The notes below the pieces were generated by a model. It saw only the letters and a list, made by a program, of their open reading frames with translations, searched no databases and was not told where the DNA came from. Position numbers and translations under genes: made by a program. Below, in pieces: positions 1 to 64,000 of a stretch of 64,000 bases of DNA. The stretch covers positions 124,001 to 188,000 of the forward strand of contig NZ_CP077769.1 in assembly GCF_020386615.1 (NCBI RefSeq), read 5' to 3'. Numbering within the stretch: position 1 is the stretch's first letter; each line of letters begins with the position of its first letter. Source of the stretch: Chitinophaga pendula (GTDB lineage: Bacteria > Bacteroidota > Bacteroidia > Chitinophagales > Chitinophagaceae).

Positions 1-240
1 CACTCCCGGAAAATACACCACTACAGGAATTCCTCGTATCACAACGGGCAAAATCCCAGTGGAGTAAAATTTCTTAGCGCCTTATACGTTATTATCAGCA
101 AATATGACAGTATAATCGCTACGCCGTCGCTCGTACCTTCATCCCGGCCATGCAAACAATGTCACACTGTAACTTTTAACCGCCTCAGGCGTTTTTACAA
201 TTAAGCCGCTTTTAAGTATAACAACGTTAAATCGATTCCT

Positions 241-3200
241 TTGAAACTTTCGCTATATCTACGCTGCTTCGGATGTATACTAATAACGTGGCTGATTGGC
301 CCGCTGAACACAATGGCTCAGCAATACCCGCCTGCCGCCAACTTCACACCGCTCTCATTCTCTGAAAATAAAGGTCAGTGGGATAAAGCCATCCTCTATA
401 AAACAGACCTCGGCGGCAGCGTCATCACACTCAAAAAAAATAGCTTCGGATTCCTCCTGCTCAATAAACAAGACCTCGACCAGCTATCCGAAGATGCCCA
501 TGGCAATTACCGCCCCGGCAACAACGATAATCCTCATATCGAACATGGAAAAGTAACCACCCCCACACCGGCCTCACAAACACCCGTGAAAGAAAATCCA
601 GTACTCTCCGAACAAAAAAATCCCGCCGTCAGAGGGCACTACTATAACGTCACCTTCCTCAACGCAACAGATAATCCGCAAGTAACGGCCGATAAAGCAC
701 AGGAAGCATATGCCAACTACTTCATCGGCAATGACCCGTCCAAATGGGCCTCCGAAGTAAAATCCTACCAGCGCGTTAACTATAAAAACCTATACCCCGG
801 CATCGACATGCAGGTATACTCAGAAGCCTCCCAACTGAAATACGACCTCATCGTCAACCCGGGCGCCGACCCCGCACAGGTAAAACTCCAGTACGACGGC
901 GCCACCAGCATGGAAATAAAAAAAGGCCAGCTATATATCAATACCTCCGTAGGATACGTTATCGAACAATCCCCCTACGCATACCAATACATCAATAACC
1001 AACGTGTGTCCGTCAAAGTAAGCTACCAGCTTAAAAACAACCAGGTCAGCTTCCGCATTGGCAACAACTACGACAATAAATACGCACTCATCATAGACCC
1101 CACCTACGTCTTTTCCACCCTCACCGGTGCCAAAGCCGACAACTGGGGCTTTACCGCTACCTACGACGCGCAGGGCAACTTCTACGGCGGCGGCATCGTC
1201 CGCGATGCCAACGGATACCCCACCACCCCCGGCGCTGTACAAAGCGTCTACGCCGGCGGAGTAGATATCGGTATCACCAAATTCAGCGCCAATGGCCGCA
1301 ATGCCATCTACTCCACCTACATCGGTGGCAATAGTGCCGAACAACCGCATAGCCTCTTCGTTGACCCTCAGGGCAACCTCGTCATCGCCGGCCGCACCCG
1401 CTCCGGCAACTTCCCCTTCAAAACCTCCGCCGGCACCTCCGGTGGCTGGGATATAGCCGTCGTAAAACTCAACGCCACCGGCACCGCCATCACCGGCGCC
1501 ATCCGCATCGGCGGCAGCGCAGACGATGGCGTTAACATCCGCGACGACAGAGAAGCAGGACCATTCGCCCTCCTCCGCAACTATGGCGACGATGCCCGCA
1601 GCGAAGTTGTCCTCGATGGCGCCGGCAATATCTACGTCGCCAGCTGTACCCGCTCCGCCAACTTCCCCGTCACCGCCAACGCCTACCAGAAAACATTCGG
1701 CGGCTCACAAGATGCCGTAGTCATGAAAATAGACCCCACCTGCTCCAGCCTCCTATGGGCCACCTTCCTCGGCGGCAATCTCGAAGATGCTGCCTACGTA
1801 CTGGCCGTCAATGGCACCAACAGCGTATACGTAGCAGGGGGCACCGGTAGCTCCAACTTCCCCACCACCGCCGGTTCCATTTACAATGGGTTCCGTGGCG
1901 GTATCTGCGATGGATTCATCACCCACCTCTCCGCCGATGGCAGCAGCATCCTCCAAAGTACCTTCCTCGGCTCCGACAACCCGGCCGCCGACCAGGTATA
2001 TGGTATCCAGCTCGATGCCAAAGGATTCGTATACGTAATGGGTACCACAGAAGGTAGCTGGCCCTCCAAACAATCACCAGGCACCCCCACCTTCTATAAC
2101 GACAACTCTAAACAGTTCATCGCCAAATTACAACCCGACCTCTCCGCCTTCATATACTCCACCACCTTCGGAAAAGCCGCCAGCCTGCCCAGCCTGTCTC
2201 CCGTAGCATTCCTGGTAGATCGTTGCGAAAATGTCTACGTCTCCGGTTGGGGCGGCGGCATCAACCCGCAACTGAAATACCCGAACTCCAACACCTTCGG
2301 CCTCCCGCTCAAAGATGCCTTGCAAAGCACCACCGATGGCGCCGATTTCTATTTCTTCGTACTCCAGCGGGATGCCACCGGCATCCTCTACGGTAGCTAC
2401 TTCGGTGGCAACGGCCTCTCCGAACACGTAGATGGAGGTACCAGCCGCTTCGACCGCGATGGCGTCATCTACCAGGGCATCTGCGCCTGGTGCTCCGCCC
2501 CCGGTGCCCCCAAATTCAGATACCCAGTCACCCCTGGAACCTACGCAACAGCACCTCCCACATTCTGTAACCTGGGGGCCCTCAAAATCGCCTTCAACCT
2601 CGCCGGCGTCAAAGCTGGTATCAAAACAACCGGCAACAAAAATAACTTCTGCGTACCAGCTACCGTCAGCTTCGAAGATACCACCTCCACCACCGCACAA
2701 ACCTGGGAATGGACCGTCATAAACCAAGCCGCACCAGTAGTAATGACCACCAAAGATCCTTTTACTTACACCTTCAATGCCGTAGGCGACTACATCGTCC
2801 GACTCGTAAAAAAAGATCCGTCTACCTGTAATGGCGCAGATACCGCCTTCACAGAAATAAAAATACGCGAAGACAAAGCCACCCTCACCTTCGTCAACCG
2901 CCGGCTCGAACCTTGCGAAGCCCTTTCCTACGAATTCGATAACACCGGCTCCATCGCCCCCGCAGGCAAGCCGTTCACCAATAAATCATTCGTACTCAAC
3001 TTCGGCGATGGCTCCCCGGCAGATTCCGTCGGCATCGGCGTATTCCCACACAAATACCAGAACCCGGGCGTATACAACGTCACCATGACATTGGTAGATA
3101 CCAACTATTGTAACGCACCCGAAACCATCACCTTGCAACTACGGGTGGCTGCCAACGTACATGCCAGCTTCATCGCCCCAGATAGCGCCTGCGCACCGGC

Positions 3201-3912
3201 AACCATCGAATTCAATAACACTAGCCAGGGAGGCGCCTCCTTCACCTGGGACTTCGGCGACGGAAACACCTCCACCGACGTAAATCCAACACATACTTAC
3301 TCCACACCTGGCACCTACAATATCCACCTGGTAGCCGTAGACAATAACACCTGCAACAAACAGGACGATACCACCAGCACCATCATCATCAGCCCACCGC
3401 CAACAGCTGATTTCGACTTCACACCCAAACAACCAAAAGAAAATACACCGGTATCATTCACCAACCTGTCCAATGGCGCCGTCTCCTACGTATGGAACTT
3501 CGGCGATGGCCACGAATCAACACAGACCAATCCAACCTATCAATACAACAAAACCGGCACCTACGAAGTATGCCTCACCGCCACCAACCAGTTCGGATGC
3601 ATAGATTCCGTCTGCAAACCAGTAAGCGCCATCGTAGTGCCCCTATATGATGTCCCCTCAGCCTTCTCACCAAATGGGGATGGCATCAACGACGTATTCT
3701 ATGTAAAAGGATTCGCCGTCTCCCGCTTCAATATCAAAATATTCAACCGCTGGGGACAACTAGTATTCGAAAGCAACGATATCAACATAGGGTGGGATGG
3801 CAAATTCAAAGGCAGCCTCCAGTCAATGGACGCATACGCCTACGTCATCAACCTGGAATTCAATGATGGTACAAAAGCCAATAAAACCGGCAACCTGACC
3901 CTATTACGGTAA
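241..3912 (+). CDS. Large T9SS-exported surface protein (beta-propeller, PKD repeats, type B sorting domain)
   Basis: Predicted cell-surface or secreted protein of 1,223 residues. Residues 1-27 form a signal peptide ending in MAQ. The next ~260 residues are the conserved N-terminal region found in such proteins (FSENKGQW motif). A long Gly/Thr-rich block of SBBP-like beta-propeller repeats follows to about residue 800. PKD-type domains with FGDG motifs lie at about 870-960, 968-1050 and 1051-1131. Residues 1132-1223 (AFSPNGDGIND, FNRWGQLVF, GWDGK) are the gliding-motility/T9SS type B sorting domain. Known for the family: exported by the type IX system, usually with a PorP/SprF partner. The start is a TTG placed just before the signal peptide; no in-frame ATG fits. 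It is a tandem paralogue of the next gene. The cargo function (adhesion, substrate binding or other) is not evident. Confidence 0.93.
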   Translation: MKLSLYLRCFGCILITWLIGPLNTMAQQYPPAANFTPLSFSENKGQWDKAILYKTDLGGSVITLKKNSFGFLLLNKQDLDQLSEDAHGNYRPGNNDNPHIEHGKVTTPTPASQTPVKENPVLSEQKNPAVRGHYYNVTFLNATDNPQVTADKAQEAYANYFIGNDPSKWASEVKSYQRVNYKNLYPGIDMQVYSEASQLKYDLIVNPGADPAQVKLQYDGATSMEIKKGQLYINTSVGYVIEQSPYAYQYINNQRVSVKVSYQLKNNQVSFRIGNNYDNKYALIIDPTYVFSTLTGAKADNWGFTATYDAQGNFYGGGIVRDANGYPTTPGAVQSVYAGGVDIGITKFSANGRNAIYSTYIGGNSAEQPHSLFVDPQGNLVIAGRTRSGNFPFKTSAGTSGGWDIAVVKLNATGTAITGAIRIGGSADDGVNIRDDREAGPFALLRNYGDDARSEVVLDGAGNIYVASCTRSANFPVTANAYQKTFGGSQDAVVMKIDPTCSSLLWATFLGGNLEDAAYVLAVNGTNSVYVAGGTGSSNFPTTAGSIYNGFRGGICDGFITHLSADGSSILQSTFLGSDNPAADQVYGIQLDAKGFVYVMGTTEGSWPSKQSPGTPTFYNDNSKQFIAKLQPDLSAFIYSTTFGKAASLPSLSPVAFLVDRCENVYVSGWGGGINPQLKYPNSNTFGLPLKDALQSTTDGADFYFFVLQRDATGILYGSYFGGNGLSEHVDGGTSRFDRDGVIYQGICAWCSAPGAPKFRYPVTPGTYATAPPTFCNLGALKIAFNLAGVKAGIKTTGNKNNFCVPATVSFEDTTSTTAQTWEWTVINQAAPVVMTTKDPFTYTFNAVGDYIVRLVKKDPSTCNGADTAFTEIKIREDKATLTFVNRRLEPCEALSYEFDNTGSIAPAGKPFTNKSFVLNFGDGSPADSVGIGVFPHKYQNPGVYNVTMTLVDTNYCNAPETITLQLRVAANVHASFIAPDSACAPATIEFNNTSQGGASFTWDFGDGNTSTDVNPTHTYSTPGTYNIHLVAVDNNTCNKQDDTTSTIIISPPPTADFDFTPKQPKENTPVSFTNLSNGAVSYVWNFGDGHESTQTNPTYQYNKTGTYEVCLTATNQFGCIDSVCKPVSAIVVPLYDVPSAFSPNGDGINDVFYVKGFAVSRFNIKIFNRWGQLVFESNDINIGWDGKFKGSLQSMDAYAYVINLEFNDGTKANKTGNLTLLR

Positions 3913-4243
3913 CAGATGCCCGCAATGCCCGGTCATGGAAAAACAAAACACCATGACCGGCAATACATTAGCTTGCCAACAAGGATTTTTTAATGGTCAA
4001 CCTGCTCAAATTCGCAGTCACACAAAATTTCCGGCACACTTTTACGTTATACTTTAAAGAGAAATAAGAGCAACAAATACCTGCTCATCGCTAATTGGCT
4101 AAAGTTTCATTCCTATGCTGCAAAATCTACACTTCTCCGCATTCGATACCTGATGTTATTTTTACCTGGAATGGTAACTTTTATAAGCAGTTCTGCGTTA
4201 ATTTTTGTAAATTACTTAAGTACACAAACACTAAAACTATTTC
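3913..4243. other. Intergenic gap between the tandem T9SS genes
   Basis: 331 bp, AT-rich apart from the hairpin at 3929-3960. No other gene is convincing. A 63-codon out-of-frame ORF at 4153-4344 runs into the next gene and is probably spurious. The promoter of the second T9SS gene should lie here, but I see no clean TAnnTTTG box. Confidence 0.6.
3929..3960 (+). terminator. Hairpin after first T9SS gene
   Basis: A perfect 10-bp inverted repeat (CCGGTCATGG / CCATGACCGG) around a 12-nt A-rich loop begins 17 nt after the stop codon. There is no U-tract immediately behind it, so it may be a weak terminator or an mRNA 3'-end stabiliser. Confidence 0.45.
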
Positions 4244-7200
4244 GTGAAATTTACGTCGTATGTTGGTTTGGTAGGATGTTTGCTAATGCTCCTTCCGGCG
4301 TTTTTTCAACCGGCGCAGGCTCAACAGCAGGAAACCAGCAGTAATTTCGCACCCCTCTCATTTTCAGAGAACAAAGGCCAATGGCATAAAGATGTGTTGT
4401 ACAGAACCGACCTCGGTGGCAGCGTAGTTTCTCTCAAAAAGAATGGATTCGGATTCTTCCTGCTAAACAAAGAAGATCAGGATAAACTGTCCGACTACAC
4501 CCACGGACACTACACCCCGGGCAGCGGTGTCAACCCGCATATCGATAACAGCAAGGTCACTACCGCACCTGCTTCACCCACCACCTCCTACCCGGAAGTA
4601 CCAAACGCTCCGCCTCCCGAAGCCCCCAAAGTAAGGGCACATTTCTACAATGTCACCTTCCTCAATGCAGCAGAAAATCCACAGATAACCGCCGATAAAA
4701 CCCAGGAAGGATACGCTAATTACTTCATCGGCAACGAACCGTCCAAATGGGCCTCCGAAGTAAGATCCTACCAACGCGTCAACTATACCGGCCTGTATCC
4801 CGGCATCGACATGCAGGTATACTCCGAAGCCTCCCTGCTGAAATATGACCTGATAGTCAACCCCGGCGCCGATCTCTCCCGCGTCAAATTATTATACAAC
4901 GGCATCACCGGTATCAGCATCAAAAAAGGACAACTACACGTAAATACCTCCGTAGGCGACGTAATAGAACAAACACCCTACGCCTATCAGTTTATTAATA
5001 ACCAACGTGTAATCGTAAAGGTAAGCTATCAGCTCAAGGGCAACCAGGTAGGTTTTAACGTCATCGGCGACTACGATAATAAGTCTCCACTGATCATCGA
5101 CCCCACATACGTCTTCTCCACCCTCACCGGTGCAAAGGCTGACAACTGGGGCTTCACCGCCACCTACGATGCACAGGGTAACTTCTACGGCGGCGGCATC
5201 ATCCGCAACCGCGATTTCTACCCCACCACACCAGGAGCCATCCAAAATGCCTACGCAGGAGGTGCCTCCGATATCGGTATCACCAAATTCAGCGCCAACG
5301 GACGTAGCGTTATATACTCCACCTACATCGGCGGCGGCGGCGATGAACAACCGCACAGCCTCTTCGTCGATGCCCAAGGCAGCCTCGTAATCTCCGGAAG
5401 GACCAACTCGTCCAACTTCCCGTTCAAAACGTCCGTAGGCCCACGCGGCAAATGGGATGCCGCCGTCATCAAACTCAATCCCACCGGCACCGCCATGATA
5501 GGCTCCCTACTCATAGGGGGAACAGAAGACGATGGCGTCAACATCCGCGAAAACAGACAGGCAGGCACCTTCAGCCTCCTCCGTAACTATGGCGACGACG
5601 CCCGCAGCGAAGTAGTCATCGACAACGCCGGATATATCTACATCGCCAGCTGTACCCAATCTGCCAACTTCCCGGTTACCACCAATGCCTACCAGAAAAC
5701 ATTCGGCGGCGTACAGGATGGCGTCGTAATGAAGATAGATCCCACCTGCTCCACCCTCATCTGGGCCACCTTCCTCGGAGGAAGCCAGCAAGATGCCGCA
5801 TACGTACTGGCACTCAACGGCACCAATAGCGTATACGTCGCCGGAGGTACCGCCAGCAACAACTTCCCCACCACCGCAGGAAGCCTGTACCCTAACTACC
5901 GCGGTGGCATCTGCGATGGGTTTGTCACACACCTCTCCGCCGATGGTAGCACCGTCCTGCAAAGCACCTTCCTCGGCGCTGACAACCCTGCACCAGACCA
6001 GGTGTATGGCATACAGCTCGATACAAAAGGCTATATCTACGTAATGGGCACCACAGAAGGCTCCTGGCCCATCAAACAACCCACCGGTACCGCCTCCTTC
6101 TTCAATAACAACTCCAGGCAGTTCATCTCCAAATTGGAAGGTGACCTCTCCGCTTTCGTATACGCTACCACCTTCGGAAAAGCAGGTTCAGCACCCAGCC
6201 TGTCACCTGTCGCTTTCCTCGTCGACCGCTGCGAAAATGTATACGTCTCCGGTTGGGGCGGCGGGATCAACGAACAACTCAAATACCCGAACTCAAATAC
6301 CTTCGGCCTGCCACTGAAAGATCCATTGCAAGCCACCACCGATGGCGCCGATTTCTATTTCTTCGTATTACAACGCGATGCCACCAACATCCTCTTCGCC
6401 AGCTACTTCGGTGGCAACGGCCTGTCCGAACACGTAGATGGCGGCACCAGCCGCTTCGATCGTAATGGCGTCATCTACCAGGGTATCTGTGCCTGGTGCA
6501 GCTCTCCTAACTCACCGTACAAGTTCAGATACCCGGTCACACCTGGCACATACGCCACCACCGCACCTCCATACTGTAACTTCGGCGCCCTCAAAATCGC
6601 ATTCAACCTCGATGGCGTCAAAGCAGGTATCAAAACAACCGACCGCAAAAGAAATTATTGCGTACCGGCCACCATCAGTTTCGAAGATACCACCAGCACT
6701 AACGCTCAAACCTGGGAATGGACCGTGATCAATCAAACCACACCAGTCGTATTGACCACCAAAGATCCATTCACCTACACCTTCAATACCATCGGCGACT
6801 ATATCGTTCGCCTCGTCAAAAAAGATCCCGCCACCTGTAATGGCGCCGATACCGCTTACGCAGAAGTGAAAGTACGCGAAGACAGAGCCACCCTGGCTTT
6901 CGTCAACCGCCGCCTCCAACCTTGCGAAGCCCTCTCCTACGAATTCGATAACACCGGCTCCGTCGCGCCGGCAGGCAAACCGTTCACTAACAAATCATTC
7001 CTGCTCGACTTCGGCGATGGTTCCCGCCCCGACTCCGTCGGCGTCGGCGTATTCCCACATCAATACCAGAACCCGGGCGTATACAACGTCACCATGACGC
7101 TGATAGACACCAACTATTGCAACGCACCCGAAACCATCAATATGCAATTACGGGTAGCCGCCAACGTAGTCGCCAGCTTCACCGCACCCGACAGCGCCTG

Positions 7201-7924
7201 CGTACCCGCTACCATAGAATTCAATAATACCAGCCTGGGTGGCGAAACATTCACCTGGAACTTCGGAGATGGATCTCCCACCTCCAACGAAGTCAACCCG
7301 GTACATGTCTATACCGTACCAGGTACCTACAATATCCACCTCCAGGCCGTAGATAATAACACCTGTAATAAACAAGACGATACGGTCATGACCATCATCG
7401 TCAGCCCTCCGCCAACAGCTGAATTCGACTTCACACCGCAAAAACCACAGGAAAATACACCGGTGTCATTCATCAATCAGTCCAATGGCGCCATCTCCTA
7501 CATATGGGAGTTCGGCGATGGCGAAATATCCACCGCAACTAATCCATCCCATCAATACAACAAAACAGGTACCTACGAAGTATGCCTCATCGCTACCAAT
7601 ACCTTCGGCTGTACCGACACCGTCTGCAAACAAGTGAGCGCGATAGTCGTACCTTTGTACGATGTACCCAACGCCTTCTCACCCAACGGCGATGGCGTCA
7701 ACGATGTATTCTTTGTGAAAGGATTCGGTATCTCCCACTTCAATATCAAAGTGTTCAACCGATGGGGACAACTGGTATTCGAAAGCAACGACCCGAAAAT
7801 AGGTTGGGATGGTAAATTCAGAGGAACTGTACAGTCTATGGATGCTTACGCATATGTAGTGAATATAGAATTCAGCGACGGAACCAGGGCCAACAGAACA
7901 GGAAATGTCACCCTTTTAAGATGA
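4244..7924 (+). CDS. Large T9SS-exported surface protein, tandem paralogue
   Basis: 1,226 residues with the same plan as the preceding gene: signal peptide ending in the QAQ region, FSENKGQW N-terminal region, SBBP-like propeller repeats, PKD domains with FGDG motifs, and a type B sorting domain over the last ~92 residues (NAFSPNGDGVND, FNRWGQLVF). Long stretches match the first copy residue for residue, so this is a tandem duplication that has since diverged. The start is a GTG at the signal peptide, again not ATG. The stop overlaps the start of the SprF-like gene in an ATGA, which implies translational coupling. This copy is therefore the most direct partner of that membrane protein. The ligand or function is unknown. 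Confidence 0.93.
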   Translation: MKFTSYVGLVGCLLMLLPAFFQPAQAQQQETSSNFAPLSFSENKGQWHKDVLYRTDLGGSVVSLKKNGFGFFLLNKEDQDKLSDYTHGHYTPGSGVNPHIDNSKVTTAPASPTTSYPEVPNAPPPEAPKVRAHFYNVTFLNAAENPQITADKTQEGYANYFIGNEPSKWASEVRSYQRVNYTGLYPGIDMQVYSEASLLKYDLIVNPGADLSRVKLLYNGITGISIKKGQLHVNTSVGDVIEQTPYAYQFINNQRVIVKVSYQLKGNQVGFNVIGDYDNKSPLIIDPTYVFSTLTGAKADNWGFTATYDAQGNFYGGGIIRNRDFYPTTPGAIQNAYAGGASDIGITKFSANGRSVIYSTYIGGGGDEQPHSLFVDAQGSLVISGRTNSSNFPFKTSVGPRGKWDAAVIKLNPTGTAMIGSLLIGGTEDDGVNIRENRQAGTFSLLRNYGDDARSEVVIDNAGYIYIASCTQSANFPVTTNAYQKTFGGVQDGVVMKIDPTCSTLIWATFLGGSQQDAAYVLALNGTNSVYVAGGTASNNFPTTAGSLYPNYRGGICDGFVTHLSADGSTVLQSTFLGADNPAPDQVYGIQLDTKGYIYVMGTTEGSWPIKQPTGTASFFNNNSRQFISKLEGDLSAFVYATTFGKAGSAPSLSPVAFLVDRCENVYVSGWGGGINEQLKYPNSNTFGLPLKDPLQATTDGADFYFFVLQRDATNILFASYFGGNGLSEHVDGGTSRFDRNGVIYQGICAWCSSPNSPYKFRYPVTPGTYATTAPPYCNFGALKIAFNLDGVKAGIKTTDRKRNYCVPATISFEDTTSTNAQTWEWTVINQTTPVVLTTKDPFTYTFNTIGDYIVRLVKKDPATCNGADTAYAEVKVREDRATLAFVNRRLQPCEALSYEFDNTGSVAPAGKPFTNKSFLLDFGDGSRPDSVGVGVFPHQYQNPGVYNVTMTLIDTNYCNAPETINMQLRVAANVVASFTAPDSACVPATIEFNNTSLGGETFTWNFGDGSPTSNEVNPVHVYTVPGTYNIHLQAVDNNTCNKQDDTVMTIIVSPPPTAEFDFTPQKPQENTPVSFINQSNGAISYIWEFGDGEISTATNPSHQYNKTGTYEVCLIATNTFGCTDTVCKQVSAIVVPLYDVPNAFSPNGDGVNDVFFVKGFGISHFNIKVFNRWGQLVFESNDPKIGWDGKFRGTVQSMDAYAYVVNIEFSDGTRANRTGNVTLLR

Positions 7925-8955
7925 TAATTATGAAACAACTGATTAAGCTTACTACGGTATTATGTATAGGGTTGATGGCAATAGGACAGTCCTCCTCCGC
8001 CCAGGACTTACACTTCTCACAATTCTTTAACTCACCACTGACCACCAACCCGGCCAACACCGGCTTCATTCCCGATGGTAACTACCGCGTAGGGATCAAC
8101 TATAGAAACCAATGGGCCTCCATCCCGGTACCCTATAAAACCATGTCCGTATTCGCAGATGCACAACTCTTCCGCGATCGACTCGAATATGGCTGGGTAG
8201 GTATCGGCGGCGTACTGCTACGCGATGTCGCTGGCTCCGGCAACCTTACCTCCACCAAAGGATACGCCTCCATCGCCTACCACCAGCTCCTCGGATTCAG
8301 CAGCCTCCTATCACTGGGATTCAATGCAGGCGTTGCCAACAAACGCGTAGATGTCACCAAACTGACTTTCGGCGACCAATGGAACGGCCAGTTCTTCGAC
8401 GCCGGCGTACCCACCGCCGAACCCATCGCCAACTCACGCGCCAACTACTTCGACCTCCAGGTCGGCATGAACTACGCCTACTTCCCAACTGACAATATTT
8501 ATATCAACGCCGGATTCTCCGTACAACATATCAACAAACCAAGAGAAAGCTTCTATAACGGTAATAACCAGATCGATCCCCGCTATATAGGATTCCTTAG
8601 CGGTAGCTTTAAAGTAAGCGACAACGTGATCATCAACCCCGCCGCCTACTACGCCGTACAAGCCAAAGCCCGCGAATTCGTACTGGGTGGCAACGCTGCC
8701 TATAACCTCTCCGGCGATGGCTCCAAACAAGTGTTCGGTGGCGCATATTACCGCCTCAACGATGCCGCCGTCTTCCTCGTAGGATACCAGATATCCAACA
8801 TCAAAATGATGTTTAACTACGATGTCACCACCTCCCAGTTCGCCAACGCAAATGGCCGCCGCGGCGCCTATGAAATCGGTATCGTATACACAGGTCTATA
8901 CCCGAACCGCAGCTTCAGCGGCGCTCGCAGGGCCACACTCTGTCCTTCCTTCTGA
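7921..8955 (+). CDS. Type IX secretion PorP/SprF family outer-membrane protein
   Basis: 344-residue outer-membrane protein of the PorP/SprF family. In this family each member is thought to help export or anchor a specific type B sorting-domain protein. Seen here: a signal peptide ending SSSAQ, then the family's typical opening (DLHFSQFFNSPLTTNPANTG, NYRNQW), then alternating beta-strand character to the C-terminus. The start at 7921 overlaps the preceding stop by 4 nt (ATGA). A second ATG at 7930 would give a slightly shorter signal peptide. Only one such gene follows two giant substrates, so it may serve both. Confidence 0.93.
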   Translation: MIIMKQLIKLTTVLCIGLMAIGQSSSAQDLHFSQFFNSPLTTNPANTGFIPDGNYRVGINYRNQWASIPVPYKTMSVFADAQLFRDRLEYGWVGIGGVLLRDVAGSGNLTSTKGYASIAYHQLLGFSSLLSLGFNAGVANKRVDVTKLTFGDQWNGQFFDAGVPTAEPIANSRANYFDLQVGMNYAYFPTDNIYINAGFSVQHINKPRESFYNGNNQIDPRYIGFLSGSFKVSDNVIINPAAYYAVQAKAREFVLGGNAAYNLSGDGSKQVFGGAYYRLNDAAVFLVGYQISNIKMMFNYDVTTSQFANANGRRGAYEIGIVYTGLYPNRSFSGARRATLCPSF

Positions 8956-8974
8956 TAATACGATCAGCAGGAAA

Positions 8975-9139
8975 CTATCGCAGCGGGTCGCCCTCCGCCG
9001 AAGGCATCGCCTCCACACCCAGGTGAACCGCACCCAACGTCATCACATGACGATCCTTCACCAACCATTTGATAACCTCCACACTCGCTCCCCGACGCAT
9101 TACACATAAATTGCACCTTGCCTCACCGTAGGTAATCAT
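8975..9139 (-). CDS. Small uncharacterised protein, 54 residues
   Basis: An ATG-started ORF on the minus strand, convergent with the SprF-like gene (stop codons 19 bp apart). It reads like a real protein: RCNLCVMRRGASVEVIKWLV near the N-terminus, then DRHVMTLGAVHLGVEAMPS, ending in EGDPLR. It has a CxxC pair (residues 9 and 12), no signal peptide and no membrane segment. The region is GC-rich compared with neighbouring intergenic DNA. The competing plus-strand frames give low-complexity or Arg/His-rich peptides. I do not recognise the family. A shorter start at 9100 (41 residues) is possible. The first ~20 bp overlap the probable upstream region of the GlcD-like gene. Confidence 0.5.
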   Translation of the reverse strand: MITYGEARCNLCVMRRGASVEVIKWLVKDRHVMTLGAVHLGVEAMPSAEGDPLR

Positions 9140-9178
9140 TATCTTAGCACTACAAGACTAACTTATCAGTTTCAGGCA

Positions 9179-10588
9179 ATGATCACATTCAATACACTCA
9201 AAGAAGAACACATCATCTGGTTCCGGCAAACGCTGGGAGAAAATAATGTACTGGTAGATCAAGAACGCCTGTCGCCATACGCACACGACGAAACTGAAGA
9301 CCTCCACTTCCTGCCCGAAGTAGTGCTCAAACCTTCCCTGACAGAAGAACTTAGTAAGATCATGAAATACTGCTATCAGGAAAACCTGCCTGTCACCCCC
9401 AGGGGTGGCGGTACCGGCCTGAGCGGCGGCGCCCTGCCACAGCATGCAGGCGTATTGATCTCCATGGAAAGATTCAACACCATCATTCATATCGACGAAC
9501 GTAATCTACAGGTAGTAACAGAACCTGGCGTTATTACCGAAGTACTGCAAAATGCAGTGAAAGAAGTAGGATTGTTCTACCCACCAGATCCCAGCAGCAA
9601 AGGCTCCTGTTTTATCGGTGGTAACATTGCCGAAAACTCCGGTGGCCCCAAAGCTGTGAAATATGGCGTGGTAAAAGATTATGTACTTAACCTGGAAATG
9701 GTACTGCCTACCGGAGAAGTGATATGGACAGGCGCTAATGTGCTGAAAAATGCAACAGGATATAATCTCACACAGCTGGTAGTAGGCAGTGAAGGCACAC
9801 TGGGCATCGTTACCAAGATCGTATTGCGACTCATCCCCCTCCCTAAATATGATCTGCTCATGCTGGTGCCCTTCCGCGCAGCAAAAAACGCCTGCGCCGC
9901 CGTCAGCGCTATCTTCAGAGCTGGATACATTCCCTCCGCCATGGAGTTCATGGAAAGGGATGCCCTCGAATGGGTAATGCAATATGTAGACAGCAGCCTG
10001 GTAAAACTCGAACCAGACGTACAGGCACACCTGCTCATCGAAGTCGATGGCAACTATCCCGAACTGCTCATGCAGGAAATGGAAGGCATCGCCACCGTAG
10101 TAGCCGGCTTTGACAGCGGCGATATCCTGTTCGCAGAAGATCACCAGCAGAAAGAAGAACTGTGGAAACTGCGCCGCCGCGTCGCAGAAGCAGTAAAAGC
10201 CAATTCCGTATACAAAGAAGAAGATACCGTAGTGCCCCGCGCAGAACTACCAATCCTGCTCAAAGGCGTAAAAGAGATCGGCCGCAAATATGGCTTCCAT
10301 TCCGTTTGCTATGGCCATGCCGGCGATGGTAACCTGCATGTCAATATCATCCGCGGACAACTATCCGAAGAACAATGGAACGGTACCCTCAAACAGGGTA
10401 TCCGCGAAATATTCGAACTGGTCAAATCACTGGGCGGAACCATCTCCGGCGAACATGGGATCGGACTCGTACAAAAAGATTACATGGATATCATATTCAC
10501 AGATGCTTCCATGAACCTCATGCGACAGATTAAAAAAGCATTCGACCCCAAACATATCCTGAACAGAGGCAAAATATTTGACTGTTAA
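9179..10588 (+). CDS. FAD-binding oxidase, GlcD/D-lactate dehydrogenase type
   Basis: 469-residue flavoprotein of the glycolate oxidase subunit GlcD / D-lactate dehydrogenase group, oxidising a 2-hydroxy acid to a 2-oxo acid. The N-terminal PCMH-type FAD-binding domain carries PRGGGTGLSGG at 74-84 and the PPDPSSKGSC and GNIAENSGG segments. The C-terminal FAD-oxidase domain has CYGHAGDGNLHVN near 378 and SGEHGIG near 423, which supply metal-binding and catalytic histidines in the family. Length is normal. No GlcE/GlcF partners are adjacent, so a single-subunit hydroxy-acid dehydrogenase is plausible. The exact substrate cannot be read from sequence. A TTG-N19-TATCTTAG promoter-like pair lies at 9118-9147. 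Confidence 0.9.
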   Translation: MITFNTLKEEHIIWFRQTLGENNVLVDQERLSPYAHDETEDLHFLPEVVLKPSLTEELSKIMKYCYQENLPVTPRGGGTGLSGGALPQHAGVLISMERFNTIIHIDERNLQVVTEPGVITEVLQNAVKEVGLFYPPDPSSKGSCFIGGNIAENSGGPKAVKYGVVKDYVLNLEMVLPTGEVIWTGANVLKNATGYNLTQLVVGSEGTLGIVTKIVLRLIPLPKYDLLMLVPFRAAKNACAAVSAIFRAGYIPSAMEFMERDALEWVMQYVDSSLVKLEPDVQAHLLIEVDGNYPELLMQEMEGIATVVAGFDSGDILFAEDHQQKEELWKLRRRVAEAVKANSVYKEEDTVVPRAELPILLKGVKEIGRKYGFHSVCYGHAGDGNLHVNIIRGQLSEEQWNGTLKQGIREIFELVKSLGGTISGEHGIGLVQKDYMDIIFTDASMNLMRQIKKAFDPKHILNRGKIFDC

Positions 10589-10646
10589 CTATAGGGGTAG
10601 CATGCTAAAGAAACGTTAACTATAACAACCGAATAAATGTATTACT

Positions 10647-11225
10647 ATGAAACGTTTATGGATCATCCTGCTGTTACTGATCAGCACTCAACTGACACAG
10701 GCACAGTATTATAAGACAGATACCAGCGAACGAAAAGGGTTTGACAGATCCCGCCTCATCATCGGCGGATCAGTAGGCGCCATCTTCGGCAACTATACCA
10801 ATATCAATCTCTCCCCGGCTATCGGATATCGCTTCTCCCATGTGATTGCCGCCGGAATAAATCTTAACGGCCAATACGGCTCCCAACGCTGGAGAGATAT
10901 CTATGACAATACCATACAACGCGATAAATACACCGTTTTCGGTGGCGGCCTCTGGGGTCGCATATACCCCTTCGACCAACTTTTCATTCACGTACAACCC
11001 GAATACAACTTCGTAAAGATCCAAAGCACCTACTACCAGGATCCTAAGCGTACCCTGTCCGGCAATGATGGCGTACCCAGCCTGCTCCTCGGCGGTGGCT
11101 ACTCCCAACCCGTAGGCGAACGCGCTGCCATCAGCTTTATGTTACTGTATGATGTCGTGCAGGATAGAAATTCCCCTTATCAAAATGGACTTATATACAG
11201 AGGCGGAGTGAACTTCGGTTTCTGA
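10647..11225 (+). CDS. Small outer-membrane beta-barrel protein
   Basis: 192 residues with a clear signal peptide (hydrophobic IILLLLIS, cleavage near TQAQ). The mature part alternates hydrophobic and polar residues, is rich in Gly, Tyr and Phe and ends in GGVNFGF. This is typical of a small 8-strand barrel ending in an aromatic. Known families of this type (OmpX/OmpW-like) serve as minor porins or adhesins in Bacteroidota. The specific role is unknown. It follows the FAD oxidase after 58 bp and ends in a terminator shared with the convergent signalling operon. Confidence 0.8.
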   Translation: MKRLWIILLLLISTQLTQAQYYKTDTSERKGFDRSRLIIGGSVGAIFGNYTNINLSPAIGYRFSHVIAAGINLNGQYGSQRWRDIYDNTIQRDKYTVFGGGLWGRIYPFDQLFIHVQPEYNFVKIQSTYYQDPKRTLSGNDGVPSLLLGGGYSQPVGERAAISFMLLYDVVQDRNSPYQNGLIYRGGVNFGF

Positions 11226-11248
11226 TCAATAAAAGATAATCGTCAACA

Positions 11249-11284
11249 GGCCCGTGGTAGATATAATTATCACGGCCTTTTTTT
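11249..11284 (+). terminator. Rho-independent terminator
   Basis: An imperfect GGCC..GTG / CAC..GGCC stem with a bulge, an AT-rich loop and a run of seven T. It ends 1-2 bp before the stop codon of the convergent LytTR gene. Confidence 0.7.
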
Positions 11285-11285
11285 A

Positions 11286-12032
11286 TCAGGTCACTTTCAG
11301 ATATTCCAGGAACTCTGATTTATACGTAACCCCAATAGGCAATGAAATAGACGTCGCCTCCTTACTACGCAACACCACCTGGTTGCCCTCTATCGCAACG
11401 ATCTTATCAAGTGCTACTATATAAGAGTTGTGTATCCGGTAAAATAACCGGGAAGGCAACTTCGTCTCCAACGTTTTCATATTCATCAATGCTACGATCT
11501 TCTCCCGCCCGCAATGAAAAGCAACATAGTTTTTTAACCCCTCTATGTAATCCACGTCAGCATAGTTGATCTTGATATGTTTGCCCTTAAACTCCCCCTT
11601 CACAAAAATATAATCACTCTCCGGCGATACACTGACCTCCGGAAGCGCCTTCGCAGGCGCCGGGTTCGACTCCATCTGAAAAAGCTTCAATGCCTTATGA
11701 CTGGCCTTCAGAAATCTTTGGTAGGTAATAGGCTTTAATAAATAGTCGATCACATCATTCTCAAATCCTTCAATGGCATATTTACTGTACGCCGTCGTTA
11801 AGATCACCTTGTTGTTATTCAGGTTTAAGATCTTTAATAAACTGATACCCGATACCTCCGGCATATGAATATCCAGAAATACCAGCTGTACACCACTGGA
11901 TGTGATCTCCGCAATCCCGTCAAAAGGTTTGGTCGAACTACCCGCCAACTGTAGATAAGGCGTCTGCTGTATATACTCCTTTAAGATATCTACAAAGTGC
12001 TGCTCATCGTCTATGATATAACAAGAGATCAT
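11286..12032 (-). CDS. LytTR-family response regulator
   Basis: 248-residue two-component regulator. The receiver domain spans 1-120 with the acidic pair D8/D9, phospho-acceptor D54 (FLDIHMP), T79/T80 and K100 (LLKP), so it is fully phosphorylatable. A linker leads to a LytTR DNA-binding domain at about 140-245 (DYIFVKGEF, VDYIEGLKNYV, RIHNSYIV). LytTR proteins bind short direct repeats and activate transcription. It is last in a minus-strand operon and its start overlaps the stop of the upstream kinase by 4 bp. It is therefore the output of the two kinases before it. Its DNA targets are not identifiable here; autoregulation is possible. Confidence 0.95.
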   Translation of the reverse strand: MISCYIIDDEQHFVDILKEYIQQTPYLQLAGSSTKPFDGIAEITSSGVQLVFLDIHMPEVSGISLLKILNLNNNKVILTTAYSKYAIEGFENDVIDYLLKPITYQRFLKASHKALKLFQMESNPAPAKALPEVSVSPESDYIFVKGEFKGKHIKINYADVDYIEGLKNYVAFHCGREKIVALMNMKTLETKLPSRLFYRIHNSYIVALDKIVAIEGNQVVLRSKEATSISLPIGVTYKSEFLEYLKVT

Positions 12033-13144
12033 GTTGTCAGAATTAACGGGAATGGTATTTTATTCGCTGATTTGGCATAAATGGTTAAATACACACTGTA
12101 CACATCATCATCTTCTTCCGTATTGAACTGATGACTGTCTTCGTAAAAGTTTTCCAATTGTGTCCGGATATAAGTTAAGCCAAATCCTGTAGATATTTCC
12201 TTCGGACCCGTCCTTTTTTTATTTCGGGTACTGAAATAGATCTCATTTTCCCTGATGTCTAAAGTGATCACCAACGGATATTTAATATCATGCAGATCCC
12301 CGTGTTTAAAAGCATTTTCTACAAACGTGATTAGCAGATGAGGTAGTATACGATGCCGGTCCGTATGACCACGCTGCACAAAATGTATATGTACATCATT
12401 ATTATACCGCATCTCATAAATAGAAATAAGATGGCGGATATTCTTCACCTCCTCCGTCAGAGAGATCTTATCATCATCGTCTGGCAATTGCGTCGACGAC
12501 CGTATAATACTGCTCAAGGCCAGCATTCCCTGACCTACCTCACCATGAGTAGTAGCAATCTTATCATGAAAGCTGCTGATCGTTTTGATCAGAAAACTTG
12601 GATTAATACGCGTCCTTAACAGAAAGTTATCTAGCGTCAGCTTCTGTTGCTGTAATAATAACTGGTCCTTCTCCCGCTCTATGATCGCTGCCGCAGCAAG
12701 CCTGCGTGTTCTGCCCTTCTGTATCAACATCTTTCCGAAACCATACCCGGATGAATATACGATGTATTGAAACCACCACCAGGCATTGATCAGGAACAGG
12801 TCCATAGGGTCTATGTTCGCAATGGATGGAGGACGGTTCGTCAGAAAAGGCATACCGTAAAATGCCATCCACCACCGGATAAACCAATTGTACAACAACG
12901 TCAGCACCAACCCGGCAATGAAATAACCATACCGCTTATTCGCAAAATATTTGGGCAACAGAAAATCAGCATTGAAATAAAATATACTGGCACAGATCGC
13001 ATAAGAAGCGATCGCCTCATATACCACCACCGCAAACTTATTTTTCATATTGGCATAGATCGCCGTAGCAAACGTGGCATACAATATCCAGATAAGCAAA
13101 TGGATCAATACCGTCCGGAAATGTTTCTTATTGATAGCTGGCAT
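12029..13144 (-). CDS. LytS-type sensor kinase lacking the phospho-acceptor His (ATP-binding half)
   Basis: 371 residues. Four predicted membrane segments lie at roughly 10-31, 38-60, 72-95 and 115-139, followed by a coiled coil and a LytS-type kinase region. The canonical NPHFLFN motif reads NPSFLIK: the catalytic His is Ser183 (AGT at 12596-12598) and the Asn is Lys187. The ATPase half is intact, with N-box VENAFKHG (N277) and G-box GFGL (320-323). It can therefore probably bind ATP but cannot autophosphorylate at the usual site. It overlaps the upstream kinase gene by 17 bp and the LytTR gene by 4 bp. Inference: it phosphorylates the partner kinase in trans. A scaffold role is the alternative. 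Confidence 0.92.
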   Translation of the reverse strand: MPAINKKHFRTVLIHLLIWILYATFATAIYANMKNKFAVVVYEAIASYAICASIFYFNADFLLPKYFANKRYGYFIAGLVLTLLYNWFIRWWMAFYGMPFLTNRPPSIANIDPMDLFLINAWWWFQYIVYSSGYGFGKMLIQKGRTRRLAAAAIIEREKDQLLLQQQKLTLDNFLLRTRINPSFLIKTISSFHDKIATTHGEVGQGMLALSSIIRSSTQLPDDDDKISLTEEVKNIRHLISIYEMRYNNDVHIHFVQRGHTDRHRILPHLLITFVENAFKHGDLHDIKYPLVITLDIRENEIYFSTRNKKRTGPKEISTGFGLTYIRTQLENFYEDSHQFNTEEDDDVYSVYLTIYAKSANKIPFPLILTT

Positions 13145-14261
13145 AACTTAACGAATGTGCAGTGGATAAACTGGTAGGGGAGGGGCTCGTCTGAATGTTC
13201 AGGCAAATACGGTAACGCCGGTTATGCTCTTCATAAATAAAAAAACAATGCTCACCATACAAAGTCACCAGGTAGTCTTTCAATTGGTTCATCTTACTTT
13301 CCAACAGGATGTTCTGCTGAATCAACGTCCTGCTGGCAGCAATACTCAATGTCAGCTGATGATTGCTCTCCTGCAGCGAGATATTCACCTCATCATGCGC
13401 CGCATCAAAGTTGATATTGCTGATCACACTGTCAATAATGGTTACCAGTATATTAGGCGTTACAGGATGATGCCCGCTCTCCAGCGACGTATCCAGCGAT
13501 ATCCGCACCGCCCCAGCATAACACAACTGGTAAATATAAATAAGGTGCGCGATATTCTCCGCTTCTTCCTCTATGGAAATATCCTCCTGCTCCTGCTGGT
13601 ACTGCAACGAAGACCGCATAATGTTGGTCAACGCAATAATACCTTGCGCGATCCCAGGATAGGGCTTGCACAACTTATTATAGAAATAACCCAACGTATT
13701 GAACAGAAAATGAGGATTCACCTGCGCCTTTAATATCTCATTCTGCACCAGTAACTGTTGCTGCTTTAATATCAGGTTCTCCGTTTCCTGCCTCGCCAGG
13801 TCCATCTGCGTATTATGCAACTCCTTCTCCCGTTGGATCAGCGTGTTTAATAACCAATATCCCATCGAATACAACATGAACTGGAACCAACCCCATAAGG
13901 CTTTCAGGAACATAGGGATAAAAGGCTGCTGCGGCGGACGCGACGGCAACAGGTGAGGAAGCAACTGGCTGGATATCACATAGCGGAACAACACTACCAC
14001 CGACAACATCCCGATCGCCGCAAGACCATACAACACATACTTTTGCTGACCCAATAACCTGGGAAGTATCACAAGAGAATGCAAATAAAAAACACCTACG
14101 TTAATGAGGTAATAACCAACACTCTCATAAACGAAAGGAAATACTTTCTTTGACAAATGTAGCTGCACACTGATAGCAAAGGAGATATATAGTATCCATA
14201 CCACCGTATGGATAATGATCTCTTTAAGGGTCACAGATGGCTGTTTGCTCATAGGGGGCAA
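13128..14261 (-). CDS. LytS-type sensor kinase with intact His but degenerate ATPase (acceptor half)
   Basis: 377 residues with the same architecture as its neighbour: four membrane segments (about 14-32, 40-62, 74-97, 116-140), a Gln-rich coiled coil and a LytS-type domain. NPHFLFN is intact with His184 (codon CAT at 13710-13712). The ATPase half is eroded. At the N-box position the sequence is IIDSVISN instead of xVENAxKHG (Asn becomes Ser278), and no GxGL box is found in the C-terminal ~90 residues. It can therefore accept phosphate but probably cannot bind ATP. It is a paralogue of the next gene, overlaps it by 17 bp and lies 8 bp after the S41 protease gene. It is the natural heterodimer partner. 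Confidence 0.92.
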   Translation of the reverse strand: MPPMSKQPSVTLKEIIIHTVVWILYISFAISVQLHLSKKVFPFVYESVGYYLINVGVFYLHSLVILPRLLGQQKYVLYGLAAIGMLSVVVLFRYVISSQLLPHLLPSRPPQQPFIPMFLKALWGWFQFMLYSMGYWLLNTLIQREKELHNTQMDLARQETENLILKQQQLLVQNEILKAQVNPHFLFNTLGYFYNKLCKPYPGIAQGIIALTNIMRSSLQYQQEQEDISIEEEAENIAHLIYIYQLCYAGAVRISLDTSLESGHHPVTPNILVTIIDSVISNINFDAAHDEVNISLQESNHQLTLSIAASRTLIQQNILLESKMNQLKDYLVTLYGEHCFFIYEEHNRRYRICLNIQTSPSPTSLSTAHSLSYASYQ

Positions 14262-14269
14262 TTTTGGTG

Positions 14270-15709
14270 TTAATTCCGCCAGCTTTTCTGGTGTTGGAAA
14301 TAGGTGTTAATGTATGATACCCAATCAGTAACCTCACTGATAGGGATATCCGGGGGCAATCCTATATTGTCAATGGGATGCTCAGGCACCCACATCCCTT
14401 TGGAGGTGGGACAGTAGTAAATATAGTGTTTACATGGCATAGTTCGAGGACCCACAAGATTAAAATAGTCAAAGCTACCGGCAGAGTTCCTGCCAAATAC
14501 CTTTACCTTTTTACTCTGCCGCGCTCGCATGATCAGATCCTCCGCAGCACTTACACTGCGCTCGTTGATCAACAACGCTACCCTGGCAGGATACGAATAC
14601 ACCGTATCCGACTGAAATATCTCCTCCTCCGTGATCACATAAGTATCCGGATGTGCTTTCATACTCACCAGCAAAGGCCCCAGCACCTCCTTATTCTTAG
14701 CAGGGATACGAGGGTCTGCCACCAACTCTTCAAACAAAGCCGTATTGTCACGCGTAGCCAACACCTTCGCCCGCGGAGCCCGGATCTCCCCAGTATAAAT
14801 AATAGGCAACAAACTCTCAAAAGCAATACTATACCCCCCACGATTATTACGAAGGTCCACGATCAGGTTAGGCCGGCTCGTAATATCCGGTAAATGCTGC
14901 CTGATCAGGCTGTCTATTACCGACTTATACACAATACTGAAACTATTCAACCGCAGATAGGTAGTCAGCGGATTTAATATCTTAAAAGCAATCACCGCAT
15001 CATCAGCCGGATCTGCTGCACGCCGGTTATTTCCCCCCGCCAACAACTTCCTCCATTCCGTACCAGCAAAACGAAGTACCGCACTTTCCTCCTCTGCCAC
15101 CACACCCGACATCTCCTCCTCATGATCCCGGTTCCGGTACATTACCTGATAACTATTATGACCCGTCGATAGCATCTCAAACTTGATCTGCCCCGGCATC
15201 CAGAATACACTGTCCGCCTTCAACACCACCGCCTGGTACCGCCGCTCAGCATTCCGCAGCAACGCTACCTCAAAAGCACTGTCAGCAGAAAGCCAGATCC
15301 CTTCCAATCCAATACCTCCCTTCCCAACACCGGCAAAACGCCGGCGTACCGCCCCGATATCTATAGCCATAGCAGGAGCCGCCGCAAATACCGAACGTAC
15401 GTACGCCTGCTCCCCAACTCCTCCCGACAAACGCAGAATCAGGTGTTTGTCCTTGAAAAAGCCCAGCCAGCTCCGCAATACCGATGGGCATCGCTCCGCC
15501 GTAGCATAGGCCGCCAGCCTACGCAAACTATCCGTGTAATATTGATATTGCACAACGGTCCGGCTATTGACCTTATCCTCGAAACCCGGATAATTCTCCG
15601 TGATCTTTCGTACTAAATACTCAAAATTATTAAGGCAGTGACAGTCTTGTGAATAAGTGATAAAAGGAACGAAAAAGAACAGTAAAACTAAAAACGCGGA
15701 CTTATTCAT
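14270..15709 (-). CDS. Secreted S41-family serine protease
   Basis: 479 residues. A signal peptide (residues 1-20, LLFFFVPFITYS) directs it to the periplasm or outside. The C-terminal half is an S41 (C-terminal processing peptidase-like) fold, with DLRNNRGG near 290 and the nucleophile region RSVSAAEDL with the likely catalytic Ser at ~387. At the place where Prc/CtpA carry their general-base Lys (about 25 residues on) this protein has NSAGSF. It thus belongs to the Lys-less S41 branch common in Bacteroidota, or has reduced activity. No PDZ domain is obvious. It lies between the lanthipeptide-like precursor (102 bp upstream) and the two kinases (8 bp downstream). Inference: it trims the exported peptide, or degrades it to end the signal. 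Confidence 0.88.
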   Translation of the reverse strand: MNKSAFLVLLFFFVPFITYSQDCHCLNNFEYLVRKITENYPGFEDKVNSRTVVQYQYYTDSLRRLAAYATAERCPSVLRSWLGFFKDKHLILRLSGGVGEQAYVRSVFAAAPAMAIDIGAVRRRFAGVGKGGIGLEGIWLSADSAFEVALLRNAERRYQAVVLKADSVFWMPGQIKFEMLSTGHNSYQVMYRNRDHEEEMSGVVAEEESAVLRFAGTEWRKLLAGGNNRRAADPADDAVIAFKILNPLTTYLRLNSFSIVYKSVIDSLIRQHLPDITSRPNLIVDLRNNRGGYSIAFESLLPIIYTGEIRAPRAKVLATRDNTALFEELVADPRIPAKNKEVLGPLLVSMKAHPDTYVITEEEIFQSDTVYSYPARVALLINERSVSAAEDLIMRARQSKKVKVFGRNSAGSFDYFNLVGPRTMPCKHYIYYCPTSKGMWVPEHPIDNIGLPPDIPISEVTDWVSYINTYFQHQKSWRN

Positions 15710-15811
15710 TGTTGGCAGTTTTGTCTCGGTTATGGATATACCATCTCCTGCCCGATTTTCGAGGTCGGCCGTTGGCTAATCTCATAAGAATGCTTTTAGC
15801 GCCGGCTTACT

Positions 15812-16021
15812 CTATTTAGGCAGGCCCGCACTTCCTCCGCCGGTTCCCTCGTTCGTACCCACTACACTGGTGGTCTCCGAACAGGTCCATGACGCAATAC
15901 CGGTGTTAACCGTAGTAGGTGTGAGCACGTGCGGCCCATGCCAGAAACTTAATTTCGCGATCTTGATTCGGTTGAGTTTGAGTGCTGGGTTGCCACTGGA
16001 CTTAACTTGTTTGGTTTTCAT
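15812..16021 (-). CDS. Candidate class I lanthipeptide-like RiPP precursor
   Basis: 69 residues from the ATG at 16021 (a TTG at 16027 would add two). The N-terminal part contains LKLNRIKIAKLS, which matches the Bacteroidetes class I lanthipeptide leader pattern (LxLNKxTIAKLx) position for position. The remainder is rich in Thr, Ser and Gly, with a single Cys in SWTCSETTS and a GTGGGSAG tail. This suggests dehydration and at most one thioether ring. There is no signal peptide. No LanB, LanC, radical-SAM or peptide transporter gene occurs in the window, so modification and export would be in trans. A TATCTTTG box lies 59 nt upstream. It heads the S41-kinase-kinase-LytTR unit. The RiPP call rests on the leader motif; the modification is inferred. 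Confidence 0.7.
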   Translation of the reverse strand: MKTKQVKSSGNPALKLNRIKIAKLSFWHGPHVLTPTTVNTGIASWTCSETTSVVGTNEGTGGGSAGLPK

Positions 16022-16079
16022 GGTCAATCAAATTGTTTAGTTTGTGAACAAAACAATGGGTTAGTCCAGGCAATACTAA

Positions 16080-16087
16080 CAAAGATA
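16080..16087 (-). promoter_or_regulatory. Bacteroidetes -7 box for the peptide/kinase operon
   Basis: TATCTTTG (minus strand) matches TAnnTTTG and lies 59 nt before the ATG of the lanthipeptide-like gene. No good TTG -33 element at the usual spacing, so activator dependence is possible. Confidence 0.4.
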
Positions 16088-16621
16088 TCCCGAAATACAA
16101 CGGTCAGGATAAATTTAGTACCGATCCGCCGATTGCATAGACCAATGCAATACCTGTAATGATCAATACCTTATTGCTCCCATTTTGCAGTAAAACTCCC
16201 GCAGAATACCACTTTAACCGCCTTTTCTTAAATCCGTCCTTAAATTCTACCCATCCGTGTATAATATTGGGCCTCCCACTTGCCGTACCCTAGCTTTGTA
16301 CATGCCAATTATAGAGAAATTATTCGCATAACCTATGCCAGCTAACTTATTTCAGGATACTGTGCATATAGAGGGATCCTTAAAGGTCTTTATTGTTTTA
16401 TCCCTATACCGGAAGTAATTAATGGGGTAATAATACTACTCTAAGGGTTTACACACACACACACGAATGAAACCATTCTGGCCATTTATGGCCTGGGAAT
16501 CTTTCTCTCAAATAATAACCGCCTCCCCCTCGGGCATACTAAATACCAGTATGCCCCAAGAAAGTACTTTAAATCCATGTTAATTGTTTATAAAGGCTAA
16601 ACTTTATTACAGCGGGGCTGT

Positions 16622-16629
16622 TATCTTTG
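16622..16629 (+). promoter_or_regulatory. Bacteroidetes -7 box for phosphonatase-like gene
   Basis: TATCTTTG matches TAnnTTTG, 29 nt upstream of the ATG at 16659. The -33 element is not clear. Confidence 0.45.
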
Positions 16630-16658
16630 CGGCTTTCAGAACAAAACAATGAAAGCCA

Positions 16659-17342
16659 ATGAATATGCTTCCACAATTAGCCGTCTTTGATATCGCCGGC
16701 ACCACCCTGCATGATGAATCCAATGTCGGACTAGTACTCCGTAAAACACTCGTTGACGCCGGTGTCGAGGTATCCCTCGAAGAAGTCAATGAAGTAATGG
16801 GTTATGCTAAACCATTTGCTATCACACATTTACTGTCAATAAAAAAGGACCCTAGAGCCGAAGAGCCTGCCAGCATCGATACCCTCCATACCCGGTTCGT
16901 CCAGGACATGATCACACACTACAAAACCAACGAAAACGTAAGGGAAAAATCAGGTACCTCCGACGTATTCCGCGCACTTAAACAAAAAGGAATCAAAATA
17001 GCCCTCGATACCGGCTTCGATCGCGCCATCACCGAAGTGATCCTCCAACGCGTCGGCTGGACAGAACAAGGCCTGGTAGATATCGTCGTAACCAGCGACG
17101 AAGTACCCCATGGCAGACCATACCCATACATGATCTATCGCGCTATGGAACAACTGGGTATCCGCAGCATACAGGATGTCATGAAAATAGGCGATACCAT
17201 CTCCGACCTCGAAGAAGGTACCAACGCAGGCTGCAAATACGTGATCGGCGTAACAACCGGCGCCTATAGCCGCCCGGAACTCGAAAAAGGCCCTCATACC
17301 CACCTCGTGGCCCATCTCAATGAAGTCCTGACACTTTTCTGA
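16659..17342 (+). CDS. Phosphonatase-like HAD hydrolase
   Basis: 227-residue HAD-superfamily hydrolase, closest by motif to phosphonoacetaldehyde hydrolase (PhnX) and its sister group TIGR03351. Motif I is FDIAGTT (nucleophile D11), motif II TGF near 112 and motif III GDTISDLEEG near 178. MGYAKPF at 47-53 aligns with the PhnX cap motif and puts K51 where PhnX has its Schiff-base lysine. This hints at C-P bond cleavage, although that alignment is by eye. The next gene, 56 bp downstream, is an FAD amine oxidase of the type that accompanies this hydrolase in other genomes. Joint use of an aminophosphonate is likely but the substrate is unproven. Confidence 0.82.
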   Translation: MNMLPQLAVFDIAGTTLHDESNVGLVLRKTLVDAGVEVSLEEVNEVMGYAKPFAITHLLSIKKDPRAEEPASIDTLHTRFVQDMITHYKTNENVREKSGTSDVFRALKQKGIKIALDTGFDRAITEVILQRVGWTEQGLVDIVVTSDEVPHGRPYPYMIYRAMEQLGIRSIQDVMKIGDTISDLEEGTNAGCKYVIGVTTGAYSRPELEKGPHTHLVAHLNEVLTLF

Positions 17343-17398
17343 TCTTTCCCCTTTTTTTAGAATAGTAGTATATATTAGCTAAACAAGCAAGCAGTCCC

Positions 17399-18529
17399 AT
17401 GCAACAACAACAGGCCAATATAGCAGTGATCGGCGCTGGCATCGTAGGCCTCGCCATAGCATACCACCTCTCCCGCCAGGGTAAAAAAGTAGTCGTATTC
17501 GAACGCAATAGCAAAGCCATTAGCGCCTCCATACGCAACTTCGGCCTCGTATGGCCCATCGGTCAGACCGCCGGGAAAATGTACCAACGCGCCATGAACA
17601 GCAGACGTACCTGGCAGGAACTGGCCGCCAAAACCGGCCTCCAATGCCAGGAAACCGGCTCCCTCCACCTCGTATACAACCAAGACGAACTGGCAGTACT
17701 CGAAGAATTCATACAAAATGCACCGGCTGCCGGATACGACTGTCAACTCCTCACCCCACAACAGATCGCCAACCACAGCAACGCTGTAAAAACAACCGGC
17801 CTGCTGGGCGGAATGTGGAGCCCCACAGAAATGACCGTCAACCCACGACAAGCTAGCGCCGCTATCGCCGACTACCTCCAGGAACAAGGAGTGACCTTTC
17901 GCTTCGGCACCGCCATCAACAACATCACCATGCCGTTCCTCCAAACGCCTGCCGAAAAATGGCAGGTCGAACAGGTATACGTCTGCAGCGGCGCCGACTT
18001 CGAAACACTATATCCGGCCGAATACGCCAACGCATCCCTCACCAAATGCAAACTGCAAATGATGCGGACCGTCGCCCAGCCAAACAACTGGCAACTAGGT
18101 CCCGCCCTCTGTGCCGGACTTACCCTCCTGCACTACAGCGCATTCGCCCATTGCAATAGCCTCGCCGCCTTGAAAGATCGTATCAACGCCGAAATGCCAG
18201 CATACCAACAATATGGCATCCACCTCCTGGTATCCCAGAACGGTGCCGGCGAACTGACCATCGGCGACTCACACGAATATGGTCCCGACTTCGAACCTTT
18301 CGACAAAGAAAATATCAATCAACTCATCCTGGACTACCTCCACACCTTCTTGGTAGCACCAGACTTCACCATACAAGAACGCTGGCATGGCATCTATCCC
18401 AAACTCACCAATGGACAAACCGATATCGTCCTCTCCCCCGAACCAAACGTCACTATCGTAAATGGCCTCGGCGGCGCAGGGATGACCTTGTCATTCGGCC
18501 TGGCCGAAGAACTGGTAGCAAAGACATAG
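17399..18529 (+). CDS. FAD-dependent amine/amino-acid oxidoreductase (TIGR03364-like)
   Basis: 376-residue flavoprotein of the D-amino-acid oxidase/glycine oxidase fold. The N-terminal Rossmann motif GAGIVG is at 12-17 and is followed by an acidic end to the second strand (VVFE). The C-terminal NGLGGAGMTLSFG returns to the FAD site. Family knowledge: TIGR03364 oxidases are found in operons with TIGR03351 phosphonatase-like hydrolases and are proposed to deaminate an aminophosphonate to an aldehyde. The gene order here fits that pairing. It follows the hydrolase by 56 bp and is closed by a strong terminator, so the two form their own transcription unit. Confidence 0.85.
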   Translation: MQQQQANIAVIGAGIVGLAIAYHLSRQGKKVVVFERNSKAISASIRNFGLVWPIGQTAGKMYQRAMNSRRTWQELAAKTGLQCQETGSLHLVYNQDELAVLEEFIQNAPAAGYDCQLLTPQQIANHSNAVKTTGLLGGMWSPTEMTVNPRQASAAIADYLQEQGVTFRFGTAINNITMPFLQTPAEKWQVEQVYVCSGADFETLYPAEYANASLTKCKLQMMRTVAQPNNWQLGPALCAGLTLLHYSAFAHCNSLAALKDRINAEMPAYQQYGIHLLVSQNGAGELTIGDSHEYGPDFEPFDKENINQLILDYLHTFLVAPDFTIQERWHGIYPKLTNGQTDIVLSPEPNVTIVNGLGGAGMTLSFGLAEELVAKT

Positions 18530-18555
18530 ATCCCATATTGTGTTTCACCAAATAA

Positions 18556-18589
18556 AAAGCAGGCGATTCTCCAATCGCTTGCTTTTTTT
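18556..18589 (+). terminator. Rho-independent terminator
   Basis: An AGCAGGCGATT / AATCGCTTGCT stem with a CTCC loop and seven T. The A-rich left flank means it could also work on the minus strand. Confidence 0.8.
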
Positions 18590-18940
18590 ATGTAAATAAT
18601 TAGGATATGATGAACTTTATTGCTATATTTTTGTAAAATTACGCGTAATCATTACCTGTAATCCGGGCAAATGATGTAATATAACCACGTTATCATGCAT
18701 ACAGGTAGCTGAGTATCCCCCTTCATTGCCCCGGCAGGTATAACACTATCAACCATCACGCCGGCAATGGCAACCAGGAACGATACGCAAGTACCCCCGT
18801 CACCTATGCTATGATAAACGGAAAATATGCGATACTTGTCACCATTATAAATCATGAAAATAAATAGGCAAACTATATAAAACTCGTTTGCAGTACTTAC
18901 TCGGTAAGTCACTGCACGTTCATAACGTGTTAAATGTAAT

Positions 18941-18976
18941 AGCAGGTTTCTTTTAAGTTACCTGCTTTTCTTTTTT
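18941..18976 (+). terminator. Orphan Rho-independent terminator
   Basis: An AGCAGGT / ACCTGCT stem, 12-nt loop and T-rich tail, with no annotated plus-strand gene immediately upstream. Confidence 0.6.
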
Positions 18977-19070
18977 ATCCACCCACCGCCCTCCAATACC
19001 ACCGCCCACACAATTCTGTGCATTACTAACCCGAAATCCCTATTTTTATTCACTAAACCAAAAGTAGATT

Positions 19071-20552
19071 ATGGCTCCAGCCGTGTTCGTATTATTCATA
19101 GCTTGCTATTTCTTCGTCTTGCTATTGATATCCTATATCACCACCCGTAATGCCGACGCCCAGTCTTATTTCACCGGCAACCGCAACTCCGTATGGTACC
19201 TCGTAGCCATCGGCATGATCAGCGATTCCCTGTCCGGTGTCACCTTCATATCCGTACCCGGCAAAGTAAGCGTAGCACAATTCTCATATCTCCAGGTCAT
19301 CCTGGGCTATGTACTCGGCTACCTGATCATCGCAAATGTACTCCTGCCCTTATACTACCGGCGTAACCTTACCTCTATATATACCTACCTGCAGGAACGA
19401 TTCGGCCCCGTCACACAAAAAACAGGTGCCGTATTTTTTATACTCTCCCGCTTGGTAGGCGCCGCCGCTCGCCTCTACCTCGTCGCCGGCGTATTGCAAA
19501 TATTCGTTTTCGATTACTATGGCATCGACTTCCGCGTATCCGTATCCGTCATGATCATACTCATGCTGCTATATACCTATCGCGGTGGTATCAAAACCCT
19601 GGTATGGACAGATGCACTCCAGTCCATCTTCCTCCTCGGTGGCGTCGTTCTCACCATCGTCGTGATCTGCCGGGAACTTCACTGGGGCCCCGCCGACCTG
19701 GTCAGCAACGTCGTCAACAGCGAATACTCCCGTACCTTCTTCTGGGACTGGAAAGCAGCCAACTTTTTCCCCAAAGACTTCTTCGGCGGAATGATGATCG
19801 CCGTCACCATGACCGGCCTCGATCAGAATATGATGCAGAAAAACCTGAGCTGCCGCACACTGGGCGAAGCACAAAAGAACATATACTCCTTCAGCATCAT
19901 GCAACTGATCGTAAATGTCTTCTTCCTCTCCCTCGGTATCCTCCTCTATCAATACGTGACCTCCAAAGGCATCGCCATCCCTAAAGACGCAGTAACCGGC
20001 AGATTGCTGACAGATAACCTGTTCCCCATGCTGGCCCTCAACTACCTGGGCACATTCGCCAGTATCGTATTCATCGTAGGCCTCACCGCCGCCACCTTCA
20101 GCAGCGCAGACAGCGTACTGACCACCCTCACCACCTCGTTCTATATCGATATACTCAACCTCGACCCGGAAACAGTGACCCGCCGCAACCGCAATATCAA
20201 AAATGCAGTACACATAGGCTTCGCAGCACTTCTACTGCTCACCATCCTCCTGTTCCGCGCCTATAACCAACAGGCCATCATCGACTCCGTCCTGTTCCTC
20301 GCTACCATCACATACGGACCCATGCTAGGCCTGTTCGCATTCGGCATCCTCAACAAACGCCCCACACTCGATGGCGCCTCCATCATCGTATGCCTTATCG
20401 CACCGGCACTTTGCTTTATTCTGAGCAAATATTCGGCACAATGGCTAAATGGTTATAAATTCGGTAACGAATTATTGATTGTAAACGGGCTGTTCACCTA
20501 CTGTGGCTTATTATTGTTTTCCCGTAAACCACAAGCGGTACAAACAACCTGA
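19071..20552 (+). CDS. Sodium:solute symporter (SSS family)
   Basis: 493-residue inner-membrane transporter with about 13 hydrophobic segments, beginning with an N-terminal membrane helix and no cleavable signal. The family motif YRGGIKTLVWTDALQ and the TGLDQNMMQKNL loop are diagnostic of sodium/solute symporters, which move sugars, amino acids, carboxylates or similar using the sodium gradient. The substrate cannot be assigned. The LOG-family gene follows after 25 bp and is probably co-transcribed. The phosphonate-like pair upstream is separated by two terminators, so there is no firm functional link. Confidence 0.9.
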   Translation: MAPAVFVLFIACYFFVLLLISYITTRNADAQSYFTGNRNSVWYLVAIGMISDSLSGVTFISVPGKVSVAQFSYLQVILGYVLGYLIIANVLLPLYYRRNLTSIYTYLQERFGPVTQKTGAVFFILSRLVGAAARLYLVAGVLQIFVFDYYGIDFRVSVSVMIILMLLYTYRGGIKTLVWTDALQSIFLLGGVVLTIVVICRELHWGPADLVSNVVNSEYSRTFFWDWKAANFFPKDFFGGMMIAVTMTGLDQNMMQKNLSCRTLGEAQKNIYSFSIMQLIVNVFFLSLGILLYQYVTSKGIAIPKDAVTGRLLTDNLFPMLALNYLGTFASIVFIVGLTAATFSSADSVLTTLTTSFYIDILNLDPETVTRRNRNIKNAVHIGFAALLLLTILLFRAYNQQAIIDSVLFLATITYGPMLGLFAFGILNKRPTLDGASIIVCLIAPALCFILSKYSAQWLNGYKFGNELLIVNGLFTYCGLLLFSRKPQAVQTT

Positions 20553-20577
20553 TGGTTTTCACTAAATGTAATTGCAG

Positions 20578-21276
20578 ATGAACGACAGCTTCAAAAATCT
20601 CAAAGAAAGAGACTGGACAGAAACCAAAGCACATTCCAGCTGGCAGATATTTAAGATCATGGCCGAATTCGTCGAAGGCTTCGAAGCCCTCGCTAAAATA
20701 GGCCCCTGCATCTCCATCTTTGGCTCCGCCCGCACAAAAGAAGGCAACAAATATTATGAACTCTCACAAGAAGTAGCTCGCAGACTGGCAGAAGAAGGAT
20801 TCGGTATCATCTCCGGCGGAGGCCCCGGCGTTATGGAAGCCGCCAACAGAGGCGCCCAACAAGCCAAAGGCAAATCCGTAGGCGTGAACATCACCCTCCC
20901 ACACGAACAATATCCTAATCCATATGTCGACCACGACAAAAATCTACACTTCGACTACTTCTTCGTCCGTAAAGTCATGTTCACCAAATACTCCCAGGGC
21001 TTCGTTATGATGCCGGGCGGATTCGGTACCATGGACGAATTTTTCGAAGTAGCAACCCTCATCCAAACCAAAAAAATGACGGATACACCACTCGTACTCG
21101 TCGGTAGCGAATACTGGGGCGGCCTGCTCGACTGGATCCGGACCACCATGATGGAAAAAGAAAGCAACATCTCCCCCGAAGACCTCGGACTTCTCAAACT
21201 ATTCGATACAGCAGACGAAGTAGTAGAATACTTCCGCGTATTCTACACGACCAACAAATTGCGGCCTAACTTCTAA
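20578..21276 (+). CDS. LOG-family (TIGR00730) nucleotide phosphoribohydrolase-like protein
   Basis: 232 residues from the ATG at 20578; a TTG two codons earlier is less likely. Rossmann-fold LOG protein with SGGGPGVMEAANRG near 80-93 and the signature PGGFGTMDE near 146, which together form the nucleotide-monophosphate site. Known relatives hydrolyse cytokinin riboside 5'-monophosphates or purine nucleotides; many are misannotated as lysine decarboxylases. In a soil Bacteroidota a nucleotide-salvage or repair role is as likely as cytokinin release. It follows the symporter closely and ends in a terminator. Confidence 0.88.
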   Translation: MNDSFKNLKERDWTETKAHSSWQIFKIMAEFVEGFEALAKIGPCISIFGSARTKEGNKYYELSQEVARRLAEEGFGIISGGGPGVMEAANRGAQQAKGKSVGVNITLPHEQYPNPYVDHDKNLHFDYFFVRKVMFTKYSQGFVMMPGGFGTMDEFFEVATLIQTKKMTDTPLVLVGSEYWGGLLDWIRTTMMEKESNISPEDLGLLKLFDTADEVVEYFRVFYTTNKLRPNF

Positions 21277-21310
21277 AAAAAGAACGCAACGCTGAAAAAT
21301 CACTTCCTTA

Positions 21311-21345
21311 AAAGGCTACCGAAAGGTGGCCTTTTATATTTTTCA
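21311..21345 (+). terminator. Rho-independent terminator after LOG gene
   Basis: An AAAGGCTACC / GGTGGCCTTT stem with a GAAA tetraloop, followed by an interrupted T-run. Confidence 0.65.
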
Positions 21346-21768
21346 AAAACACCGCTCCTTTGAAATTCATAAAAATGTCTTTGAACAGACGATCCATTTG
21401 CATGACAGCACAACACAACTTTACACCTGAAATGTTACCGTGGAAGTACAAAAAGGTCTTCCGGAAAAGATAGTGTGCTCTACACACTCATCGGCCCCCC
21501 ACTTACCCCGTATATCATAAAAATCCTTGTAGAATCGTTAATACCTTGGGCGACAACTACCTGCCGATATAAAAAATGAAATATTAAGTAGCTGAAAGCT
21601 AAATAGTTAAGCTGGAGTAAGTCAACCCGCGCAGCGCCTGGTAAGAGCTTTTATACGTGTTCTACCTGCTGTCTGCCGTATTCCACACCCCCAGGTGCGG
21701 AGGGCTGCAGCCATCCTTCAATATGCCAGAAAATCCTAAAATCAGCAAACTCTCACATATAAAAATCT

Positions 21769-21776
21769 TAGGTTTG
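21769..21776 (+). promoter_or_regulatory. Bacteroidetes -7 box for O-methyltransferase
   Basis: TAGGTTTG matches TAnnTTTG, 14 nt before the ATG, implying a very short leader. Confidence 0.4.
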
Positions 21777-21790
21777 CAGAAAATTTATAT

Positions 21791-22432
21791 ATGGATGTAA
21801 TTCCAGCTGCCGTAGAAGCGTTTGCAGAGAAATATACCAGCCCTGAGACAGAGGTATTACGCCGCCTGAACAGGGAAACTCATCTGGAAGTAGAACGCCC
21901 GCACATGTTAAGCGGACACCTGCAAGGGCAATTCTTTCAGCTGATCAGCCATATGATCCGTCCTCGCCGCATCCTGGAAATTGGCACATATACCGGTTAT
22001 TCCGCTATCTGCCTCGCCCAGGGCCTCACAAACGATGGATTACTATATACGATCGATATCAACGAAGAAATGGAAGACCGTTGCCTGCGCTATTTTAAAG
22101 AAGCAGGTTTGGCAGATAAAATAAAGATGCACATCGGAAAAGCCGTGGACATCATCCCGCAGATGAACGAAACATTCGACCTCGTTTTCATCGATGCCGA
22201 CAAAGCTGGCTACGATGACTATTACGACCTCGTATGGGACAAACTCCGGACCGGTGGATTCATCCTGGCCGATAACGTCATCTATCACGGCGAAGTACTA
22301 CTACCCGCCGCCGAACAAAGCGCCAACGCCAAAGCAATGGTGCGGTTCTGTGAAAAAGTATTGGCCGATGGCCGTGCCGAAAAATTGCTACTTACTATCC
22401 GCGATGGTGTACTCATCATCCGGAAAAAATAA
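21791..22432 (+). CDS. Class I SAM-dependent O-methyltransferase (catechol-type family)
   Basis: 213 residues, a normal length for the small cation-dependent O-methyltransferase family. SAM motif EIGTYTGYSAICL is near 63-75. FIDADKAGYDDYYD near 136 gives the metal-binding Asp, and LADNVIYHG near 160 the second metal site. The N-terminus (FAEKYTSPETEVLRRLNRET) is typical. Members methylate catechols, caffeoyl-CoA or other small hydroxylated molecules. The substrate is unknown. It is a clear paralogue of the O-methyltransferase in the NRPS cluster at 41.9 kb. It has its own promoter-like box and no metabolic partner beside it. Confidence 0.9.
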   Translation: MDVIPAAVEAFAEKYTSPETEVLRRLNRETHLEVERPHMLSGHLQGQFFQLISHMIRPRRILEIGTYTGYSAICLAQGLTNDGLLYTIDINEEMEDRCLRYFKEAGLADKIKMHIGKAVDIIPQMNETFDLVFIDADKAGYDDYYDLVWDKLRTGGFILADNVIYHGEVLLPAAEQSANAKAMVRFCEKVLADGRAEKLLLTIRDGVLIIRKK

Positions 22433-22493
22433 TAAATGATCACGTGAAGAGAAAACCGTGAATCGCTCAGAAACCCATTAAATTCAACCATAC

Positions 22494-23909
22494 ATGCAAG
22501 TAAGAAAATTCTTGTCAGTGGTCTGTTTTCTTATTGGCTGCATGCCCTGTTTGAAGGCGCAGAACATGACGACGGCGCAGTATATCGCCACGTATAAAAA
22601 TATTGCCATAGAGGAAATGAACCGTTCCGGCGTACCAGCCGCCATCAAACTGGCACAGGGCATCCTGGAAACACAGTCAGGCAACGGTTGGCTGGTAAAC
22701 AATTCCAACAACCACTTCGGCATCAAATGTAAAAACAACTGGATAGGTCCCTCCGTCAACTATGACGACGACGCCCGCCAGGAATGCTTCCGCAAATACG
22801 ATAACGCAAGCGCCTCCTATCGCGACCATTCTAACTTCCTCCGCAATAACCCGCGCTATGCCTTCCTCTTCCAGTTCGGACCAGAAGACTATCGCTCCTG
22901 GGCATACGGCCTCAAACAGGCAGGATACGCTACCAGCCGCACCTATCCGCAACAGCTCATTAAGATCATAGAAGATAATAACTTACAGGACTACACGCTG
23001 ATTGCCATGGGCAAAAAAAGCAGCAGCACCGATACCCAACAGAACGACCCGGTATACGCTGCCGCACCCGCTCCGGCATCACCTAAGAACGATCGCGCTA
23101 ACTTCCTTACCAACCCGCAGCCTCCCAAAGAATACCCTAAAGGTGTATTCGAAATCAATGGCCGTAAAGTACTATACCTGCCCGCAGGTACCTCCCTTAT
23201 CCAGCTCGCCGATCAACGCGATATCCGCCTCCGCAACCTCGTAAAATACAATGACCTGCTCGACGATTCCCCCTTGTCTAAAGGCATGTTCGTATTCTTA
23301 CAGAAAAAAAGCAAAAAAGGCAAAGACGACTACCACATCGTACAACCGGGAGAAAATATGCACGATATCGCCCAGGCCGAAGGCATACAGCTTCGCTGGC
23401 TCCAGCGTAGAAATAAAATGGAATACGGACAAGAACCCGCCGCAGGCGAAAAACTCGCCCTCGATGGATACGCCTCCCGTACCCCCCGCCTTCGCTCCGA
23501 AGCCGTATTACGCCCGCTCGACGAACAACACGAAGATTTCTCCCCTCGCCAATTCGTAAAAGGCATCAAAGAAGAAATCGCCAAGTCAAATAACAACGGC
23601 CAGATCGCCGAAGCTCAACCCAATCCCCAGGCCTCCAATAACCTACCCCCCGGTATGGTCGAAGACCTGAAGAAAATGGGAACCGTAAAGCCTTCCGGCC
23701 CCGCTCTACCCCCCGCATACCCGGCCAGCGCACCGGCCCCCTCAGAGCCCTCCCGCGCAGGCGCAATGCAATACCACGACGTACAGCCCAAAGAAACGCT
23801 GTTCGCCATCGCCAAACGTTACAATGTCAGCATATCACTCCTCCAGGAATGGAACAACCTGCAAGGATACGATATCAAAATAGGACAACGACTATTGGTA
23901 GGTAAATAA
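22494..23909 (+). CDS. Secreted glucosaminidase with LysM domains
   Basis: 471-residue cell-wall hydrolase. The signal peptide has a small Cys-containing hydrophobic core and ends near LKAQ. The mannosyl-glycoprotein endo-beta-N-acetylglucosaminidase (FlgJ-like) domain covers about 30-165, with ILETQSGNGWL carrying the likely catalytic Glu and NNHFGIKCK. LysM domains lie near 277-320 (YHIVQPGENMHDIAQ) and 425-471 (YHDVQPKETLFAIAKRYNVS), with a Pro-rich linker between. Known role of the family: cleavage of peptidoglycan glycan strands during growth or division. It lies 61 bp after the methyltransferase and may be read through from it. Confidence 0.9.
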   Translation: MQVRKFLSVVCFLIGCMPCLKAQNMTTAQYIATYKNIAIEEMNRSGVPAAIKLAQGILETQSGNGWLVNNSNNHFGIKCKNNWIGPSVNYDDDARQECFRKYDNASASYRDHSNFLRNNPRYAFLFQFGPEDYRSWAYGLKQAGYATSRTYPQQLIKIIEDNNLQDYTLIAMGKKSSSTDTQQNDPVYAAAPAPASPKNDRANFLTNPQPPKEYPKGVFEINGRKVLYLPAGTSLIQLADQRDIRLRNLVKYNDLLDDSPLSKGMFVFLQKKSKKGKDDYHIVQPGENMHDIAQAEGIQLRWLQRRNKMEYGQEPAAGEKLALDGYASRTPRLRSEAVLRPLDEQHEDFSPRQFVKGIKEEIAKSNNNGQIAEAQPNPQASNNLPPGMVEDLKKMGTVKPSGPALPPAYPASAPAPSEPSRAGAMQYHDVQPKETLFAIAKRYNVSISLLQEWNNLQGYDIKIGQRLLVGK

Positions 23910-23973
23910 CCAGGACGCTTAAATAATCGTATATAAAGAGCACACAAAATCTGTAATCTACAATTTGAAGAGA

Positions 23974-24516
23974 ATGTCAGTAATCAAATGTCATGACAAG
24001 CACTTTCAACCCTATATCGGGCCGGAAGAGCTGCAGCTGCGTATTAAGGAGATGGCCGATCAGATCAACAAAGACCTGCAAGGCGAAAAACCATTGTTCA
24101 TCGCTATTTTGAATGGCTCATTCATGTTTGCCGCCGATCTGTTCAAATACCTCACCATCGATGCGGAAATATCCTTCATTAAACTAGCTTCGTACAAAGG
24201 CACCAAATCTACCGGCAATGTCGTAACTGCCATCGGCCTCGATGAAGACCTCTTCGGACGTACCGTAGTAGTCCTGGAAGACATCGTAGATACCGGCAAA
24301 ACACTCAGCCAGTTCCTGCCCCAGCTCGAACACCAGCAGCCTAAAAAACTGCTCGTAGCCTCACTGCTCACCAAACCCGAAGCAATGACCCACAAGATCG
24401 ATATCGACTACCTCGGCTTCTCCGTACCCAACAAATTCCTGCTGGGGTATGGCCTCGATTACGATGGCCTGGGCCGTAACCTGCCCGCTATCTACCAATT
24501 GGTGGAAAACGAATAA
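23974..24516 (+). CDS. hpt: Hypoxanthine phosphoribosyltransferase
   Basis: 180 residues from the ATG at 23974; a TTG three codons upstream is less likely. Purine salvage enzyme converting hypoxanthine or guanine plus PRPP to the nucleotide. The PRPP-binding motif VVVLEDIVDTGKT lies near 98-110, and YGLDYDGLGRNLP near the C-terminus is the usual purine-loop segment. Length is normal for bacterial Hpt. It is followed by a strong terminator. Confidence 0.95.
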   Translation: MSVIKCHDKHFQPYIGPEELQLRIKEMADQINKDLQGEKPLFIAILNGSFMFAADLFKYLTIDAEISFIKLASYKGTKSTGNVVTAIGLDEDLFGRTVVVLEDIVDTGKTLSQFLPQLEHQQPKKLLVASLLTKPEAMTHKIDIDYLGFSVPNKFLLGYGLDYDGLGRNLPAIYQLVENE

Positions 24517-24537
24517 AAATAACATCAGTATAAAGCA

Positions 24538-24575
24538 GGGGCGGCACCATAGCATAGGCCGCCCCCCGCCTTTTT
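24538..24575 (+). terminator. Rho-independent terminator after hpt
   Basis: A GGGGCGGC / GCCGCCCC stem with a 12-nt loop, then CCGCC and five T. Confidence 0.8.
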
Positions 24576-24653
24576 ATCACCACCCCCATATCCCTGCTTT
24601 CCCGACTCCGTATTATTCTGTAACTTGAGCACCTCAACCCCGGGGTAAAACAG

Positions 24654-26420
24654 ATGCAACACCTCCTTATACTATTCGTTCTCTTATGGGCATCGGTAGG
24701 GGCACATGCGCAAACGGTATGGGTAACAGGGGCAGTAGAAGACAGTATCTCACACCAGCCACTCCCAGGTGTGGAGATCCACGTAGCAGAAGATACCACC
24801 AAAACCACCACTAACCGTTATGGCCTTTTTCGTATCGTCGTTCCGGCTGGCAGCACCCACCTGCTGTTCACCCACCAGGCATACCGGCCACAAAAGATCG
24901 CACTGAAGCACTACGACAGAATGCTGGTTGCACTAAGCCCGCTTGACAAGCAGGTAGATGAGATCGCCATCGCCAAAGCCAAAGCTAAAGCCCGGTTCTC
25001 TCACAGCACCAACCCCAACTACGGTAATACCGCCATGGGAATGGGCGTCAGCAACTTCTTCGACGAAACATATGGCGCCATCTACGAAAACAAATTCGCC
25101 GCAACAGATCGCATCCCCGTCTCCTCCTTCGCCGTAGATGTAGACAGAGCCGCCTATAGCAACATCCGCCGTTTCATGAGACTCAAAGAACGGGTACCCG
25201 TAGATGCCGTCCGCATCGAAGAAATGATGAACTACTTCCACTACGATTACCCCTTGCCCGCCGGACAACAACTCATGGCCATCCACAGCCAGGTAGCCGA
25301 CTGCCCATGGCAACCAGGGCACCAGCTACTCCAGGTAGCCATCCGCGCTAAAACAGTCAACATCGATAGCCTACCCCCCAGCAACCTCGTGTTTCTCATC
25401 GATGTATCCGGCTCCATGGGCACACCCAATAAATTACCGTTGCTGCAAGCCGCCTTCCGCGTACTGGTCAATAACCTCCGCGCTAAAGACAGAGTAGCCA
25501 TCATCGCCTATGCCGGCTCACCGGGTATCATCCTCCCCTGCACCCCCGGCAACCAAAAAGAGAAAATACTCAATGCCATCGACTACCTGAGCGCCGGCGG
25601 TGCCACCGGCGGCGAAGCCGCCATCAAAATGGCCTACCAGATCGCGGAAGAAAACTTCATCCCCTCCGGCAATAACCGCGTCGTAATGGCCACCGATGGC
25701 GACTTCAACGTCGGCCAATCCAGCGATGCCGATATGGAAACACTGATCCTCCAAAAGAAAGAAACCGGCGTATTACTCACCTGCCTCGGCGTCGGCATGA
25801 AAGATTATAAAGATTCAAAACTGGAAACCCTCTCCAGCAAAGGAAATGGGAACTTTGCCTATATAGACAACCTCGAAGAAGCAAATAAAGTGTTCGCCAG
25901 GGAATTCGGTAGCACCCTCTTCACCATCGCAAAAGATGTCAGAGCCGAATTAACTTTTAACCCCAACCTAGTAAAGGAATACCGCCTGATAGGATACGAA
26001 AACAAAGTGCTCCGTACAGAAGACTCCAATGAAAAAATAATCGGTGGAATAGTAGGCGCAGGACATTGCGCCGTAGCCATGTATGAGATCATCCCCGGCT
26101 CGTCTGCCTGGCAACAGGATAGCCTCCTGGCAAAAGTGAAACTACAGTACCACGACCCCAGGGATACCGCCACCTATACCTTGCAGAAAGAGGTACCTGC
26201 CAGCAGTACCACATTCGAAGCTGCCGGCAATGACTTCCGCTTCGCCAGTGCAGTAGCGCTGCTCGGCCTGCTGTTACGCCGGTCTGCCTATAAAGGAAAA
26301 GGAGAATGCACCTTGATAATAGATATCGCCAAAGATGCCAAAGGAAAAGATCCCGGCGGATACCGGCAGGAATTCGTCAAACTGGTAAAAGAATTGAAAA
26401 AACAAGGACAGATCAAATGA
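24654..26420 (+). CDS. Secreted von Willebrand factor A-domain protein (YfbK-like)
   Basis: 588 residues. Signal peptide 1-20 (ending AHAQ). A carboxypeptidase-D regulatory-like beta-sandwich follows at about 23-105 (GAVEDSISHQPLPGVEI, NRYGLF). Next is the YfbK-type N-terminal region (FAVDVDRAAYSNIRRFM near 160). The vWA domain has an intact MIDAS: DVSGSMG near 250 and ATDGDFN near 348. The C-terminal region matches the DUF3520-like tail of this family. These are envelope proteins thought to bind partners through metal, but the exact role is unknown. Its stop codon directly abuts that of the convergent symporter gene. Confidence 0.9.
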   Translation: MQHLLILFVLLWASVGAHAQTVWVTGAVEDSISHQPLPGVEIHVAEDTTKTTTNRYGLFRIVVPAGSTHLLFTHQAYRPQKIALKHYDRMLVALSPLDKQVDEIAIAKAKAKARFSHSTNPNYGNTAMGMGVSNFFDETYGAIYENKFAATDRIPVSSFAVDVDRAAYSNIRRFMRLKERVPVDAVRIEEMMNYFHYDYPLPAGQQLMAIHSQVADCPWQPGHQLLQVAIRAKTVNIDSLPPSNLVFLIDVSGSMGTPNKLPLLQAAFRVLVNNLRAKDRVAIIAYAGSPGIILPCTPGNQKEKILNAIDYLSAGGATGGEAAIKMAYQIAEENFIPSGNNRVVMATDGDFNVGQSSDADMETLILQKKETGVLLTCLGVGMKDYKDSKLETLSSKGNGNFAYIDNLEEANKVFAREFGSTLFTIAKDVRAELTFNPNLVKEYRLIGYENKVLRTEDSNEKIIGGIVGAGHCAVAMYEIIPGSSAWQQDSLLAKVKLQYHDPRDTATYTLQKEVPASSTTFEAAGNDFRFASAVALLGLLLRRSAYKGKGECTLIIDIAKDAKGKDPGGYRQEFVKLVKELKKQGQIK

Positions 26421-27848
26421 TCACTGCTCCGGCGCTACCACCGCCGCATCTCGTCCCCATATAAGCACCCCCAGCAACATACCGGCAATACTGGCTCCCA
26501 AACCGGTCATCAGCGAAGGGATCGGAGAGGCTATATACTCCGTAATGAGATAAACAGCCGTACCAAGAAGAATAGAAAGAATAGCACCGGCATTGTTCGC
26601 CGCCTTCCAATAAATACCGGCTGTCAATGGTACAAATAATGAAACCAGACTGAGTATGGAAGAATCCGCCACCAACTCATAAATATTCCGGCTGATCAAG
26701 GCCATCACCAACGATATCAGCGCCACCCCGATCACCGATAGCCGGATCACCAACAACAACTGCTTATCATTGATATTTTTATAGAACGGACGGATCAGGT
26801 TCTCTCCCAACACCGTAGCCGGCGCCAATATCGCACCACTTGTAGTACTCATAATAGCCGATAGCAAAGCCCCGAAAAACATCACCTGGATGAATAACGA
26901 ACCGTGCTGTAATACCATATTAGGTAATATCTTTTCCGTCTCGCCAGCCAGTAATGAAGGATATAATACTCGCGCACACATAACGATCAGCACCGGCAAT
27001 AACCCGATCACCAGGTACATTCCGGCTCCCATAAAAGATGAATACACCGCCACTCGCTCACTCTTGGCAGACATCAATCGCTGGAACACATCCTGCTGAG
27101 GGATCGAACCCAACCCTATCGTCATCCACGCCGCCAGGTACTTCAACCAGTCATGCCAGTTATGATCAGGTAAGAAACGGTAATGATGCGCCGGCGTCTC
27201 CTGTAACACACGCCCCAAACCGCCCGCCTGGCTCACAAACGTCCAGGCCAGGATGATCAACCCGCCAATGATCATGATCGTCTGCACAAAATCAGTAACA
27301 GATACCGACCACATCCCCCCCGAATAAGTATAGGCCATCACGATCAAAGCACTGATGATCATCGCAATCTCCTGCGGTACGCCCATCACCGTATTGATCA
27401 CAATACCCATAGCCACAATCTGCGCAGCGATCCACCCAAAGTAAGAAGGGATCATCAGCAACGCAGAGATCACCTCCGCCTTACGGCCATATCGTATACG
27501 GAAAAAATCACAGAAAGTCAGGATATTAAATCGATACAAGGGCCGGGCAAAAAATAAGCCCACCAGCAACAAACAAAGCGATGCACCGAAGGGATCTTCC
27601 ATAATACCCAGAAAACCATGCTGCGCAAACTCACTGGTAGATCCCAGCATCGTCTCCGATCCAAACCAGGTCGCAAAAATCACACAGGCACTCATCCCCA
27701 AAGGCAAATTCCTGCCGGCGACCACAAAATCACTGGTACTATGTACCCGCCGGGCTGCCCACTGCCCGATCAAAATCGTAACAACCAGATAGACCAATAT
27801 AAATAAGGGCAATATAGCTTGCTCGGATAATAAAGAAATCGCGATCAT
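26421..27848 (-). CDS. Sodium:solute symporter (SSS family)
   Basis: 475 residues from the ATG at 27848, which overlaps the upstream methyltransferase stop as ATGA. The longer ATG at 27866 would overlap by 22 bp and is less likely. About 13 membrane segments. The SSS signature YSGGMWSVSVTDFVQ and the GSIPQQDVFQRLMSAK loop are present. Known family role: sodium-driven uptake of a small solute such as proline, a sugar or a carboxylate. The substrate cannot be assigned. Coupled translation with an RNA methyltransferase gives no clue to it. Confidence 0.9.
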   Translation of the reverse strand: MIAISLLSEQAILPLFILVYLVVTILIGQWAARRVHSTSDFVVAGRNLPLGMSACVIFATWFGSETMLGSTSEFAQHGFLGIMEDPFGASLCLLLVGLFFARPLYRFNILTFCDFFRIRYGRKAEVISALLMIPSYFGWIAAQIVAMGIVINTVMGVPQEIAMIISALIVMAYTYSGGMWSVSVTDFVQTIMIIGGLIILAWTFVSQAGGLGRVLQETPAHHYRFLPDHNWHDWLKYLAAWMTIGLGSIPQQDVFQRLMSAKSERVAVYSSFMGAGMYLVIGLLPVLIVMCARVLYPSLLAGETEKILPNMVLQHGSLFIQVMFFGALLSAIMSTTSGAILAPATVLGENLIRPFYKNINDKQLLLVIRLSVIGVALISLVMALISRNIYELVADSSILSLVSLFVPLTAGIYWKAANNAGAILSILLGTAVYLITEYIASPIPSLMTGLGASIAGMLLGVLIWGRDAAVVAPEQ

Positions 27849-28801
27849 TTTACAAGACGGTAACATTTGCGGATCATCTTCTGCTGGAAATCAAAAGGCA
27901 GCGTCTGTGCCGTGATGTCCTTAATAGAGCTGGCTGATATGTTATCGGCATCTAATACAAAACGCCGGTAATTATTGCTGAAATATACAACCCCTCCCTT
28001 CCTCGTTGCCATCAATACACGATTCACAATATCTACATGATCCCTTTGTATATCCAGGATATCCTTCATCCGCTTACTATTGGAAAATGTAGGAGGGTCC
28101 AGTATCACCAGGTCGTACGTGTTGATCTTAAGTGTATCCAGGTATTGTAACACATCCGCATGTACAAAATGATGCCGCTCCGCATCAAAACCATTCAACC
28201 GCATATTCTCCTCCGCCCAGCCAAGATAAGTCTTCGAAAGATCCACAGAAGTCACCTCCGTAGCACCCCCCGCAGCAGCATATACCGAAAACGAACCGGT
28301 ATAACAGAACAGGTTCAGTATCTTTTTGCCGGCAGCCTCCTCCCGCACCATACCCCGCGTAATACGATGATCCAGGAATAAACCCGTATCCAAATAATCT
28401 GATAGGTTCACCTTAAACCTCAACCCGCCTTCCTTCACAGTAAATTCCTTACTCTCAAAAGACAACTTCTCATATTGTTGTCCTCCCTGCCGGTGCTGCT
28501 GCCGTTGCCGTTGTTTAATATAAATATTTTCTGCCGGCACTTCCAACACCCGGCTGATCGTTTCAATACATTGGTCCAACCAGGCCTCATGCGCCTCCTC
28601 CTCCATACCGTGCTTACGATGATACTCCGCTACATAAATGTAATCTTCGTAAAATTCAATACTGAAAGGAAACTCCGGAATATCATCGTCATATACCCGG
28701 TAACAGGTGATCTCCTGCCGCCGTGCCGTCTTCCTGAGGTGTTTGAATACCTTGGCAAGCCGGTTCTCAAACATCTGTATTTTCGAAGTAGATTGATCCA
28801 T
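27845..28801 (-). CDS. Class I SAM-dependent RNA methyltransferase, RlmK-like
   Basis: 318 residues. Resembles the C-terminal half of E. coli RlmKL (m7G methylation of 23S rRNA), here as a free protein without the RlmL part. FENRLAKVFKHLRK at the N-terminus and VYDDDIPEFPFSIEFY are typical. The SAM motif is NLFCYTGSFSVYAA near 163-176, and LDPPTFSNSK near 232 is the active-site DPP motif. It has its own -7 box immediately upstream, and its stop overlaps the start of the symporter gene (ATGA). The modification site is inferred from family resemblance only. Confidence 0.87.
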   Translation of the reverse strand: MDQSTSKIQMFENRLAKVFKHLRKTARRQEITCYRVYDDDIPEFPFSIEFYEDYIYVAEYHRKHGMEEEAHEAWLDQCIETISRVLEVPAENIYIKQRQRQQHRQGGQQYEKLSFESKEFTVKEGGLRFKVNLSDYLDTGLFLDHRITRGMVREEAAGKKILNLFCYTGSFSVYAAAGGATEVTSVDLSKTYLGWAEENMRLNGFDAERHHFVHADVLQYLDTLKINTYDLVILDPPTFSNSKRMKDILDIQRDHVDIVNRVLMATRKGGVVYFSNNYRRFVLDADNISASSIKDITAQTLPFDFQQKMIRKCYRLVK

Positions 28802-28809
28802 AGCAGCAG

Positions 28810-28817
28810 CAAAGATA
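28810..28817 (-). promoter_or_regulatory. Bacteroidetes -7 box for the RlmK-like/symporter pair
   Basis: TATCTTTG on the minus strand, 8 nt before the ATG at 28801. The mRNA would be almost leaderless. It lies in the 46-bp gap after the NRPS stop. Confidence 0.4.
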
Positions 28818-28847
28818 TCCTAGTTTTTAGTATTGCTACCCTGTTTT

Positions 28848-31800
28848 TTAACAGCTACTACCAGAGATCGTTATCGCTGGCAATACGCCAGACTCACCGT
28901 CATCACCAACATGCACCGTTTGCAACGGTAGCTGAGTAATAGCCTCCAGTAAAGACAGATAGTGTGCAAATATCCGTCGGATCGTACTTTCATAGAACAG
29001 GTCCGTGTTGTACTCCACCGCCAGCAATAAGCCGTCAGCCGTCTCCCGAGCACCCACATTTAACTCAAATTGACTGGTCTCCCGCGCAATACCGATCTCC
29101 GATGCACGCAAGCCCGTGAGCTCTAATGCGGGGGATGGTGGCATATTCTGTAACATAAATATCGCCTGCCACATCGGTGGGTGCATACCCTCCATACCAT
29201 AACCCAAACGCTCCTGTATCATTTCAATAGGAACATCCTGGTGCTCAAAAGCAGAGATCGTTGTCTCCCTTACCGCATGCAACAGATCACTAAAAGACTG
29301 CTGGGGCGCCAACAGGCTTCGTAATAACAGGAAGTTGTTAGAGAAGAATCCAACCGTCTGAGCCACCTCCTGCTGCGACCTTCCGGCAGATACAGTAGCA
29401 ATACAAATATCCCGTTGCCCGCTGTAACGGGCGATCACCACCTTAAAGGCCGTCAGCAAAGTCATAAACAACGTACACTCCTGCTGTAACGACAACTGTT
29501 TAAGTGCCATAACAAGTGTCTGATCTACACGAAAATCGATCGTATGCCCCCGGTAACTTAGCTGTTGAGGCCTGGGGTGATCAGTAGGAAGTGACCATGG
29601 CGCCATATCCCGCAGCACATCTTCCCAATACGCTAATTTATTTCGCATCACACCCGAACGGATATACTGCTGCTGCCACAACGTATGATCCGCAAACTGT
29701 ACCACCGGCTTATCTACCACCGGCAATGTCCCGGCACTAACAATATTGTATAAACGAATGAAAGATTCCATTATGAGAGCCATCGACCAGCCATCCGCCG
29801 CAATATGATGCAGGTTAATAGTGAGAAGGTGCATATCCACACCAAACGATACCAGCTGCACCCGCAACATATGATCCTGGCCCAGGTCAAATGGCTGGTC
29901 CAGCAGTCCCCGTACATAATCGTAAAGCACCGTATGTGCCACCTTGTCAATTACAGCAGGCACACCTCCGGCAACCGCGGCAATCACCCCCGCCGGTACA
30001 TCTGCCTGACCAACACACTGCAGCTGCCATTGATCCTCCGGTAACAAATAAGAAAGCACCGCTGAATCATCTCCGGTAGCCCGGATAACAGTACGTAATG
30101 TTTCATGCTGATTGACGAGTAGCCTGAAAGCTTGCTCCAATGAAGGAACATCAGGATGCCCCCGTAGCTGGTATACCTTAGGAATATGATAATGCACACT
30201 ACCGCTTCGCTGGTCCATTGCCCACAACTCAGCCTGTCCAAAAGAGAGTGGGATACCAGCCCCAGCCAACCGTTTAACAGGTACGACCGTATCCTCGTAA
30301 TCAACCATACCTTCAGCCGGTAAGCTGTCAAGGTAAACCCCAAGGTCCGCCAGTAAACGGTATCGATAGAGTTTACTGATAGCTACGTTCTTACCGCATA
30401 ACTTACGTATCCGGGCTTTCACGCTGATCACCAGCAAGGAATGCCCGCCCAGCAAAAAGAAATCATCTGTCACACTCACAGAGGAAACGTGCAATACCGA
30501 TTGCCAGATAGAAACAAGCTGCCTTTCCGTCATATTGCGGGGAGGCGCATATACCCGTTCCACCTGGTCCGCAATAGAAAAGACCAGCGCATCCCGGTCT
30601 ATCTTACCATTGGGCCGTAGCGGCATAACATCGATAGTTTGCAATACCGCCGGTATCATGTAATCAGGCAGGTTTGCCTTTAAATACAGAGCCAACTGAT
30701 CCGTGTCAAGATTAGCACCGGGTACTATATACGCGATCAGCTGTTTATGTCCCTCCACCGGCTGATATACCTTGACGGCCACCTGGCTCACCATACCGCT
30801 TTTTAATAAGACTTGCTCAATCTCGCCGGGTTCTACCCGGAATCCCCTGATCTTTACCTGGTCATCTGTCCTGCCCATAAAATGAATAGTGCCGTCTATA
30901 TGGTAACGCGCAAGGTCGCCCGTATTGTAAAGTTGTATGCCGGGCAGAAAAGGATGAGGAAGGAATCTCGCCGCAGTCAGCGCCGCAGATTGCAGATAGC
31001 CTTTCGACAATCCCACTCCTCCTACATATAACTCTCCCGGCACATGCGCTGGCAGTGGCATTCCCTGCCGGTCCAGCACATAAGCCGTACGATAGTCCAA
31101 TGGAAGTCCTATAGGGATTTCTCCATACATATCGTCATGACTGACCAAATGCAAAAGAGAGAAGGTCGTATTTTCTGTTGGTCCGTACCCGTTAATAATT
31201 GAAAGACGCGGATAGGCCGATAATAATCGCCTGATATGGTAAAGAGATAATTTATCCCCACCCGTAATAACAGTATCCAGGTTTTCAAACACACGGATAT
31301 CATGCTCCACCAGCTGATTCAGCCAACTGGAAGTAAACCACATTTTTTTAATGCCGTGGTAAGAGATCGCCTCCCGCAGATAGCTACTGTCCAGCAAAAG
31401 CGCCTGCTCACAGAGCACAAGCCGCCCGCCGTTGAGTAACGTACACCAGTATTCAAAGAGCGTAGCATCAAACGTAATAGCTCCGGTAGATAAAACAGAT
31501 TCCGAAGCTTTTATCATCAGGTGTTTACTGGCCCACAGCATACTGCTTATATTACGGTGAGTGATCATCACGCCCTTAGGCCGGCCGGTACTACCGGAAG
31601 TATACATGATACATGCCAGATCATCCGGCGCTGCTCCTTCAGGTGTAAGTCCTGGTAGGTTATCCGCGGGCAGATCCGATATTAACCCCGCTGCCGTATC
31701 CAGACAAACAAGCCGTTCTTCAGGAATGCCAGCACTCATCAACAGGGGCCGGTGCGATGCTAATGTAATGACCACCGGATAATTAATACCTTCCAATAGT

Positions 31801-34800
31801 TGAAGAATACGCTCCGGAGGATAGCTTGGTGTTAGCGGCAGGTAAGCACCCCCGGCTTTTAATATACCCAGGATACCTGCTATCATATTGATCGACCGGT
31901 CTATACAGATAGGTATCGGGACATTGCGCTCCACACCGCGCTGTCTCAAATAAAAGGCTAATCGATTGGCCTGCCTGTTTAACGAAGCATAGCTAACTGC
32001 ATCCGCTCCGGATACCAATGCAACCGCTTCCGGCTGCACAATCACCTGCTTCTCAAAAAGAGGAACAAGACCGCCTGCAGCGTCAGGATAGATCGTAGCA
32101 GTCGTGAGTGTACCATAATGGTTGTTCCATTCCTCCTGTCCTAGTATCCGGCGCCGGTCTGCCGGTAGATCATAATACGCCAACACTTGCTCCAACACCC
32201 GGTGGAAATATTCGCTCAGCTCCTCCATCGACCGGCCACTGCTTAATCGCCGTGACTGAGAGAAAATAACATGTAACTCATCACCGGTGATATTAACGGA
32301 ACAATCCAGGAAAGTATTGGTCTGCTCATAACCGTCTACTACAATACTTCTTTCATCAGCAGATCGCGCTTCAAATGCGCCTGCCTCCAGCTGCTCATAT
32401 ACATGGAAATTGACAAAGTTAAAAAGGATGTCAAAAAAAGGATTTTTACCGGGCTCATTATTACCGGTCGCCTGCGCGATCGCTGGCAACGGCATACGGT
32501 TATAAGGCTGAATAGCTAATTGATGCTGATCCAGCTGCGTAAAGAAAGCCCTCCAGCTCTCAGCTCCCGTGGGCATCATATACCGGAAAGGAATGGTATT
32601 CAGAAAACAGCCCAACAGCTGATCCCCGTCATCTACCAATGGCCGGTTATTGGTCACTAGGCCAATTGTACCTTCTTTTTCATAACTGAATAAACCGATC
32701 GTATAGATAGTCGCACCCAGGAATAATGTCTTCAATGATACACCCTCCTCTACCGCTTTATCTTTTAACGCCGCAAAGAATGCGCGATCATAGCGTTTCC
32801 TGAAACGATGAAAATGATGCTCCTCCGAAAAGATATCTGTCCGCTTATGATCGGCTAATTCCCTGATCCAGAATTCCTTCGTAACGGCACTATCCTTCTC
32901 AATAATATTTTGTATCACGAAATCCTTGTAGCTGCTGCCTAACGGTGGCAATGTAGATAGATCGCCTGCAGCGAGCTGCAGATAAAGATTGTTCAATGAT
33001 GTGTTAAACGATGCCACACTCCATCCATCCGCAATGGCATGATGGAACTGTAACACAAATAAATAATGATCGGAAGTCCGCAATAGGTGCATTCGCCACA
33101 ACGGGGCCTGGTCAACGATGAAAGGATGCTTCCGTTCTTCCGCCAGGAATGCTAATAACGCCGCATGTATATTTGCTGCCGCCCGGATATCTACCACCGG
33201 TAGTGCTACCGGTATAGTGGAATAAACAACCTGTATACCTGCAGAAAGTTGTTCGATCGGAAATGCCGTCCGTAATATGCCGTGTCGGGCAACAATCAAT
33301 TCCAGCGCTTTTTTAAAGCGCACAATATCAACATCCTTACTTAACCGGTAAGCAAATTGATCATGATAGATCGCGGCGTCTGGGTATTGAAGGGAGGTAG
33401 CGATCATACCCAGCTGGATATCACTCATCGGAAAAAGATCTGCTATCATAGCCGCATCCGGCAGCAGCGGCAGCAATGAACGTCGCTGCTCCTCCAACAT
33501 AACTGCTACCTGCCGTACCTGCTCCTGGTAATGATCCGCAGGTAGTAACGTATCTATCAATGAAGCCAACGCATCGATAGTAGTAGCCTTATAGAGATCC
33601 GCTACAGACACTTCTTTGCGGAATACCTTCCTCACCTGGCTGATCACGCGTATCAGGTTAAGCGAATCCCCGCCTAGCTCAAAATAATTATCAGTAATGC
33701 TGATCGCTTTCGCACCTAACACGCCTTGCCAGATATCATGCAGCAACTGCTCCGTTTCATTACGAGGCGCTATCTGTATGGTCTGTGATTGCGGATCAGG
33801 TAACGCATCACGATCTACCTTACCATTACTGGTAAGTGGTATTTTTGTTACAACAACAAAGAGTTGTGGAACCATATAGTCGGGCAGCCTGCCTTGTAGG
33901 GCCGTGATCATAACTGCTTTGTCAAAGGCGCCGGTAGGTACGATATAAGCCACCAGGTGTTTTTCACCAGCGCCTTTATGCAAGGCCCTGGCTAATACGA
34001 CTCCTTGTTTGACAAGCCCGGTCTGTAGTATCGCATTTTCAATTTCACCGAGCTCAATACGATACCCTCTCACCTTCACCTGGTTGTCTATACGTCCCAG
34101 GTACTCCAGTGTCCCGTCAGGCAACCACCTGGCGAGGTCCCCGGTTTTATACAATCGTTGTGAAGTAATAGTAGAATGTTCAATAAAACGTTCGGTAGTA
34201 AGAGCTTCCCTGTTCAGATACCCTCTTGCCAAACCTGCTCCTGCGATATAGAGTTCCCCGGGTACACCTTCGGGCAGCAACTGTGCCTGTGCATCGAGTA
34301 CATAAGCCGTCAGCGAAGCAATGGGTTTACCGATTACACTAGTGGCTGCCTGTATATGCTGTGCATGGATCTCCTGGAAGGTCACATGCACGGTCGTCTC
34401 TGTAATACCATACATGTTGATAAGGCGGCAGGTAGTATAAGCTGCATGCCATGGTTTTAGTTTGGCAGGGTTGAGTGCTTCCCCGCCAAAGATGACATAG
34501 CGTACGGAGAGATCAGGGAAGTTGTCAGCCGCCGCGGATATAGTGTCCTGCAATACATAAAAAGCAGCAGGTGTCTGATTGAGTACGGTTACCTGCTCGT
34601 TATGCAATAAAGCGGCAAATGCAGGAGTATCCCTGGCAATATGTTTGGGAACGACAACCAGCCTGCCGCCGTACAATAACGCGCCATACATCTCCCACAC
34701 AGAGAAATCAAAACAGAAAGAATGAAACAATGTCCAGACATCTGATTGTCGGAATTGGAATAAAGGCTCCGTGGCATCAAACAGGCTGATGACATTACGA

Positions 34801-37800
34801 TGCTCAATGATCACGCCTTTAGGCTGCCCGGTAGACCCGGATGTGTAGATGACGTAGGCCGCCTGCTGCGGGCTGACTACAGGCAACGCTTCGGGCTGCA
34901 AGGCATCAGTCTGCAGGAGCACCTGTACCGTAAGGAATGTAGGACTATGTACCTCTGCGCAGATCGTCTGCAACAGCGGAAGATGTGTTTCAGTAGTGAT
35001 AGCCAGCGTAGCCGCCGTATCCTGTAAGATGAACCGTATCCGCTCGGTAGGATAGGAGGGGTCTACAGGCACATAGGCGGCCCCCGCTTTTAAGATGCCG
35101 ATCAGGGCAACGATCATGTCAATAGATGGTTCCAGGCATACCGGGATAAAGGTGTCCGGCAGCAGGCCATGACGGATAAGCTGCGCTGCAAGCAAGGTCG
35201 ATCGCCGGTCAAGCTCCTGGTAAGACAACTGCTGTTCTCCAAAGGTCAGTGCAATATGACCCGGTACGCTCATCACCTGTCTGGCAAAAAGATCCACGAT
35301 GCTGGGATAGTTAGTTTTCATGGCAGGAATAATCTCGACGGACGCCTGCCCGGCTGATAATATATGATCCCGCTGTATCGTATCGTCATAATGGCGAAGT
35401 ATTTGTATTAATACCTGGTGGAAATAAGTATAGATCTCCTCCATCGATTGACCACATTTGAAAGACCGGGTTTGAGATACTAAAAGGATCAACTCATCTT
35501 CCGTGATACTGATACTCCAGTCCAGGAACGTATTGGTAAAGGCATGATTACTGAACAACACTGACCTTTCATCAGCAGTATTACCCGCGGTCAACCCTTC
35601 TGAGAACTGGTCATATACATGGAAGTTGACAAAGTTGAATAATACGTCAAAAAAAGGATTCTCCTGCGCAGGCCCCTTACCGGCAGCATGGGTGATAGCC
35701 GATAAAGGCAGCCGGTCGTGAGATTGCAGTGCCAGCTGCTTTTGCTCCAATTGTGCAAAGAACTGCTGCCAGCTATCTAATGCCGTAGGCATCGTATACC
35801 TGAACGGGATCGTATTCAGAAAACATCCCAGCAATCGATCCCCATCTTCTACCAGCGGACGATTATTGCTTACTAAACCAATCGTCCCTTCTTTTTCATA
35901 ATGCAGCAATCCCAGGGTATAGACCGTTGCTCCAAGGAATAGTGTTTTTAACGATAAGCCTTCTGCAGCGGCCTTACTTTTTAACGCAGTAAAAAATGCG
36001 GGATCAAACTTCCTTTTGAAACGATGACAGAGCGTATCTTCCGAAAAAAGATCTAATCGCTTATAACCAGATAATTCATGTGACCAGAATGTTTTGGCTG
36101 CCTCATTATCTTTCTCTATGATATCCTGTATAACAAAATCCCGGTAAGTACTTTTTAATGGTGTTAACTGACTGGGGATTTCCCCTCCCACTAATTGGAG
36201 ATAGAGGTTATTTAACGCCGTGTTAAAAGAAGCCACACTCCATCCATCAGCTATGGCGTGATGAAACTGTAATACAAAGATATAATGATCCCTCGCCTGT
36301 AACAGGTTGGCACGCCATAACGGCGCCTGCTCGATGATAAAGGGCCGGGCTCGTTCAGCAGCTAGGAAATCAGCCAGCGCCTTCGTTACATCTGCTGCCG
36401 CCCGGATATCCGTAACCGGTAAAGGTACAGGTACTGTTCGGTACACTACCTGCACACTTGCTGTAAGAAGGTCGAGCTGAAAAGAAGTCCTTAATATACC
36501 GTGCTGCTGTACAATCAACTGTAATGCTTGTTGAAATAAACGGATATTCAGATGTATAGGTAGCCGGTAAGAAAACTGATCATGGTAAATAGCTGCACCT
36601 GGATGTTTGAGGAAAGCGATGATCATACCCAACTGAATATCACTCATCGGAAAGATATCTTCCACCTCTGCTGCATCGGGCAATACAGCAAGCAACCTGG
36701 TTTTCTTTTCCTCCAATAGCTCAGATACCGACCGCACTGTTTCCTGATAGCTGCCGAGTGCCGGTAAAGTGTCTATCAACGAAGCCACTGCGCCGATAGT
36801 AGTGGCCCTGTACAGATCGATGGCCAGCACCTCTTTCTGAAAGACTTGCCTGATCCGGTTGATCACGCGTATCAGGTTAAGCGAATCCCCGCCTAGCTCA
36901 AAATAATTATCAGTAATACTGATCGCTTTCGCACCTAACACGCCTTGCCAGATATCATGCAGCAACTGCTCCGTTTCATTACGAGGCGCTATCTGTATGG
37001 TTTGCGATTGCGGATCAGGTAACGCATCACGATCTACCTTACCATTACTGGTAAGTGGTATTTTTGTTACAACAACAAAGAGTTGTGGAACCATATAGTC
37101 GGGCAGCCTGCCTTGCAGGGCCGTGATCATAACTGCTTTGTCAAAGGCGCCGGTAGGTACGATATAAGCCACCAGGTGTTTTTCACCAGCGCCTTTATGC
37201 AAGGCCCTGGCTAATACGACTCCTTGTTTGACAAGCCCGGTCTGTAGTATCGCATTTTCAATTTCACCGAGCTCAATACGATACCCTCTCACCTTCACCT
37301 GGTTGTCTATACGTCCCAGGTACTCCAGTGTCCCGTCAGGCAACCACCTGGCGAGGTCCCCGGTTTTATACAATCGTTGTGAAGTAATAGTAGAATGTTC
37401 AATAAAACGTTCGGTAGTAAGAGCTTCCCTGTTCAGATACCCTCTTGCCAAACCTGCTCCTGCGATATAGAGTTCCCCGGGTACACCTTCGGGCAGCAAC
37501 TGTGCCTGTGCATCGAGTACATAAGCCGTCAGCGAAGCAATGGGTTTACCGATTACACTAGTGGCTGCCTGTATATGCTGTGCATGGATCTCCTGGAAGG
37601 TCACATGCACGGTCGTCTCTGTAATACCATACATGTTGATAAGGCGGCAGGTAGTATAAGCTGCATGCCATGGTTTTAGTTTGGCAGGGTTGAGTGCTTC
37701 CCCGCCAAAGATGACATAGCGTACGGAGAGATCAGGGAAGTTGTCAGCCACCGCGGATATAGTGTCCTGCAATACATAAAAGGCAGCAGGTGTCTGATTG

Positions 37801-39908
37801 AGTACGGTTACCTGCTCGTTATGCAATAAAGCGGCAAATGCAGGAGTATCCCTGGCAATATGTTTGGGAACGACAACCAGCCTGCCGCCGTACAATAACG
37901 CGCCATACATCTCCCACACAGAGAAATCAAAACAGAAAGAATGAAACAATGTCCAGACATCTGATTGTCGGAATTGGAATAAAGGCTCCGTGGCATCAAA
38001 CAGGCTGATGACATTACGATGCTCAATGATCACGCCTTTAGGCTGCCCGGTAGACCCGGATGTGTAGATGACGTAGGCCGCCTGCTGCGGGCTGACTACA
38101 GGCAACACTTCGGGCTGCAAGGCATCAGTCTGCAGGAGCACCTGTACCGTAAGGAATGTAGGACTATGTACCTCTGCGCAGATCGTCTGCAACAGCGGAA
38201 GATGTGTTTCAGTAGTGATAGCCAGCGTAGCCGCCGTATCCTGTAAGATGAACCGTATCCGCTCGGTAGGATAGGAGGGGTCTACAGGCACATAGGCGGC
38301 CCCCGCTTTTAAGATGCCGATCAGGGCAACGATCATGTCAATAGATGGTTCCAGGCATACCGGGATAAAGGTGTCCGGCAGCAGGCCATGACGGATAAGC
38401 TGCGCTGCAAGCAAGGTCGATCGCCGGTCAAGCTCCTGGTAAGACAACTGCTGTTCTCCAAAGGTCAGTGCAACATGATCCGGTACGCGCCCCGCCTGTG
38501 CGGCGAAGCGGCTACTGATAGTCTGATCACTAAAAGAAGTAGACATACCCGGCTTGTGCAACAACTGCGCTCTTTCTGTCGGCAAAAGAATATCAATAGC
38601 ACCTACCTGCTCCTGCTGCTTATCAGCAAATTGCCCTATAATATATAATAACCGTCGGGTGAGCATGGCTGCATCCTGCGGTGTCAGGGTGTCATACCGG
38701 TAAAGTAAGGTGAGCTGTAAAGGCTGATGTTTTCCATATTCCTGCCAGTATACGCGTAAGGGCCTTTGTTCTGCCTCGTTCCATAACTGGTGGAAACTGC
38801 TTTGTAGATCGCCGCCCATATCCAGCTCAAAATTTAATGCCGCATGATTCACTACGATCTCGAACAATGACATATCACCTGCCCGCTCCCTGAGTAAATG
38901 ACTCAACTCACTCAATCCCACATATTGATTTTTCAAGTCCTCCGTTTGCGAACGGTCTATCGTAGCTAGCAATGCAGACAGCATCTCCTCAGGATGATAA
39001 TGACCAATAAACGGTACAATACCCGCATAGGTACCAATAATATTATGCTGCGCTGTCGTTCTCCGCCTATGCCTCGCAATACCCAACATTAACCGCTGCT
39101 GCGCATTAACCCGGGAAAAATAGATGAGTAAGGCAGCTACCGTCAGCTTCTGCAAACCAATATGACCGGTAGCAGCAATAACATAATCCAAGTTGCCTCT
39201 TTCCGCTGCAGTCAACTGATAGGTATACACCCCGCTAACCTTGCCGGATGGATCACCAGTTGCATAGCTGTGTGGAAAGATCTTAGGACATTTATGAGTT
39301 AACTGCTGAGACCAGTAAGCTACTTGATCCTGGTAGCCGGGCGTCGCGCAGTAAGCAGCCGCCTTCTCAATATCAGCTATATAAGAGGAGGACACAGCAA
39401 GCGACGTAGTAGTATCGCCTGCCAGCAACATCCTGTAGCTCCTGGCTACAGCAAGCAGCCACAAACGATAGGCATACAGATCAAATAATAAATGATGATG
39501 CCGGAAACAATACCAATACTCGTCCTCAGATATCTTAATGAGATAGTGGTCAAACAACACCGCGTCTTTATGGATATCATATGGAATATTACATTGTTCC
39601 TGTAGCCATTGCTTCGCCACCGCCGCAGATGCCACATGTTGACTATAATCTGATTCTTGCAGGGGAATAATCACTTCAGCAGCGGTAACATAACCCATAG
39701 GTGTGGACGACCGGAGATCAAATCGCATACGGAATATATCATGCGCACTAAGCATATCTGCTACCGCCGTTCTGAAATAAGGAATATGCAAATTCCCTCT
39801 CAAAATAAGGTAACCGGCGGTAACATAATGTGGACTATCGGGATGGGCTAACTGGTCAAAATAAATATCTCGCTGTGCAGGATGTAAGCTGATGGCACGA
39901 ATTGGCAT
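28848..39908 (-). CDS. Three-module non-ribosomal peptide synthetase, C-A(Thr)-T-C-A(Thr)-T-C-A(Val)-T-C
   Basis: 3,686 residues from ATG 39908. The in-frame ATG at 39989 lies within the probable -7 box, so it is unlikely. Domains (approximate residues): C1 1-440, with HHLLFD and Leu replacing the motif's Gly; A1 460-960; T1 Ser ~1010; C2, with HHAIADGWS ~1220; A2 1545-2035; T2 ~2082; C3 ~2292; A3 2620-3120; T3 GGHSL ~3155; C4, HHIAADGWS ~3368, ending the protein. Hand-read Stachelhaus codes are DFWNIGMVHK for A1 and A2 (identical to the Thr code) and DAFWIGGTFK for A3 (identical to a Val code). No epimerase, methyltransferase, thioesterase or reductase domain was found. C1 at the N-terminus suggests an acyl or upstream amino-acyl donor. 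The predicted core is X-Thr-Thr-Val, released or extended by C4. Confidence 0.95.
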   Translation of the reverse strand: MPIRAISLHPAQRDIYFDQLAHPDSPHYVTAGYLILRGNLHIPYFRTAVADMLSAHDIFRMRFDLRSSTPMGYVTAAEVIIPLQESDYSQHVASAAVAKQWLQEQCNIPYDIHKDAVLFDHYLIKISEDEYWYCFRHHHLLFDLYAYRLWLLAVARSYRMLLAGDTTTSLAVSSSYIADIEKAAAYCATPGYQDQVAYWSQQLTHKCPKIFPHSYATGDPSGKVSGVYTYQLTAAERGNLDYVIAATGHIGLQKLTVAALLIYFSRVNAQQRLMLGIARHRRRTTAQHNIIGTYAGIVPFIGHYHPEEMLSALLATIDRSQTEDLKNQYVGLSELSHLLRERAGDMSLFEIVVNHAALNFELDMGGDLQSSFHQLWNEAEQRPLRVYWQEYGKHQPLQLTLLYRYDTLTPQDAAMLTRRLLYIIGQFADKQQEQVGAIDILLPTERAQLLHKPGMSTSFSDQTISSRFAAQAGRVPDHVALTFGEQQLSYQELDRRSTLLAAQLIRHGLLPDTFIPVCLEPSIDMIVALIGILKAGAAYVPVDPSYPTERIRFILQDTAATLAITTETHLPLLQTICAEVHSPTFLTVQVLLQTDALQPEVLPVVSPQQAAYVIYTSGSTGQPKGVIIEHRNVISLFDATEPLFQFRQSDVWTLFHSFCFDFSVWEMYGALLYGGRLVVVPKHIARDTPAFAALLHNEQVTVLNQTPAAFYVLQDTISAVADNFPDLSVRYVIFGGEALNPAKLKPWHAAYTTCRLINMYGITETTVHVTFQEIHAQHIQAATSVIGKPIASLTAYVLDAQAQLLPEGVPGELYIAGAGLARGYLNREALTTERFIEHSTITSQRLYKTGDLARWLPDGTLEYLGRIDNQVKVRGYRIELGEIENAILQTGLVKQGVVLARALHKGAGEKHLVAYIVPTGAFDKAVMITALQGRLPDYMVPQLFVVVTKIPLTSNGKVDRDALPDPQSQTIQIAPRNETEQLLHDIWQGVLGAKAISITDNYFELGGDSLNLIRVINRIRQVFQKEVLAIDLYRATTIGAVASLIDTLPALGSYQETVRSVSELLEEKKTRLLAVLPDAAEVEDIFPMSDIQLGMIIAFLKHPGAAIYHDQFSYRLPIHLNIRLFQQALQLIVQQHGILRTSFQLDLLTASVQVVYRTVPVPLPVTDIRAAADVTKALADFLAAERARPFIIEQAPLWRANLLQARDHYIFVLQFHHAIADGWSVASFNTALNNLYLQLVGGEIPSQLTPLKSTYRDFVIQDIIEKDNEAAKTFWSHELSGYKRLDLFSEDTLCHRFKRKFDPAFFTALKSKAAAEGLSLKTLFLGATVYTLGLLHYEKEGTIGLVSNNRPLVEDGDRLLGCFLNTIPFRYTMPTALDSWQQFFAQLEQKQLALQSHDRLPLSAITHAAGKGPAQENPFFDVLFNFVNFHVYDQFSEGLTAGNTADERSVLFSNHAFTNTFLDWSISITEDELILLVSQTRSFKCGQSMEEIYTYFHQVLIQILRHYDDTIQRDHILSAGQASVEIIPAMKTNYPSIVDLFARQVMSVPGHIALTFGEQQLSYQELDRRSTLLAAQLIRHGLLPDTFIPVCLEPSIDMIVALIGILKAGAAYVPVDPSYPTERIRFILQDTAATLAITTETHLPLLQTICAEVHSPTFLTVQVLLQTDALQPEALPVVSPQQAAYVIYTSGSTGQPKGVIIEHRNVISLFDATEPLFQFRQSDVWTLFHSFCFDFSVWEMYGALLYGGRLVVVPKHIARDTPAFAALLHNEQVTVLNQTPAAFYVLQDTISAAADNFPDLSVRYVIFGGEALNPAKLKPWHAAYTTCRLINMYGITETTVHVTFQEIHAQHIQAATSVIGKPIASLTAYVLDAQAQLLPEGVPGELYIAGAGLARGYLNREALTTERFIEHSTITSQRLYKTGDLARWLPDGTLEYLGRIDNQVKVRGYRIELGEIENAILQTGLVKQGVVLARALHKGAGEKHLVAYIVPTGAFDKAVMITALQGRLPDYMVPQLFVVVTKIPLTSNGKVDRDALPDPQSQTIQIAPRNETEQLLHDIWQGVLGAKAISITDNYFELGGDSLNLIRVISQVRKVFRKEVSVADLYKATTIDALASLIDTLLPADHYQEQVRQVAVMLEEQRRSLLPLLPDAAMIADLFPMSDIQLGMIATSLQYPDAAIYHDQFAYRLSKDVDIVRFKKALELIVARHGILRTAFPIEQLSAGIQVVYSTIPVALPVVDIRAAANIHAALLAFLAEERKHPFIVDQAPLWRMHLLRTSDHYLFVLQFHHAIADGWSVASFNTSLNNLYLQLAAGDLSTLPPLGSSYKDFVIQNIIEKDSAVTKEFWIRELADHKRTDIFSEEHHFHRFRKRYDRAFFAALKDKAVEEGVSLKTLFLGATIYTIGLFSYEKEGTIGLVTNNRPLVDDGDQLLGCFLNTIPFRYMMPTGAESWRAFFTQLDQHQLAIQPYNRMPLPAIAQATGNNEPGKNPFFDILFNFVNFHVYEQLEAGAFEARSADERSIVVDGYEQTNTFLDCSVNITGDELHVIFSQSRRLSSGRSMEELSEYFHRVLEQVLAYYDLPADRRRILGQEEWNNHYGTLTTATIYPDAAGGLVPLFEKQVIVQPEAVALVSGADAVSYASLNRQANRLAFYLRQRGVERNVPIPICIDRSINMIAGILGILKAGGAYLPLTPSYPPERILQLLEGINYPVVITLASHRPLLMSAGIPEERLVCLDTAAGLISDLPADNLPGLTPEGAAPDDLACIMYTSGSTGRPKGVMITHRNISSMLWASKHLMIKASESVLSTGAITFDATLFEYWCTLLNGGRLVLCEQALLLDSSYLREAISYHGIKKMWFTSSWLNQLVEHDIRVFENLDTVITGGDKLSLYHIRRLLSAYPRLSIINGYGPTENTTFSLLHLVSHDDMYGEIPIGLPLDYRTAYVLDRQGMPLPAHVPGELYVGGVGLSKGYLQSAALTAARFLPHPFLPGIQLYNTGDLARYHIDGTIHFMGRTDDQVKIRGFRVEPGEIEQVLLKSGMVSQVAVKVYQPVEGHKQLIAYIVPGANLDTDQLALYLKANLPDYMIPAVLQTIDVMPLRPNGKIDRDALVFSIADQVERVYAPPRNMTERQLVSIWQSVLHVSSVSVTDDFFLLGGHSLLVISVKARIRKLCGKNVAISKLYRYRLLADLGVYLDSLPAEGMVDYEDTVVPVKRLAGAGIPLSFGQAELWAMDQRSGSVHYHIPKVYQLRGHPDVPSLEQAFRLLVNQHETLRTVIRATGDDSAVLSYLLPEDQWQLQCVGQADVPAGVIAAVAGGVPAVIDKVAHTVLYDYVRGLLDQPFDLGQDHMLRVQLVSFGVDMHLLTINLHHIAADGWSMALIMESFIRLYNIVSAGTLPVVDKPVVQFADHTLWQQQYIRSGVMRNKLAYWEDVLRDMAPWSLPTDHPRPQQLSYRGHTIDFRVDQTLVMALKQLSLQQECTLFMTLLTAFKVVIARYSGQRDICIATVSAGRSQQEVAQTVGFFSNNFLLLRSLLAPQQSFSDLLHAVRETTISAFEHQDVPIEMIQERLGYGMEGMHPPMWQAIFMLQNMPPSPALELTGLRASEIGIARETSQFELNVGARETADGLLLAVEYNTDLFYESTIRRIFAHYLSLLEAITQLPLQTVHVGDDGESGVLPAITISGSSC
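33641..35269 (-). repeat. Near-identical NRPS A-T segment, copy 2 (module 2)
   Basis: About 1,629 bp that matches 36860-38488 at a fixed offset of 3,219 bp, with only around ten differences spotted by eye. It covers the whole A domain and the T-domain core. Identity stops abruptly at both ends, next to clearly diverged C domains. Confidence 0.9.
36860..38488 (-). repeat. Near-identical NRPS A-T segment, copy 1 (module 1)
   Basis: Partner of the copy at 33641-35269. The left boundary is at TGATCACGCG and the right boundary at CCGGTACGC. The few changes seen include Val/Ala in ALQPEV(A)LP and ISAV(A)ADN. Confidence 0.9.
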
Positions 39909-39986
39909 AGTGCATTGTTTTAGGTAGAGTGGCAATGATAGAATGACAAGAACAGGAGCGCTTGTTGGCCTCGGCTGCGGTTGAAA

Positions 39987-39994
39987 CAAACATA
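39987..39994 (-). promoter_or_regulatory. Bacteroidetes -7 box for NRPS
   Basis: TATGTTTG (minus strand) matches TAnnTTTG, 78 nt before the preferred NRPS start codon. It covers the alternative upstream ATG, which supports the 39908 start. Confidence 0.45.
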
Positions 39995-40653
39995 TAACTT
40001 AACACACGTACTAGGTAAATGGACGGGTGTATTATAACACGACAGAACTGTAACTATTGTATTGGCGGCATATAGGAAGACAGTAACACATCATGCTGGC
40101 TGCAGGGAACTTACCCTCGTACGAAGTCTGTCAGAAAATGAATGGATATAATTCAGTATAGTGTTATGAGCTTTTTCATATTTGGGCTTGTTTTAAACAT
40201 TGCAAGACTAAAGTTGATAGCGGGTTGTAGACTGAATGAAATTAATAAAAAAAATTGATACCATACTGGCTGTGCTAAAAAAACAATCATGCCGGATACA
40301 TGTAAATACCTATAGATAAAGCCATACAACGGACAATTATTTTTTTAATTGATATTATTTGTATAGATTCGAAAAATTGAAAGTGCGTTTAGAATGATAG
40401 AGAAGTAGCTATAAAGCCAAGTATACAACCCAGAAATCGTTTCGTTTAACCTTGCCGGACTATTAGTTTTTGATTGCCTATGGTTTCGTTTCAACCTCTA
40501 TCGTAATAACAATGCCTGGAAGGAGCGCTTGATCTAAATATATGTTACCCGTGAACTGCCCATGTATCTTCTTTTCCGCCTGCATGGAGCTTCATTGTCA
40601 ATACAAATAGATCGCAGATGTTGCTATACTGCTGATATAACATTACTACAACG

Positions 40654-40674
40654 TAGCGCATAAGCTATGCGCTA
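40654..40674. promoter_or_regulatory. Inverted repeat upstream of the dehydrogenase/ACP genes
   Basis: TAGCGCATA-AGC-TATGCGCTA is a perfect 9-bp inverted repeat with a 3-nt centre, 79 bp before the dehydrogenase ATG. No T-run follows, so an operator or a leader hairpin is more likely than a terminator. Confidence 0.45.
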
Positions 40675-40753
40675 ACGGCTATACATTATGACCTCATGGA
40701 GGCCATCAGCTATGTATTGCTTGTCAGGAAATTTAAGCATTTGAAGATATCAT

Positions 40754-41611
40754 ATGAAAAAAGAAAAAATAGGCGTCATCGGAGCTGGCGTAATGGGACA
40801 AGGAGTGGCCCACCAGTTCTCTAAATACGGATATGACGTAACCCTGGTAGATGTAAATGAGGATAAATTACAGGAAGCCGCTGCCCGTATAAGGAATATA
40901 GAACGGCTGGACCTGCTGATGCAGAAAAGCGGTAAATCCCCTCAAAGCATCAATCAAAATATCCTGCAGAACATATCCCTGACCACCTCTCTGTCCACAT
41001 TGAAAGAAGCGACCGTCATTATTGAAAATGTGCCCGAAAAGATCGAGATCAAAACAATCGTGTACAAAGAACTATATCACGTGGTTAATGATACAGCACT
41101 TGTAGCAGTGAATACCTCCGCAACACCTATCGGAATACTCTCTGCACTACTGCGATATCCGGAAAGAGTCATGGGAATGCACTTCGTCAATCCCGTACAT
41201 CTGATGCCAACGCTCGAACTTGTAAAAGGAGCCAGCACTGATGATAACACCATACAAAGAGCATTAGACCTGCTGGCAGATATGAAGATGAAAGGTGTAT
41301 TGGTCAATGATGCCCCCGGATTTGTATCCAATAGGGTAATGCTCATGTACATCAATGAAGCCGCTATGTGTGTGGAAGAAGGTATAGGCAGCGCTCATGC
41401 AGTCGATCAGATATTCAGAGAGTGCCTCTCCCACAAAATGGGACCACTACAAACCGCAGACCTCATCGGCATCGATACCATTCTCTATTCCCTGGAAGTA
41501 TTACACCACTCATTTGCTAACGATAAATATAAACCTGCAGGAATACTCCAGCAAATGGTCGATAAAGAACTGCTCGGGATCAAAAAAGGTCAGGGATTCT
41601 ATAAATACTAA
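40754..41611 (+). CDS. 3-hydroxyacyl-CoA dehydrogenase family enzyme (FkbK-like)
   Basis: 285-residue NAD-dependent dehydrogenase of the 3-hydroxybutyryl-CoA dehydrogenase family. The Rossmann motif GAGVMGQG is at 10-17. NTSATPIGIL near 120, MHFVNPVHLMPTLELVKG near 138-155 (catalytic His) and DAPGFVSNRV near 189 are the expected landmarks. Length is normal. It is followed after 19 bp by a free acyl carrier protein. In FK520/ansamitocin-type pathways a dehydrogenase of this kind (FkbK) oxidises a glyceryl unit on a free ACP (FkbJ) towards hydroxymalonyl-ACP. That analogy, plus the nearby O-methyltransferase, is my basis for FkbK-like. Ordinary beta-oxidation is less likely beside an NRPS. Confidence 0.85.
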   Translation: MKKEKIGVIGAGVMGQGVAHQFSKYGYDVTLVDVNEDKLQEAAARIRNIERLDLLMQKSGKSPQSINQNILQNISLTTSLSTLKEATVIIENVPEKIEIKTIVYKELYHVVNDTALVAVNTSATPIGILSALLRYPERVMGMHFVNPVHLMPTLELVKGASTDDNTIQRALDLLADMKMKGVLVNDAPGFVSNRVMLMYINEAAMCVEEGIGSAHAVDQIFRECLSHKMGPLQTADLIGIDTILYSLEVLHHSFANDKYKPAGILQQMVDKELLGIKKGQGFYKY

Positions 41612-41630
41612 AGACATTAAAAACAATCTT

Positions 41631-41882
41631 ATGAAAGAGGCTATCAGATCATACCTTCAACAACGTATAGGGGAAGACGTCAGCTTTTCCAATACAGACG
41701 ATATATTCGAACTGGGACTGGTAACATCCATTTTTGCGATGCAACTGGTTATGTACCTGGAACGGGAATTCAATATTTCCGTGTCGAATGATGAAATGAA
41801 TATCACCAACTTCAACTCCGTAGATAACATTACCACCTTCGTGTCCGGCAAAAAAAGTTCGGCCACCACAGCAAATGTGTGA
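41631..41882 (+). CDS. Free acyl carrier protein (FkbJ-like)
   Basis: 83-residue carrier protein. The phosphopantetheine site is LGLVTSIFAMQLV with Ser33; the usual Asp before the Ser is Thr. A ...SIFAMQLV sequence after the serine is, from memory, characteristic of the ACPs that carry methoxymalonyl-type extender units. The four-helix pattern fits (MKEAIRSYLQQR; YLEREFNIS; FNSVDNITTFV). It lies 19 bp behind the dehydrogenase and is almost certainly co-transcribed. It may deliver an acyl group to the first or last C domain of the NRPS. No phosphopantetheinyl transferase gene is in the window. Confidence 0.87.
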   Translation: MKEAIRSYLQQRIGEDVSFSNTDDIFELGLVTSIFAMQLVMYLEREFNISVSNDEMNITNFNSVDNITTFVSGKKSSATTANV

Positions 41883-41894
41883 TGGCCCCCAATA

Positions 41895-42548
41895 CTATTT
41901 TTTCCTGGCTACCATCAAACCATCACGGATAGGTAGAATAATATTTTCTACGCGTTCATCAGCATGTACCTTACGCACATATTCTCTTAGTGCCACTGTA
42001 CTACGGTCAGTGGCACTTTCATCCGTTATTTTTCCTCTCCAGAGAATGTTGTCCGCAATTATATAACCACCTGGTCTGATCTTATCAAAGACCAGGTCAT
42101 AATAAAGCGCATAACTGGGTTTGTCTGCATCAATAAATACAAGGTCAAACACATCCTGCAATGCCGGGACTATCTTGCGGGCATCCCCTATATGTAATGT
42201 TACCTGCGCCGATAAACCTGCCCTTTCAAGAAATGAGTGGATATGCGGCGCCAGCTCCTCATTCGCTTCTATCGTATGCAATACGCCTCCTTGCCGCAAC
42301 CCATCACTCAGGCAGATAGCAGAATAACCGGTATAAGTACCTATCTCAAGAATAGCAGCTGGCTGTATCATCTTACTGAACATACGTAATAACTCACCTT
42401 GGTAATGTCCTGCAAGCATTTCCGGGAAAGGTGCCTTCTGTTGCGTGAAATCATTCAGGTCACGCAGAATATCAGATTCAGGTTGTAGATACGATTCAAC
42501 AAAAGATTGTATGGCTGGTGATACCAGTTCGTAGTGGGCGTTTTCCAT
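41895..42548 (-). CDS. Class I SAM-dependent O-methyltransferase (FkbG-like/catechol-type)
   Basis: 217 residues from the ATG at 42548; the frame stays open for 30 more codons upstream, but the paralogue at 21.8 kb supports the shorter start. SAM motif EIGTYTGYSAICL, metal/active-site IDADKPSYALYYD and IADNILWRG are all present. It converges on the ACP gene with a 12-bp gap. It could methylate a hydroxyl on the peptide or on an ACP-bound hydroxy-acyl unit, as FkbG does in methoxymalonyl-ACP synthesis. The substrate is inferred from context only. Confidence 0.88.
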   Translation of the reverse strand: MENAHYELVSPAIQSFVESYLQPESDILRDLNDFTQQKAPFPEMLAGHYQGELLRMFSKMIQPAAILEIGTYTGYSAICLSDGLRQGGVLHTIEANEELAPHIHSFLERAGLSAQVTLHIGDARKIVPALQDVFDLVFIDADKPSYALYYDLVFDKIRPGGYIIADNILWRGKITDESATDRSTVALREYVRKVHADERVENIILPIRDGLMVARKK

Positions 42549-42653
42549 AAGTAAGCGGAACAATGTTAGAAAATAGTTGTTGACAGCCGGGTTAATAGAC
42601 TGTACAATTAAATTAAACATTTCAGGTGGGAGTACCAAAAATCAATACCGTAG

Positions 42654-42688
42654 AAAAAGAAAACCCCTGCGTCATTACAACACAGGGG
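42654..42688 (-). terminator. Rho-independent terminator after TlpA-like gene
   Basis: A CCCCTG / CAGGGG stem with a 13-nt loop, followed on the minus strand by TTTTCTTTTT. It separates the SusCD operon from the NRPS-cluster methyltransferase. Confidence 0.7.
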
Positions 42689-42717
42689 CAGATTGCATAT
42701 GAGGTGGACACGAAAAA

Positions 42718-43839
42718 CTATTGCAACAATTGCGTAAGACGCTTTTTAAGATCCTCACCGCGCAGATGTTTAGCCACAATCTTGCCATCCGGACCGATCA
42801 GGAAATTTGCAGGGATACCCTGTACTCCATACAACTGAGCTGCCTCATTTTTCCAACCTTTCAGATCGGACAACTGTGACCAGGCAAGTTTATCATCATG
42901 AATAGCCTGCAACCAAAAAGACCGCCCATTAGGATTGTCCAGGGAGACACCCACAATGGTGAAATTCTTATCCTTGAACTGTTCATAGGCGGCTACTACA
43001 TTAGGATTCTCCTTGCGGCAGGGACCACACCAGCTGGCCCAGAAATCCACCAATACATATTTACCGCGAAAATCCTGTAAAGACACCATCTTGCCGGTAG
43101 TGTCGGGCTGTGTGAAAACAGGCGCCGTTACGCCAATAGCCGTTTTACGCTGGGTCTCCAGCAACTGTGTAAACCGCTGCCCTGCCTTACTTGTTTTCAT
43201 CTCATTGGATAACAGCGCAAATACCGGCGCCGCTGCATCCGGATCAGGATCATCTCCTGCCCACTCATACAAGGCATCAAGACTAACGATCGTATTCGGA
43301 TGCTTCTTGATAAAGGTCTTTACGATCTGTCCTTGCGCTACTGCCAATGCTGCATTGGCAGCCTGATACTTTTTCTTGAAATCCTCCTGTGCCCTCTCCT
43401 CCGGCGTCATCGCATAATACGCATTGGTAATAGAGTCCGAACGACGATCTGTCGCTGCTGTCAACGCCTTATAGGCAAGAAAAGTAGTATTCACCGTACC
43501 GCCGCTCACCCTGGCATGCGCAAGCGAATCCGGAGACTGTATCTTCGTATTCCCTTTCTCCAGGTAAAAGATCACCCGATCCCCGGCATAAGACTGCGCC
43601 AGGCTATGACCGGTAAATAAAAAGGCCTTGGCTGACCGGTCAGTACGCCCCTTAAAAATAAAAGCGCCGTCCTTGATGTCTACAGAATCGATTAGCCTCC
43701 CCTTACCGTTGCTGCTGTATAAATAGGCCTTGGGATAAACATTGCTTTTGCCAAGTTGCCCTTGTATCGTATAATCTGCCTCCTGTGCGTGCGTAGCAAA
43801 TGGCAACAGGCATAGCGCTGTGATAAAAACCTTGTTCAT
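42718..43839 (-). CDS. TlpA/ResA-like thiol-disulfide oxidoreductase with DUF4369 domain
   Basis: 373 residues from the ATG at 43839. A signal peptide (cleavage near THAQ) is followed by a DUF4369-like beta domain (YTIQGQLGKSNVY, DGAFIFKGRT), a helical linker, and a C-terminal thioredoxin domain with WCGPC (Cys ~270 and ~273) and the cis-Pro segment GIPANFLI. It is therefore a periplasmic redox protein. Such proteins are frequent last genes of SusCD loci in Bacteroidota. Here it closes the ECF/FecR/SusC/SusD/lipoprotein operon. A role in reducing or maturing imported peptides or metalloproteins is inference. Confidence 0.9.
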   Translation of the reverse strand: MNKVFITALCLLPFATHAQEADYTIQGQLGKSNVYPKAYLYSSNGKGRLIDSVDIKDGAFIFKGRTDRSAKAFLFTGHSLAQSYAGDRVIFYLEKGNTKIQSPDSLAHARVSGGTVNTTFLAYKALTAATDRRSDSITNAYYAMTPEERAQEDFKKKYQAANAALAVAQGQIVKTFIKKHPNTIVSLDALYEWAGDDPDPDAAAPVFALLSNEMKTSKAGQRFTQLLETQRKTAIGVTAPVFTQPDTTGKMVSLQDFRGKYVLVDFWASWCGPCRKENPNVVAAYEQFKDKNFTIVGVSLDNPNGRSFWLQAIHDDKLAWSQLSDLKGWKNEAAQLYGVQGIPANFLIGPDGKIVAKHLRGEDLKKRLTQLLQ

Positions 43840-43874
43840 GTGCATGGTATATTGTTAATATTGGTAATTGACGT

Positions 43875-44780
43875 TTATTGATCCAGCCACTGCCGGTATT
43901 GATTCCCTGACTGTTGAATATCCCATCCGTAACTTTTAAAGTATCGGATGATCACCTCGTATTTCCTCGCTCTCGCCGGACTGTTGTCCAGGTACTGCCG
44001 TTTGATATGATCGTACGATTCCGTAGCTAATAATCGCATCCACTCCGTAAAATCATTGTCAAAACTGTTAGCCCCACCTATCGTGATAAAGCCACCATTA
44101 CGTGCCACCTCTATCCTCGCTGCATCCCTGGCCTCCGCATCACCGTCTAGCTCATATTGCTTCCAGATCTTGTCCAAAGCCTCCCCGTTGTCATAAGCCT
44201 TCCCCGCAATCACAAATTCATTGATCGGCTGCTCTATACGTGCCGCAACCATTTGCCCTATAGCAGACCATACACTGCGCGTCAATACAGAATCCTGATA
44301 ATAATGATGCACCGCATCCGTAATAGGTAACGCACCTTGCATCTGGTTAGGCCAGCAGATGATAAGCCGGCTACGCCCTATACTGGTGATGTCTTTCGCC
44401 CAGAAACTACCACTATAGCTCTTTACGAAAAACATTTCCAGTGGAAAGAAACGTTTTGCAAAGGCAGGAGATACATTCGAAAGCAGGGCTTGCGCATATT
44501 GAATAGCACTGCTACGCGCCGTATCATGTATTTTCCCTACCCCCCAACGGTTAATAGGATCACTCGCCAACACACCATTGGTTACCTCCTTCCAGTCGTT
44601 AAAATCCATACGCACCCACACCTGATAACGGTCAAATAATTCCTTGACAGCAGCCGGAGCATTGGCAGGGGGCGCAAAATTGGTAGCTATACCTAACGCA
44701 TCCGTCTTTCCCGGTACTTCGTCTTTACTGCATCCTGATAATAGCAGCAACAGTAGTATAAATAGATAAGTAGATCTCAT
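43875..44780 (-). CDS. SusCD-associated lipoprotein, metallohydrolase-like but lacking HExxH
   Basis: 301 residues from the ATG at 44780, 18 bp after the SusD-like gene. Lipoprotein signal with LLLSGC and the lipid-bearing Cys at 17. Overall size, position and sequence character match the substrate-import-associated zinc metallohydrolase lipoproteins (TIGR04549/PF15890 group) encoded with SusCD. The expected HExxH helix is absent: the corresponding stretch appears to be SVWSAIGQMVAAR. It would then be a binding protein or an inactive relative. Family assignment is from context and look, so moderate. Confidence 0.65.
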   Translation of the reverse strand: MRSTYLFILLLLLLSGCSKDEVPGKTDALGIATNFAPPANAPAAVKELFDRYQVWVRMDFNDWKEVTNGVLASDPINRWGVGKIHDTARSSAIQYAQALLSNVSPAFAKRFFPLEMFFVKSYSGSFWAKDITSIGRSRLIICWPNQMQGALPITDAVHHYYQDSVLTRSVWSAIGQMVAARIEQPINEFVIAGKAYDNGEALDKIWKQYELDGDAEARDAARIEVARNGGFITIGGANSFDNDFTEWMRLLATESYDHIKRQYLDNSPARARKYEVIIRYFKSYGWDIQQSGNQYRQWLDQ

Positions 44781-44798
44781 CACTATTAATTGAAATGA

Positions 44799-46250
44799 TT
44801 ATGGATTAATGGGCATCTCCGGACTGTTGATCTGCTCCGATACAGGTATCTGCAACAGGTAACGGTTATCGTTTTTCTTCAGCTCATAAGTCTGACCATT
44901 CTTGAATACATGTACCAGCGCCGGACGACCCAGTCTCCGCAAATCCATCCATCGTAAACCGCCGTCAAAGGCGGTCTCCAAACGGCGCTCCTCCAATATC
45001 CGCTGTAGTATCGCATCATTACTGGCAAAATCCCCTCGCCGCAATGCCACGAACTGTCCCCGCTTGATCCGGCGTCCCAGCAACGTATTGATATCTGATA
45101 ATGCCGCCTCATATTGCTGCTGACGCGCATACGCTTCCGCACGTATCACATACGCCTCACTCACCTTCAGCCCGATAAAATAGCTGGGATTCTCCTGCTT
45201 GGCGTACATATTATACATCGTACTGCCAGTCTGCTTGCCATCACTGGTGTTCAGATCAGCAAAAGAGGAAAAGATATATTTGCGATAATCAGTTACATTC
45301 TCCTGCCGGTTACATAGCAATAGCAACTCCGGCGATGGCTTGAACATATACTGTGAGTAATAGTACATGTTGGTATTAGCACTGCCTCCCATAAAGAACA
45401 ATACCTCGTTCTTATAATCCGTATCTATAAAACCGGTATTACCGCTGAAGGCATTGATGTTTCCCTTATCATCAATACGGGGTTGTAAGGTGTTGAGGTC
45501 GGCAAGTGGCTTATTCGTCATCACATCCGTGGCAGCTTGTATGGCAACGTCGTATTGCCCCGTAAACAACGCCACCCTTGCCCGGAACAATTGCACCGAT
45601 CCCGCATCAAACCGGAACTTACTACTACTCTTTTTTCCCGCTAGCAACCGCGCCGCTTCGCCAATATCCGTCTTTATCTGCTCGTATACTTTGCCGACAG
45701 TAGCCCTGGTATTATTCTGCGTATATTTTAACACGTCCTTGGCCTCCAATGGCATAGGAACTCCAGGCGATTCCAGGGTTGAAGTACTATAAGGCTCGGC
45801 ATATAAATTGACCAGATAGAAATAACTGAACGCACGTAAAGCATACGCTTCCCCCTTCACCGTTTCATACCGCTCCCGTTCAGATACCTGTGGCGTATAA
45901 TTACTCAGGTGATCCAATACCGTATTGGCATAGAATATAGACGAATACAACTGCCCCCAGTTAGGATCAGTCTCTACACCATCCAGCTGCTTCGTCGGCG
46001 CCCAGGTAAACCATAGCTCCTGTTCCTTCGTTGGATTATATAACGTAATAAGGTTAGCGTAAACATTGTCCGTCATCAACTCCGTCTTCATAAAGAAATC
46101 AGTACGGGGATAACCGCCCAGCAACACCGATTCATAATCCTCCAGGCTTACCGGTACCATGCTGTTCACCGGCTTGATATCTAATAGCTTATTACAACTG
46201 CTGACTACAGACACAAGTAGCAATAACAAAAGTGTATATGTCCTATGCAT
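44799..46250 (-). CDS. RagB/SusD-family nutrient-binding lipoprotein
   Basis: 483 residues from the ATG at 46250, 10 bp after the SusC stop; the frame extends upstream but would overlap SusC. Lipobox VVSSC with Cys19. Typical SusD features: YFYLVNLYAEPYS near the N-terminal third, TPR-like helices, and the C-terminal ILEERRLETAFDGGLRWMDLRRLGR block. It sits on the outer membrane as the lid of the SusC barrel and captures substrate. The substrate class cannot be told from sequence. The absence of glycoside hydrolases and the presence of protease-like and thioredoxin neighbours favour a peptide. Confidence 0.93.
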   Translation of the reverse strand: MHRTYTLLLLLLVSVVSSCNKLLDIKPVNSMVPVSLEDYESVLLGGYPRTDFFMKTELMTDNVYANLITLYNPTKEQELWFTWAPTKQLDGVETDPNWGQLYSSIFYANTVLDHLSNYTPQVSERERYETVKGEAYALRAFSYFYLVNLYAEPYSTSTLESPGVPMPLEAKDVLKYTQNNTRATVGKVYEQIKTDIGEAARLLAGKKSSSKFRFDAGSVQLFRARVALFTGQYDVAIQAATDVMTNKPLADLNTLQPRIDDKGNINAFSGNTGFIDTDYKNEVLFFMGGSANTNMYYYSQYMFKPSPELLLLCNRQENVTDYRKYIFSSFADLNTSDGKQTGSTMYNMYAKQENPSYFIGLKVSEAYVIRAEAYARQQQYEAALSDINTLLGRRIKRGQFVALRRGDFASNDAILQRILEERRLETAFDGGLRWMDLRRLGRPALVHVFKNGQTYELKKNDNRYLLQIPVSEQINSPEMPINP

Positions 46251-46260
46251 AGCGGCTGAT

Positions 46261-49200
46261 TTAAAATTGTAAGGAGAGAGAGAAAGAATAAGATCTTGGT
46301 ATCGGCAAATATGTATTACCAAAAGAAACATTCGCATTGTTGGTTTCCTTATAGTTCATCAATGAACCAGTAGCTTCCGGATCCTGCCCTTTTAATAACT
46401 TATTCTTCCATACATGAAGATTGTTACCCTGTATCATAAAGCGGATGTTCTGAATACCGCGTTTACGCATCGCTGTCGTATACAGGTCGTAACTAAGAGA
46501 AAGGTTCTGTAACCGTACAAAATCACCTTTTACCGTACGTAGGTCGCTATTGTCATACATCTGCCCGTTATATGGAGCAGCATTAGTAAGACCAGGTACG
46601 TCATTGTATGGTTCCAGTACAGGCACATTGGTATGCAACTCATCGCCGGGCTGACGCCAACGCTGCGCCATCTCCGCCGACAAGTTCTGGCTGGCCTCCG
46701 GAAATGAAAAAATGAACCCTCTCGTTAGGTTACGTAACCGTATCACATTCCCGAAACTGCCTATGAAAAGTGCAGATAACGTCAACTTCCGGTAACTGAT
46801 CGTATTCGTGAATCCTCCCTGTATAACCGGCATAGTAGTGCCGCTGTACTCCAGCCCGTTTACAGATCGCATACCTGAGAGTACCGTCTCTCCCGCCTTA
46901 TCCGTATAAAAGGTCGCCCGGCCTTCCTTATTCAATCCGGCATAACGGAAAGACCATAAACCATTAATAGGTTTACCGGGAATAGCCGCATTAGTATGAC
47001 TCGAACGCTGGGCATTCGTCAGCGAATTAACACTGGGCAATGAATACACCTCCAGTACCTCGTTTTTATTATAACCGGCATTGATATTAGTAGACCAACG
47101 GAAGTCTTTAGTGTCGATGTTGATAGTGTTCAACGACAGCTCTATCCCACTGTTCTTCATAGATGCCCAGTTCACTTGTATAGTATTGAATCCTGATACC
47201 TGCGATACCTGTTTGTATCCCAGCAGATCTACACCTTTCTTATGATAGTATTCCAACGTCGCCGTGAACCGCCGCTTCCATAAACCAAACTCCAGCGCCA
47301 GGTTCGTAGTGTAGTTCTTTTCCCACTTAAGATGGGGGTTTTTAGGAGAAGTGATCTGCAGGTAGTTGTCTTTATTTGCCTGATCTGCTTTACCAATAGT
47401 GGCTACCAGGTCCGAATAAGCCTGGGATGCCACATTCCCCTGGCTGCCATAGGAGGCACGTATGGTCAGATAACTGAGCCAGTCCTTACCGGCCAGGAAC
47501 GGCTCTTCCTTCAGTTGATAATTCAAACCTACCGCCCACAATGGCTGAAACAACTGGTTGGTCTTTAATCCGAAGCGGTTGGAACCATCTGTACGGGCAT
47601 TAAAACTGACAGTATAACGGTTCTTATAAGTATAACCGGCTACACCGAAATAAGACAATGCCGCACTCTGGCTAAGATCCTCCCGCCAATAAGGAACACC
47701 TAACTTCTGCATCAACGCAAACTGAGGTATCTGCTGATGCCCGCGCTCATGTACATAGCCATAGATCTCTGTCGTCTCCTTCTGATACCGGGATACCCTG
47801 ATCTCCTGACCGGCCATGATATCAAACCGGTGATGCTGATGTACGACCGGCATATAAGATACCTGATTACGTAAAGTGACAGAACTGTTGTTATTATTAC
47901 CGCCTTTACGATAGCCGCCATCCTTCCACAACTGCACACCCGTATAATCAACGATCTCAATAACATCCCGTTGCCGGCTCTTCACGAAATAGCTGTTCTC
48001 CGTAGCAATATCTTCTTCCGTCGTATTCTGGTTGTTGAAAGAGAACAAACTGTTAACGATCACTGCATTCAATGGCTTCCACTCCAGGTCTATCGTTCCT
48101 CGTATACCAAAGTTTTTGGAAGAACGCCAGCCGTAATTGCGGTTCTCCAGGAAATTGTATTTGATGCCGCTATAATAGAGGTAATTGTACTGCTGCTGCT
48201 CATCATACGCATTATGCGCCCGGGTCGTATAAATGGACCATTCAAACGGATTCTCCCGGGAGTCAGTGGCAAAAAAACTCTCATTGGCCCGGTTGCTTAC
48301 ATCCAACATAGCACCTACCCGTAGATAGGGACTTACTTTGGTATACACCTTCAATGAACCCGTATAAGTCTTCATGCCCGTCTGCAATGCGGTAGCCTGC
48401 TCGTCCATATAACTGCCGGATAAATAAAACGTCGTCTTGTCATTACCGCCGGAAATATTCAGGTTCTGCCGGTGCGTAACTGAATTGCGGAACAGGTATT
48501 TGAACCAGTCCGTATTCACCTGCTCCAACTGATTAACACGTTGCTCAAAATCCTGCCAGCTCATCTTACGGTCATGCACATCAATCAGCGCACGCTCAAA
48601 ATCAGTAGCAGTACCATATTCACCAGCCCGGCCCGAAGTGGCATTCAATACACCCCTGCGCATCATCTCCAGGTTCACGTCTATACGCTCCTTCGAATTC
48701 ATCATATAAGCATCCTTCATCTCCGGTCGCATACCTACCGTCACAAAACTGGTGAAGTTCATCCGTGTCTTGCCAGCCTGCCCCTTCTTGGAGGTTAGCA
48801 CAATTACCCCGTTGGCTGCCCGTGTACCATAGATAGCCGTAGCAGCCGCATCTTTTAATACGTTGATCGTCGCAATATCCTCCACATTGATCCCCCCGAT
48901 ACCAGAAGCGATCAGGTTGCGGTTGGTCAGGATATCATCGACAGAAGCATTGACAGGATCTTCCAATATTACACCGTCTACTACCCACAACGGCTGTGTA
49001 TTACCACTGAGCGTAGAGGTACCTCTTATACGGATCTGTGGCACCGCACCGGGTGCACCGGAAGTACTCATCACCGTCATACCTGGTACCTGCCCCTGCA
49101 GCAGCTTGTCGATATTAGGCTGGTTGATATTCTTCAGATCCTCCGTCTTAATACTGGTAATAGCGGATGTCAATACGCGTCGCTCTATTCGCTGGTAACC

Positions 49201-49788
49201 GGTAACCACCACCTCATTCATACTTTTATCCTCCGCCTGCAATACCATATCGATATTGTTACGGGCGTTGATCTTTTCCTCTTTACTAGTATACCCGATA
49301 AAAGAAAATACCAGTGTCGCACTGTTATCCGGAACATGCAAAGTGTACTGCCCCTGCGCATTGGTGATAGCACCAATAGTAGTACCCTTCACCTTTACCG
49401 TTACACCGATCAGCGGTTGACCTTTACTGTCGGTAACAGTGCCGGTCAACCTCGCTGGTGGCGGTGTAGGTGCTGCATTAATGGTTGGCTCCTTCGGTTT
49501 GATCAATACCGTATGGTTGTCGGTAATGGTGTAGGTAACAGGTTGATGCGCAGTGATGCGATCCAATGCATCCCGTAACGACGCGTCTCTGATGTCGATC
49601 GAGATATTGCTCGCGCTGTTTAATGTCTCGTTACTGTATAGGAATAATGACCCCGTTTGTCGGCGCAACTCCTTGAACACACGGTCAAGAGAAACGTTTT
49701 GCGCACTGAGAGTGACTTTCTGCGCCGGCAGTTGAAGACTGAGCAATAGCCCCATAGCCAATGCCGGCATGCTTTTGAATCTAATCAT
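46261..49788 (-). CDS. SusC/RagA TonB-dependent receptor with STN signalling domain
   Basis: 1,175 residues. Signal peptide ending near LPAQ. The STN (secretin/TonB N-terminal) domain at about 25-95 (LDRVFKELRRQTG, SLRDALDRITAHQP) is the part that contacts FecR. A carboxypeptidase-like domain follows at ~112-195 (GTVTDSKGQPLIGVTV), then the plug from ~200 (NEVVVTGYQR, GTRAANGVIVLTSKKG) and the 22-strand barrel, ending in FSLSLQF. Known role: TonB-driven import across the outer membrane together with SusD. The STN domain plus the upstream FecR and sigma factor make this a self-regulating transducer. Confidence 0.95.
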   Translation of the reverse strand: MIRFKSMPALAMGLLLSLQLPAQKVTLSAQNVSLDRVFKELRRQTGSLFLYSNETLNSASNISIDIRDASLRDALDRITAHQPVTYTITDNHTVLIKPKEPTINAAPTPPPARLTGTVTDSKGQPLIGVTVKVKGTTIGAITNAQGQYTLHVPDNSATLVFSFIGYTSKEEKINARNNIDMVLQAEDKSMNEVVVTGYQRIERRVLTSAITSIKTEDLKNINQPNIDKLLQGQVPGMTVMSTSGAPGAVPQIRIRGTSTLSGNTQPLWVVDGVILEDPVNASVDDILTNRNLIASGIGGINVEDIATINVLKDAAATAIYGTRAANGVIVLTSKKGQAGKTRMNFTSFVTVGMRPEMKDAYMMNSKERIDVNLEMMRRGVLNATSGRAGEYGTATDFERALIDVHDRKMSWQDFEQRVNQLEQVNTDWFKYLFRNSVTHRQNLNISGGNDKTTFYLSGSYMDEQATALQTGMKTYTGSLKVYTKVSPYLRVGAMLDVSNRANESFFATDSRENPFEWSIYTTRAHNAYDEQQQYNYLYYSGIKYNFLENRNYGWRSSKNFGIRGTIDLEWKPLNAVIVNSLFSFNNQNTTEEDIATENSYFVKSRQRDVIEIVDYTGVQLWKDGGYRKGGNNNNSSVTLRNQVSYMPVVHQHHRFDIMAGQEIRVSRYQKETTEIYGYVHERGHQQIPQFALMQKLGVPYWREDLSQSAALSYFGVAGYTYKNRYTVSFNARTDGSNRFGLKTNQLFQPLWAVGLNYQLKEEPFLAGKDWLSYLTIRASYGSQGNVASQAYSDLVATIGKADQANKDNYLQITSPKNPHLKWEKNYTTNLALEFGLWKRRFTATLEYYHKKGVDLLGYKQVSQVSGFNTIQVNWASMKNSGIELSLNTINIDTKDFRWSTNINAGYNKNEVLEVYSLPSVNSLTNAQRSSHTNAAIPGKPINGLWSFRYAGLNKEGRATFYTDKAGETVLSGMRSVNGLEYSGTTMPVIQGGFTNTISYRKLTLSALFIGSFGNVIRLRNLTRGFIFSFPEASQNLSAEMAQRWRQPGDELHTNVPVLEPYNDVPGLTNAAPYNGQMYDNSDLRTVKGDFVRLQNLSLSYDLYTTAMRKRGIQNIRFMIQGNNLHVWKNKLLKGQDPEATGSLMNYKETNNANVSFGNTYLPIPRSYSFSLSLQF

Positions 49789-50041
49789 AGTTAAGAGCTT
49801 TAATAGCCTCCCCGGTAGTCAGAGTGGTGGGAACTGCCGGATTTCATTGTCAGGCCAGATACCGATCGGAAAGCGTGTGATGCGTAGGCAATAATTGACC
49901 AGCACGCCCCGATGGTACATGTTGTGTTGATAAAATGCCGGCTGTCACCGGATAACTGTTATTAAGAAATGGTTGATCTGTTTAGTGTGCGCTGCTTAGA
50001 TGGCAATTAGATTGTAATGGTACGGTCCTCCTCACCGGTTG

Positions 50042-51220
50042 TTATTTATTTAATACTTGAATCACGTCCTGGCCGCTCTCGTTGTTCGCTTTTATAAGTC
50101 TGAAATGTACATGGCTGATTTGTGTGAGCATTTGCAATACATCGCTCAATGAACCCGAACGGGCTACCTGCCCCGTAAAATGAACATCCGGCACACCTCC
50201 TTCGTAAGATACCCTGACATTATACCAACGCTCTAATACACGCATTACCGTAGGAATATCGGTATTGTCAAAAACGAAGAGCCCATCTCTCCAGGCCATC
50301 GCATCAGTTGCAGTTACCATAGATACCGCCGGCAACGGCTGCTGTACCGTATTCACTGCTTGCTCTCCCGGATGTAATATTTGACCCGATGTACTGCCGG
50401 GCATACATACTTTAACAGCGCCTGATTGTAAGGTAGTCACCACCTTAAATTCATTGGCATAAGCATTGACGTTAAAGGCCGTACCCAGCACGATCACATC
50501 CTGCAATGCCGTCTGTACAATAAAGGGTTGGCTAGCTGCCGCATGCACCTCAAAACAGGCCTCACCGACTAATGTGATCCTCCGCTGAGGGCCATTAAAG
50601 TGGTCCGGGTATTGCAGACTACTGGCCGCATTCAGCCATACCACACTACTATCCGGCAATATCACCTTATACTGCCCGCCGGCAGGAGTTGTCAATGTAT
50701 TGATCACAGGTGCTCCTGTAGTGTTACCAGTCATATGCTGCAACTGCCCGCCTCGCTGAACAAGCTTACCGCTTTGCAGATTGATCACCCGGTTGTTGTC
50801 GTCATCCAGTATCAGCGTATCTCCATTACCCAATGTCAGGACTGCCTTGTTGATACTCCCGCGCTGATCAGCAAGCGACAGGGAAGGAGCGGAGCGCTTA
50901 CCGGTCTGTAGTAGCAGATAGCCTGCATAACCGGCAACAACGAGTAAAGCTACTGCCGCCGCCCACCGCCATCGATGCATAATCACCCGCCTGCCAGGCC
51001 GCGCAGATACCTGCGTGATATTACTGAGTACAGCAGTAATACGGTCTTCTGGAAGGCCTTTGTCCCCTGGAATATCATAGAGTAAGGTGTCAATAAGTGA
51101 GATAAGCTGCGCTGAATATTGTGCATCCTGTACCAGCGCATTGAATTCATTGATCTCAGCTGTTGTTGCATCGCCGGCAATATGTCTGCCGAACAGATAT
51201 GTAAGTCGATTTTGGTCCAT
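50042..51220 (-). CDS. FecR-family anti-sigma factor
   Basis: 392 residues. The N-terminal cytoplasmic segment binds the sigma factor, one membrane helix lies at about 86-106 (WAAAVALLVVAGYAGYLLL), and the periplasmic FecR domain has TPAGGQYKVILPDSSVVWLN and GEACFEVHAA. A DUF4974-like C-terminal domain (NTDIPTVMRVLERWYNVRV) contacts the STN domain of the receptor. It transmits substrate occupancy of the SusC protein to the ECF sigma factor. It is 93 bp after the sigma gene and 253 bp before SusC. Confidence 0.95.
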   Translation of the reverse strand: MDQNRLTYLFGRHIAGDATTAEINEFNALVQDAQYSAQLISLIDTLLYDIPGDKGLPEDRITAVLSNITQVSARPGRRVIMHRWRWAAAVALLVVAGYAGYLLLQTGKRSAPSLSLADQRGSINKAVLTLGNGDTLILDDDNNRVINLQSGKLVQRGGQLQHMTGNTTGAPVINTLTTPAGGQYKVILPDSSVVWLNAASSLQYPDHFNGPQRRITLVGEACFEVHAAASQPFIVQTALQDVIVLGTAFNVNAYANEFKVVTTLQSGAVKVCMPGSTSGQILHPGEQAVNTVQQPLPAVSMVTATDAMAWRDGLFVFDNTDIPTVMRVLERWYNVRVSYEGGVPDVHFTGQVARSGSLSDVLQMLTQISHVHFRLIKANNESGQDVIQVLNK

Positions 51221-51313
51221 GTGTAATAAAGCCCCTGTTATAGATGATACATGCTGGCGATATAAATAAAGATCCTGCTAACAGTTATTTTGGGGGGAGG
51301 GAAATAAAAAAAA

Positions 51314-51919
51314 TTATTGCATCATATACAGGCTCCAGATAAATAGCACCTCTACACCTGTTTTAATACCTTGCTGAGACAGCAGGTAGGCTCTTATATG
51401 TTTGGTGGCCGCAGCCAGGTATTCTTTGACAGTGTCAGGCCGTATATCCAGCCGCGCCGCAATCTCTTCCCGCCTCAGTCCTTCTTCCTTACTGAGCCGC
51501 CATACCAGCTGCTGCCGGGGCGATAAGCGGCTGATAGCCTTGCCTAACAACTCGTGATAGTTACGATAAATGATCAGATCATCTGTCTCATGCGAGACAT
51601 CCTCCAGGTCCTGCGAGATAGCCAGCGACTGCAACAGCTCCTGCCGGCGACTATGACGCTGTAAAGCTTTAAAAGCATCATTACGGGCAATGATAAACAG
51701 CCAGGAAGATACATCTGTAATAACCGATAGTTGTGCCCGCTTCAGCCATACCTTCATAAACACCTCCTGTACCAGCTCCTCAGCCTGCTGCGCACTATGT
51801 GTCAGCAACAGCCCTACCTGGTATATCTTCGGGTGATGACGCCGGAAAAACACAGCAAAGGCTGCCTCATCTCCTGCAACGATACGGCCGATGATGTCTC
51901 GCTCGTTATATGCATCCAT
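51314..51919 (-). CDS. ECF RNA polymerase sigma factor (FecI-like)
   Basis: 201 residues. Region 2 at ~10-80 (FAVFFRRHHPKIYQVG, EELVQEVFMKVW) and region 4 at ~125-180 (LSPRQQLVWRLSKEEGLRREEIA, helix-turn-helix RPDTVKEYL). The C-terminal hydrophobic tail is usual for Bacteroidetes FecI-like sigmas. It is the first gene of the operon and directs its own SusCD locus, controlled by the adjacent FecR. Promoter elements upstream were not recognised. Confidence 0.93.
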   Translation of the reverse strand: MDAYNERDIIGRIVAGDEAAFAVFFRRHHPKIYQVGLLLTHSAQQAEELVQEVFMKVWLKRAQLSVITDVSSWLFIIARNDAFKALQRHSRRQELLQSLAISQDLEDVSHETDDLIIYRNYHELLGKAISRLSPRQQLVWRLSKEEGLRREEIAARLDIRPDTVKEYLAAATKHIRAYLLSQQGIKTGVEVLFIWSLYMMQ

Positions 51920-52106
51920 TAGTTGAAATGTCCCCCTTTTATATGCGATGATAGATTGGTTGGTTGGTGAGGGCTAAAATATCAAAAACTTTCCAGAATT
52001 CGCTTCTTCGATGTGTTAAACGGACTTTATACTGTTTAAAGACAGTATGTATAGGGAATATGGGGAAGCAGAAATATTGGTTCCTATACTGCCAGTTAAT
52101 AGACAT

Positions 52107-52141
52107 AAAAAAAGAGAACAGGTTTTGGCCTGTTCTCTTTT
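52107..52141 (-). terminator. Rho-independent terminator of dnaJ
   Basis: A perfect 13-bp stem (AAAAGAGAACAGG and its complement) with a 6-nt loop. On the minus strand it is followed by seven T. Confidence 0.85.
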
Positions 52142-52161
52142 CATATTTTATAATGATAGGC

Positions 52162-53325
52162 TTAACTAAAGATATCCCTTACTTTCTCAAAGAAACCCTT
52201 TTCAGATTTCTCCGGATTAGGTTGGAAATTATTAGCCGTCTGCAATTTCTCCAGCATCGCCTTCTCGTCGGCAGACACATGCTGTGGCGTCCACACATTC
52301 ACGTGGATCAGCTGATCGCCTTTGTCATAAGAGTTAACGGAAGGGAAGCCCTTACCTTTCAGCCGGAAGATCTTACCACTCTGGGTACCGGCAGGTATCT
52401 TGATCTTGGCTTTACCGTCGATAGTAGGTACTTCGAGGGAAGTGCCGAATACGGCATCCGGGAAGGAGATATAGAGGTCGTAAGCCACGTTCAGACCGTC
52501 ACGGTGCAACTCCGGATGTGGCTCCTCTTCTATCAGTATCAGCAGATCGCCAGGGGCGCCGCCACGTTCGCCGGCATTACCCTTGCCGCTCATACTGAGC
52601 TGCATACCCTCCTGTACACCAGCAGGGATATCGATGCTTACCATCTCTTCACCATATACACGGCCTTCACCTTTACAGCTGGTACATTTGTTAGTAATGG
52701 TCTGCCCTTCCCCGTTACAGTTAGGACAAGTGGTCACCGTTTGCATCTGACCCAGGAAAGTCTGTGTTACCTTTCTTACCTGCCCGGAACCACCACAGGT
52801 ACCACAGGTCTGGAAAGCACTTTTATCTTTAGCCCCCAGCCCGTTACAAGTACCACAAGGAACATGTTTCTTTACTTTGATCTTTTTGTTGGTGCCTTTG
52901 GCAATCTCTTCGTATGTCAGACGTATCTTCACCCGCAGATTAGAACCCCTGGTACCACGGCCACGACGCTGTCCTCCACCGCCACGTTGGCCGCCTCCGA
53001 AAAAGCTGCCAAACAGATCGTCGCCGAAGATATCCCCGAAATTAGAGAAGATATCATCCATATTCATACCACCAGCACCACCATAACCACGGTTACCTCC
53101 TACGCCGGCGTGACCAAAACGGTCATATTGCGCACGTTTATCAGGATCGCTGAGTACCTCATAGGCTTCAGCAGCTTCCTTGAACTTTTCCTCCGCTTCC
53201 TTATTGTTGGGGTTACGGTCAGGATGATACTGCATAGCCACCTTGCGGTAAGCCTTCTTGATCTCATCTTGTGAGGAGGACTTGGATACATCCAGTATCT
53301 CGTAAAAATCTCGCTTGGTAGACAT
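52162..53325 (-). CDS. dnaJ: Chaperone DnaJ
   Basis: 387 residues, full length. J domain 1-70 with HPD at 34-36, then a Gly/Phe-rich linker ([17 protein letters not shown]). The zinc-binding region has four CxxCxGxG-type repeats ([32 protein letters not shown]), followed by the C-terminal substrate-binding domains. It stimulates DnaK ATPase and delivers unfolded clients. It lies downstream of grpE on the same strand across a 166-bp gap that contains a stable hairpin just before this start codon. No dnaK is in the window. Confidence 0.97.
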
Positions 53326-53340
53326 TTTAATACGCTTAAA

Positions 53341-53357
53341 GCCGAGCTGGGCTCGGC
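53341..53357. promoter_or_regulatory. Hairpin in the dnaJ leader
   Basis: GCCGAGC-TGG-GCTCGGC is a perfect 7-bp GC-rich stem ending 15 nt before the dnaJ ATG. On the plus strand it is followed by a T7 tract; on the minus (dnaJ) strand only three T follow. It may affect dnaJ translation or stop antisense transcription. Confidence 0.4.
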
Positions 53358-53491
53358 GTGTTTTTTTATTATATATGTTCCTTGATCTGGATGACCGTCC
53401 GCCTCCGGTATAGGAGAAAGGCTATACTGTGGTGTTCGTAACAAGCCCCAAAATCAGGAAATCTTCTTCTGTCGCTTATGTCAGATCGGCA

Positions 53492-54073
53492 TTATTTACC
53501 CACTACCACCTTGGCATGACGGATAATTTTGTCATTCAGGTAGTACCCTTTCTGCACCTCGTCCAGCACTTTACCCTTCAGATCGTCGGTAGGAGCCGGG
53601 ATCTCCGTAATAGCATCGTGCAGATCCACATCAAATTCCTTATGTACACTCTCCATAGGCTTCAAACCTTTGGCTTGTAAAGTGCTCTTTAACTTATTGA
53701 AAACTAACATTACACCGTCTTTAATAGCGGCAATGTCTGCCGATTGCTCTAATTGTTTGCTCGCACGCTCAGAATCATCCAGCACATCCAACAACGCAGC
53801 AATCACCTCGCGGTTGGCAGTCTGCATCAGCTCTATACGCTCTTTGGCAGTACGTTTCTTGTAATTGTCAAACTCCGCAACCAGGCGCAGGTATTTATCG
53901 CGCATCTCACCCAGTTCCTGCTGCTTTTTGTCCAGTTCGCCGGTTTCATTCACGTCGGCATTCAGGTTAGAGGTCTCGCTAGTGTTTGCTGTGTTCCCTG
54001 GCGTGTTTTGGGCTCCTTCTGCGCCAGCATTAGCCTGTCCGTTTGCCTGCATGTCTTTTTCGTTTACTGTCAT
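53492..54073 (-). CDS. grpE: Nucleotide exchange factor GrpE
   Basis: 193 residues from ATG 54073; an in-frame ATG 12 codons upstream lies over the promoter and is rejected. An acidic, Asn/Gly-rich N-terminal tail is followed by a long coiled coil (LDKKQQELGEMRDKYLRLVAE), FDNYKKRTAKER, and the C-terminal beta domain with the GKVLDEVQKGYYLNDKIIRHA-type signature ending in KVVVGK. It releases ADP from DnaK. A good promoter pair precedes it. Confidence 0.96.
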   Translation of the reverse strand: MTVNEKDMQANGQANAGAEGAQNTPGNTANTSETSNLNADVNETGELDKKQQELGEMRDKYLRLVAEFDNYKKRTAKERIELMQTANREVIAALLDVLDDSERASKQLEQSADIAAIKDGVMLVFNKLKSTLQAKGLKPMESVHKEFDVDLHDAITEIPAPTDDLKGKVLDEVQKGYYLNDKIIRHAKVVVGK

Positions 54074-54091
54074 GATGGTTATAATTATCTG

Positions 54092-54121
54092 CAAAAGTAC
54101 ACCAGACAATTATTTTGCCAA
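54092..54121 (-). promoter_or_regulatory. grpE promoter
   Basis: On the minus strand TTG (54121-54119), a 19-nt spacer and TACTTTTG (54099-54092) match the Bacteroidetes TTG-N19-TAnnTTTG promoter, 18 nt before the grpE ATG. Confidence 0.55.
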
Positions 54122-54186
54122 GGCTTTAAAGACGACAAATTGACGGTCTATCCCCTGAAAAACCGACGTACAAACATGAATTTAGC

Positions 54187-54194
54187 TACCTTTG
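54187..54194 (+). promoter_or_regulatory. -7 box for RlmI-like gene
   Basis: TACCTTTG matches TAnnTTTG, 18 nt before the ATG at 54213 and divergent from the grpE promoter. Confidence 0.45.
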
Positions 54195-54212
54195 CGGTTC
54201 GAATCAGAATAA

Positions 54213-55385
54213 ATGACAAAAGTTTTCTTAAAAAAGAAGATACAGAACAGAGTATTACAGGGCCATCCCTGGGTGTTTGGCAATGAAGTAGGAGAGATCG
54301 ACGGCCCCGTAAATGCCGGCGATATCGTAGATGTACACACCCACCAGGGATTCTTCGTCGGACGTGGCTATATCAACCCCCAGTCCCAGATACTGGTCCG
54401 CATCCTCACTAGGGATAAAGACGAACAGGTAAATGCCGCCTTCTTCCACCACCGCCTGCTCAAAGCTTGGGAATATCGTAAAAAACTAGGCTATGTGGAA
54501 AATTGCCGCCTCGTATTCGGCGAAGCCGACGAAATGCCGGCACTGGTAATCGACAAATTCAACGACTACTTCGTATTGCAAACCCTCGCCCTGGGCATGG
54601 ATAAATGGAAAGGAGCCATCATAGATGCACTCAACGCCATCTTCTCCCCAAAAGGTATCTACGAACGTAATGACGTCCCCGTACGCGAACTGGAAGGCCT
54701 GCCACAACAGAAAGGATTCCTCAGCGCTCCCTTCAATACCGATATCATCCTCAACGAAAATGGATTGAAATTCCATGTAGATATCGTCAATGGCCAGAAA
54801 ACCGGCTATTTCCTCGATCAGCAGGACAACCGCCGCGCCATCCAGCATATCGTCAAAGATGCCGATGTACTCGAAGCGTTCTGCTATACCGGCACCTTCT
54901 CCTGTCATGCTGGCCACTATGGTGCCAAAAGCGTACTCGGCCTCGACATCTCCGAACACGCCGTCAACACCGCCCGTCGCAATGCCGAACTCAATAACCT
55001 GCAGGATATATGCAAGTTCCAGGCTGTCAACGCATTCGACGTACTCAAACAGTGGACCCGCGACGAGAAGAAATTCGATGTAGTCATCCTCGACCCACCC
55101 GCATTCACCAAAAGCAGGGAAAACATCCAGAAAGCAATTACCGGCTACAAAGAGATCAACCTCCGTGGTATGAAACTCCTCAAACCGGGCGGATTCCTGG
55201 TCACCGCTTCCTGTACCAACCTCGTACCTCCGTCACTATTCCTGGAGATCATCGACATGGCCGCCAAAGATGCCAAAAAGAAACTCCGCCAGGTGACCTT
55301 CCAAACACAGGCACAGGACCACCCCATCCTCTGGAACATAGAAAATACTACCTACCTCAAATTCCTCATCGTAGAGGTATCCTGA
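54213..55385 (+). CDS. 23S rRNA (cytosine-C5)-methyltransferase, RlmI-like
   Basis: 390 residues. N-terminal PUA RNA-binding domain 1-75 (NRVLQGHPWVFGNEVGEI), then a Rossmann methyltransferase domain with EAFCYTGTFSCHA near 222 and LDPPAFTKSRENIQ near 293, and a catalytic-type Cys in TASCTNLV near 332. Domain order and length match RlmI/YccW, which makes m5C1962 in 23S rRNA. The specific site is by analogy. It is divergent from grpE with a 139-bp shared promoter region. Confidence 0.9.
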   Translation: MTKVFLKKKIQNRVLQGHPWVFGNEVGEIDGPVNAGDIVDVHTHQGFFVGRGYINPQSQILVRILTRDKDEQVNAAFFHHRLLKAWEYRKKLGYVENCRLVFGEADEMPALVIDKFNDYFVLQTLALGMDKWKGAIIDALNAIFSPKGIYERNDVPVRELEGLPQQKGFLSAPFNTDIILNENGLKFHVDIVNGQKTGYFLDQQDNRRAIQHIVKDADVLEAFCYTGTFSCHAGHYGAKSVLGLDISEHAVNTARRNAELNNLQDICKFQAVNAFDVLKQWTRDEKKFDVVILDPPAFTKSRENIQKAITGYKEINLRGMKLLKPGGFLVTASCTNLVPPSLFLEIIDMAAKDAKKKLRQVTFQTQAQDHPILWNIENTTYLKFLIVEVS

Positions 55386-55406
55386 GCCGGGAAGAGATCA
55401 TACAGA

Positions 55407-55439
55407 ACAGGGGCCCTCTGCAATACAGAGCGCCCCTGT
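55407..55439 (+). terminator. Terminator-like hairpin
   Basis: An ACAGGGGC-C-CTCTG / CAGAG-C-GCCCCTGT stem with one mismatch and a CAATA loop. Only a weak T-rich tail (CTCGTTT) follows. Confidence 0.55.
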
Positions 55440-55589
55440 CTCGTTTATCAAAATACAGACACTATGGCGTCACCTGATAAGTAGTGTACCCTGACAAAAA
55501 ATGAAATACGCGAAACATCACCATAGGATACCACATGACATAGCATCCGCTAACACCTTGCAGTAGCGCAATACCACACAAGAAAAAAA

Positions 55590-56555
55590 CTAATCCCGCC
55601 AGCTTTCTTTCTGGTATAACTTACCCATGTTTTTTAAAGGACGTTTGATAATAGCACCAGCACGCGCCACAGCTGCCTGTTGCTCTGCCGCTGAAAGATG
55701 GGATGCCGCTTGCCGGGTCAACTTGAACAACAAATCCTGCAGATCAAACCCGTCTATATAATGCCGCTTGTTCTCATTACAAAGTAAACACCACACATAA
55801 CTCTCAAAATAATCAATTGGAATAGGCCGGATCTCACGCGTCTCAGAACGGAACAACGTCTTGTCAATACTATCCGCCACCTGGTACCGGTAAGCCAGCT
55901 CCAGCCGGCTGTACATAATAACCCCCTTGGTATCATCCATGTTTTCATATTGGTCGAAATCCAAGCCCCCGGTGCGTTTAATCGCCTCCAGGCTCTTCTC
56001 CTGGCTGACGGCCGTACCAATACCAGATTCATATAGTACCGCCAACCGCGACAAACAAAGCGGGCTACCCTTGTCAGCACAGGCTACACACCAAAGAAAA
56101 CGTACACTGTCATTGGCTGCCTCATCCAATGCCGGATCGTCATAATAACTGCTATAAGAGATCACCTGCTCCTGAGCCGGAACATAACCGGCTGCCGCCA
56201 GCACACGGTAAAGTAGCCGCGCACTGTCCTTATCCTCCTTAAATGCACAATCCACCCGCGTCGTATAATCCCCACAGGGGCCGCCGTCCGAAAAATGCCG
56301 CGCCATATCGTACAGCGCCCGCGAATAACCAGCCGCCGCCGATTGCCGCAATAAAAGGGCATACGCCTCATAACGCCCCTCCCCGCCATCTGCCGGATAA
56401 AGCACCTTCCGGGCTTTATCATATAAGTCAGCTCCCTTGCTGCTATCCGCCGCTTGCTGGGCATATAATGAACCAAAAAATGATAATATCAGTACTAAAG
56501 TGGAGAAAAATGATCTGTAGGTCAATGGATTACGGCTTTTACGCAAGGTACGCAT
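55590..56555 (-). CDS. Secreted Sel1/TPR-like repeat protein
   Basis: 321 residues. N-terminal basic stretch and hydrophobic core, cleaved near LYAQ. The mature part is helical with Ala/Tyr/Leu periodicity like Sel1-type repeats (QSAAAGYSRALYDMARHFSDGG; AAAGYVPAQEQV; ADKGSPLCLSRLAVLYESGIG). Sel1 repeats are protein-interaction scaffolds. Eight or more Cys in the mature part suggest disulfides in the periplasm. No enzymatic motif is seen. It lies 69 bp beyond the stop of the sorting-domain protein gene, with a terminator between. Confidence 0.72.
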   Translation of the reverse strand: MRTLRKSRNPLTYRSFFSTLVLILSFFGSLYAQQAADSSKGADLYDKARKVLYPADGGEGRYEAYALLLRQSAAAGYSRALYDMARHFSDGGPCGDYTTRVDCAFKEDKDSARLLYRVLAAAGYVPAQEQVISYSSYYDDPALDEAANDSVRFLWCVACADKGSPLCLSRLAVLYESGIGTAVSQEKSLEAIKRTGGLDFDQYENMDDTKGVIMYSRLELAYRYQVADSIDKTLFRSETREIRPIPIDYFESYVWCLLCNENKRHYIDGFDLQDLLFKLTRQAASHLSAAEQQAAVARAGAIIKRPLKNMGKLYQKESWRD

Positions 56556-56575
56556 TATCCGCCGGCATAAGGCAC

Positions 56576-56597
56576 AAAAAAAGCCGCCATCGGCAGC
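56576..56597 (-). terminator. Terminator of the sorting-domain gene
   Basis: Minus strand: a GCTGCC / GGCGGC stem (one G-U pair) with a 3-nt loop, then seven T. Confidence 0.6.
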
Positions 56598-56624
56598 CCC
56601 CTGATAATAGAATAAATAACGTAA

Positions 56625-56990
56625 CTACTTGACGACGTTGAACTTACCCGACTCAATCAGGTTGCCGCGCTGATCCCGCACCTGGAAAATATAAACACCA
56701 CTATAGTAGTTATCCAGGTTCATTATCGTTAATGTGTTGATTCTTTTTACCTGATCAACCTTCTTTCCCAGGAAGTTATACACAATAAGGTCATATACCT
56801 TGTCGTTATTATGCTGTTGTAATTCAAAATTGATCTTGGTAGTAGCAGGATTAGGGTACAACTTAACCAGCTTCACCACACCCTCTGACGACTCGGAAGA
56901 AAAGGGCTTGCCGCTCTGCGCCCTGCCGGCCAGAGGCAGCATGCATGCAAATCCGAATAATAAAATGAAGAGAGTAGAGGTTTTCAACAT
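56625..56990 (-). CDS. Minimal T9SS type A sorting-domain protein
   Basis: 121 residues. Signal peptide 1-25 (ending GRAQ), a short Ser-rich spacer, then a complete type A sorting domain (VKLYPNPATTKINFEL, YNFLGKKVDQV, YYSGVYIFQVRD, GKFNVVK). There is almost no cargo between the two sorting signals. It may be a small secreted or surface-anchored peptide or the remnant of a larger protein. It reads as an intact gene with its own terminator. No regulatory element was recognised upstream. Confidence 0.85.
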   Translation of the reverse strand: MLKTSTLFILLFGFACMLPLAGRAQSGKPFSSESSEGVVKLVKLYPNPATTKINFELQQHNNDKVYDLIVYNFLGKKVDQVKRINTLTIMNLDNYYSGVYIFQVRDQRGNLIESGKFNVVK

Positions 56991-57138
56991 AGTCTTATAA
57001 AGATAAAGTTTTTTTCAAATATCTGCAATTTAAATTTTACCACGTAAACATATTAAAAATAGCAAACGGCAAGCCAATTAAGAAGGCCTGCCGCGACTAT
57101 TTAGTAAAACTTTAACGGTTTTGAATGCCCCTTTTTGT

Positions 57139-57606
57139 TTATAAGCTCTTCAGGGTCTCGTGGATCGCCTCGAAATTAGGAAGATCACCAGCATTCTCCA
57201 GTACTTCCGCATAACGAACAACCCCTTCCTTGTCTACCACAAACGCAGAACGTTTAGATACGCCTTCCAGGTCCAGTGCAAATTTGTCATAATAAGCACC
57301 ATAAGCCAGAGAAGCTGCCTTGTTGAAGTCAGACAACAGCGGGAAGTTCAACTGCTGCTCTTCTTTGAATTTGCCTAGGGAAAAGGGAGAATCCACAGAG
57401 ATACCAACCACATCAGTAGCCAGGTTGTTGTAGTTAGCCAGGCCGTCTCTTACACTGCACAGCTCTTTGGTACATACTCCTGTAAAAGCCAGTGGAAAAA
57501 ACAGGATCAACAGGTTCTTACCTTTGTAGTCCTCCAGAGATACCGGTTGCTTTTCTGTATTGTATAATTTGAAATCCGGTGCTTTACTGCCTACGGTTAC
57601 TTGCAT
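57139..57606 (-). CDS. Peroxiredoxin (PrxQ/BCP or AhpE-like)
   Basis: 155-residue thiol peroxidase, no signal peptide, hence cytoplasmic. The peroxidatic Cys is in the PLAFTGVCT motif (C45). C50, five residues later, is the position of the resolving Cys in PrxQ/BCP enzymes. The usual segments VTVGSKAPDFKL and GISVDSPFSLGKF are present. It reduces hydrogen peroxide and organic peroxides with thioredoxin. Monocistronic. A perfect inverted repeat lies 31 bp upstream of the start, which could be an oxidative-stress operator. Confidence 0.93.
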   Translation of the reverse strand: MQVTVGSKAPDFKLYNTEKQPVSLEDYKGKNLLILFFPLAFTGVCTKELCSVRDGLANYNNLATDVVGISVDSPFSLGKFKEEQQLNFPLLSDFNKAASLAYGAYYDKFALDLEGVSKRSAFVVDKEGVVRYAEVLENAGDLPNFEAIHETLKSL

Positions 57607-57637
57607 AGCGGGTAAAAATTAAAGGGTGAAAGAAAAT

Positions 57638-57654
57638 CCGGAATAAAATTCCGG
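57638..57654. promoter_or_regulatory. Inverted repeat upstream of peroxiredoxin
   Basis: CCGGAAT-AAA-ATTCCGG: perfect 7-bp arms with a 3-nt spacer, ending 31 bp before the peroxiredoxin ATG. Candidate operator or leader hairpin. Confidence 0.45.
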
Positions 57655-57732
57655 GCGTAAATGTAAGGGAAAATGTGAAAGATGTAAAGCTGTCAAGTAG
57701 TAAACAATACCAAAAGACTGCAGCTTTGTTGT

Positions 57733-57740
57733 TAAGTTTG
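57733..57740 (+). promoter_or_regulatory. -7 box for acyltransferase gene
   Basis: TAAGTTTG matches TAnnTTTG, 17 nt before the ATG at 57758. Confidence 0.4.
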
Positions 57741-57757
57741 TAATAACACCTGAAACC

Positions 57758-58936
57758 ATGACGCAACCATCGACCCGTAACGATTGGGTGGATAACCTCC
57801 GCTCTTTTATTACCCTGCTGGTAATAGCCCACCATGCTTCACTTGCATATGCTACCTTCGGGCACTTCAACCCCCAAGCTTATATCCTCTCCACGCACCC
57901 CGTCGTCGATAACGCCAGGTCCAAAGCCATAGACATCTTCCTCTCCTGCAATGATATCTTCTTCATGTCACTGATGTTCCTCATCAGTGGCATATTCGTC
58001 ATGCCCAGCCTGCAACGCAAAGGCATACCCACCTTCATCCGTGACAGACGTAACCGCCTCTTCATCCCCTTCCTGGTAGGCGTAACCCTCCTGATGATGC
58101 TGGCCTACTATCCCGCCTACTACCAGGGACATCCCCAGCACGGTATCAAAGCATATATCATAGACTACTTTACTACTGAAGCATGGCCCGTAGGCCCACC
58201 CTGGTTCATCTGGCTACTCTATTTCTATAGCTATTGCTTCGCCAAAGGTGCCCGCATATGGACCAATGCCATCAACCGGATCGGCAAATCCCTCGCCGCA
58301 CAGCAACACCGGCCTTTTCGTATATGCCTGGTAGCCTTTCTGTATAGTTGGATCCTATATGTCCCCATCACCCTCATAATAGACCCCGGTTTCTGGATCG
58401 GCATCGGCCCCTTCGACTTCCAGCTCAGCCGATTCTTCCTCTATGGTGGCTACTTCGTAGCAGGCGCTATCATTGGCGCTCCGGGCCTGGACAATGGCAT
58501 CCTCGCCATCAACAGCCCGCTCGTAAAAAAATGGCCCTTGTGGATCCCCGCCGCCATCGCCGCCTTCCTGCTCATCAAAGCAACAGATGTACCGCTACTT
58601 TCCTTGCTGTCCGACAAAAAGGTGACCGCCTGGCAATATGCCCTCCTGCACAGCACCTTGTGGATACTCTCCTGCACACTTACCTGCATTGCCTTCCTCA
58701 CCCTATTCCGCCAGCTCATATCGCATACCAGCACCATCTGGAGATCACTGGCAGCAAATGCATACGGCATGTACCTCCTGCACTACATCTTCGTAGTCTG
58801 GTGCCAGTACTTCCTCCTGCCTGTCAACATCTCCGCCATCTCCAAATTCCTTATTACCACCATCGTCGGTATCATACTTAGTTGGTGCGCAACCGTTATA
58901 CTAAGGAAAAGCAACTGGATCAGTAAATACCTCTAA
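57758..58936 (+). CDS. Membrane acyltransferase 3 family protein
   Basis: 392 residues with about ten membrane helices and the family opening DNLRSFITLLVIAHHA (catalytic His candidates ~27-28). R/K-rich loops and WFIWLLYFYSY fit the Acyl_transf_3 (OafA/OatA-like) fold. These enzymes move acetyl or other acyl groups onto exported sugars, lipids or peptidoglycan. The substrate is unknown. No partner gene lies adjacent on the same strand before the SusCD pair. Confidence 0.88.
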   Translation: MTQPSTRNDWVDNLRSFITLLVIAHHASLAYATFGHFNPQAYILSTHPVVDNARSKAIDIFLSCNDIFFMSLMFLISGIFVMPSLQRKGIPTFIRDRRNRLFIPFLVGVTLLMMLAYYPAYYQGHPQHGIKAYIIDYFTTEAWPVGPPWFIWLLYFYSYCFAKGARIWTNAINRIGKSLAAQQHRPFRICLVAFLYSWILYVPITLIIDPGFWIGIGPFDFQLSRFFLYGGYFVAGAIIGAPGLDNGILAINSPLVKKWPLWIPAAIAAFLLIKATDVPLLSLLSDKKVTAWQYALLHSTLWILSCTLTCIAFLTLFRQLISHTSTIWRSLAANAYGMYLLHYIFVVWCQYFLLPVNISAISKFLITTIVGIILSWCATVILRKSNWISKYL

Positions 58937-59193
58937 CCCGCTACGACAAGACAATTTTCTGGAAAAAAAAATACAATCAAAGGGCAAAAAAATCAAACGC
59001 GGGTATCTTATAGGTATACAGCTTATGAACTATGCCTGATATTACATTCATTCCAGTATAGCGTATTACATAATAAATCAGCCTGATCGGACTAACATTA
59101 TATCACAACTAAAATCACAAAAAGAATCAAACCGGATCGTCACAGCTGTCCGTAACTCCACATTTATTTCCGACTCAACTTAAAACCAGATCG

Positions 59194-62100
59194 ATGTATA
59201 TGTATTCAATGACTGCAAGGGTCGTAGGGGGAACCTATGCCTTGAAAAAAACACTATACCTGCCACTACTCTCACTTTCCTTGCTCACTACTGTAGTAAC
59301 AACGGCAGCGCCGGTAAATAACAGCAATAGCAGCTTGCAACAACAGGAAAAGATAATCGTGAAAGGAAAAGTCCTGGATGAAAATAAAAATCCCCTGCCA
59401 GGTGCCACCGTAATAGAAAAGGGAACACGAAACCACAGCCTGACAAACGCTGCGGGCGAATTTTCACTAAAAGTGGAAAAAAAAGAGGTGACGCTGGTCT
59501 TCTCCTATATCGGCTATCAAACCCGGGAATTAAGAGCAGATGCAGACCTGACAGCCGTAGCCCTAAGCCGCAGCGACAAAAGCCTCAATGAAGTAGTCGT
59601 TACCGGATTTCAGCAACTGGATAAAAGAAAATTTACAGGCTCCGTCACACAGATCGATAAACAGGTATTCGACAGAACAGGATATATTGATGTGTCAAGA
59701 ATGTTGCAGGGCGCAGCAGCAGGCGTCTCCGTACAAAACGTATCCGGCACCTTCGGCACCTCTCCAAAGATCCGTATACGTGGTAACGCCTCCATATCCG
59801 CCAACCAGGAACCACTATATGTACTAAATGGAATACCAATCTCCTCGCCGGCAAATGTAAGCGTAGGGCAACTCTACTCCGGCGACCCCGCCGCCTTGTT
59901 AGGCTCCGCTATCGCTGGCCTAAACGCCCAGGATATTGAAGACATATCCATCCTAAAAGATGGTGCAGCAACCTCCCTCTATGGTACCCGCGCTGCCAAT
60001 GGCGTCATATCCATTACCACCAAAAAAGGACGGGCAGGTAATTTGGCCGTCAACTTTACCACCGCTATCAACATAGGCCTCAAACCCAATATCAACCAAT
60101 TCAACCTGATGAATTCACGGGAGGAAATGGATCTGTATAAACGCCTGTTCGATGCCGGATACTATTCCAACGATAACTGGCCTAAAGTAACAGGCCCCTT
60201 TACAGAAGCTTTCAGACGATATGGCCTCAGACAAAGCTCCCTGCAAGAAGTATACCGCGACCTCGATAAAGCAACCGTCGCTAATACCAACTGGTTTGAC
60301 GTGCTGTTTAGAAATAACATCGTACAGGAACATAACCTGTCCTTCTCCGGTGGTAATGAAAAAAATACCTTCTACGTTTCCGGTAGTTACGTACATGACA
60401 ACGGACAGGCCATCGGCTTTAAGAACGTAAGATATACCACCGACTTCAGACAGGTACTCAACCTCAATAAAGTACTCAGCATCGATATCAACGCTAACTA
60501 CGTAGGCCGCTCACAAAACACACCGGGCACACAGAACGCCACCACCAGCTATGGAGACGTATCCAGAAGTTTTGAGATCAATCCCGCAGGATATGCGACA
60601 GGTACCAGCAGAGCCATGTATCCCTATAATGAAGATGGCTCAAGAAAGTATTACCTGAGCAACCTCGCCCCGTTTAATATACTAACCGAGCTGGAAGAAA
60701 ACTTCGGTGTACTGAAAGCGCAGGAATTCCGCGTGATGGTACGGCCCACCGTCAAGATCACCCCCGCACTCACCTACGAAATGACCGCCTCATTCCGGAG
60801 CACCGTAAGTAACAGCGCTCAAACAGCTACCGAAAGATCTAACCTCGCTAACGCCTATCGCGTCGACTATACAAACAGCCTGAGAAATGCCAATAACTTA
60901 TTGTATCAGAATCCTAACGATCCCAACGCAATAAAAGCAACGATCCTACCCATTGGTGGTATTAAGATCGTACGCTCCAATGCTGGTAAGTTTTATTACC
61001 TGAGAAATCAGCTCACCTTTAATAAAGCATGGAAGAAACATTCGCTGAACTCACTGGCCGGCGTCGAAGTAAGAGCCGATAAAACCGATTATAACTATGA
61101 TAAAGTATTCGGATACCTCCACTATGCAGGCCAGAGAACATCGCCTTCTATGCTCGCATACATGAAAGCAGTCAACGACAACGACCTGCTGCACCAGGAA
61201 TCATTTGAAACAGAAAGGAACCTGGGATTCTATACCTCCCATCAGTATAGCTACAAGTCAAAATATAACTTCGAAGCAGCAGGACGACTGGATGGTAGCA
61301 ACATCTTCGGTAGAAGCGTACGCACCAAATTCCTGCCTAACTATTCCTTCGGCTTCTCCTGGAACGTAGAACAGGAAGAATTTTTCAAAAAACTAAACTG
61401 GCAGGATAAAATATCATCCCTTAAACTGCGAACCAGCTACGCCCTTCGTGGTAATACCTTCCGCACCTCGCCCATGATGAATGCCGTGTATGAAAACCTC
61501 ATTAGGTATGACGCACAGAATAATGATGTAGGTGTCCGTATCAGCGCACCAGAATTGTACAACCTCAACTGGGAACGCGACTATATCGTCAATTTCGGAA
61601 TGGACTTCAGCTTGTTCAACAATAATGTCACCGGCTCCGTAGAATATTACCGCAGAAAAAATAAAGACCTCATTACCAATTTCAATACCGCCCTGGAAGA
61701 AGGATTCAGTACTAAACAGATCAACTGGGCCAGCATGGAAAATAGAGGACTGGACATCAATATCGGCATTCGCAATGTATTAAGCAGTAAAGATTTCAGA
61801 TGGGGATTTAACCTCGTATACGGATATGTGAAAAACAGGATAGTAGATGGCGAACTCGCCTCCATTAACCTCACTACCATCACACGCCCTACCGGCTATG
61901 GCCTCAATGGATATCCCCTCGAAAGCCTCTTCGCATTCCGGTATGCCGGGTTGAACCAGCTTGGCAGACCTACCTTCTATAACAGCAAGGGCGTCGTGAG
62001 CGATGTACTCCCCGGAGATCAGGATAGATCACTGGTACAATACGTCGGTTCCCGCACACCCACCTCTACAGGCTCCGTTGCTACCAACTTCGGCTACAAA

Positions 62101-62574
62101 CAACTCGAACTAAGAGTATTTGTGACATATGCCCTGGGCCATAAAGTATTCAAAAATCCTATCGCCGAACTCACATACAAAGACAATACCTCCAAAAGCG
62201 CAGACCTGAATTACATGTGGAGAACACCTGGCAACGAAACCCAGACTAATATCCCCGGCCTGCTCACCACCGTACAGCAAAGCTATATAGACACCTACTT
62301 TGCTATCAATGAACTGGCCTACAACAGAAGCACCGAAAGAGTAGTAGATGCCAGCCACTTCCGGTTGAGCGAAGTAATGCTCAGCTACAATGTAGGACAA
62401 CGACTACTCAGCAGAATGCGCGCTATCAAAAGCGCCAGGATGTCCCTGGCCGCCAATAACATCGCGTTCTGGGGTAGCAAAAGACTTAGAGGAGTAGATC
62501 CTGATCTCTATATAACAGGTGTGAACCTCCCGAATCCAAGAACTTATTCTTTTCGCCTTAGTGTTGGCTTCTAA
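59194..62574 (+). CDS. SusC/RagA TonB-dependent receptor
   Basis: 1,126 residues. Long N-terminal region with the hydrophobic signal LPLLSLSLLTTVVTTAA at ~22-40. A carboxypeptidase-like domain follows at about 53-130 (GKVLDENKNPLPGATV), then the plug (NEVVVTGFQQL, GTRAANGVISITTKKG), then the barrel to YSFRLSVGF. Unlike the copy at 46-50 kb it has no STN domain and no adjacent sigma/FecR, so it is regulated differently. It imports an unknown substrate with the SusD-like lipoprotein that follows after 11 bp. Confidence 0.94.
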   Translation: MYMYSMTARVVGGTYALKKTLYLPLLSLSLLTTVVTTAAPVNNSNSSLQQQEKIIVKGKVLDENKNPLPGATVIEKGTRNHSLTNAAGEFSLKVEKKEVTLVFSYIGYQTRELRADADLTAVALSRSDKSLNEVVVTGFQQLDKRKFTGSVTQIDKQVFDRTGYIDVSRMLQGAAAGVSVQNVSGTFGTSPKIRIRGNASISANQEPLYVLNGIPISSPANVSVGQLYSGDPAALLGSAIAGLNAQDIEDISILKDGAATSLYGTRAANGVISITTKKGRAGNLAVNFTTAINIGLKPNINQFNLMNSREEMDLYKRLFDAGYYSNDNWPKVTGPFTEAFRRYGLRQSSLQEVYRDLDKATVANTNWFDVLFRNNIVQEHNLSFSGGNEKNTFYVSGSYVHDNGQAIGFKNVRYTTDFRQVLNLNKVLSIDINANYVGRSQNTPGTQNATTSYGDVSRSFEINPAGYATGTSRAMYPYNEDGSRKYYLSNLAPFNILTELEENFGVLKAQEFRVMVRPTVKITPALTYEMTASFRSTVSNSAQTATERSNLANAYRVDYTNSLRNANNLLYQNPNDPNAIKATILPIGGIKIVRSNAGKFYYLRNQLTFNKAWKKHSLNSLAGVEVRADKTDYNYDKVFGYLHYAGQRTSPSMLAYMKAVNDNDLLHQESFETERNLGFYTSHQYSYKSKYNFEAAGRLDGSNIFGRSVRTKFLPNYSFGFSWNVEQEEFFKKLNWQDKISSLKLRTSYALRGNTFRTSPMMNAVYENLIRYDAQNNDVGVRISAPELYNLNWERDYIVNFGMDFSLFNNNVTGSVEYYRRKNKDLITNFNTALEEGFSTKQINWASMENRGLDINIGIRNVLSSKDFRWGFNLVYGYVKNRIVDGELASINLTTITRPTGYGLNGYPLESLFAFRYAGLNQLGRPTFYNSKGVVSDVLPGDQDRSLVQYVGSRTPTSTGSVATNFGYKQLELRVFVTYALGHKVFKNPIAELTYKDNTSKSADLNYMWRTPGNETQTNIPGLLTTVQQSYIDTYFAINELAYNRSTERVVDASHFRLSEVMLSYNVGQRLLSRMRAIKSARMSLAANNIAFWGSKRLRGVDPDLYITGVNLPNPRTYSFRLSVGF

Positions 62575-62585
62575 TCCTTACAGAC

Positions 62586-64000
62586 ATGAAGAAAATTATC
62601 TTTAGTATCATCATATTCATCGCCTTCCCCAGCGTACTTACATCCTGTAAAAAATACCTGGATGAACCGTTCGATAACAGACTGGAAATTAAGAACGTGG
62701 AAGATTATGCCGGCGTTGCTAAAAGCGCTTACCCGGTGCGATACGACCTCTTTACAGAAGTTTTAACGGATAACTATAAACTGGTATCCAACCTGATGCA
62801 AGGTGCCTGGAAACCGATATACATACCCTTGTATCTCTTCAAAGATGATTATGACTACATATTGAACTACAACTCTCCTGCTACCGCTTACAGGGGATAT
62901 TACAGCAAGATATATATGGCCAATGTCGTGATAGAAAATGTAATGGCAGCAGCAGGAGATACCCGCAAAAAAGAGGTCGTATTAGCAGAAGCACTACTGA
63001 TCCGCTCCTATTGCTACTTTATATTGACCAATCTATTCGGTAAACACTACAATCCCGCCACATACGACAAAGACCTCGCCGTACCACTCGAATTGAACGT
63101 AAATAAATCCAACAGACCGGTATACGCCAGGGCGACCGTCAAACAGGCATACGACCAGATCGAAAAAGACCTGTACCAGGCCATCGATATCTTCGAAAAA
63201 TATCCGTCAGAAGTGCCGTCCAGTCCATATCGGTTTTCACTGGCATCTGCCTATGCTTTCGCTACCAGGCTGAACCTCTACCAGTCCAACTTTGAGAAGA
63301 CAGTCCTCTACGCCGACAAAGCCATCGGTCAGAAAGGTCGTGTACTGAGAGACCTCAAAAAAGACCGCGATGTACTATATGCAGCCGGATGGAACTTTTT
63401 TTCACAACAGTTTAATGATCCTTCCTCCCATCCCAATATCCTGCTGGCAGTTCAGTCAGACTACGTACATGAACCCTTCGGTAATAATTGGGGCGGATTC
63501 TATATCACCGAAGAAGCATTGAATATCTTCGCCGTCAATGATTACAGAAATGCCATAACAACCAATGCAGGTACCGTAATAGACAACGCTACTTATATGG
63601 TAAAAAATAGAACAGACTGGCAAAAGTCCCGCTATTCCTATTTCAATATGGAAGAAGTATTGCTGTCCCGCGCAGAGGCTAACCTCAGGAAAGCAGCACC
63701 CGACCCTGCCACCGCTATTCAGGACCTGGAAGAACTGAGAAAAGTAAGAATGGTCACCTATACACCACTCAATACCGCTGGTATGGACAACGCCGCGTTG
63801 CTGAAACTCGTATATGATCAACGCCGCGTCGAATTCCTGACAGAAGGACTCAGATGGTTCGATGTCAAAAGGTTGGGAATAAAAGTAGCACACAAACTGG
63901 ATCAGTTTTCTAATACCATCGATGCTACATTGCTACCCAATGATCCGAGAACAGCCTTGCAGATCCCGCTTAACGCAAGAATAGGTAATCCCGTATTGGA
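62586..64000 (+). CDS. RagB/SusD-family lipoprotein, partial (runs off window end)
   Basis: At least 471 residues, open to the last base of the window. Lipobox VLTSC with Cys21. SusD landmarks are AEALLIRSYCYFILTNLFG, SRAEANLRKA and VYDQRRVEFLTEGLRWFDVKRLG. The last visible residues (LQIPLNARIGNPVL) are near the normal C-terminus of the family, so only a few residues are missing. It starts 11 bp after SusC and works as its surface substrate-binding partner. Confidence 0.93.
   Translation, partial: MKKIIFSIIIFIAFPSVLTSCKKYLDEPFDNRLEIKNVEDYAGVAKSAYPVRYDLFTEVLTDNYKLVSNLMQGAWKPIYIPLYLFKDDYDYILNYNSPATAYRGYYSKIYMANVVIENVMAAAGDTRKKEVVLAEALLIRSYCYFILTNLFGKHYNPATYDKDLAVPLELNVNKSNRPVYARATVKQAYDQIEKDLYQAIDIFEKYPSEVPSSPYRFSLASAYAFATRLNLYQSNFEKTVLYADKAIGQKGRVLRDLKKDRDVLYAAGWNFFSQQFNDPSSHPNILLAVQSDYVHEPFGNNWGGFYITEEALNIFAVNDYRNAITTNAGTVIDNATYMVKNRTDWQKSRYSYFNMEEVLLSRAEANLRKAAPDPATAIQDLEELRKVRMVTYTPLNTAGMDNAALLKLVYDQRRVEFLTEGLRWFDVKRLGIKVAHKLDQFSNTIDATLLPNDPRTALQIPLNARIGNPVL

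Follow-up and report, generated by a model that had tools for sequence, protein, structure and literature searches.

Reciprocal loss of the acceptor histidine and the ATP site in two adjacent LytS-type kinases of Chitinophaga pendula, a candidate heterodimeric sensor kinase

The DNA analyzed here (the window) is a stretch of 64,000 nucleotides from Chitinophaga pendula, corresponding to positions 124,001-188,000 of contig NZ_CP077769.1 in assembly GCF_020386615.1. A nearly gapless cluster of four genes is located on its minus strand, encoding an S41 peptidase (14270-15709; PF03572), two LytS-type kinases, here called B (13128-14261) and A (12029-13144), and a LytTR-type response regulator of 248 amino acids (11286-12032; PF00072 and PF04397). 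The peptidase gene ends 8 bp upstream of the gene for kinase B, those for B and A share 17 bp (13128-13144), as had been indicated in an earlier note on this DNA and was corroborated by direct reading, and those for A and the regulator overlap by 4 bp. The overlap between the kinase genes suggests that their translation may be coupled, and hints that the two proteins may form a complex. Both kinases are composed of a membrane part, a DHp region and a CA (ATP-binding) domain, and both exceed the curated Pfam cut-off for PF06580 (25.2 bits), with 52.8 bits for B and 37 bits for A, these being the two lowest scores among the 39 PF06580 matches in the 7.66-Mb genome. Kinase A has 371 amino acids, and B has 377 when counted from a TTG start, with an alternative ATG three codons further on, which is the position at which a homologue 97% identical to B (P0001) starts. 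The regulator presents the receiver with a phospho-acceptor Asp and the LytTR domain by which this type is defined; residues D8, D9, D54, T80 and K100 of the receiver were all found in the translation, and the protein is 56-58% identical to four orthologues.

The motifs of both kinases were established by reading of the sequence and alignment. In place of NPHFLFN, kinase A has NPSFLIK (residues 181-187; 12584-12604, minus strand, as for all the features of the pair), with Ser183, encoded by AGT at 12598-12596, replacing the acceptor His and Lys187 replacing Asn, while its N-box (ENAFKHG, residues 276-282; 12299-12319) and its G-box (GFGL, residues 320-323; 12176-12187) are intact. Kinase B retains NPHFLFN (residues 182-188; 13698-13718), where His184, with codon CAT at 13712-13710, is the predicted phospho-acceptor. 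According to the alignment, its N-box is degenerate (DSVISNI, residues 277-283; 13413-13433), with Ser278 (AGT at 13430-13428) instead of Asn, and ESK is found where GxG is expected (residues 321-323; 13293-13301). Of the features that characterize LytS-type kinases, A has the N-box Asn and the GxG and lacks the acceptor His, and B has the acceptor His and lacks the other two. The central claim of the earlier note, i.e. that A is devoid of the acceptor His with its ATP boxes intact and B the reverse, is thus borne out, and the ATP site and the phospho-acceptor lie, as far as sequence can tell, on separate proteins, which is the defining trait of a split kinase.

The extent of these losses was evaluated by aligning A and B with 12 intact relatives and scoring only the columns invariant in all 12, the His helix being taken as residues 176-206 of A, limits that were set after the losses had been seen. 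Of the 37 invariant CA columns, 34 are kept in A and only 9 in B, with values of 25-30 for six more distant intact paralogues. In the His helix, with 22 invariant columns, B keeps 19 and A 11, the six paralogues keeping 13-15, so that the helix of A is only moderately below them save for His183 and Asn187, which are the telling losses. Considering the columns in which a single one of the two kinases departs from the invariant residue, all 25 such columns of the CA domain are departures of B, and 11 of the 14 in the His helix are departures of A, which means that the losses are sorted by domain. The Fisher value for the sorting (2e-7) is descriptive, since the limits of the helix were chosen post hoc and the columns are interdependent. 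The reciprocal loss between A and B is real and domain-sorted. The previous wording, by which each copy had lost exactly what the other kept, holds with respect to reciprocity, but the losses turned out to be wider: B departs at 28 of the 37 CA columns, well beyond its N- and G-boxes, and A has also lost Asn187. Two artefacts that had been named as possible refutations could be discarded, namely a misalignment, given that no gap interrupts the alignment in either motif and the pattern is domain-wide, and a sequencing error at codon 12596-12598, given the many concerted substitutions in A, which differs at 18 of 51 invariant DHp columns, nine of them within residues 179-194.

The earlier note had also proposed to determine whether the losses are conserved. 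This could be ascertained for B in one homologue: the full-length, 97%-identical P0001 has the same losses. The 90% cluster of A includes a second member. When scored on the family profile, the CA letters of B were above 2000 of 2000 shuffles (z 6.6), and the probability of finding no stop in 106 random codons with the composition of B is 0.0018, which serves as a crude yardstick. The nine invariant CA residues that B retains (P269, L272, T274, L296, I318, L331, Y335, Y350 and L354) look structural, and the domain looks still constrained and apparently folded. Neither gene qualified as a decaying pseudogene, the frames being open and the CA domain of B fitting the family profile. A broader form of decay, in which both kinases are inactive and the regulator works either unphosphorylated or by means of acetyl phosphate, would be in line with the long branches of both kinases in the tree described below (2.15 changes per column for A and 4.55 for the stem of B). 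This explanation seems quite unlikely to us, however, in view of the open and overlapping frames, the full length of B in its close homologue, losses that are sorted by domain and not spread, the constraint still visible in the CA domain of B, and a regulator that has kept its receiver residues and its identity to the orthologues.

Among 294 homologous proteins, a set that includes A itself and P0001, both the His and the Asn are present in 289. The five exceptions are A, P0001 and three proteins replaced at the His alone, i.e. P0153 (Asp), P0154 (Asn) and P0225 (Asp). A collection of 193 loci contained 98 non-identical kinases, 95 of them with both residues, the rest being A, B and one truncated by the end of its stretch, which a longer stretch showed to be complete and to carry both residues; A and B aside, His and Asn are present in every kinase of these loci in which they are readable. 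P0153 and P0154 are LytS-type kinases from metagenomes, 73% identical to each other, in which the acceptor His is replaced by Asp or Asn, FLF is followed by Arg-Lys, and the N- and G-boxes are preserved; from their sequences they are candidates for an independent A-like half. Relatives of P0153 (35-43% identical), found in 15 of 294 genomes of the family and in two named contigs, have the His. A scan of named genomes with B gave no match. In addition, 394 genomes of the family were searched with a DNA pattern for NPxFL(F/Y)N in which x is S, T, C, R, W or a stop, a pattern that misses further replacements such as Asp, Asn and Gln, and that A itself would escape. It was found at 54 places in 49 of the 394 genomes, and its reversed control in about 44 genomes, a similar frequency that makes chance matches expected; none of the 54 stretches corresponds to a His-substituted kinase of the A/B family.

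A single kinase was present in all of 19 related loci, which were hand-picked and five of which are only 4 kb long. The order of genes was peptidase-kinase-regulator in 10 of them, peptidase-kinase in 2 and kinase-regulator in 6, with a kinase alone in one 4-kb stretch, the S41 gene thus adjoining the kinase in 12 of the 19. Pair searches scored only the top candidates of each genome (at most 24 or 25 for the genus and 6 for the family) under E cut-offs and were not exhaustive; no second adjacent same-strand pair was found among the matches listed for 79 genomes of the genus, and no other one among those listed for 294 genomes of the family. One further pair of same-strand neighbours, in locus L108, came out of the scan of all loci and was dropped as a second tandem pair of this kind, since the longer stretch L194 revealed two complete kinases, with His and Asn in both. 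These two LytS-type kinases lie in series (L194, 3071-6819, minus strand), each with a gene behind it whose start resembles that of a response regulator, and the second has NIGL where others have G-x-G.

A tree was built with 25 kinases, comprising A, B, 17 close rows and six more distant paralogues. A and B cluster with the 17 closest rows against the six paralogues with a support of 100/99, and they appear as sisters in the best tree, a grouping that is unsupported (35/0). The simplest history would be that a complete kinase was duplicated in tandem and that the copies then underwent reciprocal loss. The earlier note had counted orthologues with all the motifs in a single kinase as evidence against a split system. 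Kinases of this kind are indeed what the relatives examined have at this position, and we read them as the state before duplication, because no relative was seen with two kinases there, one of them complete. The low support for A and B as sisters, along with the fact that A is closer to the kinase of the relative G026 (43% identity) than to B (27%), would also agree with a second kinase of the same clade having been inserted beside the resident one, with the losses taking place afterwards and the working of the pair unchanged. Nevertheless, the low identity between A and B can be explained by the long branch of B, and no relative examined has two kinases at the locus, so that we consider insertion possible but rather unlikely.

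The overlapping genes, the intact LytTR regulator and the single complete kinase of the relatives are compatible with a split heterodimeric kinase. According to our proposal, one complete LytS-type kinase located between the S41 peptidase and the LytTR regulator would have become two in this lineage, and the copies would then have shed complementary halves of the catalytic cycle. A and B, co-produced from overlapping genes, would dimerize through their DHp helices; the CA domain of A would take Mg-ATP and phosphorylate His184 of B in trans; and B would dock the regulator through its family-like His helix and hand the phosphate to Asp54. Since A:A could not be phosphorylated and B:B would be unable to use ATP, only A:B would be competent as a kinase, jointly gated by two differing membrane parts, and B without A may act as the phosphatase of the regulator. 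Judging from the residues kept and lost, we consider it reasonably probable that A and B form an obligate heterodimer, with trans phosphorylation of His184 in B by A and subsequent transfer from B to Asp54. A purely regulatory role for A or B would also fit the sequence. The proposed mechanism would require trans phosphorylation, and none of the literature consulted establishes this mode for the LytS-type family. Kinase dimers can phosphorylate in trans, and mutants without the His and mutants without the ATP site complement each other. The heterodimer reading rests on this background and on the precedent of CheA3/CheA4.

Given the 37 further PF06580 matches in the genome, B could instead be an acceptor/phosphatase fed by another kinase of the cell, with A being an ATP-sensing or allosteric pseudokinase that never phosphorylates B. 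A precedent for a dead kinase acting with a paralogue is provided by Corynebacterium glutamicum, where, in the available part of the report, a ChrS variant with a ruined CA domain works with HrrS; native ChrS and HrrS heterodimerize in a two-hybrid assay, and no significant heterodimer was seen with truncated ChrS (PMC9491836). That variant, unlike A and B, arose by a frameshift in laboratory evolution, and its His is dispensable (PMC9491836). Such a role would be at odds with the near-complete set of invariant CA residues in A, N- and G-boxes included. Furthermore, the best match of A in its own genome after B has only 29% identity (E 5e-38), so that no close intact third copy was seen, and we regard this possibility as unlikely. 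Membrane, DHp and CA parts together constitute the usual dimerizing architecture of such kinases. Both A and B retain the three of them, which argues against A being a separate kinase that phosphorylates B homodimers, a very improbable arrangement even if it has a parallel in a split CheA system, in which the separate P1 domain, borne by the partner, is the substrate of the kinase protein (PMC3591291, available text).

With respect to the signal, a small peptide of 69 amino acids is encoded upstream of the S41 gene (15812-16021, minus strand), which by eye only resembles a class I lanthipeptide precursor; it had no NCBIfam match up to E 1 and did not qualify as an NF038153 leader. Small peptides are also seen by eye upstream of the S41 gene in relatives. 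Four peptides were tested, and those of L079 and L085 match NF038153 (class I lanthipeptide leader), while no match was obtained for those of the window and L080. Some more distant kinases of the group are near lanthipeptide-type enzymes: a neighbour of 999 amino acids in L082 matches TIGR03891, and L085 and L086 contain long proteins that resemble it, as judged by eye only. No modification enzyme was recognized among the window genes scanned, a scan that left out most genes of 16659-26420. A peptide-linked signal for the A/B system is plausible. In L081, three related small peptides (54, 53 and 56 amino acids) are encoded in a row (5156-6105, plus strand) upstream of an S41-kinase-regulator arrangement. 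Elsewhere in the window, a non-ribosomal peptide synthetase of 3713 amino acids (28848-39989, minus strand) has Condensation (four stretches), AMP-binding (three) and PP-binding (three) domains, with a methyltransferase and a sodium:solute symporter downstream, and a protein of 1223 amino acids (241-3912, plus strand) carries DUF7948, PKD domains and a CHU_C type IX secretion signal, the product of the next gene (4244-7924) being similar by eye.

Several known systems share part of these traits. Engineered EnvZ or NtrB mutants that lack either the His or the ATP site complement each other in trans, and complementation between half-dead subunits is a classic way of proving in the laboratory that kinases act in trans. 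Those pairs carry the same two lesions on two subunits, but they were made in the laboratory, whereas in A and B the lesions are fixed in the genome. The Mycobacterium tuberculosis kinases Rv0600c and Rv0601c belong to another family and represent one protein divided in two, with the ATP part on one chain and the His on the other, as opposed to the reciprocal loss in full-length proteins observed here. They cooperate with TcrA (PMC9274095, available text), and the resemblance lies in the presence of two kinase genes for one regulator. The principle of the split kinase is not new, since 711 of 42417 HisKA proteins (1.7%) could be split bifunctional kinases, according to the available part of PMC3591291. 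In the same source, neither CheA3 nor CheA4 of Rhodobacter sphaeroides autophosphorylates alone, their mixture labels CheA3, and the acceptor protein is also a phosphatase. The likeness to A and B, as predicted for the latter, consists in ATP-binding and phospho-acceptor functions being on two proteins; however, CheA3 is devoid of P3 and P4 and CheA4 of P1, both being chemotaxis proteins (PMC3591291), whereas A and B are full-length membrane proteins of the LytS type that have lost residues, not domains. The combination of a PF06580 sensor kinase and a LytTR regulator is shared with BtsS/BtsR and YpdA/YpdB, each described in the available text of their reports as one kinase with one regulator (PMC5552118, PMC10653868), in contrast to the two incomplete kinases preceding one regulator here. 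A literature search, with most subscription papers outside its reach, returned no LytS/LytTR system split by reciprocal residue loss between full-length paralogues. Within the literature searched, therefore, what appears to be new is the route, namely a reciprocal loss of residues, not domains, by two full-length membrane paralogues that precede a single LytTR regulator.

We lean, if slightly, towards considering this pair a natural obligate heterodimeric sensor kinase, originated by tandem duplication and reciprocal active-site loss in full-length membrane paralogues, in which a formerly self-sufficient homodimer would have given way to two subunits, each providing what is missing in the other and together operating as a two-input gate. 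If this is true, it would represent a natural example of a homodimer turned into an obligate heterodimer once its gene was duplicated, a process investigated elsewhere in yeast paralogues and by biophysical modelling (PMC6711710, PMC11066126, available text), and it would imply that this kinase phosphorylates in trans. Should B alone retain phosphatase activity, which is a prediction only, kinase and phosphatase would be separated, a situation linked to switch-like output in the available text of PMC3591291. A pair of this kind would also be useful as a small membrane system for testing the switch-like behaviour that this work predicts for split kinases.
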